Assembly (NCBI GenBank): GCA_003599255.1
Contig: QZJF01000002.1
Coordinates: 1-45,519, forward strand
Length of the DNA stretch: 45,519 bases
Reading direction: 5' to 3'
DNA from: a candidate division WWE3 bacterium
GTDB taxonomy: Bacteria > Patescibacteriota > WWE3 > UBA101185 > UBA10185
The translations under genes were made by a program, and so were the position numbers. The first letter of the stretch is position 1. The number at the start of each line of letters is the position of its first letter. Below are positions 1-45,519 of the stretch, in pieces. Below the pieces are notes generated by a model. The model did no database searches. It saw only the letters and a program-made list of their open reading frames with translations, and was not told where the DNA came from.

Positions 1-492
1 TCACCAAATTTTGGTTTTGAGATTCTTCAAAAAATTCGAATTCGACTCGACGAGAAAACCTGCTACCCCTGCGTTATGTGCTGTTTCCATATCTGTACTG
101 GAATCGCCGATCAGAATAGATTCTTTCAGATCAATGTCAAAGTCTTTAACGGCATTTTCTATCATTCCTGGGGCCGGTTTCCTGCAATTGCAATTGTCAT
201 CATAACCGTGTGGGCAAAAATATATCTTATCCAGGATAACTCCGCCGTTTAGCAACTCCTTTTCCATTTTTTCATGCACTCTTTCAAGATCCTCTAGAGA
301 CATTTTGCCTCTTGCTATTCCTGCTTGATTAGTTACCACTATTAGCAGATACCCCTTTTCTTTAAGAATTCTTAAACCTTCAACTACACCGGGCAGTATT
401 ACAAATTGATCCGGAGATTTGATATAATCGTGTTCTCCTGCTTTTTTATTTATGACGCCATCTCTGTCTAAGAAAACGGCTTTGTTTGACAT
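1..492 (-). CDS. gmhB: HAD-family D-glycero-D-manno-heptose 1,7-bisphosphate 7-phosphatase-like protein (GmhB type)
   Basis: A 163-residue HAD-superfamily phosphatase complete at both ends. Motif I is FLDRDG, with the catalytic Asp9 and Asp11. The zinc loop of the GmhB/HisB-N type is visible as Cys93-x-His95 and Cys101-x-Cys103, followed by RKP. The third acidic motif is GDSSTD, with Asp130. The family removes the 7-phosphate of heptose bisphosphate or the phosphate of histidinol phosphate; no his or other heptose genes are seen here, so the substrate is open. The start is placed at the ATG at 490-492. A TAAAAT box on the minus strand (499-504) lies 6 nt upstream, so the mRNA may be leaderless. 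It is divergent from pyruvate kinase. Confidence 0.85.
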   Translation of the reverse strand: MSNKAVFLDRDGVINKKAGEHDYIKSPDQFVILPGVVEGLRILKEKGYLLIVVTNQAGIARGKMSLEDLERVHEKMEKELLNGGVILDKIYFCPHGYDDNCNCRKPAPGMIENAVKDFDIDLKESILIGDSSTDMETAHNAGVAGFLVESNSNFLKNLKTKIW

Positions 493-549
493 ATCCGTAT
501 TTTAGAACAATTCATTGAACACCGTCTATATCAATGTTAGCCTAATACT

Positions 550-1986
550 ATGCACTCAGGGAAACATACAAAGATTGTTGCCACACTTGGTCCTGCCTCG
601 GAAGATCCGGAAACTATTACGCACATGATAAAAGCGGGCGTGAATGTTTTTAGGTTCAACATGAAACATAACACAAATGAATGGCATGTTGAAAAGATAA
701 AGATTGTGCGAAATATATCCAAAGAATTGAACATCCCGGTAGGTGTATTGATTGATCTTCAGGGTCCGGAGATCAGAATAGAAACTCAGAAGGACATTCA
801 GGTTGAAAAAGGAGATCATGTTTTTTTTGTGAATGATTTTTCGGAAGTTAAGGAATTATCCAGAGAAACTTCGCTTACACAGGAGCCGAAAGTGGTTAAG
901 ATATCCGAAAAAATAGTTTTAGACACGTTAGACATTGAAGACCAGTTTTCAATAGATGACGGATTTTTGGAATTTGAAATTGTAGAATGTTTCGGAAACG
1001 GATTTATAGCAAAAAGCTTGGACAACGGCGTTATCAGCGATCACAAATCGTTAAATCTTATAGGGAAGGATGTTGCTTTACCTTCTCTAGTTGAAAAAGA
1101 TCTGGAGCGCCTGGATATTGCTGCAAAGGCGGCAGTAGATTTTGTAGCTTTGTCATATGTAAGAACCCAAAAAGATGTAGTAGAGCTAAAAAAGGAAATG
1201 TCTTCCAGAAATCTAAAGGCAAAGATTGTAGCCAAAATTGAAAGCGAGAAAGGCATTGATAATATTGACGAAATTATCGACGAATCGGATGTTGTAATGG
1301 TTGCCCGCGGAGACTTAGGTGTGGAAATGCCCATAGAACGGATAGCCTATCTGCAGAAAACAATAATAAATAAATGCAGGAGTAAAAATAAACAAGTGAT
1401 TGTTGCGACACAAATGCTGCAATCGATGACGGTGAGCTCAAGGCCTACACGGGCCGAAGCCACCGATGTTTCCAATGCTGTGTATGATGGGGCGGACGCT
1501 GTGATGTTATCTGCCGAATCTGCCACCGGAAAGTATCCGGTTAAATCGGTAGAGGTTATGCGGAGAATTTTAAAATTCAATGAAACTCATTCTCAAGTTT
1601 TCGAAGTTGCGCCTCATAATAAAGATCAGACAAACACTATCGTAAAAGCCGCCGTTTCCATTTTGGAATTCAATTGGGCGAAAATAGATAAAGTAATAGT
1701 GTTTACGGAAACAGGATATACTGCAAATGCCCTATCCAGTTACAGAATAAAAATACCCGTAGTGGCAGTGAGTGAAGATGTGGCTACAGTTGAATCACTG
1801 ACAATTGATTATGGTGTACATCCGGCAGTAATGAAATTTCCCCACGGGCAATTTGAGTTTTCTTCAGTAGAAGATCAGCTTCTTGGATTGGAGCTAGTAA
1901 AAAAGGGTGAGAGAGTTCTGGTAATACACGGAAGACAGTGGAAAGATCCGGGAAAAACCAACGCATTATTTATACTTCAGGTCTAA
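550..1986 (+). CDS. pyk: pyruvate kinase
   Basis: A 478-residue protein of normal family length, cytosolic, converting phosphoenolpyruvate and ADP to pyruvate and ATP. The N-terminus has the TKIVATLGPAS strand, then NVFRFNMKH (the family usually has RxNxSH), LIDLQGPEIRI, the KIE catalytic segment (AKIESEKGI), MVARGDLGVE for metal and substrate binding, and the ATQMLQSM / PTRAEATDVSNAV signature. The C-terminal allosteric domain is present and ends with a GKTNALFILQV strand. The start ATG at 550 has no Shine-Dalgarno. A possible TTGAAC-N17-TAGCCT promoter ends 6 nt upstream, which would give a leaderless message. Confidence 0.95.
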   Translation: MHSGKHTKIVATLGPASEDPETITHMIKAGVNVFRFNMKHNTNEWHVEKIKIVRNISKELNIPVGVLIDLQGPEIRIETQKDIQVEKGDHVFFVNDFSEVKELSRETSLTQEPKVVKISEKIVLDTLDIEDQFSIDDGFLEFEIVECFGNGFIAKSLDNGVISDHKSLNLIGKDVALPSLVEKDLERLDIAAKAAVDFVALSYVRTQKDVVELKKEMSSRNLKAKIVAKIESEKGIDNIDEIIDESDVVMVARGDLGVEMPIERIAYLQKTIINKCRSKNKQVIVATQMLQSMTVSSRPTRAEATDVSNAVYDGADAVMLSAESATGKYPVKSVEVMRRILKFNETHSQVFEVAPHNKDQTNTIVKAAVSILEFNWAKIDKVIVFTETGYTANALSSYRIKIPVVAVSEDVATVESLTIDYGVHPAVMKFPHGQFEFSSVEDQLLGLELVKKGERVLVIHGRQWKDPGKTNALFILQV

Positions 1987-2045
1987 AATAATCATCAAAA
2001 AATTTAGTCTTGATTCTCTCACCAAAATTTGTACATAATAGTGAT

Positions 2046-3980
2046 ATGTATTTATATAAGGAGAAAGGATTCTCGCTGGTCCTTTTGTTAGTTCTCATAT
2101 TGTTTCTTGCTTCAGCCGGCTTTTATTTTTCAAGAAATTTTCTGCGATTTAATATTCAACCTCCGGTTGTAACCAGCTCTACACAGGTTGTAAACCGTCC
2201 GTCTTCCATAATTGTCGATCACACTTCGGTAGAATTGTTCGATCAAATTCCCGATGAGTACATTACGGCAGCGAAGAACTTAAAAATGTTTTATATGGAC
2301 CGTTCCGTAGGTTCCAATATTAACGACGGTTTGACATGTCTTGCTTATCCGAATACGGCTTCCGCTCCAAGTCATTGCAAACGTCCTGATGCAACCACAG
2401 CGGAGCTTACTCCGGATGCAAAATATGACAGAACTAACTGGGAGTATGTTTTCTGGGATGGTGACTGCGGTATGTGGTACAACAAGATAAAATGTTTTAT
2501 GGATCGGGTAGATGCTGTTCGCACTAATTTTGATGTAATGTCATTTCAATTTAGTTATCTTGAGGTTATGGATGGCAGCGGAATTGCCGATCCCCAGACA
2601 GGCTATTTTGCGGACAACAGATATTATGATTATTCTGACATGGAAGCATTGGAGGCCCGTTACCCGGATAAAACTTTTGTACATTGGACAACCAGTCTTG
2701 CACGATCTATCGGAACACAGGAATCAAAGGATTTTAATGAGCAAATGAGAAGTTATGCCCGCACCTATAACAAAGTTCTTTTTGACGTAGCGGATATTTT
2801 GTCTCATGACCCTGACGGGAATCCCTGCTATGACAATAGAGACGGTGTAACAAATCCCGATGATGGACAGAGTATTCCGGCAATTTGCCCTCAGTATACG
2901 TCAGAACGTGAAGGGGGGCATTTGGGAAGCTATTCCGCAGGAAAGATTAGGGTAGCAAAAGCTTTCTGGGTATTGATGGCTAGAATTGCAGGATGGGAGC
3001 CGGGAACTCCGCCAACACAGACTCCTCCGCAGAACTCCGCTCCCACGGTAAATGCCGGTTCTGACGTAACAACTATTGTAGGATCAACAATTGCACTTGC
3101 GGGTACGGCAACAGATGACGGCAGACCAAATGGGACTTTGCTTACAACCTGGACGGAATCATCTGGAAGAACAGGTTTCTCCTTTAACAATGTTAACAGC
3201 CTAAATACTTCTGCCACCTTTTCCCAAACCGGAACTTATATGATTAGATTAACGGCCAATGACGGTGATCTGACAAGCTATGATGAGCTGATGGTTACTG
3301 TAAATTCAGAACCGGCACCCGAACCTGAACCGACGCCTGAGCCAGAGCCCGGTCCGGAACCCGGCCCTGTGGATACTTCCGGAAGGGTTTTTTATCTCGC
3401 AATGGATTCCGTGCAATCACATCCGGAGTGTGCTGTATGCCGAAACAATGAGATAGCATTAGACCCTGTTGGGGTACGTAACTCCGGCTATTCTTTTAAT
3501 GGAATTAATAGTTATGTAGATGCTTCAGGATCTAATCCATTATCAGGTTTGTCGGCATTTACGCTCTCATTATGGGTGAAACCTGCGTTCGATGAAACCA
3601 GCGCGGCCAGATACAATATTTATTCAGACATGGACGGAAATCAATTAATGTATCTTGGTCCGATATTTGATTGGAGATTTACTTTGAGAACTACGGCAGG
3701 GGTTGCAAGAGTTGATACATTGAATGTGGTCTGGGACCCTAATACTTGGAATCACTTGGCGGTTGTATTCTCAGGAACCGAGTTAAAGATATACTTCAAT
3801 GGGGTATTATCAAACACCTCTACAGTGTCGGGTGCCATGATAACTAACTCGACAAAAGTTGTACTGGGATCTTCAGGTGTTCGTTCGAGTTACTTCCTTG
3901 GATCACTTGACGAGGCTTCGATCTTTAATAGAGCCTTCACAGCTGACGAAGTATCTGCACTATATACCCAGGAAAACTGA
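2046..3980 (+). CDS. secreted SGNH-hydrolase-like protein with PKD-type and LamG domains
   Basis: About 644 residues from the ATG at 2046; an in-frame TTG at 2010 would add 12 residues, but the ATG puts the hydrophobic signal anchor (FSLVLLLVLILFLASAGFYF) at the N-terminus and has CATAAT 6 nt upstream. Next comes a globular region with SVGSNINDG, several cysteines and a late His in GGHLGSYSAGK, which resembles SGNH/GDSL-type hydrolases. A PKD-like Ig domain (APTVNAGSDVTTIVGSTIAL to the TVNSEP strand) follows, then a proline-glutamate linker made of EPEP/GPEPGP units, and a C-terminal LamG/concanavalin-like lectin domain (SLWVKPAF, WNHLAVVFSGT, LGSLDEASIFNRA). Likely an exported carbohydrate-active or adhesive protein. 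Enzyme activity is inferred only. Confidence 0.75.
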   Translation: MYLYKEKGFSLVLLLVLILFLASAGFYFSRNFLRFNIQPPVVTSSTQVVNRPSSIIVDHTSVELFDQIPDEYITAAKNLKMFYMDRSVGSNINDGLTCLAYPNTASAPSHCKRPDATTAELTPDAKYDRTNWEYVFWDGDCGMWYNKIKCFMDRVDAVRTNFDVMSFQFSYLEVMDGSGIADPQTGYFADNRYYDYSDMEALEARYPDKTFVHWTTSLARSIGTQESKDFNEQMRSYARTYNKVLFDVADILSHDPDGNPCYDNRDGVTNPDDGQSIPAICPQYTSEREGGHLGSYSAGKIRVAKAFWVLMARIAGWEPGTPPTQTPPQNSAPTVNAGSDVTTIVGSTIALAGTATDDGRPNGTLLTTWTESSGRTGFSFNNVNSLNTSATFSQTGTYMIRLTANDGDLTSYDELMVTVNSEPAPEPEPTPEPEPGPEPGPVDTSGRVFYLAMDSVQSHPECAVCRNNEIALDPVGVRNSGYSFNGINSYVDASGSNPLSGLSAFTLSLWVKPAFDETSAARYNIYSDMDGNQLMYLGPIFDWRFTLRTTAGVARVDTLNVVWDPNTWNHLAVVFSGTELKIYFNGVLSNTSTVSGAMITNSTKVVLGSSGVRSSYFLGSLDEASIFNRAFTADEVSALYTQEN

Positions 3981-4013
3981 TAAACTTAATATAGAATTTA
4001 ATAAATCTGCCCT

Positions 4014-5108
4014 ATGGACAACCATCAAATATTAGAATTGGAGCGCGAAAAACTGCGTGTGGTAGCGTCAGGGATTAAGGAGGGAATCATAATCCTGGAT
4101 CCGCAGCAAAAAGTGACCCTTATTAATAAGGCTGCTGAGGAGTTGACCGGTTACGGCCAATCAGATGTTCTGGGTCAACATATTAGCGGTTTTCTGAATC
4201 TACTGGATGAATCAGACCGGCCAATTGATTCAAATTTGTATTGTCCGTTAGGCGAAATAGATACCGAGGGGGTTTTTTACCATCAGGAAAAATTAAATCT
4301 TGTAACAAAAACAGACACTATTAAAGTGATCAATATGGAGTCCCGAAAAATGCGGGAAGGCTCCAAAATTGCAGTCGGTGCAATATTGATTTTAGAAAAT
4401 GTATCCACGGAAAATGAGTTGGAGAGAATGAAGGTGGATTTCGTTTCCATGTCCGTTCATCTGCTCAGGACGCCGTTGACCATATTGAAAGGATTTTTAT
4501 ACAATCTTTCACAACCAACTACTGCTGCAAAACTAGACGAAAAAGAAAAGACTTATCTGGAATCGGCAGTATCAGGTGCTGAAGAATTAGGGATGCTAGT
4601 AGAAAACGTTTTACACCTTTCTGAACTTCAGCAAGGAAGATTTAGAATTAATGTATCCTCGGTAAATTATGAAGGTTTAGTGGCAACGGTGACCCACGAT
4701 TTTAAAAAAGCTGCGGAGAGTAAAGGTATTTCTTTAATTTATATACCACCGTTGTATGAGATTCCTATGATACAGGCAGACTTTGTCCGAATAAGAGAGG
4801 TGCTGATGAATTTAATCGACAACGCTATCAAGTTTACCGATAAGGGTAAAGTCGAAGTTACTGTCTCAAAGGAAGAAGGTTTGATTCACACAATTATCAA
4901 AGACACAGGTGCCGGCATACCTGAAGAAAACATCCACCACTTGTTTACAAAGTTTTACAGAATCAAAGATCCCTTAGAGATGGAGTCAGGTCAGGGCTTA
5001 GGTCTTTATATATGTAAAAAGATTATAGATGCTCATAACGGGGAAATATGGGCGGAAAGTGTTTTGGGACAGGGATCGGTATTTCATTTCACGCTACCCA
5101 CCATATGA
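4014..5108 (+). CDS. PAS-domain sensor histidine kinase
   Basis: A 364-residue kinase without transmembrane segments, so a cytosolic sensor. An N-terminal PAS domain spans roughly residues 8-125 (GIKEGIIILDPQQKVTLINK, AAEELTGY). The dimerisation/phosphoacceptor helix carries His149 in HLLRTPLT. The HATPase domain has an N box (LMNLIDNAIKFTDKG), a G1 box (IKDTGAGIPEENI), an F box (FTKFYRIKD) and a G2 box (GQGLGLYICKKIIDAH). No response regulator lies next to it, so the partner is unknown. The stop codon overlaps the next start by ATGA, indicating translational coupling to the phosphodiester glycosidase gene. Confidence 0.9.
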   Translation: MDNHQILELEREKLRVVASGIKEGIIILDPQQKVTLINKAAEELTGYGQSDVLGQHISGFLNLLDESDRPIDSNLYCPLGEIDTEGVFYHQEKLNLVTKTDTIKVINMESRKMREGSKIAVGAILILENVSTENELERMKVDFVSMSVHLLRTPLTILKGFLYNLSQPTTAAKLDEKEKTYLESAVSGAEELGMLVENVLHLSELQQGRFRINVSSVNYEGLVATVTHDFKKAAESKGISLIYIPPLYEIPMIQADFVRIREVLMNLIDNAIKFTDKGKVEVTVSKEEGLIHTIIKDTGAGIPEENIHHLFTKFYRIKDPLEMESGQGLGLYICKKIIDAHNGEIWAESVLGQGSVFHFTLPTI

Positions 5109-6361
5109 TAAAAAATATCTTCAAAGATAAATATATGCTGAGGAAATCCCTAAAAATATCGGCAATTGCCCTTGTATATTTTTTTAACGCAGTTGTGATT
5201 GTGTATTTATTTTTTGAATACAACACGATAAAAGATAGCACGCAGCAAATAGTAACCGATTATGCAGCAATTAAAGAAACACAGGAAAACTTCAGTTCGA
5301 ATTTTTCTGAGGAGCTCTTTGAGGAACATCTCAAGTTGATTGAGAAACAGAAATTAAGAAGTGATTTATCTAGTGTGGAAATAGAATTAGAGAAACTGAA
5401 AGACACGGAGGAAGGATCTTTCCTGGACCAGATCAATAGTATTTATGACAAGTATGGAGACCTGCAGGCCAAGATTAAACGAAACGATAGTGTAAAGATT
5501 GATACTTCAAAAACAAAAGAAAGCGCGGAAGAGTTTGGTACTCTTCTTCTTGAAAAAGATTTTGAAGCACTTGAGACATCAATCGATGAAAATAATCTTT
5601 CCCTTGACGATTCATATAAGAAATATCTTGACTCACTTCCCAAACCTACTGTGTCTACAGGCTCAGCACAAGGTTATTCATATCTGACAATTACAACCGA
5701 AAGGGGAACAACCCACGGAGTTTATCTTATTAAAGTTCCACTCAGCAGTTATAGGGTAAGAACTATTGCGGCAATAGAAAACGATTGTAGCGACAATTGT
5801 CCCACTAAGACCATGCAGCAGTATGTCACTGAAAATAACGCATACGCGGGAATGGTCGGCTCCTATGCTTGTCCTGCCGATTATGCCGCCTGCGCGGGTA
5901 AAGTTTATTCTTTTGATTATGCACTTTACGACAGCAATGATGATAAGTGGTTCAATAAAGATGCGTTGACCTGGTTTGACACCGGAATGTTTACTTTTAG
6001 AGGAAATTCCTATGAGTTTTACAGAAAAACTTCGGAATATGATGGGGATTCAGTTGATGCCGCTGTTTCAAATTTTCCCTCTCTTTTAAAAAACGGAGAA
6101 GTGGTAGTTGATGAAGATATCTTAACTTCATATCAAAAAGTCAGGGCGCTTAGAGGAGCAATAGGCGCAGGCAAAGAAAATATCTATCTCGCGTACATAA
6201 CAAACGCTACTGTAACTGAGGCAGCGTATGCAATGAAATCATTGGGGGCTCTTCATGCACTTAATCTTGATGGGGGTGGTACTGCCGCAATGTATATCAA
6301 CGGTAGATATGTGGTAGGTCCGGGCAGGGGTGTTGCTAACGCAATATTGTTGATAAAGTAA
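5105..6361 (+). CDS. membrane-anchored phosphodiester glycosidase (NAGPA domain) protein
   Basis: 418 residues from the ATG at 5105, chosen because it makes a 4-nt ATGA overlap with the histidine kinase; a longer in-frame start at 5048 would lie inside the kinase. There is one N-terminal transmembrane helix (KISAIALVYFFNAVVIVYLFF), then a charged predicted coiled coil to about residue 170, then a phosphodiester-glycosidase (NAGPA/YvmC-type) domain. The domain shows GVYLIKVPLSSYRVR, the AGMVGSYACP segment and the diagnostic LNLDGGGTAAMYINGRY block near the C-terminus. Four cysteines (CSDNC, CPADYAAC) may form disulfides outside. The family hydrolyses sugar-1-phosphodiester links in glycans; the actual substrate is unknown. 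Confidence 0.8.
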   Translation: MIKNIFKDKYMLRKSLKISAIALVYFFNAVVIVYLFFEYNTIKDSTQQIVTDYAAIKETQENFSSNFSEELFEEHLKLIEKQKLRSDLSSVEIELEKLKDTEEGSFLDQINSIYDKYGDLQAKIKRNDSVKIDTSKTKESAEEFGTLLLEKDFEALETSIDENNLSLDDSYKKYLDSLPKPTVSTGSAQGYSYLTITTERGTTHGVYLIKVPLSSYRVRTIAAIENDCSDNCPTKTMQQYVTENNAYAGMVGSYACPADYAACAGKVYSFDYALYDSNDDKWFNKDALTWFDTGMFTFRGNSYEFYRKTSEYDGDSVDAAVSNFPSLLKNGEVVVDEDILTSYQKVRALRGAIGAGKENIYLAYITNATVTEAAYAMKSLGALHALNLDGGGTAAMYINGRYVVGPGRGVANAILLIK

Positions 6362-6397
6362 AAATATCTGATATTATTCCTTTGGGGGTCAAACTCA

Positions 6398-7669
6398 CTA
6401 AAACGTTTCAAAAGTTGCAAGCGTTTCTTCGATTATCGTTTTTTCAAATTCTTCATTTGTGCTCTTAATAGAAAATATAATCATAATTTTGTTGGGCATA
6501 ATTGCATAAACAAAGTCGGTTCCCCTCCATGAGTATCCCTTTAACATAATCGCGTCTATATTCCCGAGTTTTACAGGCACATCCTGTGCGTCAGGAGCAA
6601 ACCCTTTCACCACTTTAAACTCTTCAATTAAAAGTTGTTTTTGTTCGGAAATAAACTTATCGAAATCTGTGCTCAAATAGTACGTATATACACCTATACC
6701 ATCCATTTGATTCAAATCCACATATGTATCAGGCTTGGCTAGTACCACTAATTTCCTTGCGCCTTGCGCGGGCGGTGCTTGTATATCACAGCAGGTATCA
6801 TCAAGATTGGGATGGATAAAAAGAAACTTCATCTGCTCACTTATAAATGTTTTAAAAGGTTCTTCAGGGAGAATTTCTCCCTCGGGAAAGAATTTGAAAG
6901 AAAGGAATATTTCATCGGTTGTGCTTTTGTACTTTTGTCGGACACCAAAATCACCTTTGTAGATCTGAGCGATCTCGTAATAGATACCAAAACGGGGCGA
7001 GTAGTACACTTTGTAGTCGGAATCGCAGTTTTTGATGTCAAAAGTCCTTGCGTCAACTTCATCAACTAACGTTTTTGAAATTACGGAAAAGATTGCCGCT
7101 TCAGGACACTTGCTCTTAAAACTATCCCGTTTTATTTCAGTTATACGATCAATTGTTCTTATACCGATGTTTAAAGGAGTGATTCTAAATATATATCCCT
7201 GACTCAAGTTTTCCTCGGTTACTGTGGATAGATCCTCAGCGGTACTGTCGTAAACTATTTCTATTTTGTTGTTGGGGTTTTCATAAGCATAAATTTCTGA
7301 TTCCGGAGGGTACTTTACGAAAATTTTTAATCCCTCATTTTTATACTGAGTCCACTCTTTTGCCGGTTCCGGTTCAGGGATTACTTCGGGTTTATCTTCA
7401 ACTTTAAACTCTGGCGGAGGGGGAGTAGGAATAGACTTAATGTAAATAATGTAAGCCGTAATCAAGAGCGCGATAGCGAGAACAACCATTTTAACCGCGA
7501 ACATAATTTTGTTAAATTTCTTCTTCTTTTGTTCGATTTCCTCTTCTCTTTTTTTTGCAAGCTCTACAAGGCCGATATCCTCCTGTTTTTTTGGTTCGGG
7601 ATGTTGATTGTCCTGCGGCGTTTGTTCAGCTTTTTCTTCCGGTTGTTGAAGTTCTTCAGGCATATGCAT
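6398..7669 (-). CDS. single-pass membrane protein of unknown function
   Basis: I do not recognise the family. 423 residues (or 421 from the second ATG at 7663): a Glu/Gln/Pro-rich cytosolic N-terminus, a basic coiled stretch (KKREEEIEQKKKKFNK), one transmembrane helix near residues 58-78, a Pro/Glu-rich stalk (PTPPPPEF, PEVIPEPEPAKEW), then a long extracytoplasmic region of mixed alpha/beta character with scattered cysteines. The architecture suggests a PsbP/DUF-like sensor or structural domain held outside the cell. TATAAT lies just upstream of the start on the minus strand. It is convergent with the phosphodiester glycosidase and divergent from the 28-residue basic protein. Confidence 0.7.
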   Translation of the reverse strand: MHMPEELQQPEEKAEQTPQDNQHPEPKKQEDIGLVELAKKREEEIEQKKKKFNKIMFAVKMVVLAIALLITAYIIYIKSIPTPPPPEFKVEDKPEVIPEPEPAKEWTQYKNEGLKIFVKYPPESEIYAYENPNNKIEIVYDSTAEDLSTVTEENLSQGYIFRITPLNIGIRTIDRITEIKRDSFKSKCPEAAIFSVISKTLVDEVDARTFDIKNCDSDYKVYYSPRFGIYYEIAQIYKGDFGVRQKYKSTTDEIFLSFKFFPEGEILPEEPFKTFISEQMKFLFIHPNLDDTCCDIQAPPAQGARKLVVLAKPDTYVDLNQMDGIGVYTYYLSTDFDKFISEQKQLLIEEFKVVKGFAPDAQDVPVKLGNIDAIMLKGYSWRGTDFVYAIMPNKIMIIFSIKSTNEEFEKTIIEETLATFETF

Positions 7670-7719
7670 TTAAATTATAAAAGTTTTACGGACATTTGCA
7701 TAATGTTTCATATTAAATA

Positions 7720-7758
7720 TTGACTTTATTAGATAAAAATACCTACAATTAATGTAGG
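7720..7758 (+). promoter_or_regulatory. promoter with inverted repeat over the -10 box, upstream of the basic mini-protein
   Basis: TTGACT at 7720-7725, an 18-nt spacer, and TACAAT at 7744-7749. A perfect inverted repeat, CCTACA-N5-TGTAGG at 7742-7758, covers the -10 box and looks like an operator. The inferred transcript would start near 7756 and run through the hairpin at 7810 before the coding sequence. Confidence 0.6.
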
Positions 7759-7809
7759 AAATGAAAAATAGAAAATATTTATTTCTGCCCAATATTTAAT
7801 TTTTAAAAC

Positions 7810-7842
7810 GACACTTCACGCTGTGGGGTGTCTTTTGTTTTT
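7810..7842 (+). terminator. terminator-like hairpin in the 5' leader (candidate attenuator)
   Basis: A 9-bp stem (7810-7818 with 7824-7832, two G-U pairs) with a 5-nt loop is followed at once by TTTTGTTTTTT. The only upstream gene points the other way, so this hairpin does not end a preceding plus-strand gene. It sits between the promoter at 7720 and the ribosome site at 7844, the position of an attenuator. Confidence 0.6.
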
Positions 7843-7860
7843 TAGGAGGTGAATTAAACA

Positions 7861-7947
7861 ATGCCAGTAAAAAAGAAGAAAGCAGCTAAGAAAACTACTA
7901 CAAAAAGAAAGACAACAAAAGCTAAGACCAAGTCTAAGAGAAAGTAA
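7861..7947 (+). CDS. 28-residue Lys/Thr-rich basic protein
   Basis: A short gene with an excellent ribosome site (TAGGAGGTGA, 11 nt before the ATG). The product has only Met, Pro, Val, Lys, Ala, Thr, Arg and Ser; about half of the residues are Lys or Arg and there is no acidic residue. It begins MPVKKKKAAKK and ends KTKSKRK. The composition matches histone-H1-tail-like nucleic-acid-binding peptides, so binding to DNA or rRNA is the likely role, by inference. It has its own promoter, a leader hairpin and a strong terminator at 7989, which makes it a complete one-gene unit. Confidence 0.75.
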   Translation: MPVKKKKAAKKTTTKRKTTKAKTKSKRK

Positions 7948-7988
7948 TTTCTTTTTTTATAGTTTCTTATCTGATAATGCTTATATGT

Positions 7989-8024
7989 AAAAGCGGTTCT
8001 GTAACAGGAGCCGCTTTTCTTTTA
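7989..8024 (+). terminator. intrinsic terminator after the basic mini-protein gene
   Basis: An 11-bp stem (7989-7999 AAAAGCGGTTC with 8008-8018, one G-U pair), an 8-nt loop and a CTTTT tail. The A-run on the 5' side means it can also end the minus-strand HD gene region in reverse. Confidence 0.85.
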
Positions 8025-8034
8025 CAAGAATATT

Positions 8035-8628
8035 TTAAAGTCCCAGAAGATCAGATTCTCTTTGCATGGCGCTGAGAGTTACATCTATAAAGGTGTTGAT
8101 GTCCACACCTACTTTATTTTCACATTGGGTGATTTGTGTTCTGTCCACCTGCCTGGCAAATTCTTTTTGCTTGAACTTTTTTAAAACCCTTTCGGTTGAA
8201 ACAGCGGACAATTTCTTTTCGGGCATAACCAAGGCTACAGCAACAATAAAACCGGTTAATTCATCACAACATTCTAAAGTCCATTCCAACAGGGTTTCGG
8301 GCTCGCGTAAGTGTGTAATTTTATTATTATGTGATCTGAACACGTTGAGCATTTCTTCCGGGGTTTCGTAATCTTGCAGCCAATCCAGAAGCATAAGTGT
8401 GTGTTTTTCCGGGTTGTCGGTTGTTATTTCCCAGTCGGAATCGTGAAGTATGCCCGTAATTTCCCACTCATCCCTCGATAATGTTCCGGTGTCCCGGCCT
8501 TTCGACCGGTAATAATCATAAAAAGCAACTAAAGTTTTGCCGACAGCAAAACAATGTCTCTGCAGGTTTCGGTTTTTCATTTTGTCACGGAGCAGTTCAT
8601 TCGCACTGTCTAAGGTAAGTTTTTGCAT
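8035..8628 (-). CDS. HD-domain metal-dependent hydrolase
   Basis: A 197-residue HD-superfamily protein. Metal ligands are visible as His25 (LQRHCFAVG), His62-Asp63 (GILHDSDWE), His76 (EKHTLML) and the SHNN segment. The family includes phosphohydrolases acting on nucleotides; the substrate cannot be told. It lies 8 nt downstream of lysS and may be cotranscribed with greA-lysS. A TATAAT box on the minus strand (8636-8641) overlaps the lysS stop codon and sits 7 nt from the ATG, so an internal leaderless promoter is possible. Confidence 0.8.
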   Translation of the reverse strand: MQKLTLDSANELLRDKMKNRNLQRHCFAVGKTLVAFYDYYRSKGRDTGTLSRDEWEITGILHDSDWEITTDNPEKHTLMLLDWLQDYETPEEMLNVFRSHNNKITHLREPETLLEWTLECCDELTGFIVAVALVMPEKKLSAVSTERVLKKFKQKEFARQVDRTQITQCENKVGVDINTFIDVTLSAMQRESDLLGL

Positions 8629-8636
8629 AGGAAAAA

Positions 8637-10139
8637 TTATAAACCGTAAATCTTTTTAGTGTTTTCGTCCAGTTCAAATTTTAGCTGAGGGAATGGAACT
8701 CCCTCTCTAGCCGAAACATCTTCCAGGAACCAAAAGACTCTTTCGCTGTGTCCGAATCCAAAAGTCGGAGGCATCCCGTATTCCAGCATTTCCACATAAT
8801 CAATATCCAGCCATTGTGCTTCTTCATCTCCCTCGTCCCGCAGTTGCTGTTGCTCTTTGAATCGAGCCAATTGATCAAGCGGATCGTTTATCTCTGACCA
8901 TCCGTTTCCGAGTTCGGATCCGGCAATAATAGGTTGAAATCTTTCGGTTATGCTTGGGTTTTCAAAATGAGATTTGGAAAGCGGGGACAGATACTTGGGG
9001 TGGTTGATCAAAAAAGCCGGTCCCGCAATTTCTTTTCTTAGTTCTTTCCAAAGCATATCAATCCCTCTCATTACATTTTTATCGAAATCTCCCTTAATAT
9101 GGTATTTCTTGATTAAGTCCCCCACCTCTTTAACGGTTGTCTCGTGTACATCTATTCCAAACTTTTTCTTCATGATTTCACCAAAATCAATTTCTTCCCA
9201 GCCTTTGGAAAAGTCCACAGTCATTCCGCGGATCGTAAAAACCTGTTTTCCATCGTAAACTTCATCCAAGATACGTGCGTATAATTGTTTAATAAATTCC
9301 ATTCCGGCTTTCCAGTCCGCGTAAGCCCAATAAAATTCCATGGCAATATGTTCAGGCAGATGTTCGTCCGATAGGCCCTCATTTCTAAATCTCGGTCCTA
9401 TTTCATACACTTTTTCATAACCACCGCCGATTAGTCTCTTTAAATACAATTCCTGGGAAATTCTTAAATAAAAATCCTGGTCGATGGCGTCCATGTGGGT
9501 AACAAATGGTCTGGAATCCGCCCCACCGGGAATCATTTCCAATACGGGAATGTTAATTTCGTGAAAACCTTTTTCTTTGAAAAACTCTCTGTGCACTTCC
9601 CAGAATCGGGCTCTGCGCAAAAATCTTTGATAGACATCTTCGTTAATATTTGTGTCCAGATATCTTCTTCTTAGTCTAGTTTCTTTATCTTTTAATCCGT
9701 CCCATTGATCCGGCATAGGTCTCAATGATTTTACGAGAATTCTTAGATGCTCTATCTGAACCGAAATTTCCCCGGTTTTTGTTTTTGTAACTACACCTTT
9801 TCCTTCGGCAAAGTCTCCCACATCCAGTAATCCCAGATCATCGTATCCAAGCTCGCTGTTTTTATAATCCGGTTTCTTGATAACGTCTTCCTTTATATAC
9901 AGTTGTATTTTTCCGGTGGAATCCTTGAGGTCAATAAATGTCAGATTTCTGTGGCTTCTGATTGCAACAATTCTTCCGGCAACAACTATAGTCTTGCCTT
10001 CGAGTTTTTCGAAATCATCTTTAACTTTTGACGCGGGATGTTGCACAAACGAGCGTGCGGGGAACGGGTCAACTCCAAGTTCCTTTAGTTTTCCCAACTT
10101 CTCAATGCGGACATTTCTCAATTCAGCAAGTGTAGCCAT
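8637..10139 (-). CDS. lysS: lysyl-tRNA synthetase, class II
   Basis: 500 residues, the normal family length. It attaches lysine to tRNA-Lys in the cytosol. The N-terminal OB-fold anticodon-binding domain (KTIVVAGRIVAIRSHRNLTF) is followed by the class II core: motif 2 as FRNEGLSDEHLPEHIAMEFY and motif 3 as PPTFGFGHSERVFWFLED. Motif 3 is unusual: the common bacterial form has a GLGIGIDR-like string, whereas here it is GFGHSER, with Arg kept. The C-terminus is short. A TGTTATTAC extended -10 (minus strand, 10147-10155) lies 7 nt before the ATG, consistent with a leaderless message. Confidence 0.93.
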   Translation of the reverse strand: MATLAELRNVRIEKLGKLKELGVDPFPARSFVQHPASKVKDDFEKLEGKTIVVAGRIVAIRSHRNLTFIDLKDSTGKIQLYIKEDVIKKPDYKNSELGYDDLGLLDVGDFAEGKGVVTKTKTGEISVQIEHLRILVKSLRPMPDQWDGLKDKETRLRRRYLDTNINEDVYQRFLRRARFWEVHREFFKEKGFHEINIPVLEMIPGGADSRPFVTHMDAIDQDFYLRISQELYLKRLIGGGYEKVYEIGPRFRNEGLSDEHLPEHIAMEFYWAYADWKAGMEFIKQLYARILDEVYDGKQVFTIRGMTVDFSKGWEEIDFGEIMKKKFGIDVHETTVKEVGDLIKKYHIKGDFDKNVMRGIDMLWKELRKEIAGPAFLINHPKYLSPLSKSHFENPSITERFQPIIAGSELGNGWSEINDPLDQLARFKEQQQLRDEGDEEAQWLDIDYVEMLEYGMPPTFGFGHSERVFWFLEDVSAREGVPFPQLKFELDENTKKIYGL

Positions 10140-10168
10140 GCATTAAGTAATAACACGAAACAGCGTTA

Positions 10169-10630
10169 TTATTCAATATTTAGTATGGTGTAGGTGAGCT
10201 TGCCCATCGGGGCTTCTACTTCTATTTTTTCTCCTACCTTCTTGCCAAACAGGGCAACACCCAGCGGTGATTCGTGGGAGATTTTCTTTTCCAAAGGATT
10301 AGCCTCAGGAGCACCAACGATGTGAAATGTTTCCTCTTCGCCGTCAATATGCACGGTAACCTTGGAACCTATGGCAACTCCGTCACCCTTAGTGGGTTCA
10401 TAAATCTTGGAATTCTTGATGACCTCTTCAAGTTCGGCAATTCTTCCTTCGATGTAGGATTGTTCTTGTCGTGCAGCATCATATTCAGCGTTTTCGGAAA
10501 TGTCTCCCATTTCACGGGCGTTCTGAATTCTTTTTGCAACCTCCGGCCGCTTGATTTCAACAAGCTCCTTCAGTTCATCTCTTAATTTTTCTAGACCTTC
10601 TCTGGTCACATATAAGCTATCTTTTTGCAT
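10169..10630 (-). CDS. greA: transcription elongation factor GreA
   Basis: A 153-residue GreA. The N-terminal coiled coil that enters the polymerase secondary channel carries the acidic tip (REMGDISENAEYDAARQEQ), with the DxxENxEY signature that positions the catalytic metal. The C-terminal FKBP-like domain has the ISHESPLGVALFGKKVGEKIEV signature. It rescues backtracked RNA polymerase by stimulating transcript cleavage. It sits directly upstream of lysS on the same strand, a common pairing. Confidence 0.95.
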   Translation of the reverse strand: MQKDSLYVTREGLEKLRDELKELVEIKRPEVAKRIQNAREMGDISENAEYDAARQEQSYIEGRIAELEEVIKNSKIYEPTKGDGVAIGSKVTVHIDGEEETFHIVGAPEANPLEKKISHESPLGVALFGKKVGEKIEVEAPMGKLTYTILNIE

Positions 10631-10842
10631 TTCTTTAACACTTCGGACAAAACCAAAATACCTCTGATGTACTACAAGAGCGGGATTCGGCTTCGCCTTA
10701 AAAAAAATAGTCCCCTAAGTTAATAAGGAACGATTACCGAGGGGTGTTCATTTTGAGCACTAGATATATTTATCACAATCCAAGGTATGTGTCAAACCCG
10801 GGTACTTGATTTTGCTTAGTAATATCAATAAATGTGCCGTTT
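10631..10842. other. intergenic region between divergent greA and the M3 peptidase gene
   Basis: No supported gene. There is a small GGC-TTC-GCC hairpin near 10689-10697 and a weak CCCCT...AGGGG pairing between about 10711 and 10743. No -35 box for greA could be assigned with confidence. Confidence 0.5.
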
Positions 10843-10851
10843 TGTTATAAT
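10843..10851 (+). promoter_or_regulatory. extended -10 promoter of the M3 peptidase gene
   Basis: TG-T-TATAAT at 10843-10851 is a consensus extended -10 box; no good -35 is present. The GTG at 10857 starts 6 nt after the box and the ATG at 10863 starts 12 nt after it, so the message has almost no leader. Confidence 0.65.
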
Positions 10852-10862
10852 TCCCGGTGTAT

Positions 10863-12662
10863 ATGAAAAAAGCTTCAAAACTCAATTCTCAGTGGATTTT
10901 AACACCTTTATTAAAATCAGATAATGACCCGAAAATTGAGGATAAAACCCGAGAGGTGGAAGAAAAATGCTACGAGTTTATAAACAAGTGGAAAGACAGG
11001 ACTGATTACCTAGAAGATCCCGCAATACTAAAGACAGCATTGGACGAATATGAACATCTAAGCGCCAATTATGGTACAGATGGAGACGTGGGTTATTACT
11101 TTGGATTGAGAAGTTCTCAGGATCAGGACAGTCCGGCGATTAAAGCTAAGTACAACAAGATAGTAGATCGTAGTATTAAAATCGGGAACGATATTCAGTT
11201 TTTTACTCACAGACTTGCAAAAGTATCCCCGGAAATGCAAAAAAAGTTTCTGGAGTTTCCGGGTTTGCATGATTATAGTCATTGGCTGGAACTTCTGTTT
11301 AACGAAGCAAAATATTTGTTGAGCGAACCTGAAGAAAAAATACTGGCTCTGAAATCTGTAACCTCATACAGTAACTGGGTCCGGATGACTTCATCTTTTA
11401 TCTCAAAGGAGGAAAGGAAGATAAAAGGGAAAAAGGACAAAGTCTCTTTTTCCGAATTAATGAAGTTAGTAAATGACGAGAACAAAGAAATGAGGGACTC
11501 GGCCGCGGAATCCGTTAATGATATTTTGCGTACCCATGCGGATACTGCCGAGGCTGAAATAAATTCAATTTTATCTGACAAAAAAACAAATGATGAATTG
11601 AGGAATATTGAAAGACCTGACTTGCCTAGGCACTTATCCGACGATATAGATACGGAAGTAGTTGACGCCTTACTGGATAGCGTCGAGTCCAGATACGATA
11701 TTTCAAAAAGATACTACAACCTGAAGAAAAAGCTCTTAGGCTTTAAAAAACTCAAGTACCACGAACGTACAATGCCGTACGGGGAACTCAACAAGAAATA
11801 TTCTTATGAAGATGCGGTAAAAATGGTGGGGGATACCTTTAAGAAACTTGACGGGGAATTTCATTCTATTTTCGAGGATTTTGTTAATAATGGGAAAATC
11901 GATGTTTATCCGAGAAAAGGAAAATATAACGGTGCATTCAGTATTCATGGGCTAAAAACCCAACCGGGATATATTCTTCTAAATCACGCTGACGAATTGA
12001 GGGATGTTACAACCCTTGCCCACGAGATGGGGCATGCAATAAACAATGAGCTAATCAGAACCAAACAAAATGCGCTTAATTTTGACACCCCGTTAAGTAC
12101 GGCCGAAGTAGCGAGCACATTTATGGAAGATTTTGTGCTCGATGAGCTTGAGAAGGGGGCAAATGACGAACTTAAACTTGCCATAATGATGATGCGTCTT
12201 GACGATTTGGTATCTTCGATATTCAGGCAGGTAGCCTGCTACAAGTTTGAGCAGGAGTTACACCACACTTTCAGAGAAAAAGGTTATCTGCCAAAAGAAG
12301 AAATCGGCAAAATATTTGTAAAACACATGAGCAATTATCTGGGCCCTGACGTTGAAATGTACAAAGGAACCGAAAACTGGTGGGTTTACTGGAGTCATAT
12401 CAGAAGATACTTTTATGTCTATTCATACGCCAGCGGGCTTTTAATATCAAAGTCACTTCAGGGGGCGGTTAAGGAAGATAAAGCATTTATTGCAAAAGTC
12501 AAAGAATTTCTATCCGCAGGAACCTCGGATTCGCCACGGAACATATTTTTGAAAACCGGTATAGATATAGGACGCAAGCAGTTTTGGCTGGACGGACTTG
12601 ACGAAATAGAGCAATTACTGGTAAAAACTGAGAATACGGCACACAGCATGAAAAAAATATAG
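10863..12662 (+). CDS. M3-family oligoendopeptidase (PepF type)
   Basis: 599 residues from the ATG at 10863; an in-frame GTG at 10857 would add two. The zinc site HEMGH is at about residues 387-391 within TTLAHEMGHAINNELI, and the third ligand region is STAEVASTFMEDFVLDEL. The N-terminal helical lid domain and C-terminal helical domain are complete, and the length fits oligoendopeptidase F. It is a cytosolic zinc peptidase that degrades short peptides. It is followed after 19 nt by a small gene with its own strong ribosome site. Confidence 0.92.
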   Translation: MKKASKLNSQWILTPLLKSDNDPKIEDKTREVEEKCYEFINKWKDRTDYLEDPAILKTALDEYEHLSANYGTDGDVGYYFGLRSSQDQDSPAIKAKYNKIVDRSIKIGNDIQFFTHRLAKVSPEMQKKFLEFPGLHDYSHWLELLFNEAKYLLSEPEEKILALKSVTSYSNWVRMTSSFISKEERKIKGKKDKVSFSELMKLVNDENKEMRDSAAESVNDILRTHADTAEAEINSILSDKKTNDELRNIERPDLPRHLSDDIDTEVVDALLDSVESRYDISKRYYNLKKKLLGFKKLKYHERTMPYGELNKKYSYEDAVKMVGDTFKKLDGEFHSIFEDFVNNGKIDVYPRKGKYNGAFSIHGLKTQPGYILLNHADELRDVTTLAHEMGHAINNELIRTKQNALNFDTPLSTAEVASTFMEDFVLDELEKGANDELKLAIMMMRLDDLVSSIFRQVACYKFEQELHHTFREKGYLPKEEIGKIFVKHMSNYLGPDVEMYKGTENWWVYWSHIRRYFYVYSYASGLLISKSLQGAVKEDKAFIAKVKEFLSAGTSDSPRNIFLKTGIDIGRKQFWLDGLDEIEQLLVKTENTAHSMKKI

Positions 12663-12681
12663 AAAGTGAGAGGAGGTAACG

Positions 12682-12984
12682 ATGGCCGGTAATGACGGCA
12701 AATGGGCGGTTCGGACTCCTGATATGGCAAAGCAAGCCGTTTTGGATTACATTAAGTCCAAACAGGAGCGTGCAAAAAACTCCATGGGTCTTGTTTCTCT
12801 GATGATTAAGGATGAAGAAACTGACCTCAATGAAGTTGCCAGGAAAGTGAGTGTTTCCTCACTTATCAACGATAAGGCCTATGGCTTTGTCTTTCCGGTC
12901 CGTGTGGTTTTCGGTGAAAAGAGACAACCGGTTGTTCGGAGGTATCTCGTTAAGTGCCAGGATGGCAAGGTGTACTCCGAGTAG
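12682..12984 (+). CDS. small soluble protein of unknown function
   Basis: A 100-residue protein I do not recognise. It has a strong ribosome site (GAGGAGGTAACG before the ATG), no membrane segment and no cysteine cluster apart from one late Cys. The N-terminal half is helical (MAKQAVLDYIKSKQERAKNS) and the C-terminal half is strand-rich and basic (FPVRVVFGEKRQPVVRRYLV). The codon use is richer in G and C than the preceding gene. It probably reads from the M3 peptidase promoter and ends at the large hairpin at 12992. Confidence 0.7.
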   Translation: MAGNDGKWAVRTPDMAKQAVLDYIKSKQERAKNSMGLVSLMIKDEETDLNEVARKVSVSSLINDKAYGFVFPVRVVFGEKRQPVVRRYLVKCQDGKVYSE

Positions 12985-12991
12985 CCCTATG

Positions 12992-13035
12992 AGGCGTGAC
13001 GCTTTTTCCCCAAAAAGCCCACGCCTTATTTTTTG
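12992..13035 (+). terminator. intrinsic terminator after the 100-residue gene
   Basis: A two-part stem: AGGCGTG (12992-12998) with CACGCCT (13020-13026), and inside it GCTTTTT (13001-13007) with AAAAAGC (13012-13018) around a CCCC loop, followed by TATTTTTTG. Confidence 0.9.
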
Positions 13036-13113
13036 CAAATAGTTAACTCATTTCATGTAAACAGATGTAGTTTTATAGTAGTCATCTATATAGACAGAAT
13101 CTGATATAAAGTG

Positions 13114-13142
13114 TTTTGAATTCCAGCTTTATTAGGTATAAT
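13114..13142 (+). promoter_or_regulatory. candidate promoter of the exopolysaccharide unit
   Basis: TATAAT at 13137-13142 with a weak -35 (TTTTGA at 13114-13119, 17-nt spacer). This leaves an 75-80 nt leader before the GH8 gene that contains a C-rich run, TTTTTT and a GGGGAGG run which could pair weakly. Confidence 0.5.
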
Positions 13143-13223
13143 ACCTCAGACTTAAGCCCTCTAGTTTTTTAGGGGAGGTTCTCTGTTGGGATTTAGGATT
13201 ACCTTCAGACACAACTTATAGCT

Positions 13224-14480
13224 ATGAAATTAAAGATTACGACATCAGGTGTAGTTGCAGTATTAGCTGTCTTGGCAGCAATTGGAGCATTCCTTATTTA
13301 CAGGATTACGGACTTAAGAGTCTTACAGGAAAACATAGGTGTTAGCAAAATTGAAGTAGAAAACAATGTGTTTGTTCGAACATACCCAAATGTAACTCTG
13401 GAAAATCTTTGGATCGCATATCGCGATAAAATTCAAAAGGACGGAAGGACTATCGACCGTAGCCGCAATTATCTAACCACATCTGAAGGTCAATCCTATT
13501 CTTTGCTCAGATCAGTATGGATGGACGATAAAGAAACTTTTGACCGTGTTTTAAAATGGACAACAAACAATCTGCAGAAGAGGGAAGATGATGAACTATT
13601 TGCATGGAAGTGGGGTCAGAACTCCGAAGGACGTTGGGATGTACTTGTCGAAGAGGGAGGTATGAATTCGGCGGCAGATGCGGATCAGGATATAGCTCTT
13701 GCGCTTATCTTTGCTTCAAAGAGATGGAATCAGGACCACTATATTAAACAGGCCAGAGAAATACTGGCGGACATTTGGAGACAGGAAGTCCTTGAGCTTA
13801 ACGGTAAATATTATTTGCTGGCAGGCAATTGGGCAAAAACCGAAGCCCTGCCGACAATAAATCCCTCTTATTTTTCACCTGCCGCTTATCCAATATTTGC
13901 AGAAGTAGATCCTGCACATCCTTGGATGGCGTTAAGAGACACCTCTTACGAAGTATTGGAAAAAGTGACCTTGGGTGAACTAGGAGCGGGGAAGAGTGCC
14001 GGCCTTCCGCCTGACTGGGTCAACATTAACCCAAGAACAGGGGAACTTATACCGGTAGTTCATTCGGATAAAGACACAAATTTCGGTGATGACGCGTTTC
14101 GTGTGGTGTGGAGAGTAGGGTTGGACTACAAGTGGTTCGGAAATGAACGGGCCAAAATTTATTTGGAAAATCTCTCATTTTTAAGAGATGAGTGGACTCA
14201 GAATCAAAAAATTTATGCCGCATATACACATAAAGGAGACAAAGTTACGGATTTTGAATCATATAGCATGTATGGTGGGGTACTCCCCTATTTTAGAATT
14301 TTGCACCCTGAGATTGCAGAAGAAATATATTTAAAGAAACTTGCACCTTTATATAATCCCGATATCGAAGACTTTAGAGAGGACGTAGGTTATTACGCAC
14401 AAAATTGGGTATGGTTCGGAATAGGTTTTTATGAGAACAAGTTGCCAAATTTGTATGATGCAAAGGAGCTTGGTGAATGA
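13224..14480 (+). CDS. glycoside hydrolase family 8 (endoglucanase-like), membrane-anchored
   Basis: 418 residues with an N-terminal transmembrane anchor (residues 8-27) and an extracytoplasmic (alpha/alpha)6-barrel type domain. GH8 signatures are TTSEGQSYSLLRSVW with the probable acid Glu88, and ADADQDIALALIFASKRW with the probable Asp base near 152-156. GH8 enzymes cut beta-1,4-glucans, and in bacterial cellulose clusters the homologue BcsZ trims the growing polymer. The stop overlaps the ATG of the BcsA-like synthase by 4 nt, so the two are translationally coupled. This pairing strongly suggests a beta-glucan or cellulose-like product. Confidence 0.85.
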   Translation: MKLKITTSGVVAVLAVLAAIGAFLIYRITDLRVLQENIGVSKIEVENNVFVRTYPNVTLENLWIAYRDKIQKDGRTIDRSRNYLTTSEGQSYSLLRSVWMDDKETFDRVLKWTTNNLQKREDDELFAWKWGQNSEGRWDVLVEEGGMNSAADADQDIALALIFASKRWNQDHYIKQAREILADIWRQEVLELNGKYYLLAGNWAKTEALPTINPSYFSPAAYPIFAEVDPAHPWMALRDTSYEVLEKVTLGELGAGKSAGLPPDWVNINPRTGELIPVVHSDKDTNFGDDAFRVVWRVGLDYKWFGNERAKIYLENLSFLRDEWTQNQKIYAAYTHKGDKVTDFESYSMYGGVLPYFRILHPEIAEEIYLKKLAPLYNPDIEDFREDVGYYAQNWVWFGIGFYENKLPNLYDAKELGE

Positions 14481-16150
14481 ACAGTGATAAACAGGTAAAA
14501 ACGCCTCATGAAATAATTTCTGCCAACATACAAGCTCCCAAGGTATTTTTAATATTAAATATTGCGGCAACAATTTTTTATTTATTCTGGTGGTTTGATC
14601 TAAGAAATGTCGGAAATCCCCTATTATACTTAGCATTATTCATAGGTGAGGTCTACCACGTATGGCAGGCAATCGGATTTGCAATCACAGTTTGGAACCA
14701 GAAGAAAACAAGACATGTGCCCATCAGGAGAATTTACCCGGTCGACATATTCATAACCGTCTGCGGCGAACCAGTAGAAATTGTTGAGAAAACAGTGAGA
14801 GCCGCAATGGACATTGAGTATCCCGATTTCAAAGTTTACGTATTAAATGACGGCAAAGGCAGGAATCTTCCCGGTTGGAGGGAAATAAACTCAATGGCTG
14901 AAAAGTATGGAGCGATTCCGATCACCAGGGAAAATAACAAAGGCAATAAGGCCGGAAATATTAACAATGCCCTAGCTCTGACTTATGCGCCCTTTGTGGT
15001 GGTATTTGATGCAGATCATATTCCCTCTCCGGATTTTCTTGAAAAGACAATGGGGCATTTTTCGGATCATGAGGTTGTACTTGTTCAGACCCCTCAGTAT
15101 TACAAAAACAGAAACGATAATTTTTTAACTACAGCGGCATGGGAACAACAGGAATTATTTTTTGGGCCTATCTGTCGTGGTAAAGGCAGAATGAATGCAA
15201 CTTTTTGGTGCGGAACAAACGCCGTAGTGCGCAGAAAAGCACTGGAAGAAATAGGCGGTGTGCCGGAAGATAATATTGCGGAAGATTTCCTTGCTTCATT
15301 CCGCTTTCACGAGAAAGGGTACAAGACCGTCTATGTCGCGGAGGTTTTAGCGGAGGGACTTGCGCCTCATAATCTGGAGAACTATGTCAAACAACAATTC
15401 AGATGGGCGAGGGGTTCATCTGAAATTATCTTAAGGCACTTTCCTCTTTTTAATAGAAAACTGACAGTCTGGCAGAAGATTCAATATATGTATTCATCAA
15501 GTTATTACATGAATGGTTTTATAGCACTCATGGATGCATTGGTTCCGATAATCGTTTTGTTTACAGGTGTTATTCCGGTGCATGATACTACTTCCAGTTT
15601 TATGCTTTATTTCTTCCCTTTTATCTTTTCAACGATATATATATTGATGTTATCCACGGAGAATACAATTACATTTAGAGCCATCCAGCTTTCAATGAGT
15701 TCTTCGTTCGTGTTTATGCAGGCAGTAATGGACACTATAAGGGGAACAAAGTCTTCTTTTAAAGTTACTTCAAAGGCATACGAGGCGGGTAATTTTCTTA
15801 AATACGCACTTCCCCACTTTGCATACATGGCAGCGGGTATCACGGCAATAATCTACGGGCTTGCAAAATACGGTTTTGTTCCATCATTAATCACAAACGC
15901 ATCTTGGATTCTATTTAATATGGCAATGTTTTCCGGATTCATACGGGTAGCTTACCCATGGATGGCCTTATACAACAGAATAATGTACGTAGTTACATTT
16001 ATTCCTAACAAGATTGTGCGATTTGCAGGTAGCGTTTTTGGTGACATCAAACCAAGAATTGCTTTTGAACTACTGTCCAGAGAGCCTGTTGAAGTAGAAC
16101 TGCCCCGCAAAACAAAAGGCAAGAAAGAATACTTTCAGAAGAGCCAATAG
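14477..16150 (+). CDS. processive family 2 glycosyltransferase, cellulose synthase (BcsA)-like
   Basis: 557 residues. Two N-terminal membrane helices precede a GT-A domain with all processive beta-glycosyltransferase landmarks: LNDGKG (UDP binding), FDADH (DxD), AEDFLASFRFHEKGY (TED-like catalytic base region) and QQFRWARG (QxxRW). It also has the FWCGTNAVVRRKAL block typical of BcsA. Several C-terminal helices form the channel. It ends after a short basic tail and lacks the C-terminal PilZ domain, so direct c-di-GMP control as in BcsA is not expected. It makes and exports a linear glycan; which sugar is unknown. Confidence 0.88.
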   Translation: MNSDKQVKTPHEIISANIQAPKVFLILNIAATIFYLFWWFDLRNVGNPLLYLALFIGEVYHVWQAIGFAITVWNQKKTRHVPIRRIYPVDIFITVCGEPVEIVEKTVRAAMDIEYPDFKVYVLNDGKGRNLPGWREINSMAEKYGAIPITRENNKGNKAGNINNALALTYAPFVVVFDADHIPSPDFLEKTMGHFSDHEVVLVQTPQYYKNRNDNFLTTAAWEQQELFFGPICRGKGRMNATFWCGTNAVVRRKALEEIGGVPEDNIAEDFLASFRFHEKGYKTVYVAEVLAEGLAPHNLENYVKQQFRWARGSSEIILRHFPLFNRKLTVWQKIQYMYSSSYYMNGFIALMDALVPIIVLFTGVIPVHDTTSSFMLYFFPFIFSTIYILMLSTENTITFRAIQLSMSSSFVFMQAVMDTIRGTKSSFKVTSKAYEAGNFLKYALPHFAYMAAGITAIIYGLAKYGFVPSLITNASWILFNMAMFSGFIRVAYPWMALYNRIMYVVTFIPNKIVRFAGSVFGDIKPRIAFELLSREPVEVELPRKTKGKKEYFQKSQ

Positions 16151-16153
16151 AAT

Positions 16154-17668
16154 ATGCGTGAAACAAAATTAATAAATCTGAATAGGTTTTTTGATGGGAA
16201 AGTGCTTTGGCTCAGTATCATGGCTATAGCATTATTTGTGCGGTTCTTTTATCTTGACGCGCTCAGTCTCCGGTTAGACGAAGCGCAAAGTGTATGGCAG
16301 GCATCTCACTCGCTGGAATTTATCAAGACGTACATGTTAAAAAATGTCCACCTTCCCCTGCATAATTCTTTACTTCATATGTGGTTGAGAATTTTCGGAT
16401 CAAGTGAAATTTCGGTAAGAGTAATGTCTGCCATACCCGGGCTACTCACCGTACCCGCGCTATACCTATTATCTAAAGAAATAATCGGCCGAAAAAGATC
16501 ATTGCTTACTATGCTTTTTGGGGCACTGTCTCCAATCTGGGTCTGGTACAGCCGGGAAATCAGGATGTACACACTACTGATATTTATCACCACTCTTTCA
16601 TACCTTTTTTTTATAAAGATTCTCAAATACAACCGGCCCAGATATTACGTCTGGTATACGGCGGTAAATATAATAGGGATTTATACGCACTATTTCTTTT
16701 CGCTGGTTTTGTTGGTTCAGGCTCTGTTCTTTTTAATTTCTTTTCTTGATAGAAAGATCAAATGGAGTAGTGATGATGTTTATGATAAGAGGAAACAATT
16801 ACTGGGACTTTCTTTGTGTGCTATCACCGTTATGGGTACCTTTGCCCCATGGTTATATATGTTATACAGCTCTTACGGATCAGGTACTCTGGCTCCAGTA
16901 TTAGCCAGACCAACCACATTTAATGTTATTTTAAGTTACTTTGAATTTACCAGCGGATTTTTGCCGGATGTTCTAACTTCACTGGCAATATCATTTTGGC
17001 CGGTAATTATCCTGTTCGGTTTTGTATTTCTTACAAAAAGACAGAACCCGTTTTCTCCGGGAATACTTCTGGCACTGATGGGCGCCACGCTACCCGTTTT
17101 TATAATCTACTTTGCCAGTGTTTTGATAAAACCCATGTATTTGACCCGATACCTTATAACAGTAACACCAATGTATTACATTTTACTTGCGTGGTATTTC
17201 ACCGAGATTCAGGGAAAATTACGGGTGATACTGACTACAATTTTTATTTCCACTCTTCTGCTGTCTTTGTACCTTCAGGCAACCCATCCTGATAATCCGG
17301 TCAGAGAAAATTACCGCGAGGCAGTTGCCTATCTAAACGAGAATACAAACTCAAGGGACATAATTATTCTCGCTCCTCCGTACACTATATATCCGTTCCA
17401 GTATTATTACGAAGGTACGGCTAAGGTTTCAACCATGCCCATCTGGGACAAGAAAAAAGGAGGTATTCCGGAATTTAATGAGGACAGGATGGCTAATGAT
17501 GTAAAGAGTCTTCAGGCTACTCACAAAAGAATGTTTTTGCTGCTTACTACAAATCTCGAAAATTCCGACAAGGTAAAGGCCTACTTTGATGAACACTACA
17601 CTAAGTTGGACAAGATAAAATTCTCAAAAGACGTCTGGCTGGAGGTCTATCAGGCGGAATATCAATAA
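16154..17668 (+). CDS. GT-C family membrane glycosyltransferase (GT39/PMT-like)
   Basis: 504 residues, about 10-12 membrane helices. The first extracytoplasmic loop has the acidic motif RLDEAQSVW, the place of the catalytic Asp-Glu in ArnT/PMT-type enzymes. YSREIRMYTLLIF is the usual second signature. A soluble C-terminal region of about 110 residues follows. The family transfers sugars from lipid-linked donors outside the membrane. It starts 3 nt after the BcsA-like gene, so it is probably the last gene of that operon. The acceptor is unknown. Confidence 0.82.
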   Translation: MRETKLINLNRFFDGKVLWLSIMAIALFVRFFYLDALSLRLDEAQSVWQASHSLEFIKTYMLKNVHLPLHNSLLHMWLRIFGSSEISVRVMSAIPGLLTVPALYLLSKEIIGRKRSLLTMLFGALSPIWVWYSREIRMYTLLIFITTLSYLFFIKILKYNRPRYYVWYTAVNIIGIYTHYFFSLVLLVQALFFLISFLDRKIKWSSDDVYDKRKQLLGLSLCAITVMGTFAPWLYMLYSSYGSGTLAPVLARPTTFNVILSYFEFTSGFLPDVLTSLAISFWPVIILFGFVFLTKRQNPFSPGILLALMGATLPVFIIYFASVLIKPMYLTRYLITVTPMYYILLAWYFTEIQGKLRVILTTIFISTLLLSLYLQATHPDNPVRENYREAVAYLNENTNSRDIIILAPPYTIYPFQYYYEGTAKVSTMPIWDKKKGGIPEFNEDRMANDVKSLQATHKRMFLLLTTNLENSDKVKAYFDEHYTKLDKIKFSKDVWLEVYQAEYQ

Positions 17669-17671
17669 ATC

Positions 17672-17701
17672 TTTACACTCTGACCTATAATATGGTATAA
17701 A
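17672..17701 (+). promoter_or_regulatory. weak candidate promoter before the VWA gene
   Basis: TTTACA (17672-17677), 18-nt spacer, TATAAA (17696-17701). If used, the transcript would run through the hairpin at 17716. Confidence 0.35.
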
Positions 17702-17715
17702 CCGTCTATATGTAT

Positions 17716-17734
17716 GCCCTATAGGGCTTTTTTT
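17716..17734 (+). terminator. palindromic terminator between the polysaccharide operon and the VWA gene
   Basis: GCCCTATAGGGC followed by TTTTTTT. It most simply ends the GH8-BcsA-GT39 operon. The core also contains CTATAGG, the sequence found next to several promoters downstream. Confidence 0.7.
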
Positions 17735-17756
17735 GTATCTGAATTTAATAAATTAT

Positions 17757-19394
17757 ATGAATAAAAATATATTAAAAACCGCATTCGTTCTTTCCGCAAT
17801 CTATTTATTTTCCGTTACCGTCAAGGCTGACGACCCGGTTTTATCCACGTCCAGAAAACTTAATCCGTATGCCATAGATCAGTGCTCCACAAGCGAGGTA
17901 ATCCTGGATGTACAGGTGCGTAATGAAGAAGCCCAGGCCAGAGAAAAACTGGACATTGCCCTAATTATGGACCATTCCTACAGCATGTTTGAGTATGGTG
18001 ATGACCGTATGGATGAGGCCCAAATTGCAGCCGTTGAGTTTATAGATAATCTTGACCCGGCTTATGATTATCTCGCGTTAATAAGATTCTCAGAAGATGC
18101 TGAAACCCAAAAGGGCTTAAGAAACTATTATCATTCAATCAAGGACACCATTAATAATTATTATCTTGATGATTTTTCGGGTTATACAAATATCTCAGAG
18201 GCAATAGAGGAATCTATTGATGAACTTACCTCGGATGAATCACGTGATGATGCCATAAAAATAGCTATTCTTTTATCCGACGGAGGAGTAAACAGACCTT
18301 TGAATAACGGAAAAGAAGACATTGGTTATGCCAAATCCAAAGCCATGGATAGCGCAGAAAACGCCCGGGATGAAGATATCATTATTTACACCATAGCATT
18401 AAACGGTCCACAGAATACAGATAAAGAACTGCTCGAAGACATAGCCGATATTACCGGCGGGGAGTCATTTGAGGCAGATGATCTTGACGAACTTATTGAT
18501 GCCTATTCAGATATTGCTTCTACTTTAACCAACATCTTGGGTACAAATGCCGAAGTATACGAGAAGATTCGTAAAGAATTCAATTACGTAAACGGAAGTG
18601 CCGTTCCCACTCCTAACCAGATAAAACACAATGGCGATGGAACTACCGAACTCAGATGGAGTTTCGGAGGACTTGAGGCAGGGGAGCATATAACCGTGAG
18701 ATACAGAATTTCACCTGATGATTCCGGCAATGATCAGAAAATAGCCGTTTATCCTGATTCCGCAATTCAATTTAGAGACAGATGGGGCGGATATCAGAGT
18801 TATCCTTTCCCTCAGGGCGAACTTGATGTCAGTGTCAAAGATTGTTCACCGGACAAAGATGATGACGATGATAACGACGACGATGATGATGACAATGACA
18901 ATGGAGACAATGATGATGACAACGATGGAGATGATAACGACAATGATACCGGTTTGTTATCCGCATTTGGTACAGGCGGACCGTTTTTTCCCGGAGATGT
19001 AGCCGGTGAATCAACTCAGGGATATCTCAGTTCAGGCAGCGAACCAACATCATTTATTGGCGGGTTAAAAAACATTTTCAACGGGGATGTTGCTGGTGCC
19101 GGTTTGTGTGTGGACCCAAGATTCTGGTGGCTGATGTTTGCAGTCCAGGCCATTTTACATGCAATCATTTATATGATTCTAGATAGAAAATTTGTTTCAA
19201 AGCGAAAGTTATTCTATGTAGGACAGATATTGTTAACCGCACTTGCCATGTACTGGTTCTGGAAACACTATTGTCCGCTTTGGGACGTATTGGTAGCGAT
19301 GATAATAGGCTGGCTGGCGACAGGTTTAACTATCAGAAAAGGGAAAAGATTGGTAGCAACAGATCCTGAACAATTGGGTTTGCTTGATAACTGA
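17757..19394 (+). CDS. secreted/membrane-anchored von Willebrand factor A domain protein
   Basis: 545 residues from the ATG at 17757 (a TTG at 17733 is in frame but lies in the T-tract of the terminator). It has a signal peptide, then a VWA domain with a complete MIDAS: Asp72-x-Ser74-x-Ser76 (MDHSYSMF), Thr in SGYTNIS, and Asp in LLSDGGVN. A beta-rich domain follows (TELRWSFGGLEAGEHITVRYRI), then a linker made almost only of Asp, Asn and Gly, and finally three C-terminal transmembrane helices. The metal-binding domain would be displayed outside on a calcium-binding-like stalk. It is likely an adhesion or surface-assembly protein. It lacks the VPEFG tail of its neighbours. Confidence 0.82.
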   Translation: MNKNILKTAFVLSAIYLFSVTVKADDPVLSTSRKLNPYAIDQCSTSEVILDVQVRNEEAQAREKLDIALIMDHSYSMFEYGDDRMDEAQIAAVEFIDNLDPAYDYLALIRFSEDAETQKGLRNYYHSIKDTINNYYLDDFSGYTNISEAIEESIDELTSDESRDDAIKIAILLSDGGVNRPLNNGKEDIGYAKSKAMDSAENARDEDIIIYTIALNGPQNTDKELLEDIADITGGESFEADDLDELIDAYSDIASTLTNILGTNAEVYEKIRKEFNYVNGSAVPTPNQIKHNGDGTTELRWSFGGLEAGEHITVRYRISPDDSGNDQKIAVYPDSAIQFRDRWGGYQSYPFPQGELDVSVKDCSPDKDDDDDNDDDDDDNDNGDNDDDNDGDDNDNDTGLLSAFGTGGPFFPGDVAGESTQGYLSSGSEPTSFIGGLKNIFNGDVAGAGLCVDPRFWWLMFAVQAILHAIIYMILDRKFVSKRKLFYVGQILLTALAMYWFWKHYCPLWDVLVAMIIGWLATGLTIRKGKRLVATDPEQLGLLDN

Positions 19395-19460
19395 TAGTAC
19401 CACTAAATAATGCTACCCGGTTATTTACCGATGTGACAGTTAAAGATATATAGAGAGAAA

Positions 19461-19494
19461 TTGACTTATATCGGTTAAGAGGGTAATCTTACCC
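19461..19494 (+). promoter_or_regulatory. promoter with perfect palindrome on the -10 box, upstream of the first VPEFG protein
   Basis: TTGACT at 19461-19466, 17-nt spacer, TAATCT at 19484-19489. GGGTAA-TC-TTACCC at 19481-19494 is a perfect inverted repeat centred on the -10 box and is a likely operator. Confidence 0.6.
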
Positions 19495-19521
19495 ATAGTC
19501 TATAAATTTGGGGCTATAAAT

Positions 19522-19980
19522 ATGAAAAAAGTTTTTGATAGTTCCACTGCCTCAAAAATCTCAGTATTTGGTTTAATATTCGCATTAACAATCGCCCCGG
19601 TATTTGCGGAGGCTCCCGATCTTGTAGGAGTTTTCGGTAAAGTTACAGGACCCGGCGGCAACGTAAGCGGAGCTGATGTAGAAGTAATCTGCGGAGACCT
19701 AAGTGATAACACAACCACAAACGGTGGCGGCAGTTATTATGTTACTTTCAATCAAACCGAGTTGTGCCACGAAGGTACAATCGTAACGGTCAATGCCTCC
19801 AAGGAAGGCCTATCCGGTTCCAATACAAGTGCAGTAGCTGAGGATCCCAGAAAAGCCAAAGTCGACGTTTTCATCTCTGCCAACGAAGTTCCTGAGTTCG
19901 GTCTAATCACCGGAGCAGTAGCAGGTCTTGCATCGGCAGGTTCTTATCTTGCATTAAAGAGAAGAAGCAAAAAAGCATAA
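19522..19980 (+). CDS. secreted carboxypeptidase-regulatory-like protein with C-terminal VPEFG sorting tail
   Basis: 152 residues. The N-terminal signal peptide ends near VFAEA. A single beta-sandwich of the CarboxypepD_reg type follows (VFGKVTGPGGNVSGADVEVIC, then GGSYYVTF), with two cysteines (ICGD, ELCHEG) that could pair. Residues 122-152 are a tripartite sorting signal: EVPEFGL, a hydrophobic helix rich in Gly and Ala, then KRRSKKA. This fits the PEP-CTERM style of exosortase substrate, closest to the PEFG-CTERM form known in Thaumarchaeota. It is a paralogue of the next gene and lies near the exosortase gene, its likely processing enzyme. Confidence 0.82.
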   Translation: MKKVFDSSTASKISVFGLIFALTIAPVFAEAPDLVGVFGKVTGPGGNVSGADVEVICGDLSDNTTTNGGGSYYVTFNQTELCHEGTIVTVNASKEGLSGSNTSAVAEDPRKAKVDVFISANEVPEFGLITGAVAGLASAGSYLALKRRSKKA

Positions 19981-20000
19981 TATAGGTTATAATGCCTATA
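19981..20000 (+). promoter_or_regulatory. -10 box bracketed by a TATAGG inverted repeat
   Basis: TATAAT (19988-19993) lies between TATAGG (19981-19986) and CCTATA (19995-20000). The next ATG is 9 nt after the -10 box. This could give the second VPEFG protein its own nearly leaderless, regulated transcript. Confidence 0.45.
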
Positions 20001-20002
20001 AG

Positions 20003-20458
20003 ATGATAAATAAGAAACCCGGTCTGAAAACACTTAATATCGGAATCAGATTTTTGATGTTGGGTGTTTTGATGGCCGGGTTTATTTTTGCCCAAAGTTT
20101 TGAGGTTAAAGGCAGGGTTAGAGATGCCTTAGGAAATGATATTCCTCATGCGATTGTTACGGCCGTCTGCGGTGAGCAGGTCAAAACTACCGAGGCCGCG
20201 GGGAATGGGTTTTATTCATTTAACTTCAGTACAGACGATTGCCCGGAAGGAAGCCCCCTTGTTGTTACAGCGGAAGATCCCGAGACAGGTGAAACAGGTC
20301 AAAATAGCGGAACATTCGGTGGGGCAACCCAGGTATTAGACATAGTTATAGGAGGTGCAGAAGTTCCTGAGTTCGGATTGGTTGCCGGAAGTATTGCAGC
20401 TCTTGCCTCCGCCGGTGCATATCTTGCTCTAAAAAGAAAAGCCTCCAAATCCCTCTAA
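20003..20458 (+). CDS. second secreted protein with C-terminal VPEFG sorting tail
   Basis: 151 residues, paralogous to the preceding gene over its full length. A signal anchor (FLMLGVLMAGFIFAQSF) is followed by a CarboxypepD_reg-like beta-sandwich (VKGRVRDALGNDIPHAIVTAVCG, then GFYSFNFST) with two cysteines. Residues 120-151 repeat the sorting tail: EVPEFGL, a Gly/Ala-rich helix and KRKASKSL. The upstream protein has the same EVPEFGL start and a near-identical SAGxYLALKR end. After cleavage the mature domain of about 95 residues would be attached to another surface group. Confidence 0.82.
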   Translation: MINKKPGLKTLNIGIRFLMLGVLMAGFIFAQSFEVKGRVRDALGNDIPHAIVTAVCGEQVKTTEAAGNGFYSFNFSTDDCPEGSPLVVTAEDPETGETGQNSGTFGGATQVLDIVIGGAEVPEFGLVAGSIAALASAGAYLALKRKASKSL

Positions 20459-20465
20459 ACCAGCA

Positions 20466-20501
20466 CTATAGGTTGACTATATCTTACTTTTTTGTTATAA
20501 T
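20466..20501 (+). promoter_or_regulatory. CTATAGG-tagged consensus promoter of the zinc-ribbon membrane gene
   Basis: CTATAGG (20466-20472) abuts TTGACT (20473-20478); a 17-nt spacer leads to TATAAT (20496-20501), which also has the TGT extension. The leader holds a weak CACG...CGTG pairing followed by TCTTTTTTC (about 20518-20547). Confidence 0.75.
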
Positions 20502-20571
20502 GACAGCATCCAAATTTCACGTACCCAAAAAATCCGTGTCTTTTTTCTAGATGTAGAAAGGGAGATTTGAA

Positions 20572-20973
20572 ATGTCGCAGAGAAATCAACCTTGTCCGCA
20601 GTGCGGAGCACCTTTGGATGATGATGGCTACTGCCGTTACCACCAAGGCTCACGTGCTGAAGTACCTGTCACTGTTTCCCCGGCGGAAACTTACTTCATT
20701 GTGAAACCGACGCCACGACTCATTCCGGAAGCATTATTGCCGGTAGCGCTGGTACTGTTTATGATCAGTGTTTTCTATGTATTTCTGGGAAACACTCTGG
20801 AGCTTTACGAGATCGGCGAACTTACCAATCTGGTCATGCTCCTCGTTAAAGCAGTAACCGCATGGATAATTGCGATCTACAATTTCGAACGAAACAAGGT
20901 TCTGCTTTCCGTGCTGTTTTCGATCAACGCGGTCCTGGGCACCCTCGTTTTCGTACTGAATCTGATTGGCTAA
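20572..20973 (+). CDS. small zinc-ribbon membrane protein of unknown function
   Basis: 133 residues with an AAAGGGAG ribosome site. The N-terminus has a short zinc-ribbon-like knuckle (CPQCGAPLDDDGYCRYH), then three transmembrane helices (LLPVALVLFMISVFYVFL; TNLVMLLVKAVTAWIIAIY; a third at the C-terminal end). I do not recognise the family. It has its own CTATAGG promoter and terminator, and G+C-rich codons compared with the flanking genes. It lies between the VPEFG substrates and the exosortase, which suggests but does not show a linked role. Confidence 0.72.
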   Translation: MSQRNQPCPQCGAPLDDDGYCRYHQGSRAEVPVTVSPAETYFIVKPTPRLIPEALLPVALVLFMISVFYVFLGNTLELYEIGELTNLVMLLVKAVTAWIIAIYNFERNKVLLSVLFSINAVLGTLVFVLNLIG

Positions 20974-21014
20974 CGCAAATTTTCTGCATCTCCGGAAAAT
21001 ACCCGGCGTTTCAA

Positions 21015-21032
21015 CCTATATTTCAATATAGG
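21015..21032. repeat. perfect inverted repeat in the leader/intergenic region
   Basis: CCTATAT-TTCA-ATATAGG, a 7-bp perfect palindrome arm on each side. It contains the TATAGG half found in nearby promoters. It may be an operator or part of the 3' end of the preceding transcript. Confidence 0.4.
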
Positions 21033-21093
21033 GGAGTTTTCGATAAAACTGCAATACCCAAGCAAATAATGGAAATTGTTTGTTTAGGAGAAG

Positions 21094-21122
21094 AAACGAC
21101 TCGGGAACGGGTCGTTTTTTTT
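21094..21122 (+). terminator. intrinsic terminator after the zinc-ribbon membrane gene
   Basis: A 10-bp stem (21094-21103 with 21108-21117, one G-U) closed by a GGAA loop and followed by a run of T. It separates the zinc-ribbon gene from the exosortase gene. Confidence 0.88.
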
Positions 21123-21147
21123 GAAATTTGTTGTAAAATCAGCCTAA

Positions 21148-22071
21148 ATGGTGAAATATGGTAAAGGTTTCAAAAACTTAATAGCAAGAATCCTGGTCTT
21201 TTTGGGGCTTTTTGTAGTGATATCCGGAATTACCGGTCCCTGGATTATAGGCACCAAATTGTTGTATGGTTTTCATTTTTATATATATGGCAACATGGGC
21301 AAGGTGCTTTTGCTGGGGTCAATAGCCTTTCTTATTCTGGCCAAAGATAAAATCACAAGCTTTCCATACTTTAAATTCAATAAATCAAGCCTGTTTTTTA
21401 TTTTGCTCGGTTTTGCGTTTATTCCGGTATTTTTTGTACTGGCCAAACAGCTTTTGTTGTTTTCCGCATTTAATGTTCATTTAATGTTGTCGCTGTATAC
21501 TCACTTTATTTTGCTGTTTTCAGTGTTTTTGGTGGGGTACGGTGTTTTTGGCAATGACCTTATCAATTACTTTTTCCGCGAATATTGGCGGGAGATCAAG
21601 ATCTGCCTGGGGTTTGCGGTTCTGATGTATTTTGCCATTTTTCAGGTATGGAAGCTTTGGCCGATTTTCAGCAAAATCGTGCTGTATGCCGTAACTTTTT
21701 TGTTTGGTCTGACGTACACCAATGTGACGGTTCATCAGCCTTATACCCTGGTGGTTAATAACTTTGCGGTCAAGATACTACAGGCATGTTCAGGTGTTGA
21801 TTCCATGTTTTTGTTCACCAGTTTATATGTATTTATTGGGCTTGTAGACTGGAAGGTTTTAAATCACAAAAAGTATTTTTTGCTGTTTCTGCCGGCGTTG
21901 GCAGGGCTCTTTCTGGTCAATATACTCAGAATCTACCTTATTATATTAATAGGAGTTTGGGGGTATCAGGAGCTGTCATTGAAACTATTCCATACCTACG
22001 CCGGGTTGCTGTTTTTTGTGGCATATTTTTTGGTTTTTCTCAAACTCAGTTATTCCAGGATTCGAAAATAA
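21148..22071 (+). CDS. exosortase/archaeosortase-family cysteine transpeptidase
   Basis: 307 residues, almost wholly membrane: about 8-9 helices. The catalytic triad of the family is in place in its usual order: Cys214 in ILQACSGVDSMFLF, Arg261 in LVNILRIYLII, and His282 in LFHTYAGLLFFVAYF. These enzymes cleave C-terminal tripartite sorting tails outside the membrane and pass the protein to another molecule. Two genes with such tails (EVPEFGL-helix-KRR) lie 1-1.6 kb upstream, so they are the natural substrates. No Shine-Dalgarno is seen; TAAAAT lies 8 nt before the ATG. The N-terminal half is divergent, so the named exosortase subtype cannot be given. Confidence 0.88.
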   Translation: MVKYGKGFKNLIARILVFLGLFVVISGITGPWIIGTKLLYGFHFYIYGNMGKVLLLGSIAFLILAKDKITSFPYFKFNKSSLFFILLGFAFIPVFFVLAKQLLLFSAFNVHLMLSLYTHFILLFSVFLVGYGVFGNDLINYFFREYWREIKICLGFAVLMYFAIFQVWKLWPIFSKIVLYAVTFLFGLTYTNVTVHQPYTLVVNNFAVKILQACSGVDSMFLFTSLYVFIGLVDWKVLNHKKYFLLFLPALAGLFLVNILRIYLIILIGVWGYQELSLKLFHTYAGLLFFVAYFLVFLKLSYSRIRK

Positions 22072-22079
22072 CACAACCA

Positions 22080-22115
22080 CTATAGGTTGACATATCAACA
22101 TCTTTACAATACAAT
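22080..22115 (+). promoter_or_regulatory. CTATAGG-tagged consensus promoter, copy 2
   Basis: CTATAGG (22080-22086) abuts TTGACA (22087-22092), then a 17-nt spacer and TACAAT (22110-22115). It drives the first of the duplicated four-helix membrane genes. Confidence 0.75.
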
Positions 22116-22162
22116 TCGGTTTATCGTTTCCTATTACGCATAATAAAAAGGAGAGGAAGATT

Positions 22163-22633
22163 ATGATGTCAAAAAGGGACTCAAAGGTCCTGCTGTTAGG
22201 ACTGATTTTGGACTTTTTGATCGTCCTGGTCCTGTTTTCCACCGCGTTAAACACATTTATGGGAGCTGTGCTTTACGTGGCGCATTTCTTTGTAGGGGGG
22301 ACACTTGTCTTCCTTGTCAAAGCATGGGTTATTGACGGAATCCGCGATTGGGATTCATTAAGTAACCTCGCCGATTATTTCTGGATTAAGACCTTTGCCT
22401 GGACGATTATCTCCGGTGTTGCAGTGGTCTATAATCCATTCGTGTCTGCTCCCCCTGTTTTCAATGCAGTCGGCATTGCATGGGCAGCAATCAAGGGTGT
22501 TTTTCTCTATACACCGCCCATGGCATATCTGTTCTCTATGGGTATGCAGGATAAGCTTTTGGAGCTTGATGAAAGAATCCGAAAGATTATTGCCGAGCGA
22601 AAGGAAAGGGAAACTCAAGATTCTGAGATCTGA
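22163..22633 (+). CDS. small four-helix membrane protein, family member 1
   Basis: 156 residues with an AGGAGAGGAAG ribosome site; ATG at 22163 or 22166. Four transmembrane helices are followed by a charged coiled tail (MQDKLLELDERIRKIIAERKERETQ). Family unknown to me. It shares its layout with the two genes downstream: two helices, a VKAWVIDG-like turn (KW-type motif), a short loop, two more helices, then a charged cytosolic helix. It is enclosed by a CTATAGG promoter and the first copy of a 44-nt repeated terminator, so it is a one-gene unit. Its position right after the exosortase gene suggests a partner role, by inference only. Confidence 0.72.
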   Translation: MMSKRDSKVLLLGLILDFLIVLVLFSTALNTFMGAVLYVAHFFVGGTLVFLVKAWVIDGIRDWDSLSNLADYFWIKTFAWTIISGVAVVYNPFVSAPPVFNAVGIAWAAIKGVFLYTPPMAYLFSMGMQDKLLELDERIRKIIAERKERETQDSEI

Positions 22634-22647
22634 CACTGCTGCAGAAA

Positions 22648-22691
22648 ACGCGTTGATAGCTGACCAACCGGTCGCGACCCAACGCGTTTTT
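22648..22691 (+). terminator. 44-nt repeated terminator, copy 1
   Basis: Outer stem ACGCGTTG (from 22648) with CAACGCGT, inner GACC...GGTC, and a long T-run. The whole 44 nt is repeated exactly at 23709-23752. Confidence 0.88.
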
Positions 22692-22719
22692 TTATTTCCC
22701 GACTTTTTCGCCAGTCTTG

Positions 22720-22756
22720 CTATAGGTTTGACTATCGAGCCCGAAATACGTATAAT
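22720..22756 (+). promoter_or_regulatory. CTATAGG-tagged consensus promoter, copy 3
   Basis: CTATAGG (22720-22726), one T, TTGACT (22728-22733), 17-nt spacer, TATAAT (22751-22756). It drives the second four-helix unit. Confidence 0.75.
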
Positions 22757-22819
22757 CCTTACCATCAAGCAATCACACTAAAAAAAGCATATAGGAACTA
22801 GAAGAAAGAGGAGGTTTTG

Positions 22820-23278
22820 ATGGATCTCAAGACTACCGAGTTTCAGATCATTAAGGGTTATTTCTATTCCCTGGGTGTCACGATCCTGTTTCTGATGGGG
22901 GCGCTTTTCTTCAACGCGCCTGATACCGTCTTATACATCATATTGGCAATTCAGCTGCTGATTGGTGTGCCAATGATGGTGCTCATCGAAAAATGGATTG
23001 TTGCCGAGGGTCGGAGAAAACCAGCCACTCGCAAGCTGGCCAAGATGTTCTGGCCGGGTGTACTTGGCATTGTGGCATTGTTCTACGCGCTGGTTTTGAT
23101 CGTGACCTTTCCTAAGTTACCGCCCGGATCGTCGCTGTTCGACGTCTTATACGGCTTTGTACTGGGTTCGATATCTTTTGTTCCCTTACTGGCCTTTGGC
23201 GGCGCCGTGATGGTCATGAGAAAACTGGAGCGGGTCTATAAGCAAGAAGAGGAGGATTTTTTCAGATGTTTGACCTGA
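22820..23278 (+). CDS. small four-helix membrane protein, family member 2
   Basis: 152 residues from the ATG at 22820, behind a GAGGAGG ribosome site (a TTG just before it is in frame but too close to the site). Four membrane helices; the turn after helix 2 reads VLIEKWIVAEG, matching VKAWVIDG of the upstream gene, and the C-terminal helix is charged (VMRKLERVYKQEEED). Family unknown to me. The 3' end overlaps the start of the next gene by 13 nt, so these two are coupled. Confidence 0.7.
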   Translation: MDLKTTEFQIIKGYFYSLGVTILFLMGALFFNAPDTVLYIILAIQLLIGVPMMVLIEKWIVAEGRRKPATRKLAKMFWPGVLGIVALFYALVLIVTFPKLPPGSSLFDVLYGFVLGSISFVPLLAFGGAVMVMRKLERVYKQEEEDFFRCLT

Positions 23279-23700
23279 TAAGGTTGGCGTTTAGAACAAT
23301 ATTTCTCCTGTCTACCAGGTTTATCCCGCTGATAACTGCCTTTTATCTGGTGGAACATGAGCCGGCGCACCGTTTTATAGACAACCTGATGTACTTTCAG
23401 TTTCTATATTGTGCCGGAATCACATTATCCATCTGGGTAGCATCGTGGCTGATGTCCCGGAAGATATCCAAAGCAGGAGGTTACGTAGGATTTGCCGATA
23501 CCATGGGAGTACCGTGGGTTCTTACCACTGTACTTGTAGGTGAGCCGCTGTTGTTTCTGCTTTTCTTGCCGGAAAATCCTCTGGCGGGCAGATATGTTGC
23601 GGCAGGAATGCTGTGGTTCTTTCTTCCTATGGCTGTTGCGCATTTGGAATACACCGAGCGTGAAGTGTCCCAAAAGGCGTCCGAATCCAAGGAAGAATAG
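23266..23700 (+). CDS. small four-helix membrane protein, family member 3
   Basis: 144 residues starting inside the 3' end of the previous gene, with GAGGAGG about 10 nt before the ATG. Four membrane helices, the turn after helix 2 is WVASWLMSRK, and the C-terminal tail is charged (HLEYTEREVSQKASESKEE). The same layout as the two preceding proteins suggests a divergent tandem family. It ends 9 nt before the second copy of the 44-nt terminator. Confidence 0.7.
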   Translation: MFDLIRLAFRTIFLLSTRFIPLITAFYLVEHEPAHRFIDNLMYFQFLYCAGITLSIWVASWLMSRKISKAGGYVGFADTMGVPWVLTTVLVGEPLLFLLFLPENPLAGRYVAAGMLWFFLPMAVAHLEYTEREVSQKASESKEE

Positions 23701-23708
23701 TTCAAAAG

Positions 23709-23752
23709 ACGCGTTGATAGCTGACCAACCGGTCGCGACCCAACGCGTTTTT
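23709..23752 (+). terminator. 44-nt repeated terminator, copy 2
   Basis: Identical over 44 nt to 22648-22691: stem ACGCGTTG with CAACGCGT and an inner GACC/GGTC stem, then TTTTT. The exact match suggests recent duplication or gene conversion. Confidence 0.88.
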
Positions 23753-23798
23753 CATTCATAAAGCGGCCGGGGGCCGTAAGTAATATAATAGGAAAGTT

Positions 23799-25049
23799 AT
23801 GTGGGCATTTGCAAAAAAGACTTTTACACATTTTTATAATGATTCGCTATACCGGAATTCGGTGTATTTGATGTTAAGTACAGCGGTAATGGCTGCGTTT
23901 GGTTTTGTATTCTGGCTGGTTAATGCCAGGTTTTATTCCGCGGAGCAGATTGGCCTGGCTACAACTTTGATATCAGTTGCTTCGTTTATTACAAATTTTT
24001 CAATGCTGGGGTTTAATAATTCTTTAGTTAGGTTCTTGCCAACTTCAAATAATAAGAACGAAAAGATTAATACGGGTTTTACTTTGATTATTATTGCTAC
24101 GGTTATTTTGTCGCTTGGTTTTATAATAGGTCTTCCATATTTTTCTCCAAGGTTGATGTTTTTAAGAGAGCATATTGTTTTTGAAATTTTGTTTGTTTTG
24201 TTTATGGTGTTTGCGTCTTTGAATAGTATTGTGGATACGGTTTTTGTTGCTTATAGGTCGTCGGTTTATGTTTTAATTAAAAACACTTTGTGGAGTATTC
24301 TCAAGTTGTCTCTTCCTTTGTTTTTTATTTATCTTGGAGCATGGGGGATTTTTTCTTCTATTTCTATTGCTACTATTGTTGCGGCTTTGTTTAGTGTGTT
24401 GGTGCTTGTGAAAAAGTTTGCTTACAGGCCGGGATTAAGAGTGAGCAGGGAAGTGGTAAAGAAGCTGGGAACATATTCTACAGGTAACTACATAGCGGGT
24501 ATAATCGGGGGACTTCCAACAATGATTCTGCCTGTGATGATTACAAACAGATTGGGACCGGAGATGGCTGCGTACTATTACATGCCGATGATGATTGCGA
24601 ATTTGCTTTATATTATTCCTCAGGCTACTGCGAGGAGTTTTTTTGCGGAGGGTTCATATAGTGAGTCGAACTTAAGAAGTTACTATACTAGTTATGTGAG
24701 GATAAACATTTTATTATTAGTTCCAGCAGCTATACTACTATATTCTTTTGGGTATCAGATACTATCATTGTTTGGTTTAAGGTATGCGACTGGAGGCTAC
24801 GGTTTACTGAAATTGTTATTAATTACAAGCATACTCATTGTTATAAACTCGCTAGGTACCGCAATTTTGAATATTAATCGGAGAATATCAAAACTTGTAT
24901 TCATCAATCTTTTGTTTGCTTCACTGTTGTTAATTTTGATTAATACATTAAATACAAATGACCTTATTGGTGTTGGTACGTCTTGGCTATTCTCTCACTT
25001 TCTTGTATCGGGCGTGTATATATTTATATTCAGAAAGTTGTCTATGTAA
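23799..25049 (+). CDS. polysaccharide flippase (Wzx/MATE-like, MOP superfamily)
   Basis: 416 residues, about 12 transmembrane helices, with the N-terminal FYSAEQIGLATTLISVASFI block typical of lipid-linked oligosaccharide flippases. It would move undecaprenyl-linked glycan units to the outside for the locus on the opposite strand. The start ATG at 23799 has TATAAT 9 nt upstream and an AGGAAAG run. The stretch from about 24000 to 24440 is extremely rich in TTT, GTT and TTG codons, unlike both ends of the gene. It is convergent with the glycosidase gene, with 15 nt between stops. Confidence 0.85.
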   Translation: MWAFAKKTFTHFYNDSLYRNSVYLMLSTAVMAAFGFVFWLVNARFYSAEQIGLATTLISVASFITNFSMLGFNNSLVRFLPTSNNKNEKINTGFTLIIIATVILSLGFIIGLPYFSPRLMFLREHIVFEILFVLFMVFASLNSIVDTVFVAYRSSVYVLIKNTLWSILKLSLPLFFIYLGAWGIFSSISIATIVAALFSVLVLVKKFAYRPGLRVSREVVKKLGTYSTGNYIAGIIGGLPTMILPVMITNRLGPEMAAYYYMPMMIANLLYIIPQATARSFFAEGSYSESNLRSYYTSYVRINILLLVPAAILLYSFGYQILSLFGLRYATGGYGLLKLLLITSILIVINSLGTAILNINRRISKLVFINLLFASLLLILINTLNTNDLIGVGTSWLFSHFLVSGVYIFIFRKLSM

Positions 25050-25064
25050 ATTTCTGACCCAATC

Positions 25065-26558
25065 TTATTTGATTATACAATCAACTTTAGTGGTAAGTCC
25101 TAGTACATTTTTAATAGTTTCAACATTAATTTTTAACGGTTCAATTACTATACCTACAACTGAATTTTCAGGTACTTGAACTGTGAATTGGACTGCACCA
25201 TCTCGGACGCTTACTGATTTCGAGCATGTTAAAGATTGGCCATCACTTTCAGACGAAGCTTGATACGCTTTTATTGTTGAAGTGCCAGAATCAGGTAAAT
25301 TTTTTAAGTTTATTAGCACTTCTTTTGTGCTTTTCTCATTTGAGATAATAATTCCACGCTCTCCTTTCATGTTTACGAATCCTAATGAAGGCGTATTATC
25401 TGAATTTGTTTGATATATCTCGCTTTGACCCTTCCCCAATGCTAATGTTACAGATAGAAGCTTCCATGTTTTACCTTGGGGTAGTAGCTCAACTTTATCG
25501 TTTCTTCGCACGTAAAATCCGAATACATCTTCATTCTTTATGGGATTATATGGGTCGTAAAGACTCATAGAGTAATAATTTGCGGCAGCAACACCGCCCT
25601 TTAAAAAACTAATAAGTTTTGTACCCGTATAAGGTATAGCGAGATTTGAATATATATAGGGGTTGGCTTTGTATTCAGAGGATTCGTTCCATTCGTCGAT
25701 GAAAATTGGGAGATCCAAATTTTCACGTTCCAAAACTTTTTTGAATGTGTACCAAGATGGTTCATCCTTATCATAGCTGTGAAGCGAAATACCGTTTAAA
25801 AGTGTACTTGGGACATTAGTAATTAGATGATCCAAAATATCGGTTTTTTCTGGTTGTGCTGCAGCAGGACCGATTATTGGGATAAGCCTGTTATCGTTTT
25901 CTTCTTTATCTACGCTACGTATTGCTTCTGCCGCAACACTGAACATCTTAGTGTAAGCTTCGTGTCTTGATAATTTAGAGTTGTTGATATTGAAGAAATT
26001 TTTGTTATCCGGCTCATTCCAGATTTCTATGTAATCTATGTATGGCCTATAAATTCTATAAGTCTTTTTTACAATATCAAAGAATACACCCCAATCACTT
26101 GGAATACTGTATTTTCCTGAATATCCAAGCCATTCGGGCATATAAGCAACAACCCCGATTACTTTAATATTTCTATTTTTTGCGTTTTGGTAAACGTTTT
26201 TTATATGTTCAATACTATTTAAATTCCAGTTAGACGGGTCCTGAATATTACTTACATTGTTCTTATAGCTTTCTACCGTTATATCTCCTTGCAATATATT
26301 TTCTATTAAGAACCCTTTTCTTATTACTGTAACGCCTGCATCAGCTATGGCGTCCCACCCAGCTTGGTCTGTAATTTCCGGTGTTTGCGCCCCACCAAAA
26401 ACTAATGGTGACCCATTAGTAGCTTTGCTGTCGAAGTCAACTTCAATAATTTCTAACTCCTTTGCAAGTACGGTAGATGTTTGGTAATCTGGTGCATTAT
26501 TGTGCACATAAAAATAGACCAATGAAGTGATCATAAGTAATGTGAAAATACTTCTCAT
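25065..26558 (-). CDS. secreted clan-A glycoside hydrolase (GH39/GH5-like)
   Basis: 497 residues with an N-terminal signal anchor. The TIM-barrel catalytic pair is visible: acid/base Glu182 in EIWNEPDN and nucleophile Glu289 in FIDEWNES. A C-terminal beta-sandwich domain follows (GIIISNEKSTKEVLINLKNL). The pattern of WNEP and a later DEW-type Glu fits clan GH-A, nearest by eye to GH39 or GH5 families. It probably trims or degrades the glycan made by this locus. TAATAT lies 6 nt before the ATG on the minus strand, so it may have its own leaderless promoter although it is the last gene of the glycan locus. Confidence 0.75.
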   Translation of the reverse strand: MRSIFTLLMITSLVYFYVHNNAPDYQTSTVLAKELEIIEVDFDSKATNGSPLVFGGAQTPEITDQAGWDAIADAGVTVIRKGFLIENILQGDITVESYKNNVSNIQDPSNWNLNSIEHIKNVYQNAKNRNIKVIGVVAYMPEWLGYSGKYSIPSDWGVFFDIVKKTYRIYRPYIDYIEIWNEPDNKNFFNINNSKLSRHEAYTKMFSVAAEAIRSVDKEENDNRLIPIIGPAAAQPEKTDILDHLITNVPSTLLNGISLHSYDKDEPSWYTFKKVLERENLDLPIFIDEWNESSEYKANPYIYSNLAIPYTGTKLISFLKGGVAAANYYSMSLYDPYNPIKNEDVFGFYVRRNDKVELLPQGKTWKLLSVTLALGKGQSEIYQTNSDNTPSLGFVNMKGERGIIISNEKSTKEVLINLKNLPDSGTSTIKAYQASSESDGQSLTCSKSVSVRDGAVQFTVQVPENSVVGIVIEPLKINVETIKNVLGLTTKVDCIIK

Positions 26559-26673
26559 TTTTTAATATTACACCATTGGCACATTTATGTTTGAGAGACA
26601 GAACAAGAACGGTGAGAAGATTTAATCTATGTATCCTTAATAATTCTTAGTAGGCTCAAAGTGATAATGATAT

Positions 26674-28962
26674 TTATTTAAATATCAAAGACTTTCCGTT
26701 ATTATAAATCGTGTTTTTATTTTGGTATAAGAAATCCGTAGGATATTTATATAAAATCCTTCTGTCCTTGTATATCTCGTGGTATTTATTCTTCAAGGTA
26801 TTTATTGAACTTGAATAGACATAAGAGGTCTTGTCGATTATCTCTGGGAAAATATACTCGACAACATTATTATTTAATTGTCCATACGCTCTTAAACGTA
26901 ACTTAGACATGCTATCTGAATTGATTGAAGATTTGTGATCTAAGTTGTTTTTTAACCAAAGTATTGAGACTTTGTCACTGGTGAAAGTATAAAACTCATC
27001 ATAATTAGTTCCAGTATTGTTAAGTAAGGCAGATGGGACCGTCCCACCAATTATTTGATACAAAAAACCGGAATTAATCAAAAAAAACAATATTAAAATT
27101 ATTTCTAAAGTTATCATATAGGAATGCACTTTATAACCATAGCCGATTATTAGTTCCCCCCCAACTATTGTAGTAATTGATAATATCACAAGCGTTTGAA
27201 TATAAAATCTGCCTATTGGATAGCTAAGTGATAAAATAGGCATGACAGTCATCAGGAAGAACAAAACTATAAAAACAAGACTAAACAAACGATATTCGAT
27301 ACCAAAACCGTATTTTTTTGAAATGACTATATAAATAGTTCCAATTACAAGAAAGACCTTTATGAGTTTTTTTACCGACTCAAAGAATACAATGATGTAT
27401 CCATGGTATGGTGAAGGTATATTACTCGCTCTTCCCTCCGGATTGACAAGAATTCTTTGTGAGTAGTCAAATCTTTCAGTGTACAAATTATCCGCACCTT
27501 TCTTTCTGGAGATTTGATCAATAACTTCCAGATTGTGTTTTTCAACTAATGCTATGTTATTTAAGGCATTTGGTTTGTAGAATATATTAAATTGATCTAT
27601 TGGAGATCCCTGTACGGTAATTAAATCCTCATCAAGCATAGACCTTACGTTTGTAACTGACTCCTTTATGGTGTTTACCAGACCGTGGGAAGTATCTGTA
27701 ACTTGAAAATACCATATGTAAGCAACAAAATATAGAATGATAATTGGAACAAGATTAAGGTGATGTGTCTCGTTACACTTGATATTTTCTAATTTCCCCC
27801 CCGTTAAACTTAATTGATTAGAAATTTTTATATATACAGCTTGTAAAATATATGTAACCAGGAATACAACGAGCGCAATGTAAGTTGTCGAATAATGGGA
27901 TAAAATCATTGCAATCCCAAATATTATAAATAGTATGTTTTTGTGTACTCGTGTAGTCTGTTTTTCAAATAATATCAGTATCATTAATGCAAAGAACAAC
28001 AATGCTATTTGTTGCCGTACTAATATAGAAATCTCAAACATAAAATTATATGTTGACAAAAAAAGAAAAGAGCCTAAAAAAGATAAACGTGGATTCAAAA
28101 ACTTCGAGTAAATGAGATATAAAGAAACGGGTGCAAAAGAAAAAAGTATTGGGTAAACCAATTTAAATATAAATTCATCATTGATATTCAGGAACTGGTC
28201 AATTATCGTAGGTAATATTGTAATGCTCAGACATGCATTATATGTGTTTCTTAAGTGCGCTATGTCCCAAAGTAAGGATTGTTTGGTCAACTGGAACACG
28301 TCGTACTCAATGAATATGTCCCAACCAGATACATGAAAACTTCTCAGAGAGTACAGTAGTAAAATTGTTAGTGATAATGTATAGATAGAGTACAGATGCA
28401 ACCCAATAGCAAATATTTTGTACTTCATAATGAAAAGTACATATAAAGCCATTGCGATTATTGTTAACATCAGGAGCAAATTGGTGCCGTGATTATTTAA
28501 AACAATTGTTCCAGCGATACCCAAAGCAAGGATTATTGGAGGTAATATGTAAATGAAAGAATTTAATTCAAGATTAATCTTAAGATCTATACGAAAAGTG
28601 GGATTGTCGTGATTTCTTACAACTAGAAGACATAAAGTTAAGACAAGTAGATCAAATACAGGCAGTAGCACATTTAAAGATAATGGAGGTGTTTGGATAA
28701 TAAGTGGGAAGACAGAATTGATTATTAAACCTATAATTATCTGGTAAGCCAAACTAAGTCCCAAGGAATATACGAATAAGCTTTGTGAGGATCTAAGTTG
28801 GTTAAACAAAATTAAAGTCAAGAAGCCAGGTATAAAGAAAATTGTGAATAAGGTTAACAATTCCCTAAGGTAGATGAAGTTAATATCCGCAATAATCAAG
28901 AAGTTAACAAAAGTCAGCAGTAAAATGATCGATTTAATTAATTGGTTTTTCTGATATGACAT
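26674..28962 (-). CDS. large polytopic membrane protein (GT-C/DUF2206-like)
   Basis: 762 residues with about 18-20 membrane helices and a soluble C-terminal segment. The N-terminal FIPGFLTLILF helix pair resembles DUF1616/DUF2206 proteins common in archaeal and CPR glycan loci. One large outside loop (about residues 430-520) is hydrophilic. It may be a glycan polymerase or a GT-C transferase; I see no definite catalytic motif. The start overlaps the 3' end of the upstream GT4 gene by 29 nt. Confidence 0.65.
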   Translation of the reverse strand: MSYQKNQLIKSIILLLTFVNFLIIADINFIYLRELLTLFTIFFIPGFLTLILFNQLRSSQSLFVYSLGLSLAYQIIIGLIINSVFPLIIQTPPLSLNVLLPVFDLLVLTLCLLVVRNHDNPTFRIDLKINLELNSFIYILPPIILALGIAGTIVLNNHGTNLLLMLTIIAMALYVLFIMKYKIFAIGLHLYSIYTLSLTILLLYSLRSFHVSGWDIFIEYDVFQLTKQSLLWDIAHLRNTYNACLSITILPTIIDQFLNINDEFIFKLVYPILFSFAPVSLYLIYSKFLNPRLSFLGSFLFLSTYNFMFEISILVRQQIALLFFALMILILFEKQTTRVHKNILFIIFGIAMILSHYSTTYIALVVFLVTYILQAVYIKISNQLSLTGGKLENIKCNETHHLNLVPIIILYFVAYIWYFQVTDTSHGLVNTIKESVTNVRSMLDEDLITVQGSPIDQFNIFYKPNALNNIALVEKHNLEVIDQISRKKGADNLYTERFDYSQRILVNPEGRASNIPSPYHGYIIVFFESVKKLIKVFLVIGTIYIVISKKYGFGIEYRLFSLVFIVLFFLMTVMPILSLSYPIGRFYIQTLVILSITTIVGGELIIGYGYKVHSYMITLEIILILFFLINSGFLYQIIGGTVPSALLNNTGTNYDEFYTFTSDKVSILWLKNNLDHKSSINSDSMSKLRLRAYGQLNNNVVEYIFPEIIDKTSYVYSSSINTLKNKYHEIYKDRRILYKYPTDFLYQNKNTIYNNGKSLIFK

Positions 28963-30139
28963 TATTTTTACTATCTAGGGCAATTTTGTATACAGATACG
29001 AGTCTTTCTAAATGCTTTTGCATATCGAAGGTGTCACTGGCGAATATCCTTGCTTTTACACTTATATCTTGAAGCCTGTCAGTATTAGTAATTAGATTTT
29101 CTACGACGTCAGCAATCTGTTTATAATCGTTAGTTTTAACAAGGTAACCTGTTTCGTTGTTATTAATTAATTCTGGTATGCCCCCAATATCACTTGCGAC
29201 AACAACTCTGCCAGTAAACATTGCCTCAATGATTACGGTTGGAAGATTTTCTGGCGTGATTGAAGGGCATACAACAACTGTATTGTTGTGGTAAAGTTCT
29301 TTAATAGCTGAATTTTGGACATGGCCTAAAAACGTTACTGAGGATTTAATACCTAAAGAATCCGCCAAATTACTAAGTTTTTCCTTCTCCGGACCACCTC
29401 CTGCGATGTTAAATCGCATGTCTGGGAATTTTTTTAATAAAATTGCCGCACTCTTTAAGAAGTTGTCAACACCTTTTATTTTCAATAAATTTCCAACATA
29501 TAAAATACATCTAAAGTTATTTATTCTAGAATACGGTAAAGGGGTTATACCATTGTAAATAGTACTAACGGGATTGTAGCCGCTTTTAGTTAGGAGATCC
29601 CTCATGAATTCACTTGGGGCAATGAAATAATCAATATTCTTAATAAATTTCCTCAAAAATGCATATTTGAGTTTTTCCGGCCAAAATCTGAGCCAACCTA
29701 CACAACTTTTACATTTAGAATTAAAGTAATACCCCGTGTGGTACTCTAAGTTTCCTCTAGGGCATATTAGTTTGTATTCATGAGCAGTTACAACTGTTGG
29801 CACTCTCTTTAATGGTATTAGTATTGAGGGAGATGCATAATTAAGGAAATTATTAATGTGAACGACATCTGGCTGAAAGTTTTTTAGAACTTTTCTCAAT
29901 AAAATAATTGCACTTGGGTTAAAAAAGTAGGTTAGGTATCTCAGAACAGGGTGTTTTTTAAACGATTTGAATATAAAGGTATTATCATCGAAAACACTCT
30001 CTATTAGCGCATCGCTCCCCATAATCTTGACGATGTGCCCCATGCTTTCAAGGTGATACTTGACATTATACATATATACAGCTGCTCCTCCATATTCTCC
30101 CAATTCATCATTTATCATAAGTATACGAAGTTTCTTCAT
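28934..30139 (-). CDS. family 4 glycosyltransferase with cysteine insert
   Basis: 401 residues from the ATG at 30139, which makes a 4-nt ATGA overlap with the upstream GT2 stop; a longer in-frame ATG at 30157 lies inside that gene. GT-B fold: N-terminal GEYGGAAVYMYNV, a Cys insert (CPRGNLEY, then CKSCVGW) that may bind metal, LYVGNLLKIKGVDNFL, and the donor-site EX7E-like segment near PENLPTVIIEAMFTGRVVVASD. Transfers a nucleotide sugar to the growing lipid-linked glycan on the cytosolic side. Confidence 0.88.
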   Translation of the reverse strand: MKKLRILMINDELGEYGGAAVYMYNVKYHLESMGHIVKIMGSDALIESVFDDNTFIFKSFKKHPVLRYLTYFFNPSAIILLRKVLKNFQPDVVHINNFLNYASPSILIPLKRVPTVVTAHEYKLICPRGNLEYHTGYYFNSKCKSCVGWLRFWPEKLKYAFLRKFIKNIDYFIAPSEFMRDLLTKSGYNPVSTIYNGITPLPYSRINNFRCILYVGNLLKIKGVDNFLKSAAILLKKFPDMRFNIAGGGPEKEKLSNLADSLGIKSSVTFLGHVQNSAIKELYHNNTVVVCPSITPENLPTVIIEAMFTGRVVVASDIGGIPELINNNETGYLVKTNDYKQIADVVENLITNTDRLQDISVKARIFASDTFDMQKHLERLVSVYKIALDSKNNVISEKPIN

Positions 30140-31050
30140 TTGTTTTTTTTCTCCCAATATGATTTCTGATTACTTAAGAATTTACACACGGGTAATGGTA
30201 ATTGTCGATATCTTTTACCAAGAGAAATTGACACACACTTAATAGTGTCAACAATAAGCAGAACAAATAGAAATTTAACCTTAAGTTTTTGCATAAAAAA
30301 TAAGTATTTTTTTGCAATTCTATTGATGTCTTTACGATTTGAGTTATTTGGAATGTTCATTCTATATATCTGACTGAAAGATACACCCTGATCAAAACCT
30401 ACTCTCGCAATTCTACACAAGTTGAAACTGTGTGAATGTATAACTGCCGCCTCCGGTTCGTACAGGATACTGTATTCTCTATCCAGCATTGAAAGAGCCC
30501 AGCCTAAATCCTCACTAACAATTACATCCTCAGGGTAGGGATTATTTAGAATCATATCTTTTCTCACAGCAGAGTTTACATCAGAATAAACAACACTATA
30601 TTTATAATAATTAGTTATATCAATAATCCTTCTTATATTTGGGTAATCTTGATTATATCCATAGTTAATAATCTGGTTCGAACCCTCTTTTGGTATTTGC
30701 CTACCAAAAACACCTGCGACACAACTATCTTTGAGACCTCGGATTAAATTTTGTAACCAATATCTATGCTTTGGAATGGCGTCTTGTGTTAGATACACAA
30801 CATAATTTCCCCTAGCTAGTTTAGCCCCGAGATTTCTGGTTCTTCCGTGTCCAAATTCAATTCTTGGTATTTTAACTAGCCTAATCGGGTACTCTTTTGC
30901 GTATTCAAGACTATTATCATCCGACGTCGAATCTATAATAATCACCTCAAAGTTAACGAATTTTTGACTAAATACCATATCAACTACTTTTCTAAAGGTA
31001 GTACCAGGGTTAAGTGTAAGAATTATTATCGAAGCTTCAATTTCTTTCAT
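30136..31050 (-). CDS. family 2 glycosyltransferase (rhamnosyltransferase-like)
   Basis: 304 residues. GT-A fold with EASIIILTLNPG at the N-terminus, VIIIDSTSDDNSLEYA, the FGHGRTRNLGA block and LTQDAIP in place of DxD. The FGHGRTRN...LTQDA combination is typical of rhamnosyltransferase-like GT2 enzymes. It overlaps its neighbours at both ends (14 nt with the upstream gene, 4 nt in the ATGA with the downstream gene), so it is part of one operon. Confidence 0.85.
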   Translation of the reverse strand: MKEIEASIIILTLNPGTTFRKVVDMVFSQKFVNFEVIIIDSTSDDNSLEYAKEYPIRLVKIPRIEFGHGRTRNLGAKLARGNYVVYLTQDAIPKHRYWLQNLIRGLKDSCVAGVFGRQIPKEGSNQIINYGYNQDYPNIRRIIDITNYYKYSVVYSDVNSAVRKDMILNNPYPEDVIVSEDLGWALSMLDREYSILYEPEAAVIHSHSFNLCRIARVGFDQGVSFSQIYRMNIPNNSNRKDINRIAKKYLFFMQKLKVKFLFVLLIVDTIKCVSISLGKRYRQLPLPVCKFLSNQKSYWEKKNK

Positions 31051-32173
31051 CTAGTAGCTCCTTATATATTGATTCAACTTTACTTGCTATATTTTCCCAG
31101 CTGTACTTGTTAACTACTAATACTCTGCCCCTATTACCCATCTCCTCAGATATCTTCTTATTTTGTAGGATGTTACAAATGGATGATGCAATTGCTCTCG
31201 AATCTTTTGTTTTTATTATGAGTCCACAATTCGCCTCAAGAATACTGTCACTTATACCTACTATGTCTGTTGCAATTACTGGTGTTTTGCATGCTAGGGC
31301 TTCCACCAATACAAGTCCAAAACCTTCTATATTTATAGATGGTAATACCAGTACTGCCGCTCTATTGTAGAATGGTGTTAGCTCAGCATGTCCAACTTCC
31401 CCAACAAACTGTACATTGTTTTGTATGTTTAGTTCCCTTGACAATTCTACATATTTGTCTCTTAACGAACCTCCACCTACTACCAGCAATTTAATATCAG
31501 GTATATCCACGCGGGCTATCTTAACAGCTTTGAGTAAGTAATCTAAGCCCTTGAATTCGTGATATTTATCCAATATTGAAACAAACAGTATTGTTTTTTC
31601 TTCCCTTGGAATACCCAAGGGTTTGAATAAGTCGCAGTCTACGCCATTTGGTAGCGTTACAATTTTATATTTATAATTTTTGAGTAAATCTTTAGTATTG
31701 TTAAACGCTTTTTCCCACCCCTCATTAACTATAATTATTTTATCAACAAGACTTAAAGATATTAAAAATATCGTATGCAAATATAATTCTGTTAGTAACT
31801 TACTAAGGAATCCGCTCTTATTCATATCATTATGAATCGTTATTACTGACTTTCTTTTCAATAATTTAGCCAAAAGTATGCTTATATCAGAAGTCCACGG
31901 TGTGGGCATATGAGTGTGTATAATGTCGAAATCGTTTTTTAATATTTCAATGGGAAGAAAGAGAGTTATATTGGTGTTTGTTATTTTGAACCACGATTTT
32001 AAGCGTTTAATGTCAATTCCAAAAGCTTCTTTCAGTGTTGAGTTTGGATCTTTAGCACAAATAACCTTTACTCTATGGTTTTTTTTAACGAGTACTTTGG
32101 AAAGGTACAAAACATGATTTGAAACCCCCCCGATATATGGAAAAAAAAGATTGGGCGTGTGAATAATATTCAT
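31037..32173 (-). CDS. family 4 glycosyltransferase
   Basis: 378 residues with a GT-B fold: FPYIGGVSNHVLYLSKVL, DIIHTHMPTPW, VTLPNGVDCDLFKP, LLVVGGGSLRDKYVEL and the C-terminal EGFGLVLVEALACKTPVIATD with the catalytic Glu pair. A standard cytosolic retaining transferase for surface glycan assembly. Separated by about 48 nt from the pyruvyl transferase upstream. Confidence 0.9.
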   Translation of the reverse strand: MNIIHTPNLFFPYIGGVSNHVLYLSKVLVKKNHRVKVICAKDPNSTLKEAFGIDIKRLKSWFKITNTNITLFLPIEILKNDFDIIHTHMPTPWTSDISILLAKLLKRKSVITIHNDMNKSGFLSKLLTELYLHTIFLISLSLVDKIIIVNEGWEKAFNNTKDLLKNYKYKIVTLPNGVDCDLFKPLGIPREEKTILFVSILDKYHEFKGLDYLLKAVKIARVDIPDIKLLVVGGGSLRDKYVELSRELNIQNNVQFVGEVGHAELTPFYNRAAVLVLPSINIEGFGLVLVEALACKTPVIATDIVGISDSILEANCGLIIKTKDSRAIASSICNILQNKKISEEMGNRGRVLVVNKYSWENIASKVESIYKELLDERN

Positions 32174-32221
32174 GAATTTAATCCAATCGAAGTCTTTATC
32201 TTAATTTAATACATGTTCCAT

Positions 32222-33391
32222 TTAACTAATAAATTTTCTGAGAATTTTTGGACTCAGTTTAGATTCAGCCTTGAATTTCATTGATTTAGTAGTGTAGGAA
32301 CGTTTAATTTCTTTTTGATCTTTCCAAACCCTGTCAATATAACTTGTGAGACTCTTATAGGTTAGTTCTTCGAATGATATTTCTTTATCGATTTCGTTAA
32401 TTAATTCTATGAAATCGTGACACTTTTGAGCATAATTAATTGATATTAATGGGGTTCTATTGGAAAAAGCAAAAATTATGGAATGCAATCTCATACCAAG
32501 GAAGATATCCATCTTACCCATGATACTAAGTATTTCTCTTGAATTGTACTTTGGAAAATCTATTACTTTTACTTTATCATAGTCTGCAATGTAGTCCATT
32601 AGTTCATGATTTATTTCTTTGTCCCAAGAACCAAAGATAAATAATACAATTTGTGCTTTATACTTATGTGAGGCGTATTTTAGAGAATCTCCAATTACTC
32701 TGACAAAATCATTTCTGCTTATTTTAGATTTTCCTCTCAAAAATGAATCAACATAACAGTTAATATTTACACCTATGGTGCGGGTCCCAACATTTTCGTT
32801 GCCAAGTAATTCGTTAAGCTTATCGTTATCTACTTGTGGTAAAAGCAAAGCAATATCTGAAGTTACATAGCGTTTTTCTTTACTAACACCCATATATTCT
32901 GCAAGGTGTCCTGAGTTTTTTTCCCTTAATATCATAAAATCCAGCTGTCGCACCATATTACTAATCAGTTTCTCACCTAGTTTAGTATATATAGGCCCAA
33001 TACCAGCTGAGAAAAGACCAATTTTCTTTCTCATTAATTTTGAAACCACTATGAAGGGAAGCATCCCTAGAAATGTATTCTGTTTAAAGTTTAGGAGTTT
33101 GTATTCATAGAAAAGTGACCCGGTAATAATTACTAAATCTGAAATGCTAATCAAATGTATTAATTTAATATAATTCCAAATCACCCTAGGGATATTAAAG
33201 TTTATCGTAAGATTACAAGTCAGTATTTTGTATCTATCTTGATACCTAGAGATATTCCTTGTATTTCTGGATGGAATAATATATTTGACGTTACCAAACT
33301 CCTTAGTTAGTTCAATAAGTGTTGATTCTAAGATTGCTTCGTCGCCTGCATTTATTCCACTAAATGCCCCTAAAATAAATATATTTAGCAT
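32222..33391 (-). CDS. polysaccharide pyruvyl transferase family protein (CsaB-like)
   Basis: 389 residues of the PF04230 type: ILGAFSGINAGDEAILESTL at the N-terminus, ITGSLFYEYKLLNFK, GLFSAGIGPI, and the C-terminal MDIFLGMRLHSIIFAFSNRTPLISINY block with the conserved Arg-Leu-His. It adds a ketal-linked pyruvate from phosphoenolpyruvate to a glycan sugar, giving negative charge; in Firmicutes this modified glycan holds SLH-domain S-layer proteins. No SLH domain is seen in this window. The start overlaps the upstream gene by 7 nt. Confidence 0.85.
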   Translation of the reverse strand: MLNIFILGAFSGINAGDEAILESTLIELTKEFGNVKYIIPSRNTRNISRYQDRYKILTCNLTINFNIPRVIWNYIKLIHLISISDLVIITGSLFYEYKLLNFKQNTFLGMLPFIVVSKLMRKKIGLFSAGIGPIYTKLGEKLISNMVRQLDFMILREKNSGHLAEYMGVSKEKRYVTSDIALLLPQVDNDKLNELLGNENVGTRTIGVNINCYVDSFLRGKSKISRNDFVRVIGDSLKYASHKYKAQIVLFIFGSWDKEINHELMDYIADYDKVKVIDFPKYNSREILSIMGKMDIFLGMRLHSIIFAFSNRTPLISINYAQKCHDFIELINEIDKEISFEELTYKSLTSYIDRVWKDQKEIKRSYTTKSMKFKAESKLSPKILRKFIS

Positions 33392-34524
33392 GTTACCCTC
33401 TCAATGTAATTATTAACAATTTCTGACCAATCGTTACCCCTTACTTCATTTATGCATGCTTCCCTACTGAATTTATCCTTTAACAATCTTAGTATTTCTG
33501 AGGTAAGTGAATATATGTTAATTTCTACAGCATAACTGTTTTGACTACTAAGTAGATCTTGTGATGCGTTAAGCGGGTGTTTGGTTAGTACAACTGGGAT
33601 TCCACAAGCCTGAGCCTCCAATACTGTAACTCCAAATCCTTCCCTTTCTGAAAGTGAAACAAAGACTTTAGAAGCTTTCATCAAGGCAAATACTTTATCA
33701 TGACTTTCAATTCTTCCTTTCAAAAATATATTGTTCTCAAGTTTCATTTCTTCCACTAACTTTTCCAGGCTTTCTTGTTCCGGGCCTTCTCCGATTATAG
33801 TACATCGTATATCTGGTTTTGATTTAACTATTTCGGCGACAGATTTGATTAATAAATCTACATTCTTATGTTTAAGTAATCTTCCTACATAGATTATGTC
33901 GGATGTTTCCTTGTCTGGTTCGACTGATTGAACTTTGTCAAACTCTATACCTAACGGTATCGTAGTGATTTCCTTTTTGCTTCCAAGAATGTTTCCAAGT
34001 CTTTTTGAGGTGTGGTTTGAGTTAGCTACAATCATATCCGGCAACAAAACTGTTAGTCTCTCCAAAATATATGCAATTTGTCCTTTGAAATTACCCAAAT
34101 ATTCCTGCCAATACTCTTTACCCCAAACCTCATGCCACACCGCATACATTTTCTTTCTTTTCAGCCAACAAACTATTCTCATTGAGAAAATAGGGAAGTA
34201 GGGCATATGATCCACTTCGATAACATCCCAATTCTCTTTGATCATTTTGAAACATGCCAATCCAAAAAGGATTCCTTGTTTTATTGATCTTCTGGGGCCG
34301 GCGTAAAGAGGAATTAACGGGGATATCGCATGCAGATGCACTCCGTTTTCCGTTCTATCTCTTTCTCCATTCCACCAGTTCATGCAATATATGTGAACGT
34401 CATAACCCTTTTCAGCTAATCTTGTGGAAATTTCATACAAACGCTTTTCTTTACCCCCTTTGTTATAGGGCCATATAGCGTCTGATACAAATGCGATTTT
34501 TTTGGCGATAGATTGCTCTGGCAT
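33385..34524 (-). CDS. family 4 glycosyltransferase
   Basis: 379 residues, GT-B fold: PYNKGGKEKRLYEISTRLAEKGYDV, VIEVDHMPYFPIF, TTIPLGIEFDKV, IYVGRLLKHKNVDLLIKS, CTIIGEGPEQESLEKL and EREGFGVTVLEAQACGIPVVLTK. It belongs to the same operon as the pyruvyl transferase (7-nt overlap) and follows the GT2 gene with 2 nt between. Confidence 0.9.
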   Translation of the reverse strand: MPEQSIAKKIAFVSDAIWPYNKGGKEKRLYEISTRLAEKGYDVHIYCMNWWNGERDRTENGVHLHAISPLIPLYAGPRRSIKQGILFGLACFKMIKENWDVIEVDHMPYFPIFSMRIVCWLKRKKMYAVWHEVWGKEYWQEYLGNFKGQIAYILERLTVLLPDMIVANSNHTSKRLGNILGSKKEITTIPLGIEFDKVQSVEPDKETSDIIYVGRLLKHKNVDLLIKSVAEIVKSKPDIRCTIIGEGPEQESLEKLVEEMKLENNIFLKGRIESHDKVFALMKASKVFVSLSEREGFGVTVLEAQACGIPVVLTKHPLNASQDLLSSQNSYAVEINIYSLTSEILRLLKDKFSREACINEVRGNDWSEIVNNYIERVTC

Positions 34525-34526
34525 GA

Positions 34527-35333
34527 TTATTCCTCAACAAATTCAGGATTGGCCAGGTTGGAAATTTTTAAAGTTGTAACTTTTTCTCTTGTTCGGTTGC
34601 GTGGTTTCCAAAATAAGTTCCTGAAAAACATAAACAAGATATTCACCCCGTCCCTAAATGGATTTATCTTTGTTTCTCCCTCACGTTTATCATAAGTAAT
34701 TGGCACAGAGGCAATATCATGCCCAAGTCTGACCATTTTGGTAATCATTTCCATTTCTATTGAAAATCCATTTGATTTAATGTGAGGAACAAGATCATCA
34801 ATTGCGCTCTTCTTCCACGCAAAGTACCCGCTTAGGACATCAGTGACGTTGGCGAAATAAAATTGTCTTACCAAAAAGGTATATCCCCAATTTGCCAGTC
34901 TGTTTGAGAATCTTAATGAGTTATCAAGCATTTTGCCGCTCAATCGTGACCCCACCACTACATCACAGAAATCATGATGAAGAGGTTCGATTAGACGAAG
35001 CATCTCGTGAGGCTTGTATGTATTATCCCCATCCATCATGACAATATATTTTGTATCAGATGAAACGGCATTAAATCCTGCGACCAAGGCGTTGCCTTTG
35101 CCCTGTTTCTTTTCGTGGATAACTTTTATATCAAACGATTTTGCTATTTCAGAGGTTTTATCTGTTGAGTTGTTATCAATAACTATAGTTTCAATTTCAA
35201 ACCCTATCTTTTTGAACATCTCATAAGGCACTTGTTCCAGCACTTTGCCCAATCCTGATTCTTCGTTATGACATGGTATTAGTAATGTAATTTTTTGCAT
35301 TGACTCTGATTCCCGGGCAGGAAAAATAATCAT
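34527..35333 (-). CDS. family 2 glycosyltransferase (polyprenyl-phosphate mannose/glucose synthase-like)
   Basis: 268 residues; an internal ATG at 35300 would give 257 and begin directly with KITLLIPCHNEESGL, the usual family start, so the first 11 residues may not be translated. GT-A fold with TIVIDNNSTDKTSEIA, VMMDGDNTYKP (DxD-like), VVGSRLSGKMLDNSLRF and a GEGETKINPF-like segment (KREGETKINPFRDG) typical of DPM1-type enzymes. It would load a sugar on polyprenyl phosphate, the donor for GT-C enzymes such as the one at 16154. Its composition is less AT-rich than the transferases downstream. Confidence 0.85.
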   Translation of the reverse strand: MIIFPARESESMQKITLLIPCHNEESGLGKVLEQVPYEMFKKIGFEIETIVIDNNSTDKTSEIAKSFDIKVIHEKKQGKGNALVAGFNAVSSDTKYIVMMDGDNTYKPHEMLRLIEPLHHDFCDVVVGSRLSGKMLDNSLRFSNRLANWGYTFLVRQFYFANVTDVLSGYFAWKKSAIDDLVPHIKSNGFSIEMEMITKMVRLGHDIASVPITYDKREGETKINPFRDGVNILFMFFRNLFWKPRNRTREKVTTLKISNLANPEFVEE

Positions 35334-35340
35334 TCTACCC

Positions 35341-35883
35341 TTATTCCCCCCGCACCCAAAAATGAATACTCTGATTCTTGTTAATCAAATTAACAACCAC
35401 CTGATTCCTTGCTTTTACCATGGGCAGTTCAAAAGTTATACCCACAGTCTTGTACTGATCGCTTGCTGTTTTTATCTCACCCTCTTCTATTAATATTTTT
35501 TCTGGGATAAACACATCCGCAGACTCATCGTTATCGCTTGGTGTACTTTCTGAACTTTCACTGCTTTCCGTTGTATCTTCATCCGATCCGTCACCGATAT
35601 TTGCATACACCTCATATGTGTATGTCATGTCTTTTTCTTCCATGTTGTGGATTGTGAATTCAAAATATCTCTTTTGATTAGGGGCAATTGATATAGGCAG
35701 GTTTAGATGATCGGTAAAATATAGTTCGGTTAATGTTTCCGGCTGGGGAAGCAGTTTCCATTCGTTTAGTTTGTCCATCATCCATTTTGGTTTGAGGTTT
35801 ATGTAGAATGCCAGAAGTAAAAACAATGCAACATAGATTATTACGACCGCGTTTTTAATATGTAAGTATTTTCTAATTTCCAT
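35341..35883 (-). CDS. membrane-anchored protein with DUF1616-like extracellular domain
   Basis: 180 residues from the ATG at 35883; an upstream in-frame ATG at 35979 would add 32 residues, but that stretch runs through a hairpin and poly-T and puts the transmembrane helix (NAVVIIYVALFLLLAFYI) far from the start. After the helix comes a beta-sandwich: TELYFTDHLNLPISI, KRYFEFTIHNMEEKDMTYTYEV, a Ser/Glu/Asp-rich loop, and VVVNLINKNQSIHFWVRGE. This pattern resembles the C-terminal part of DUF1616 proteins of glycan loci. Likely first gene of the minus-strand glycan operon. Confidence 0.65.
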   Translation of the reverse strand: MEIRKYLHIKNAVVIIYVALFLLLAFYINLKPKWMMDKLNEWKLLPQPETLTELYFTDHLNLPISIAPNQKRYFEFTIHNMEEKDMTYTYEVYANIGDGSDEDTTESSESSESTPSDNDESADVFIPEKILIEEGEIKTASDQYKTVGITFELPMVKARNQVVVNLINKNQSIHFWVRGE

Positions 35884-35896
35884 AACTCTTTCATAC

Positions 35897-35941
35897 AAAA
35901 AAACGGGGTGCGATTTGACAGTTAATCTATGCCCCCTTTTT
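35897..35941 (-). terminator. terminator-like hairpin in the leader of the DUF1616-like gene
   Basis: On the minus strand GGGGGC (35931-35936) pairs with GC-A-CCCC (35905-35911), followed by seven T (35897-35903) and then the ATG at 35883. On the plus strand the same stem is followed by TTTTT. No minus-strand gene lies upstream, so for that gene it would act as a leader attenuator. Confidence 0.4.
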
Positions 35942-36066
35942 GTTGTATTTGCAATAAAAATTCCTGTGAATTCTACCATTTTTAGAGTTCAAAAGCAACT
36001 CATAGTGTACGACCTATAATATTGAAAATATGTGAGAAAAAACTAAAGCTCTGTACCCATGTCAAC

Positions 36067-36094
36067 TTGCAACAGGCTACAGAGGTGGTATAAA
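36067..36094 (+). promoter_or_regulatory. candidate promoter of the Cys-motif gene at 36133
   Basis: TTGCAA (36067-36072), 16-nt spacer, TATAAA (36089-36094). Confidence 0.45.
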
Positions 36095-36132
36095 GAGAAT
36101 ATATAAAGCCAATCTAAAAAAGGAAGGGAGCC

Positions 36133-36474
36133 ATGCCTGAATTTTTGAGCAGGTGCAAATACTGCAGGACTATTTACGATGGGCCGGAAGCATACGAAAG
36201 AGCGGCTCTATGCGAAGAAAGTGCAGGACCAGGTCCGCATTTCGCTTATGATATCGGCCAACGGGTATACTACTATGATCCGGCAGGCGGTATTTATCTG
36301 GTCGAGATCTTCAACCGCCAGATTCGTCTGCATGCTCGTAGGGTACATAGATCATGGTACGGAATCAACATCATTGAGGAACTCAACCCGGACCATGATT
36401 CTGCGCGCCACTACGTCTACGGCCGGGAAAAATGGGTTTGCGACGGCGATCTTAGCCGGAATCTTACTGGTTAA
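36133..36474 (+). CDS. small soluble protein with N-terminal Cys motif, unknown function
   Basis: 113 residues with an AAGGAAGGGAG ribosome site. The N-terminus has Cys8-x-x-Cys11 and Cys27, which could bind zinc with a nearby His. The rest is rich in Tyr, His and Arg (GQRVYYYDPAGGIYLVEIF, LHARRVHRSWYG) and looks like a small beta-barrel. I do not recognise the family. It stands alone with a long terminator hairpin at 36548 and G+C-rich codons. Confidence 0.65.
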   Translation: MPEFLSRCKYCRTIYDGPEAYERAALCEESAGPGPHFAYDIGQRVYYYDPAGGIYLVEIFNRQIRLHARRVHRSWYGINIIEELNPDHDSARHYVYGREKWVCDGDLSRNLTG

Positions 36475-36547
36475 ACAATTACCTGATGCTCCTATGGGGG
36501 ACATATATTTGCTCAGGTAGTCGGATAGGGAGAAAAGGGGGAGTCAC

Positions 36548-36608
36548 GAAGCCGGTTTATCGAGCAGATTATTTTGTTTTTTGCTTGATGACCGGCTTCA
36601 CTCTTTTC
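36548..36608 (+). terminator. long-stem terminator after the Cys-motif gene
   Basis: A 10-bp stem beginning GAAGCCGGT (36548) with ACCGGCTTC (ending 36599), one bulged T, then a further 7 bp; 17-nt U-rich loop; tail ACTCTTTT. Confidence 0.75.
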
Positions 36609-36629
36609 CATATTGGTCTATGTGTGATT

Positions 36630-36658
36630 TTGACATATAGATGAAAAAGTGGTAATAA
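36630..36658 (+). promoter_or_regulatory. promoter upstream of the TasA-like gene
   Basis: TTGACA (36630-36635), 17-nt spacer, TAATAA (36653-36658). The predicted start near 36665 places both downstream hairpins in the leader. Confidence 0.6.
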
Positions 36659-36665
36659 TTGACAT

Positions 36666-36710
36666 GCGAATTACTGCCCAGTGAATTACTGGGCTGTTTT
36701 GTTTATTCGC
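36666..36710 (+). terminator. nested leader hairpin with T-tract (candidate attenuator)
   Basis: Inner stem GCCCAGT (36676-36682) with ACTGGGC (36688-36694), then TGTTTTGTTT. An outer stem GCGAAT (36666-36671) with ATTCGC (36705-36710) encloses the T-tract. GAATTACTG occurs twice (36668 and 36683). Confidence 0.55.
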
Positions 36711-36766
36711 AGGATCTTAAATGATCTATAAAAAGACACTCACAATTTTATAAAAGAAAGTCGGCT

Positions 36767-36797
36767 TGATTGCCGGCTTTTTTGTTTTGGTCAGTAC
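36767..36797 (+). terminator. second leader terminator-like hairpin
   Basis: AAAGTCGGC (36767-36775) pairs with GCCGGCTTT (36782-36790) with one G-U, loop TTGATT, T-tract to 36793 and beyond. It lies about 40 nt before the TasA-like start codon. Confidence 0.65.
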
Positions 36798-36831
36798 TTT
36801 GTTTCTGCCCCGAAAAGGAGGTGAAAACCAA

Positions 36832-37365
36832 ATGAAAAAGTTACTGGCTAGCGTTTTAACCCTTTTGGCAGTTTCCGCCGCCGTTACCGCTGCGACTGCT
36901 GCAGTATTCAACGATAAAGACCAGGTATTGGGCAATACAGTTACATCCGTAAAACTAACAATAGACGCAAGAGAGGTTGTAAATAAGCCTCTTAATGACT
37001 TACTTTTACTCCCTGGAGAATGGGGTGATCCCGGTACTGTTGATCTTTACAACGACGGAAATGTTGCTCAGCGACAGTTTATGTATATTGAGAATATCTC
37101 GGGAGACCTGTGCGACTACGTGCAGTTGAAACTAGGCTACAGCTGGGTCGATCCTAATGACTTTGATGTAACCTTTGGAACTTACAACCTATCAGACCTT
37201 GAAGGAGAAGCCAACAAAATGTATGTAGGCAGATCAGACCCGGTGGGTGCCAACATAACAACAAGACTGGTACAACAGCCATATCTGCTTGTTGCTACCC
37301 CAAATGAGGTACAGAACTCAACATGTACATGGGATGAAGTGTTCCTAGCTGAACAGCCGCTTTAA
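36832..37365 (+). CDS. TasA/camelysin-like secreted fibre protein
   Basis: 177 residues from the ATG at 36832, behind a near-perfect AAGGAGGTG ribosome site (an in-frame ATG at 36766 lies in the leader hairpin). A signal peptide rich in Ala and Val ends near TAATAAVFND; right after it comes FNDKDQVLGNTVTSV, the FxDxxxxxxNxxTxG-like motif of SipW-dependent substrates (TasA, camelysin). The mature part has LPGEWGDPGTVDLYNDGN and FMYIENISGD, a beta-sandwich with two cysteines (DLCDYV, STCTWD). In Bacillus such proteins form biofilm matrix fibres. The SipW-type peptidase is the next gene. Confidence 0.75.
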   Translation: MKKLLASVLTLLAVSAAVTAATAAVFNDKDQVLGNTVTSVKLTIDAREVVNKPLNDLLLLPGEWGDPGTVDLYNDGNVAQRQFMYIENISGDLCDYVQLKLGYSWVDPNDFDVTFGTYNLSDLEGEANKMYVGRSDPVGANITTRLVQQPYLLVATPNEVQNSTCTWDEVFLAEQPL

Positions 37366-37378
37366 GATATATTATTTT

Positions 37379-37419
37379 GGGCCGGCTGCACAAGAAGGAC
37401 GCTTTTTGCGCAGCCCCCC
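37379..37419 (+). promoter_or_regulatory. intercistronic hairpin between the TasA-like and SipW-like genes
   Basis: GGG..GGCTGC (37379-37389) can pair with GCAGCC.CCC (37410-37419) around a 20-nt loop. No T-tract follows, so it may set the ratio of the two products or protect the upstream mRNA end. Confidence 0.4.
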
Positions 37420-37432
37420 AAGGTAAGTTTAT

Positions 37433-38431
37433 ATGAAAAAGATTAAATTAAGACTAAATAGAGAATTGGTGAAAAAACTGCTGAACGGCGTTTACTCCTT
37501 TTCTTTTGTTTTCTTCGCTCTAATAGCAGTTGTCACTGCCCTTTCCGTAACGGGAATGCCAGGAGCCTTTAAGTTATTTGTTGTTCAAAGCGGTTCTATG
37601 GAACCGTCCATAAAACAGGGAAGCATTGCGGTTGTAACCTCAAAACCGGATTATAGTGTAGGTGATGTTATTACATATTCCGCTTCGGATAAGACAACAA
37701 TTACTCACAGAATCACCGAAATTAACGCTACTGATGAGGGTAACTTATACACAACCAAAGGCGATTTTAATGACGCGGCCGACTCGGCAAAAGCTCCCCA
37801 AAAAACGGTTATCGGGAAAGTGTTATTTTCCGTGCCATACATGGGATATCCTGTAGGGTATGCCAAAACAAGGGCAGGTTTGATCTTACTCATTGTCATT
37901 CCATCGACAATCATAATTTACAGCGAACTGCTTACAATTGCGGAAGAGGTAAGACGCTTGTCTAAAGAAAAGAAGACTAAAAATAGCTGGTCAATCCGCA
38001 GTATTGCCAAGCTTCTGGTTATCGTGTTCTTTGTATCAGCCAACACAACTTATGCCGGTTTTAATGACAGGAGCAAAGTGAAAGATAATACCGTGACATC
38101 TGGCGAGTGGGAGGAGGAAGAAAAAGATGATGAAGACGAGGAGGACGATGATGAGGATGAGGGCGGTAAAGATGACGAAGCCCCTGCAGTTACAGCGGAA
38201 TTAACCATGATGTCTTCCGGTACGGATCCTTCGGATGACCCTGTAACTGAAGAGCCTGCTAACACAATTGAGGATACCGAAGAATCGCAAGAGCCGGATG
38301 AAACGGGCGATGCCCCAGAAGATGAAACTGAGGAAGAAAATGCCGGCGGGGAAGAAGAAACAAGTGGGGAAGAAGAAACAAGTGGGGAAGAGGAACCCGC
38401 GGGAGACCCTGAAACCACAGAACAACTTTAA
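37433..38431 (+). CDS. sipW: SipW-type signal peptidase I with C-terminal substrate-like segment and acidic tail
   Basis: 332 residues. A transmembrane helix (about 19-43) is followed by the peptidase domain with the nucleophile Ser55 in VQSGSMEPSI, and His92 in THRITEI where general type I peptidases have Lys, as in SipW and archaeal/ER enzymes. A second helix lies at about 149-168. Then a third hydrophobic stretch (191-208) is followed by TYAGFNDRSKVKDNTVTSG, which mirrors the substrate motif of the upstream protein (VFNDKDQVLGNTVTSV). The last 105 residues are almost all Glu, Asp, Ser, Thr and Gly. It should cleave the TasA-like protein; self-cleavage is possible. Confidence 0.82.
   Translation: MKKIKLRLNRELVKKLLNGVYSFSFVFFALIAVVTALSVTGMPGAFKLFVVQSGSMEPSIKQGSIAVVTSKPDYSVGDVITYSASDKTTITHRITEINATDEGNLYTTKGDFNDAADSAKAPQKTVIGKVLFSVPYMGYPVGYAKTRAGLILLIVIPSTIIIYSELLTIAEEVRRLSKEKKTKNSWSIRSIAKLLVIVFFVSANTTYAGFNDRSKVKDNTVTSGEWEEEEKDDEDEEDDDEDEGGKDDEAPAVTAELTMMSSGTDPSDDPVTEEPANTIEDTEESQEPDETGDAPEDETEEENAGGEEETSGEEETSGEEEPAGDPETTEQL
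38343..38396 (+). repeat. tandem 18-nt repeat in the acidic tail of the SipW-like gene
   Basis: The unit GGGGAAGAAGAAACAAGT is repeated twice in a row with a third partial copy, encoding (G)EEETS units. Such repeats change copy number easily. Confidence 0.7.
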
Positions 38432-38487
38432 ATTTTTCCAAAAACAATATACAATCCTAAACTATCCTATAAAACAAGGAGGCTGAA

Positions 38488-38751
38488 ATGTCCCGAGCCA
38501 AGATACGTATCAGGACCAGCTCGTTTGTTTATCTGCCCGGAATGTACCCCCGTGGGCCTTTAACAATGAAGTTTTTGGCTTTGATGGGACCCGAGGCAAA
38601 CAAGCATCGGATGAAGCTTTTTAAGACCTTCTATAACCGGTGCTACAGAAACGGCGGAGAGGCTTACGCGGAAGAAAGAACTCTTGAAGTTCTGTGCGTA
38701 ATAGCCTGCCTGACCGAAGAAGAGGCTAAATGCCTCATGAGATGGACCTGA
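38488..38751 (+). CDS. small basic protein of unknown function
   Basis: 87 residues with an AAGGAGG ribosome site. It has no membrane helix; it is rich in Arg, Lys and Met and has three Cys. The N-terminal half (SFVYLPGMYPRGPLTMKFLALMG) and C-terminal helices (ERTLEVLCVIACLTEEEAKCL) look like a compact helical fold. I do not recognise it. It may have its own weak promoter (TTTAAA-N17-TACAAT ending about 38455), and its last codons form the 5' arm of its terminator. Confidence 0.62.
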   Translation: MSRAKIRIRTSSFVYLPGMYPRGPLTMKFLALMGPEANKHRMKLFKTFYNRCYRNGGEAYAEERTLEVLCVIACLTEEEAKCLMRWT

Positions 38752-38785
38752 TTTGTTTTTTATAAGCAGATCGGGTCCTTTTTTT
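38744..38785 (+). terminator. terminator overlapping the stop codon of the 87-residue gene
   Basis: GGACCTGAT (38744-38752, including the TGA stop) pairs with ATCGGGTCC (38770-38778) with one G-U pair, then TTTTTTT. Confidence 0.85.
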
Positions 38786-38806
38786 ATTTATTAATTAACG
38801 GGTTTG

Positions 38807-38854
38807 AAAAAAAGCGGACCCCTCGCGCAGCAGTAAATACTGTTTGAAGGGTCC
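38807..38854 (-). terminator. terminator of the minus-strand secreted protein gene
   Basis: On the minus strand GGACCCTTC pairs with GAGGGGTCC (forward 38846-38854 and 38816-38824), with an inner CAGT/ACTG stem, then GC and seven T (forward A-run 38807-38813). Confidence 0.82.
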
Positions 38855-38861
38855 TATCGGG

Positions 38862-39437
38862 TCAGTTGCTCTCTTGCGGTGTCAGTTGAAGCATCCGCAT
38901 AAATTCGAGTGCAACGTTGGCGAAGAAATTCTTTGCCGGAACATCATGCTGAGTGAACTCGCAGTTGCATCCGGCAGTACATGACTGTGCGGCTTCCGGT
39001 TCACCGGTTGGATTTCGGTAGAAAGAAACCACAGCGCATGCCGGCTCCTTGTAGATCTGCACGAAGACGGTTTCCCCGGCAATGGGATGCGGTCCCTCCA
39101 GGTCAAGTGTCAGAAATGCCGTGACCATTTGGTGCCCATCTGCAGTTGGGTACGAGTGGGTGTAAAATTTCCCCACACTTTCCAGCAGTTCAATGTGGCG
39201 GTTAAGCAAAGGTTGTTCAAGGTCACGCCCGAGAACGACTTTGCTTCCCTTCGATTTGACAACCTGCATGGCGGCAAATTCGAAATCCGCATCGAATCCC
39301 CGTGATGCCGCTGTAACCGAGACAGTTTCCGGGGGTTCTTGTTCAGCGGTTACTCCAGGGACAAACATACTGGCAACTGCAATGATTATCATACCGATAA
39401 ACATCGCTGCCACAACGTTAGGTGCAAACTTAAACAT
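38862..39437 (-). CDS. secreted or membrane-anchored cysteine-containing protein, unknown function
   Basis: 191 residues with a GAGAGGAT ribosome site. One N-terminal hydrophobic segment (VVAAMFIGMIIIAVASMFVPG) may be a signal peptide or anchor. The outside domain has mixed strands and helices and a Cys cluster (ACAVVSF, then SCTAGCNCEFT) suited to disulfides or metal binding. I do not recognise the family. It has a CTATAGG-tagged promoter of its own and a strong terminator, and shows G+C-rich codons, like other lone genes of this region. Confidence 0.68.
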   Translation of the reverse strand: MFKFAPNVVAAMFIGMIIIAVASMFVPGVTAEQEPPETVSVTAASRGFDADFEFAAMQVVKSKGSKVVLGRDLEQPLLNRHIELLESVGKFYTHSYPTADGHQMVTAFLTLDLEGPHPIAGETVFVQIYKEPACAVVSFYRNPTGEPEAAQSCTAGCNCEFTQHDVPAKNFFANVALEFMRMLQLTPQESN

Positions 39438-39491
39438 GATATCCTCTCTTTCTTTTCTTATGGGTGTTTTAATGACCGATTGGTAATGCTG

Positions 39492-39528
39492 ATAGTATCA
39501 TTGGTGTTTCGGATAGTCAAGCCTATAG
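39492..39528 (-). promoter_or_regulatory. CTATAGG-tagged promoter, copy 4 (minus strand)
   Basis: On the minus strand CTATAGG (forward 39522-39528), one C, TTGACT (forward 39515-39520), 17-nt spacer, TACTAT (forward 39492-39497). It drives the cysteine-containing protein and is back to back with the plus-strand promoter at 39531. Confidence 0.72.
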
Positions 39529-39530
39529 CA

Positions 39531-39559
39531 TTGACAAAAGTGATATTCAGTGATAATAT
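39531..39559 (+). promoter_or_regulatory. plus-strand promoter of a short transcript
   Basis: TTGACA (39531-39536), 17-nt spacer, TAATAT (39554-39559). The predicted start is near 39566, 50 nt before a terminator. Confidence 0.65.
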
Positions 39560-39603
39560 ATTCTTGTTCGAAAAATCAAAAGCTTTAGAGGGGGAAGTAC
39601 TAT

Positions 39604-39663
39604 ATGTATTATCCACGCCCTAAAGCGTGGTTTTTTATTTTTGATTCGCTCTTTGAAAGGTGA
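39604..39663 (+). CDS. candidate 19-residue peptide overlapping a terminator
   Basis: ATG at 39604 is preceded by AGAGGGGGAAG at a proper distance and reads MYYPRPKAWFFIFDSLFER before TGA. The terminator hairpin lies inside the reading frame, so it could be a leader peptide whose translation affects termination, or a chance frame in a small RNA. Confidence 0.3.
   Translation: MYYPRPKAWFFIFDSLFER
39613..39642 (+). terminator. intrinsic terminator of the short transcript
   Basis: CCACGC (39613-39618), loop CCTAAA, GCGTGG (39625-39630), then TTTTTTATTTTT. With the promoter at 39531 it defines a transcript of about 75 nt. Confidence 0.8.
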
Positions 39664-39679
39664 ATAGTCTATCTTACAC

Positions 39680-39775
39680 GCATCTTAAGTGAGGGCTACA
39701 GTAGGGGCAATCGTATTTACTACCTCTAAAGCTGTATTTTGCGGTTGCCTTTACTGTTGCCTTCATTTGAGGTGT
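39680..39775 (+). ncRNA. long imperfect hairpin RNA of unknown class
   Basis: The arms 39680-39715 and 39740-39775 pair over 36 positions with a single mismatch (T39697 opposite T39758) and a 24-nt loop. About nine of the pairs are G-U on the plus strand; on the minus strand they would be A-C mismatches, so the plus strand is the likely RNA. A possible promoter (TTGATT 39641-39646, N18, TAGTCT 39665-39670) would start transcription at the base of the stem. No clear terminator follows, so it could also be the leader of the gene at 39864. I do not recognise the class. Confidence 0.55.
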
Positions 39776-39863
39776 AGCGAATGATGTGCAGAACTGAGTG
39801 TTTAGTTTTCGTCTATAGTCTATATATATCAATCAACCATCAGAAAAAAAACGGAGGTGAATT

Positions 39864-40571
39864 GTGAAGGAAAGCAAGATTTTTTGGGCGATCGTTATCG
39901 TAGTGATCGGCCTGTTCGTGATTCCGTTGGGTAATATTATCGGCGGCATTACTGGCCAGGATTCGGATCGCGCAAATGCTGTCGCAACCCTGATATCGTT
40001 CGATTCCGCTTTGGCCGGCAAGAACAACTGCCCGGACAACATCGACGATCAGACCCCACAACGTGGCAAGGCCTGTATCGAGCACCTCGGTCACTGGCAG
40101 GAAATCAACTGCAATGCTCTGAAATCTCACACGACCGAAGGTTGGCCTGGTCACGAATGGAAGGACCCCGAAGGGAAAAGTAGCTGCGGTGCTGGACAAG
40201 AAGATCCTACGGCCACTCCGGTGATCGTAAATCCCACTGCCACTCCCAAGCCTGCTGATCCCACTCCACAACCGACCGCGAAGCCGACCCAAGTGCAACC
40301 TACGACTCAGCCCACCGCTCAGCCAACGGCTGTGCCCACGGATGACGGCGACGATGACGACGGTGACACCGACGATGGTGATGACAAAGAGAAAGTTGCC
40401 CAAGAAACTGTCGTTGCTACCACTGCCGTCTGCGAGACCCCTGTTTGCTACTGTGTTCAGCTTGTGCTGGATTGGCTCGAAGAGCACATCCTGCCGCGCT
40501 TGGACAAGTACCTGAATATTCAGCAGGACCGGAACGAAATTATGGAGAAATGGGAGTTTACAGCCCCCTAA
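39864..40571 (+). CDS. membrane-anchored protein with Pro/Thr-rich stalk, unknown function
   Basis: 235 residues from a GTG start with a CGGAGGTGA ribosome site. One N-terminal transmembrane helix (IFWAIVIVVIGLFVIPLGNI), a small Cys-containing domain (NNCPDNI, KACIEHLGH, INCNAL, SSCGAG), a PT/PTAT-type linker, an Asp/Gly-rich stretch, and a C-terminal segment with VCETPVCYCVQL and a helix. The linker looks like a cell-wall or S-layer spacer. Codons are much richer in G and C than the flanking genes. I do not recognise the family. Confidence 0.68.
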   Translation: MKESKIFWAIVIVVIGLFVIPLGNIIGGITGQDSDRANAVATLISFDSALAGKNNCPDNIDDQTPQRGKACIEHLGHWQEINCNALKSHTTEGWPGHEWKDPEGKSSCGAGQEDPTATPVIVNPTATPKPADPTPQPTAKPTQVQPTTQPTAQPTAVPTDDGDDDDGDTDDGDDKEKVAQETVVATTAVCETPVCYCVQLVLDWLEEHILPRLDKYLNIQQDRNEIMEKWEFTAP

Positions 40572-40625
40572 TATTCTCTTGATTCCGGGTTACAGCAACA
40601 AAGTAAGATAGCACTACACCAACCA

Positions 40626-40672
40626 GGGCGGCCCATGTGAATGATTAAAATCGCACATACTAAGGGCCGCCC
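40626..40672 (+). terminator. GC-rich hairpin after the Pro/Thr-stalk gene
   Basis: GGGCGGCCC (40626-40634) pairs with GGGCCGCCC (40664-40672), continued by ATGTG (40635-40639) with CACAT (40654-40658). The tail is only moderately T-rich (GCTTCATTTCC). Confidence 0.65.
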
Positions 40673-40694
40673 GCTTCATTTCCAAACAAAATTT

Positions 40695-41297
40695 TTATTT
40701 TTCGAAATATCCTATTAGGGGAACAGCGACATCTATAATGTGTCCTTCCATAGCCTCTTCCAGTTCTTCCCTGTTTGCTCCTTCGTCCAACTCCAAAACC
40801 CTATCCAGTGCGTACAAATAAAAGTTATATCTGTGTCTGCCGGCCGGTGGGCAAGGTCCCACGTAAGTTCCTTTTCCAAAATCGTTTTCGCCCAGATACG
40901 CACCTTTTGGAACGGAATCCTCTTCAATTTCAGTTGTGGCAGGGTTTATGTTGTATATGACCCAGTGCGTCCATGTCTTAAACGGTGCATCCGGATCGTC
41001 CAGGATCAACACCAGTGATTTAGCCTCAGCAGGTGTACCGGTTATTGAAAGCGGCGGATTAATATCTTCTCCTACACAAGTGTATTTTTCCGGAATCTTT
41101 TCATCGACTTTGAAAACACTGCTGGTTAATTTGACTTTATTGGGATATTCGACTGCAGGTTTTTGTTCTTCAGGTTTTATTATTTGATAGTTAGATAGGT
41201 CGAAGCCGATGTTGGTTAGATACCAGTAAAAAACTCCGAACCCAAATACAAAAAGTAAAACCATAACGAACAAGAGTTGTTTATCTTTTGTAATCAT
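40695..41297 (-). CDS. membrane-anchored PEBP/YbhB-family protein
   Basis: 200 residues from the ATG at 41297; a longer frame to 41417 would run through the divergent promoter region. An N-terminal transmembrane helix (LLFVMVLLFVFGFGVFYWYL) precedes a phosphatidylethanolamine-binding-protein fold: KYTCVGEDINPPLSI, LVLILDDPDAP, WTHWVIYNI, GPCPPAGRHRYNFYLYALD. These are the ligand-pocket signatures of the YbhB/Raf-kinase-inhibitor-like family. The bound ligand is unknown. TATAAT lies about 10 nt before the ATG on the minus strand. Confidence 0.85.
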   Translation of the reverse strand: MITKDKQLLFVMVLLFVFGFGVFYWYLTNIGFDLSNYQIIKPEEQKPAVEYPNKVKLTSSVFKVDEKIPEKYTCVGEDINPPLSITGTPAEAKSLVLILDDPDAPFKTWTHWVIYNINPATTEIEEDSVPKGAYLGENDFGKGTYVGPCPPAGRHRYNFYLYALDRVLELDEGANREELEEAMEGHIIDVAVPLIGYFEK

Positions 41298-41354
41298 GTG
41301 CAACCTTATTATATTCAATTCCCTATAGAGCACAAATAGAATATAATATTTGAT

Positions 41355-42548
41355 ATGGATCTCAACAGCGAAACATTTTCTATTAGTCCCGAACAACAGG
41401 CGAAATTTTATACACAAAATCCCAATCCACTTCAGAAATTTAACAATAAAAAATATATTTTATTCGGGATCATTACCGCAGTAATTTTAATAGGCGGGTT
41501 TTTGTTTGTTATGAGCCAAAGGGGCGGAAGCACAATCTTAAGCCCGATTGTTGAAAGGAATAATGATGCGGACTCTGCAAAGCAGGCGGTGATGAACCCA
41601 CTTAGCGGAGAAATGGTTGACGAAGAGCAGGCCGCTTCCTGGAAAGATGAAAGGCCTATGGCGGTTATGATAAACAATTACATTGATGCACGTCCGCAGT
41701 CGGGACTTGAGAAAGCTGATTTGGTTTACGAAATAGTCGCCGAAGGTGGAATAACCCGATTCCTTGCGTTTTTTCTCAGTGAAGTACCCGAAAAAATCGG
41801 ACCTGTGCGAAGTACAAGAGAATATTATCTTGTTTTGGTCAAAGAACTGGGAGACGCCATGATTATGCACATTGGGTGGTCACCCCAGGCTCTTGAGGCA
41901 ATAGAAACATGGCCGGTCAGAAGTTTGGGCAGGGGTGGTGGTCAGTTTTGGCGTGATCAAGCCCGAATTGACAGCGGCATTGCCATAGAACACACGGCAT
42001 ATGTTAACGGTGTTGAGTTACGTGAGCTCGGACATGAGCTTGGTTGGGAAGGTGAACGCGATTTTGTGAGCTGGAAGTTTAAAGATAGCGAAGAACCTGA
42101 TACTTCTCAGCAGTGTCTGGTGGGAGAGTGTGACAAGCCGATAACAATTGATTTTTGGTACGAAGGAGATTATTCGGCCATTTTCAAATATGACAGGAAT
42201 TCAAACAGCTACCTTAGGTTTACGGGTTATGATGCAAACGGTGCTCCGGCTCCCCATTTGGATCAGGAGTCCCAGCAACAATTATCGGTGAAAAACCTTA
42301 TAGTTCAGTTTGTTTCCGAAATTGCCATTACCGGAGATGACAAGAACAGGTTGGAATATGAGCTGGTCGGGAGTGGCGAGAGTATAGTGTTTTTGGACGG
42401 CAAGGCTATAAAGGCAACATGGTCCAAAGCCGGGCGCGACGATAGGACATTGTTCTATGACACAAACGGTCAGGAAATACTCTTTAATCGCGGCCCGATT
42501 TGGGTTAGTATAGTACCAGACCGTAATGTTGAACAAGTTGTCTATTAG
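41355..42548 (+). CDS. DUF3048 (YerB-like) membrane-anchored protein
   Basis: 397 residues with one transmembrane helix near residue 35-55. The outside region has the DUF3048 core: RPMAVMINNYIDARPQSGLEKADLVYEI, EGGITRFLAFFLSEVPEKIGPVRSTREYYL and a C-terminal strand-rich half with TLFYDTNGQEILFNRGPIWVS. In Bacillus the relative YerB is a lipoprotein of unknown role linked to the cell wall. TATAAT at 41342-41347 is 7 nt from the ATG, with no Shine-Dalgarno. Confidence 0.85.
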   Translation: MDLNSETFSISPEQQAKFYTQNPNPLQKFNNKKYILFGIITAVILIGGFLFVMSQRGGSTILSPIVERNNDADSAKQAVMNPLSGEMVDEEQAASWKDERPMAVMINNYIDARPQSGLEKADLVYEIVAEGGITRFLAFFLSEVPEKIGPVRSTREYYLVLVKELGDAMIMHIGWSPQALEAIETWPVRSLGRGGGQFWRDQARIDSGIAIEHTAYVNGVELRELGHELGWEGERDFVSWKFKDSEEPDTSQQCLVGECDKPITIDFWYEGDYSAIFKYDRNSNSYLRFTGYDANGAPAPHLDQESQQQLSVKNLIVQFVSEIAITGDDKNRLEYELVGSGESIVFLDGKAIKATWSKAGRDDRTLFYDTNGQEILFNRGPIWVSIVPDRNVEQVVY

Positions 42549-42570
42549 TTCTGCCCCTAATATTTAAAAT

Positions 42571-43152
42571 ATGCTGCAAGAATTACTTGTATCGGAAGTT
42601 AGATTAAAAATTTTAAAACTCCTGATATTAAATCCGGATAAGAGTTATCATGTTCGTGCTATTGTGCGGGCGGTGGGTGCCGAAATTAATGCCGTTAGGA
42701 GGGAACTGCTGAATCTGACGGAAATCAGTCTGCTGAGGAAGCGTCAAAGTTCAAACAGGATTTATTACACAGTAGACACATCTCATATTTTCTACTCTGA
42801 CTTGTTGGCTTTACTATCCAAGGAAGAAGGGATCGGAGCTAAAGTCATTCAGCACACAAAGGAATTGGGAGATCTTAAGTTTGCCGTCTTAGCCAAAGCA
42901 TTTCTCAGAGGAAGGGTTTCTTCACCTCTGGATGTAGATCTGTTTCTTGTCGGCAACATTAAGATGGATCTGCTCGAGCAGATTATCAGGGATTTTCAGC
43001 ATGAAGAGGGAAGAGAGATTAATTATTCCGTCATGACCGAAGAAGAATTCCGTCACAGAAAAAGATCAAATGATCAATTCGTAAACAGATTCCTCACGCA
43101 AAGCAGAGCAATGCTGGTAGGAGACGAAGAAAAATTCTATTCGATGGTTTAA
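42571..43152 (+). CDS. winged-helix transcriptional regulator with nucleotidyltransferase-like domain
   Basis: 193 residues. The first 80 form an ArsR/MarR-type winged helix (SEVRLKILKLLILNPDKSYHVRAIVRAV, then RKRQSSNRIYYTVD wing). The second half looks like a small minimal nucleotidyltransferase fold: LRGRVSSPLDVDLFLVGN keeps a DxD pair where the fold binds metal, but the usual GSxAxG start is not clear. Such fusions are seen in archaea and CPR. TAATAT lies 7 nt before the ATG. It may control its neighbours; no target site is visible. Confidence 0.72.
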   Translation: MLQELLVSEVRLKILKLLILNPDKSYHVRAIVRAVGAEINAVRRELLNLTEISLLRKRQSSNRIYYTVDTSHIFYSDLLALLSKEEGIGAKVIQHTKELGDLKFAVLAKAFLRGRVSSPLDVDLFLVGNIKMDLLEQIIRDFQHEEGREINYSVMTEEEFRHRKRSNDQFVNRFLTQSRAMLVGDEEKFYSMV

Positions 43153-43162
43153 TATATTCTCT

Positions 43163-44554
43163 ATGTGGTGGAAGAATCTTTACTTCAGACTCGGGCTAAT
43201 ATCGTCCATAACTACACTGGCGTTGCTTGCAGCGCTTCCGAGAATTCCCATTACCGTTAATAACAATCTATTAAAATTAGACACTTCTATCGGCGGATAT
43301 TATTTTTCTCTTTTTAACGGTAAATATGTTTTTGACCTCAGAGAAGTAAAAAAAGGTTTGGATTTGGACGGCGGAATTAAAATTGTTTTACGTGCGGATG
43401 TTTCAAGTATAGATGGTGCCGAACGTGATAACGCCCTTGAAGCCGCGCGCGGGGTTATTTCCAGAAGGGTAAATCTTCTTGGTGTTACCGAACCCACTAT
43501 ATCCACATTAAAAGCAGGGGATGAATACAGAATTCTGGTCGAGATCCCTGGTATAGAAAATATTAAAGAAGCGGTTGACCTTATCGGTCAGACCGCACAG
43601 TTGAATTTCAGAAAACTAAAGGCGGATGTTGAATGGAGCGAAGATAAATATTACGAGTATCAGTTTGATCCGGAAGTTTGGGAAGATACCGGAGTTACCG
43701 GTGCGGATCTTAAAGGAGTGGATGTAGTTGTAGGGCAGGATGGCGATATTCAGAACGCCGGCAGACCTCAAATTAGATTAAGGTTCACAAATGAAGGTCG
43801 GGATAAGTTTTCTGAAGTCGCCAAGGAAAATATAAACAGACCAATTGCTTTGTTTTTGGACGAAGGTGAGGCTCCGTTGTCAATGCCGGTTGTTAACGAG
43901 TCGCTTGCATCCGGTTTGACAGACGATCCTGTGATAAGCGGAAATTTTGACTTTGACACTGCTAATAGTCTGAGTATTCAGATCAGGGCGGGAGCCCTTC
44001 CGGTTCCTGTTGAGATCCTGGAACAGGAGACAATTGGAGCAACTTTGGGAACTGAATCCATTCACAAAAGTTTTTACGCCGGATTTGTAGGTTTAATTCT
44101 GGTCTTTTTGTTCATGGTTTTTAAATACGGAAAAATGGGATTGCTTTCGGGCATTTCGCTGGGTATTTACTCCGTAGTTGTTTTGGCACTTTTTAAAATA
44201 ATTGGAGTTGTGCTTACGCTTCCTGGTATCGCAGGTTTTATACTGTCAATCGGTATGGCCACGGATGCAAACGTTTTGATTTTTGAGCGTGTGAAAGAGG
44301 AGTTGTTCTGGGGAAAACCACGCAATCTTGCCATTCGTTTGGGGTTTGAACGCGCGTGGAATTCAATAAAAGATTCAAATATTTCTTCTCTTATCACATC
44401 GTTTATTCTGTTTGAATTTGGTGACGGGCCGATAAGAGGTTTTGCACTCACTTTGGCGTTAGGTATTTTGGTTTCATTGTTTACCTCTATTTTTGTTGTT
44501 AGGACTTTCATTGAAGTATTTAATATAGGAAAGGCCAGGAATGCAGATAATTAA
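43163..44554 (+). CDS. secD: protein translocase subunit SecD
   Basis: 463 residues. Six membrane helices with the large first outside domain between helices 1 and 2. Signatures: KKGLDLDGGIKIVLRADV, ISRRVNLLGVTEPTI, the P1 head insert, and the C-terminal block IGATLGTESIHKSF, GIAGFILSIGMATDANVLIFERVKEE. SecDF uses the proton gradient to pull secreted proteins out of the SecY channel. The end overlaps the start of secF by 14 nt. TAATAT sits 7 nt before the ATG. Confidence 0.93.
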   Translation: MWWKNLYFRLGLISSITTLALLAALPRIPITVNNNLLKLDTSIGGYYFSLFNGKYVFDLREVKKGLDLDGGIKIVLRADVSSIDGAERDNALEAARGVISRRVNLLGVTEPTISTLKAGDEYRILVEIPGIENIKEAVDLIGQTAQLNFRKLKADVEWSEDKYYEYQFDPEVWEDTGVTGADLKGVDVVVGQDGDIQNAGRPQIRLRFTNEGRDKFSEVAKENINRPIALFLDEGEAPLSMPVVNESLASGLTDDPVISGNFDFDTANSLSIQIRAGALPVPVEILEQETIGATLGTESIHKSFYAGFVGLILVFLFMVFKYGKMGLLSGISLGIYSVVVLALFKIIGVVLTLPGIAGFILSIGMATDANVLIFERVKEELFWGKPRNLAIRLGFERAWNSIKDSNISSLITSFILFEFGDGPIRGFALTLALGILVSLFTSIFVVRTFIEVFNIGKARNADN

Positions 44555-45443
44555 GTACAAATTTTACTTTTTAATATTTTCTTTGTTAATTCTGATTCCG
44601 GGTACTATTGCCCTATTTGTTTACGGACTAAAACTTTCCATAGATTTTACCGGAGGTTCGCTTATCAGGTATCAGTTTGCAAACGAAGTTTCACGGGATG
44701 ATTTGCAAAATATTTTCTCGGAAAAGTCTGTGGAAGTAGAAACAATAAATACGGAACCCGATAACACGTATGTTGTCAGGACTAAACCCATTGATCCCAC
44801 CAAGAATGAAGAAATAAAAATTGCGATAACCGAAAAATTCGAAGGGGCAAATTTAAGATCTTTTGAAACAGTCGGTCCGGTGATTGGAAAAGAGACTACT
44901 AAGAATGCGTTTGTATCCCTTGGTTGGGCATCGGTTGGTATTTTATTGTACATAGCCTATGCGTTCAGAAATATTCCAAAACCGTATTCCAGTTTTCGAT
45001 TCGGAGCCTCGGCAATAATTGCAATGTTACATGACGCACTGTTGGTGGTCGGCATTTTTGCTTTTCTGGGACATTTTTTCAATACGGAAGTTGATTCCCT
45101 TTTCATTACAGCGATTCTAACGGTAATAGGATTTTCTGTGCATGACACTATTGTTGTTTTTGACCGTATTCGTGAAAATCTTTCTAAACTTCCAAAGAGT
45201 ATGAACTTTGAGGATGTTGTTAATTTTTCGATAGTCGAAACATTAAATCGCTCTATCGCCACTTCACTTACAGTGTTAGTTACTCTTTTATCCCTTTATG
45301 TGCTGGGTGGGGAGAGTATCAGAACTTTTGTGTTGGCCATGCTTATCGGTATTGCTTCCGGGACTTATTCGTCAATTTTTACCGCCAGCCCGATTCTGGT
45401 AATCTGGGAGAAATTCGCTCAAACGCGGGCGAAGAAAAAATAA
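44541..45443 (+). CDS. secF: protein translocase subunit SecF
   Basis: 300 residues with six membrane helices. Signatures: KLSIDFTGGSLIRYQF, FETVGPVIGKETTKNAF, ASAIIAMLHDALLVVGIFAFLGHFF, FSVHDTIVVFDRIREN and LNRSIATSLTVLVTLLSLYVLGG. It forms SecDF with the overlapping upstream gene and would serve the many exported proteins encoded in this window. The last 76 nt of the window after its stop show no further gene. Confidence 0.93.
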   Translation: MQIIKYKFYFLIFSLLILIPGTIALFVYGLKLSIDFTGGSLIRYQFANEVSRDDLQNIFSEKSVEVETINTEPDNTYVVRTKPIDPTKNEEIKIAITEKFEGANLRSFETVGPVIGKETTKNAFVSLGWASVGILLYIAYAFRNIPKPYSSFRFGASAIIAMLHDALLVVGIFAFLGHFFNTEVDSLFITAILTVIGFSVHDTIVVFDRIRENLSKLPKSMNFEDVVNFSIVETLNRSIATSLTVLVTLLSLYVLGGESIRTFVLAMLIGIASGTYSSIFTASPILVIWEKFAQTRAKKK

Positions 45444-45519
45444 CTTTTGTTGTTTTCCTATTTAAAAAGTGGTATCTCTAGTAGGTGCTCAGATGGGAAG
45501 TAAAATCAGAATTTGATAG

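Follow-up and report, generated by a model that had tools for sequence, protein, structure and literature searches.

Organization of the locus

The window, a stretch of 45,519 nucleotides from a candidate division WWE3 bacterium, contains two genes for small secreted proteins, an exosortase gene downstream of them on the same strand and an adjoining cluster of polysaccharide genes (Table 1). The three open reading frames lie exactly where a preliminary description of the locus had placed them, and the probable CPR host that it proposed is indeed a member of the Patescibacteria, the phylum of Candidatus Saccharibacteria.

Table 1. Features of the exosortase locus and its surroundings in the window.
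Feature	Position	Strand	Details
Block holding the module, approximate, ~21.8 kb	17676-39520		Absent from the same-genus genome G001
Substrate 1, 152 aa, secreted	19522-19980	+	Signal peptide, transthyretin-like beta-sandwich, C-terminal sorting tail; from ORF, homologues, AlphaFold and PDB matches
Substrate 1 C-terminal tail	19888-19977	+	VPEFGLITGAVAGLASAGSYLALKRRSKKA; consensus over 17 tails
Substrate 2, 151 aa, paralogue	20003-20458	+	Architecture as substrate 1; weak PF13620 CarboxypepD_reg match, 2e-4
Substrate 2 C-terminal tail	20363-20455	+	VPEFGLVAGSIAALASAGAYLALKRKASKSL; consensus over 17 tails
Interposed cassette	20464-21122	+	Promoter-like site; 133-aa zinc-ribbon and membrane protein (20572-20973); strong terminator-like hairpin (21089-21122)
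Exosortase, 307 aa	21148-22071	+	Predicted multi-helix membrane protein; from TIGR04178/PF09721 and Cys/Arg/His alignment
Catalytic-type residue C214	21787-21789
Catalytic-type residue R261	21928-21930
Catalytic-type residue H282	21991-21993
Polysaccharide flippase, Wzx type, PF01943	23799-25049	+	Downstream of exosortase
Glycan cluster	25065-34524	-	GH39-like hydrolase, DUF2206 membrane protein, glycosyltransferases, polysaccharide pyruvyl transferase (32222-33391)

Two secreted paralogues share a C-terminal tail

Substrates 1 and 2 are paralogues (35% identical) with a signal peptide-like N-terminus. As the preliminary description had read them, both end in EVPEFGL, a Gly/Ala helix and a basic cluster, KRRSKK in substrate 1 and KRKASK in substrate 2, and the 79-nt stretch encoding the tail forms a direct repeat (75% identical). 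In the AlphaFold model of the substrate, residues ~35-113 fold into a seven-strand beta-sandwich (pLDDT ~90-97), and from the motif onwards the chain is a C-terminal helix of low confidence. Using Foldseek, the model matched transthyretin-like/carboxypeptidase-regulatory domains in the PDB and, among other entries, an S-layer protein from the SlaA/SlaB assembly. PF13620 was matched by 8/14 substrates at E<=0.01 (best 3e-6), weakly so by window substrate 2 (22 bits against a cut-off of 32.3). Two cysteines, C57 and C82 in substrate 1, are invariant across the aligned substrates, hence a disulfide is likely. In the tail motif P124 is invariant and E125 and G127 are nearly so among the 14 aligned substrates, although their identity to the window copy is otherwise no more than 25-37%.

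Over the 1.10 Mb of the own genome we counted 13 instances of the PEFG codon pattern and six of a backwards-pattern control, and substrates 1 and 2 are the only secreted proteins among the 13 that end in a PEFG-helix-basic tail. A chance origin of the window tails was ruled out on this count. The scan covered exact PEFG and a substrate profile, and the profile found no third full-length substrate homologue in the genome.

The membrane protein is an exosortase of an unnamed subfamily

The window enzyme matched TIGR04178 at 1.1e-12 (48.1 bits, cut-off 23 bits) and PF09721 at 5.3e-10. Its earlier assignment to the exosortase family by Cys214/Arg261/His282 is thereby confirmed, each residue lying where it had been described. 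It is the single exosortase of its own genome (90% complete), which, with no third full-length substrate present, bears out the picture of one enzyme with two dedicated substrates. The structure model of the enzyme is of moderate confidence (pLDDT 73.5), and a PDB sequence search and a fold search with this model returned no match.

With the window enzyme, no NCBIfam subfamily model reached its cut-off. After the generic signature the best subfamily model was TIGR04162, exosortase E (46.2 against 150 bits), and the PEP-CTERM/XrtA-type models TIGR02602 (34.9 against 105.55 bits) and TIGR03109 (22.4 against 208 bits) likewise stayed below threshold. Archaeosortase models recognize only one or two subfamily members and miss the window enzyme. 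The PEFG-CTERM model TIGR04296 (cut-off 25 bits) left the window tails unmatched at E<=10. Because no subfamily model passes and TIGR04296 does not recognize the tails, the enzyme belongs to the superfamily as a member of an unnamed subfamily, and the locus is, by sequence comparison, an unnamed exosortase/CTERM system within that superfamily. The view that the system could be an undescribed one is supported in so far as named subfamily models cover neither enzyme nor tails. The suggested kinship of the tails to the thaumarchaeal PEFG-CTERM signal was not borne out, given the silence of TIGR04296 and a family motif that is looser, [VIL]P[EV][FYLV][GS].

Enzyme and substrate recur together in other genomes

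A TIGR04178 search detected exosortases in 18/380 genomes of the phylum. One of these, G091, encodes an orthologue-like enzyme (34% identical) with six tailed neighbours. The single window exosortase as query found only its own genome among 57 relatives and no further locus in GTDB contigs. An alignment of the window and G091 enzymes led to four more loci in GTDB contigs, two in named Candidatus Saccharibacteria and two in MAGs named only bacterium. A class-wide search added G469; its other strong match, G545, is one of the two Saccharibacteria already found. Six further genomes therefore carry an exosortase of the same subfamily, 31-36% identical to the window enzyme.

At all seven independent loci the exosortase lies beside one to six secreted ~150-aa substrates homologous to those of the window. 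The nearest substrate is <=23 bp from the exosortase gene, or overlaps it, in 6/6 other loci, and 689 bp away in the window. All 17 of the 17 tails at these loci fit [VIL]P[EV][FYLV][GS], a helix and a basic cluster. TIGR04178 is matched by all six members of the exosortase alignment, and Cys/Arg/His are invariant in 7/7 of the subfamily and present in 24/25 of all patescibacterial homologues aligned. In a tree of these 25 exosortases the seven-member group received 94/92 and appeared in 92% of bootstrap trees, which is only moderate support, and the window enzyme sits on a long branch. The preliminary description had named a tail paired with the enzyme in no other genome, or a triad varying among homologues, as grounds for giving up its proposal; both points have come out in its favour.

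Co-occurrence was assessed in 438 genomes, 393 of the class of G091 and 45 of the class of the window. Strong exosortase matches (E<1e-100) and full-length substrate matches (best per genome, E<1e-38) fell into exactly the same 4/438 genomes, from four families. The naive chance of this coincidence is 6.6e-10, a guide only, the genomes being related. Two extra exosortase-profile matches (E 4e-4 to 8e-4) are short and partial, and the weaker substrate-profile matches (E>4e-7) mostly cover the domain alone. The four genomes contain no full-length homologous substrate away from the locus, and none of the 44 other members of the window's class has an exosortase of this type.

Other exosortases of the phylum have tailed neighbours as well. 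Secreted proteins carrying VPEFS, IPEFS or VPFFS tails lie beside exosortases at L040 (11532-13730), L042 (10784-12226) and L049 (10775-12178); several tail types thus coexist in the phylum. A second exosortase type of about 180-250 aa, represented by ten proteins in the tree, carries the motif WNC[IL]GWQS...FHDY, and proteins nearby end in PFLP, a helix and basic residues (L041, 2843-7765; L046, end 382; L048, end 1120). This is possibly another undescribed enzyme/tail pair.

The module lies in a putative glycan island

The glycan locus reported next to the enzyme does adjoin it and includes a polysaccharide pyruvyl transferase. Flippase family members are found near the exosortase in 4/6 other loci and a pyruvyl transferase within ~3 kb of it in three; taken together, flippase and/or pyruvyltransferase genes are near the exosortase in 6/7 loci. 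That six other genomes have the enzyme-substrate pair too, again next to sugar-polymer genes, shows the protein-sorting system to be real; it is as yet unnamed.

In the same-genus genome G001 both flanks are present and colinear, the left one as far as the PMT gene (79% identical) and the right one at 69-87% identity, and everything between about 17,676 and 39,520 is missing. Hence the ~21.8 kb block looks like a mobile glycan island. Gain of a glycan/sorting island is the simplest reading; loss of the block in G001 would be the alternative.

The cassette interposed between substrates and exosortase is missing from the other loci and therefore probably stands outside the core pair. It is one of three cassettes around the exosortase (20464-21122, 22076-22691 and 22720-23752), each with promoter, gene(s) and terminator and encoding small multi-helix membrane proteins; none of the three was seen in the other loci. 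The first two begin with the identical sequence CACTATAGGTTGAC. An identical 36-bp terminator-like repeat closes the last two (22650-22685 and 23711-23746), and the genes starting at 22163 and 22817 encode distantly related paralogues (21%).

Further genes were observed in the neighbourhood. Inside the island, directly upstream of the substrates, a secreted VWA-domain protein is encoded (17733-19394); its linker is a long Asp/Asn repeat, and its C-terminal region is a membrane domain of several helices. At 36766-38431 lies a gene for a small secreted protein, TasA/camelysin-like by eye (no Pfam match), then one for a signal-peptidase-like protein with weak S24/S26 matches and a long acidic C-terminus. 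Paralogous ~680-aa pectate-lyase-like proteins (PF12708) form arrays beside the module at L036 (14887-19901) and at L057 (12240-19248), the two genomes being G091 and that of a named Saccharibacterium.

Proposed mechanism and alternative explanations

What the computations show is membership of the exosortase family, the catalytic-type residues, the architecture of the tails, the dedicated pairing and co-occurrence of enzyme and substrate, and their linkage to glycan genes. We propose a small dedicated exosortase/C-terminal-tail system, with a probability of roughly 0.8, in which the enzyme would remove the tail and pass the transthyretin-like domain to the surface. Sec would export the substrate, and the C-terminal Gly/Ala-rich helix with the basic tail on its cytoplasmic side would keep it in the membrane. 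The Cys/Arg/His site is expected to face outward, at the membrane surface, where the exosortase would attack the chain at the VPEFG motif or directly beside it and remove the tail. The domain would then be handed to a surface acceptor or to surface polysaccharide from the linked gene cluster, or be released. In ArtA, Cys173/Arg214/Arg253 are essential and lipid is attached after tail removal (PMC9263693, PMC7157517); PEP-CTERM proteins of cyanobacteria and floc-forming bacteria work with extracellular polysaccharide, covalent linkage being unproven there (PMC12188702). Because of these two precedents, the enzyme is expected to cleave at the motif and then to transfer or release the domain; we infer the cleavage, where exactly it falls, a transfer instead of a release, and the acceptor. 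The product of the adjacent glycan cluster would be the leading candidate for the acceptor, at somewhat under even odds; a membrane lipid follows closely and simple release comes last.

Some observations count against the proposal: the terminator-bearing cassette that separates substrates and exosortase in the window only and makes their co-transcription there uncertain, an enzyme model of only moderate quality that matched no solved fold, and the small number of co-occurring genomes (4). A lipid-synthesis partner, such as PssA, was not found adjacent to the exosortase.

Were the tails ordinary uncleaved membrane anchors, with the exosortase acting elsewhere or being a neutral neighbour, a helix followed by basic residues would be just what is expected, as these are also typical of a plain stop-transfer anchor. 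Such an anchor, however, does not need the pre-helix motif that is conserved in 17/17 tails, and it leaves the restriction of substrate and enzyme to the same four genomes, and their proximity in 7/7 loci, without a cause; we regard it as improbable. A laterally acquired bacterial copy of the thaumarchaeal PEFG-CTERM/archaeosortase system is suggested by the letters PEFG in both window tails and by DUF2206, a domain common in archaea, in the linked locus. TIGR04296 finds no match in the tails at E<=10, however, archaeosortase models match one or two subfamily members without the window enzyme, and every one of the nearest relatives found belongs to Patescibacteria or to an unclassified bacterial MAG. 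A thaumarchaeal origin was rejected on the first two of these grounds, and archaeal acquisition as such appears very improbable. A chimeric or mis-binned contig, which would make the CPR assignment false, could be argued from the absence of the enzyme in 44 other class members and from the shift in base composition inside the block. The genes flanking the block are nevertheless 66-87% identical to those of same-genus G001 and colinear with them, and named Ca. Saccharibacteria carry the same module. Mis-binning was rejected because both flanks are colinear with G001, and its likelihood is close to negligible.

A more serious alternative, though still an unlikely one, is that the enzyme acts purely as a protease, which would set the proteins free in the polysaccharide matrix with no transpeptidation. 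The PEP-CTERM precedent would agree with this, whereas the archaeal family member attaches lipid after cleavage. Returning to the dedicated sorting system, its most specific version would be a hitherto undescribed system, in which a distinct CPR exosortase subfamily with a VPE[FY]G-type tail couples small transthyretin-fold proteins covalently to a surface polysaccharide, or to the lipid carrier of that polysaccharide, which the same horizontally moving cluster produces; this we consider conceivable but doubtful.

Implications and comparison with known systems

CPR cells are largely epibionts, and their surface decides attachment to the host. To our knowledge, little is known of surface-protein sorting in these cells, and the acceptor of bacterial exosortase reactions has still to be identified. 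One enzyme with one to six tiny homologous substrates beside putative polysaccharide genes makes an unusually tractable system, in which a laboratory host would permit joint study of the enzyme, its substrate and the genes for the candidate acceptor. If covalent coupling to polysaccharide from a moving cluster were true, it would provide an epibiont with a transferable surface coat. We found no description of exosortases in Saccharibacteria or other CPR in the open-access literature, subscription journals being mostly outside the search. Exosortases have been portrayed as a Gram-negative feature (PMC12188702).

Among known systems, Archaeosortase A/PGF-CTERM of Haloferax is alike in its catalytic-type Cys and Arg with a third residue, its motif-helix-basic tail and its surface-protein substrates. 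The third residue, however, is His here and Arg253 in ArtA (PMC9263693), the motif is another one and there is no PssA neighbour. Thaumarchaeal PEFG-CTERM shares the letters PEFG, which precede the helix in some of the tails, but TIGR04296 misses the tails and no archaeosortase subfamily model picks up the window enzyme. The exosortase E/protease, VPEID-CTERM system (TIGR04162) scores best of all named subfamilies over the family as a whole (up to 3.2e-20) and also has a VPE motif; here the protease is a separate gene where present, and the 307-aa window enzyme is unfused. Homologous CAAX-protease-like genes (PF02517) lie 0.35-3 kb upstream of the pair at L056 (4846-5700), L058 (6637-7476) and L059 (7095-8615), which recalls exosortase E, annotated as exosortase/protease; no such homologue was found in the window. 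With the PEP-CTERM/exosortase system (EpsH/Xrt) of Gram-negatives (TIGR02602/TIGR04178/PF09721) the window locus has in common the enzyme superfamily, the Cys/Arg/His residues, the tripartite tail, the substrate signal peptide and the linkage to exopolysaccharide genes. It differs in its tail, VPE[FY]G rather than PEP, in that no named Xrt model passes, and in its CPR host. Its substrates are few, local and mutually homologous, whereas PEP-CTERM proteins have been called highly divergent (PMC12188702).
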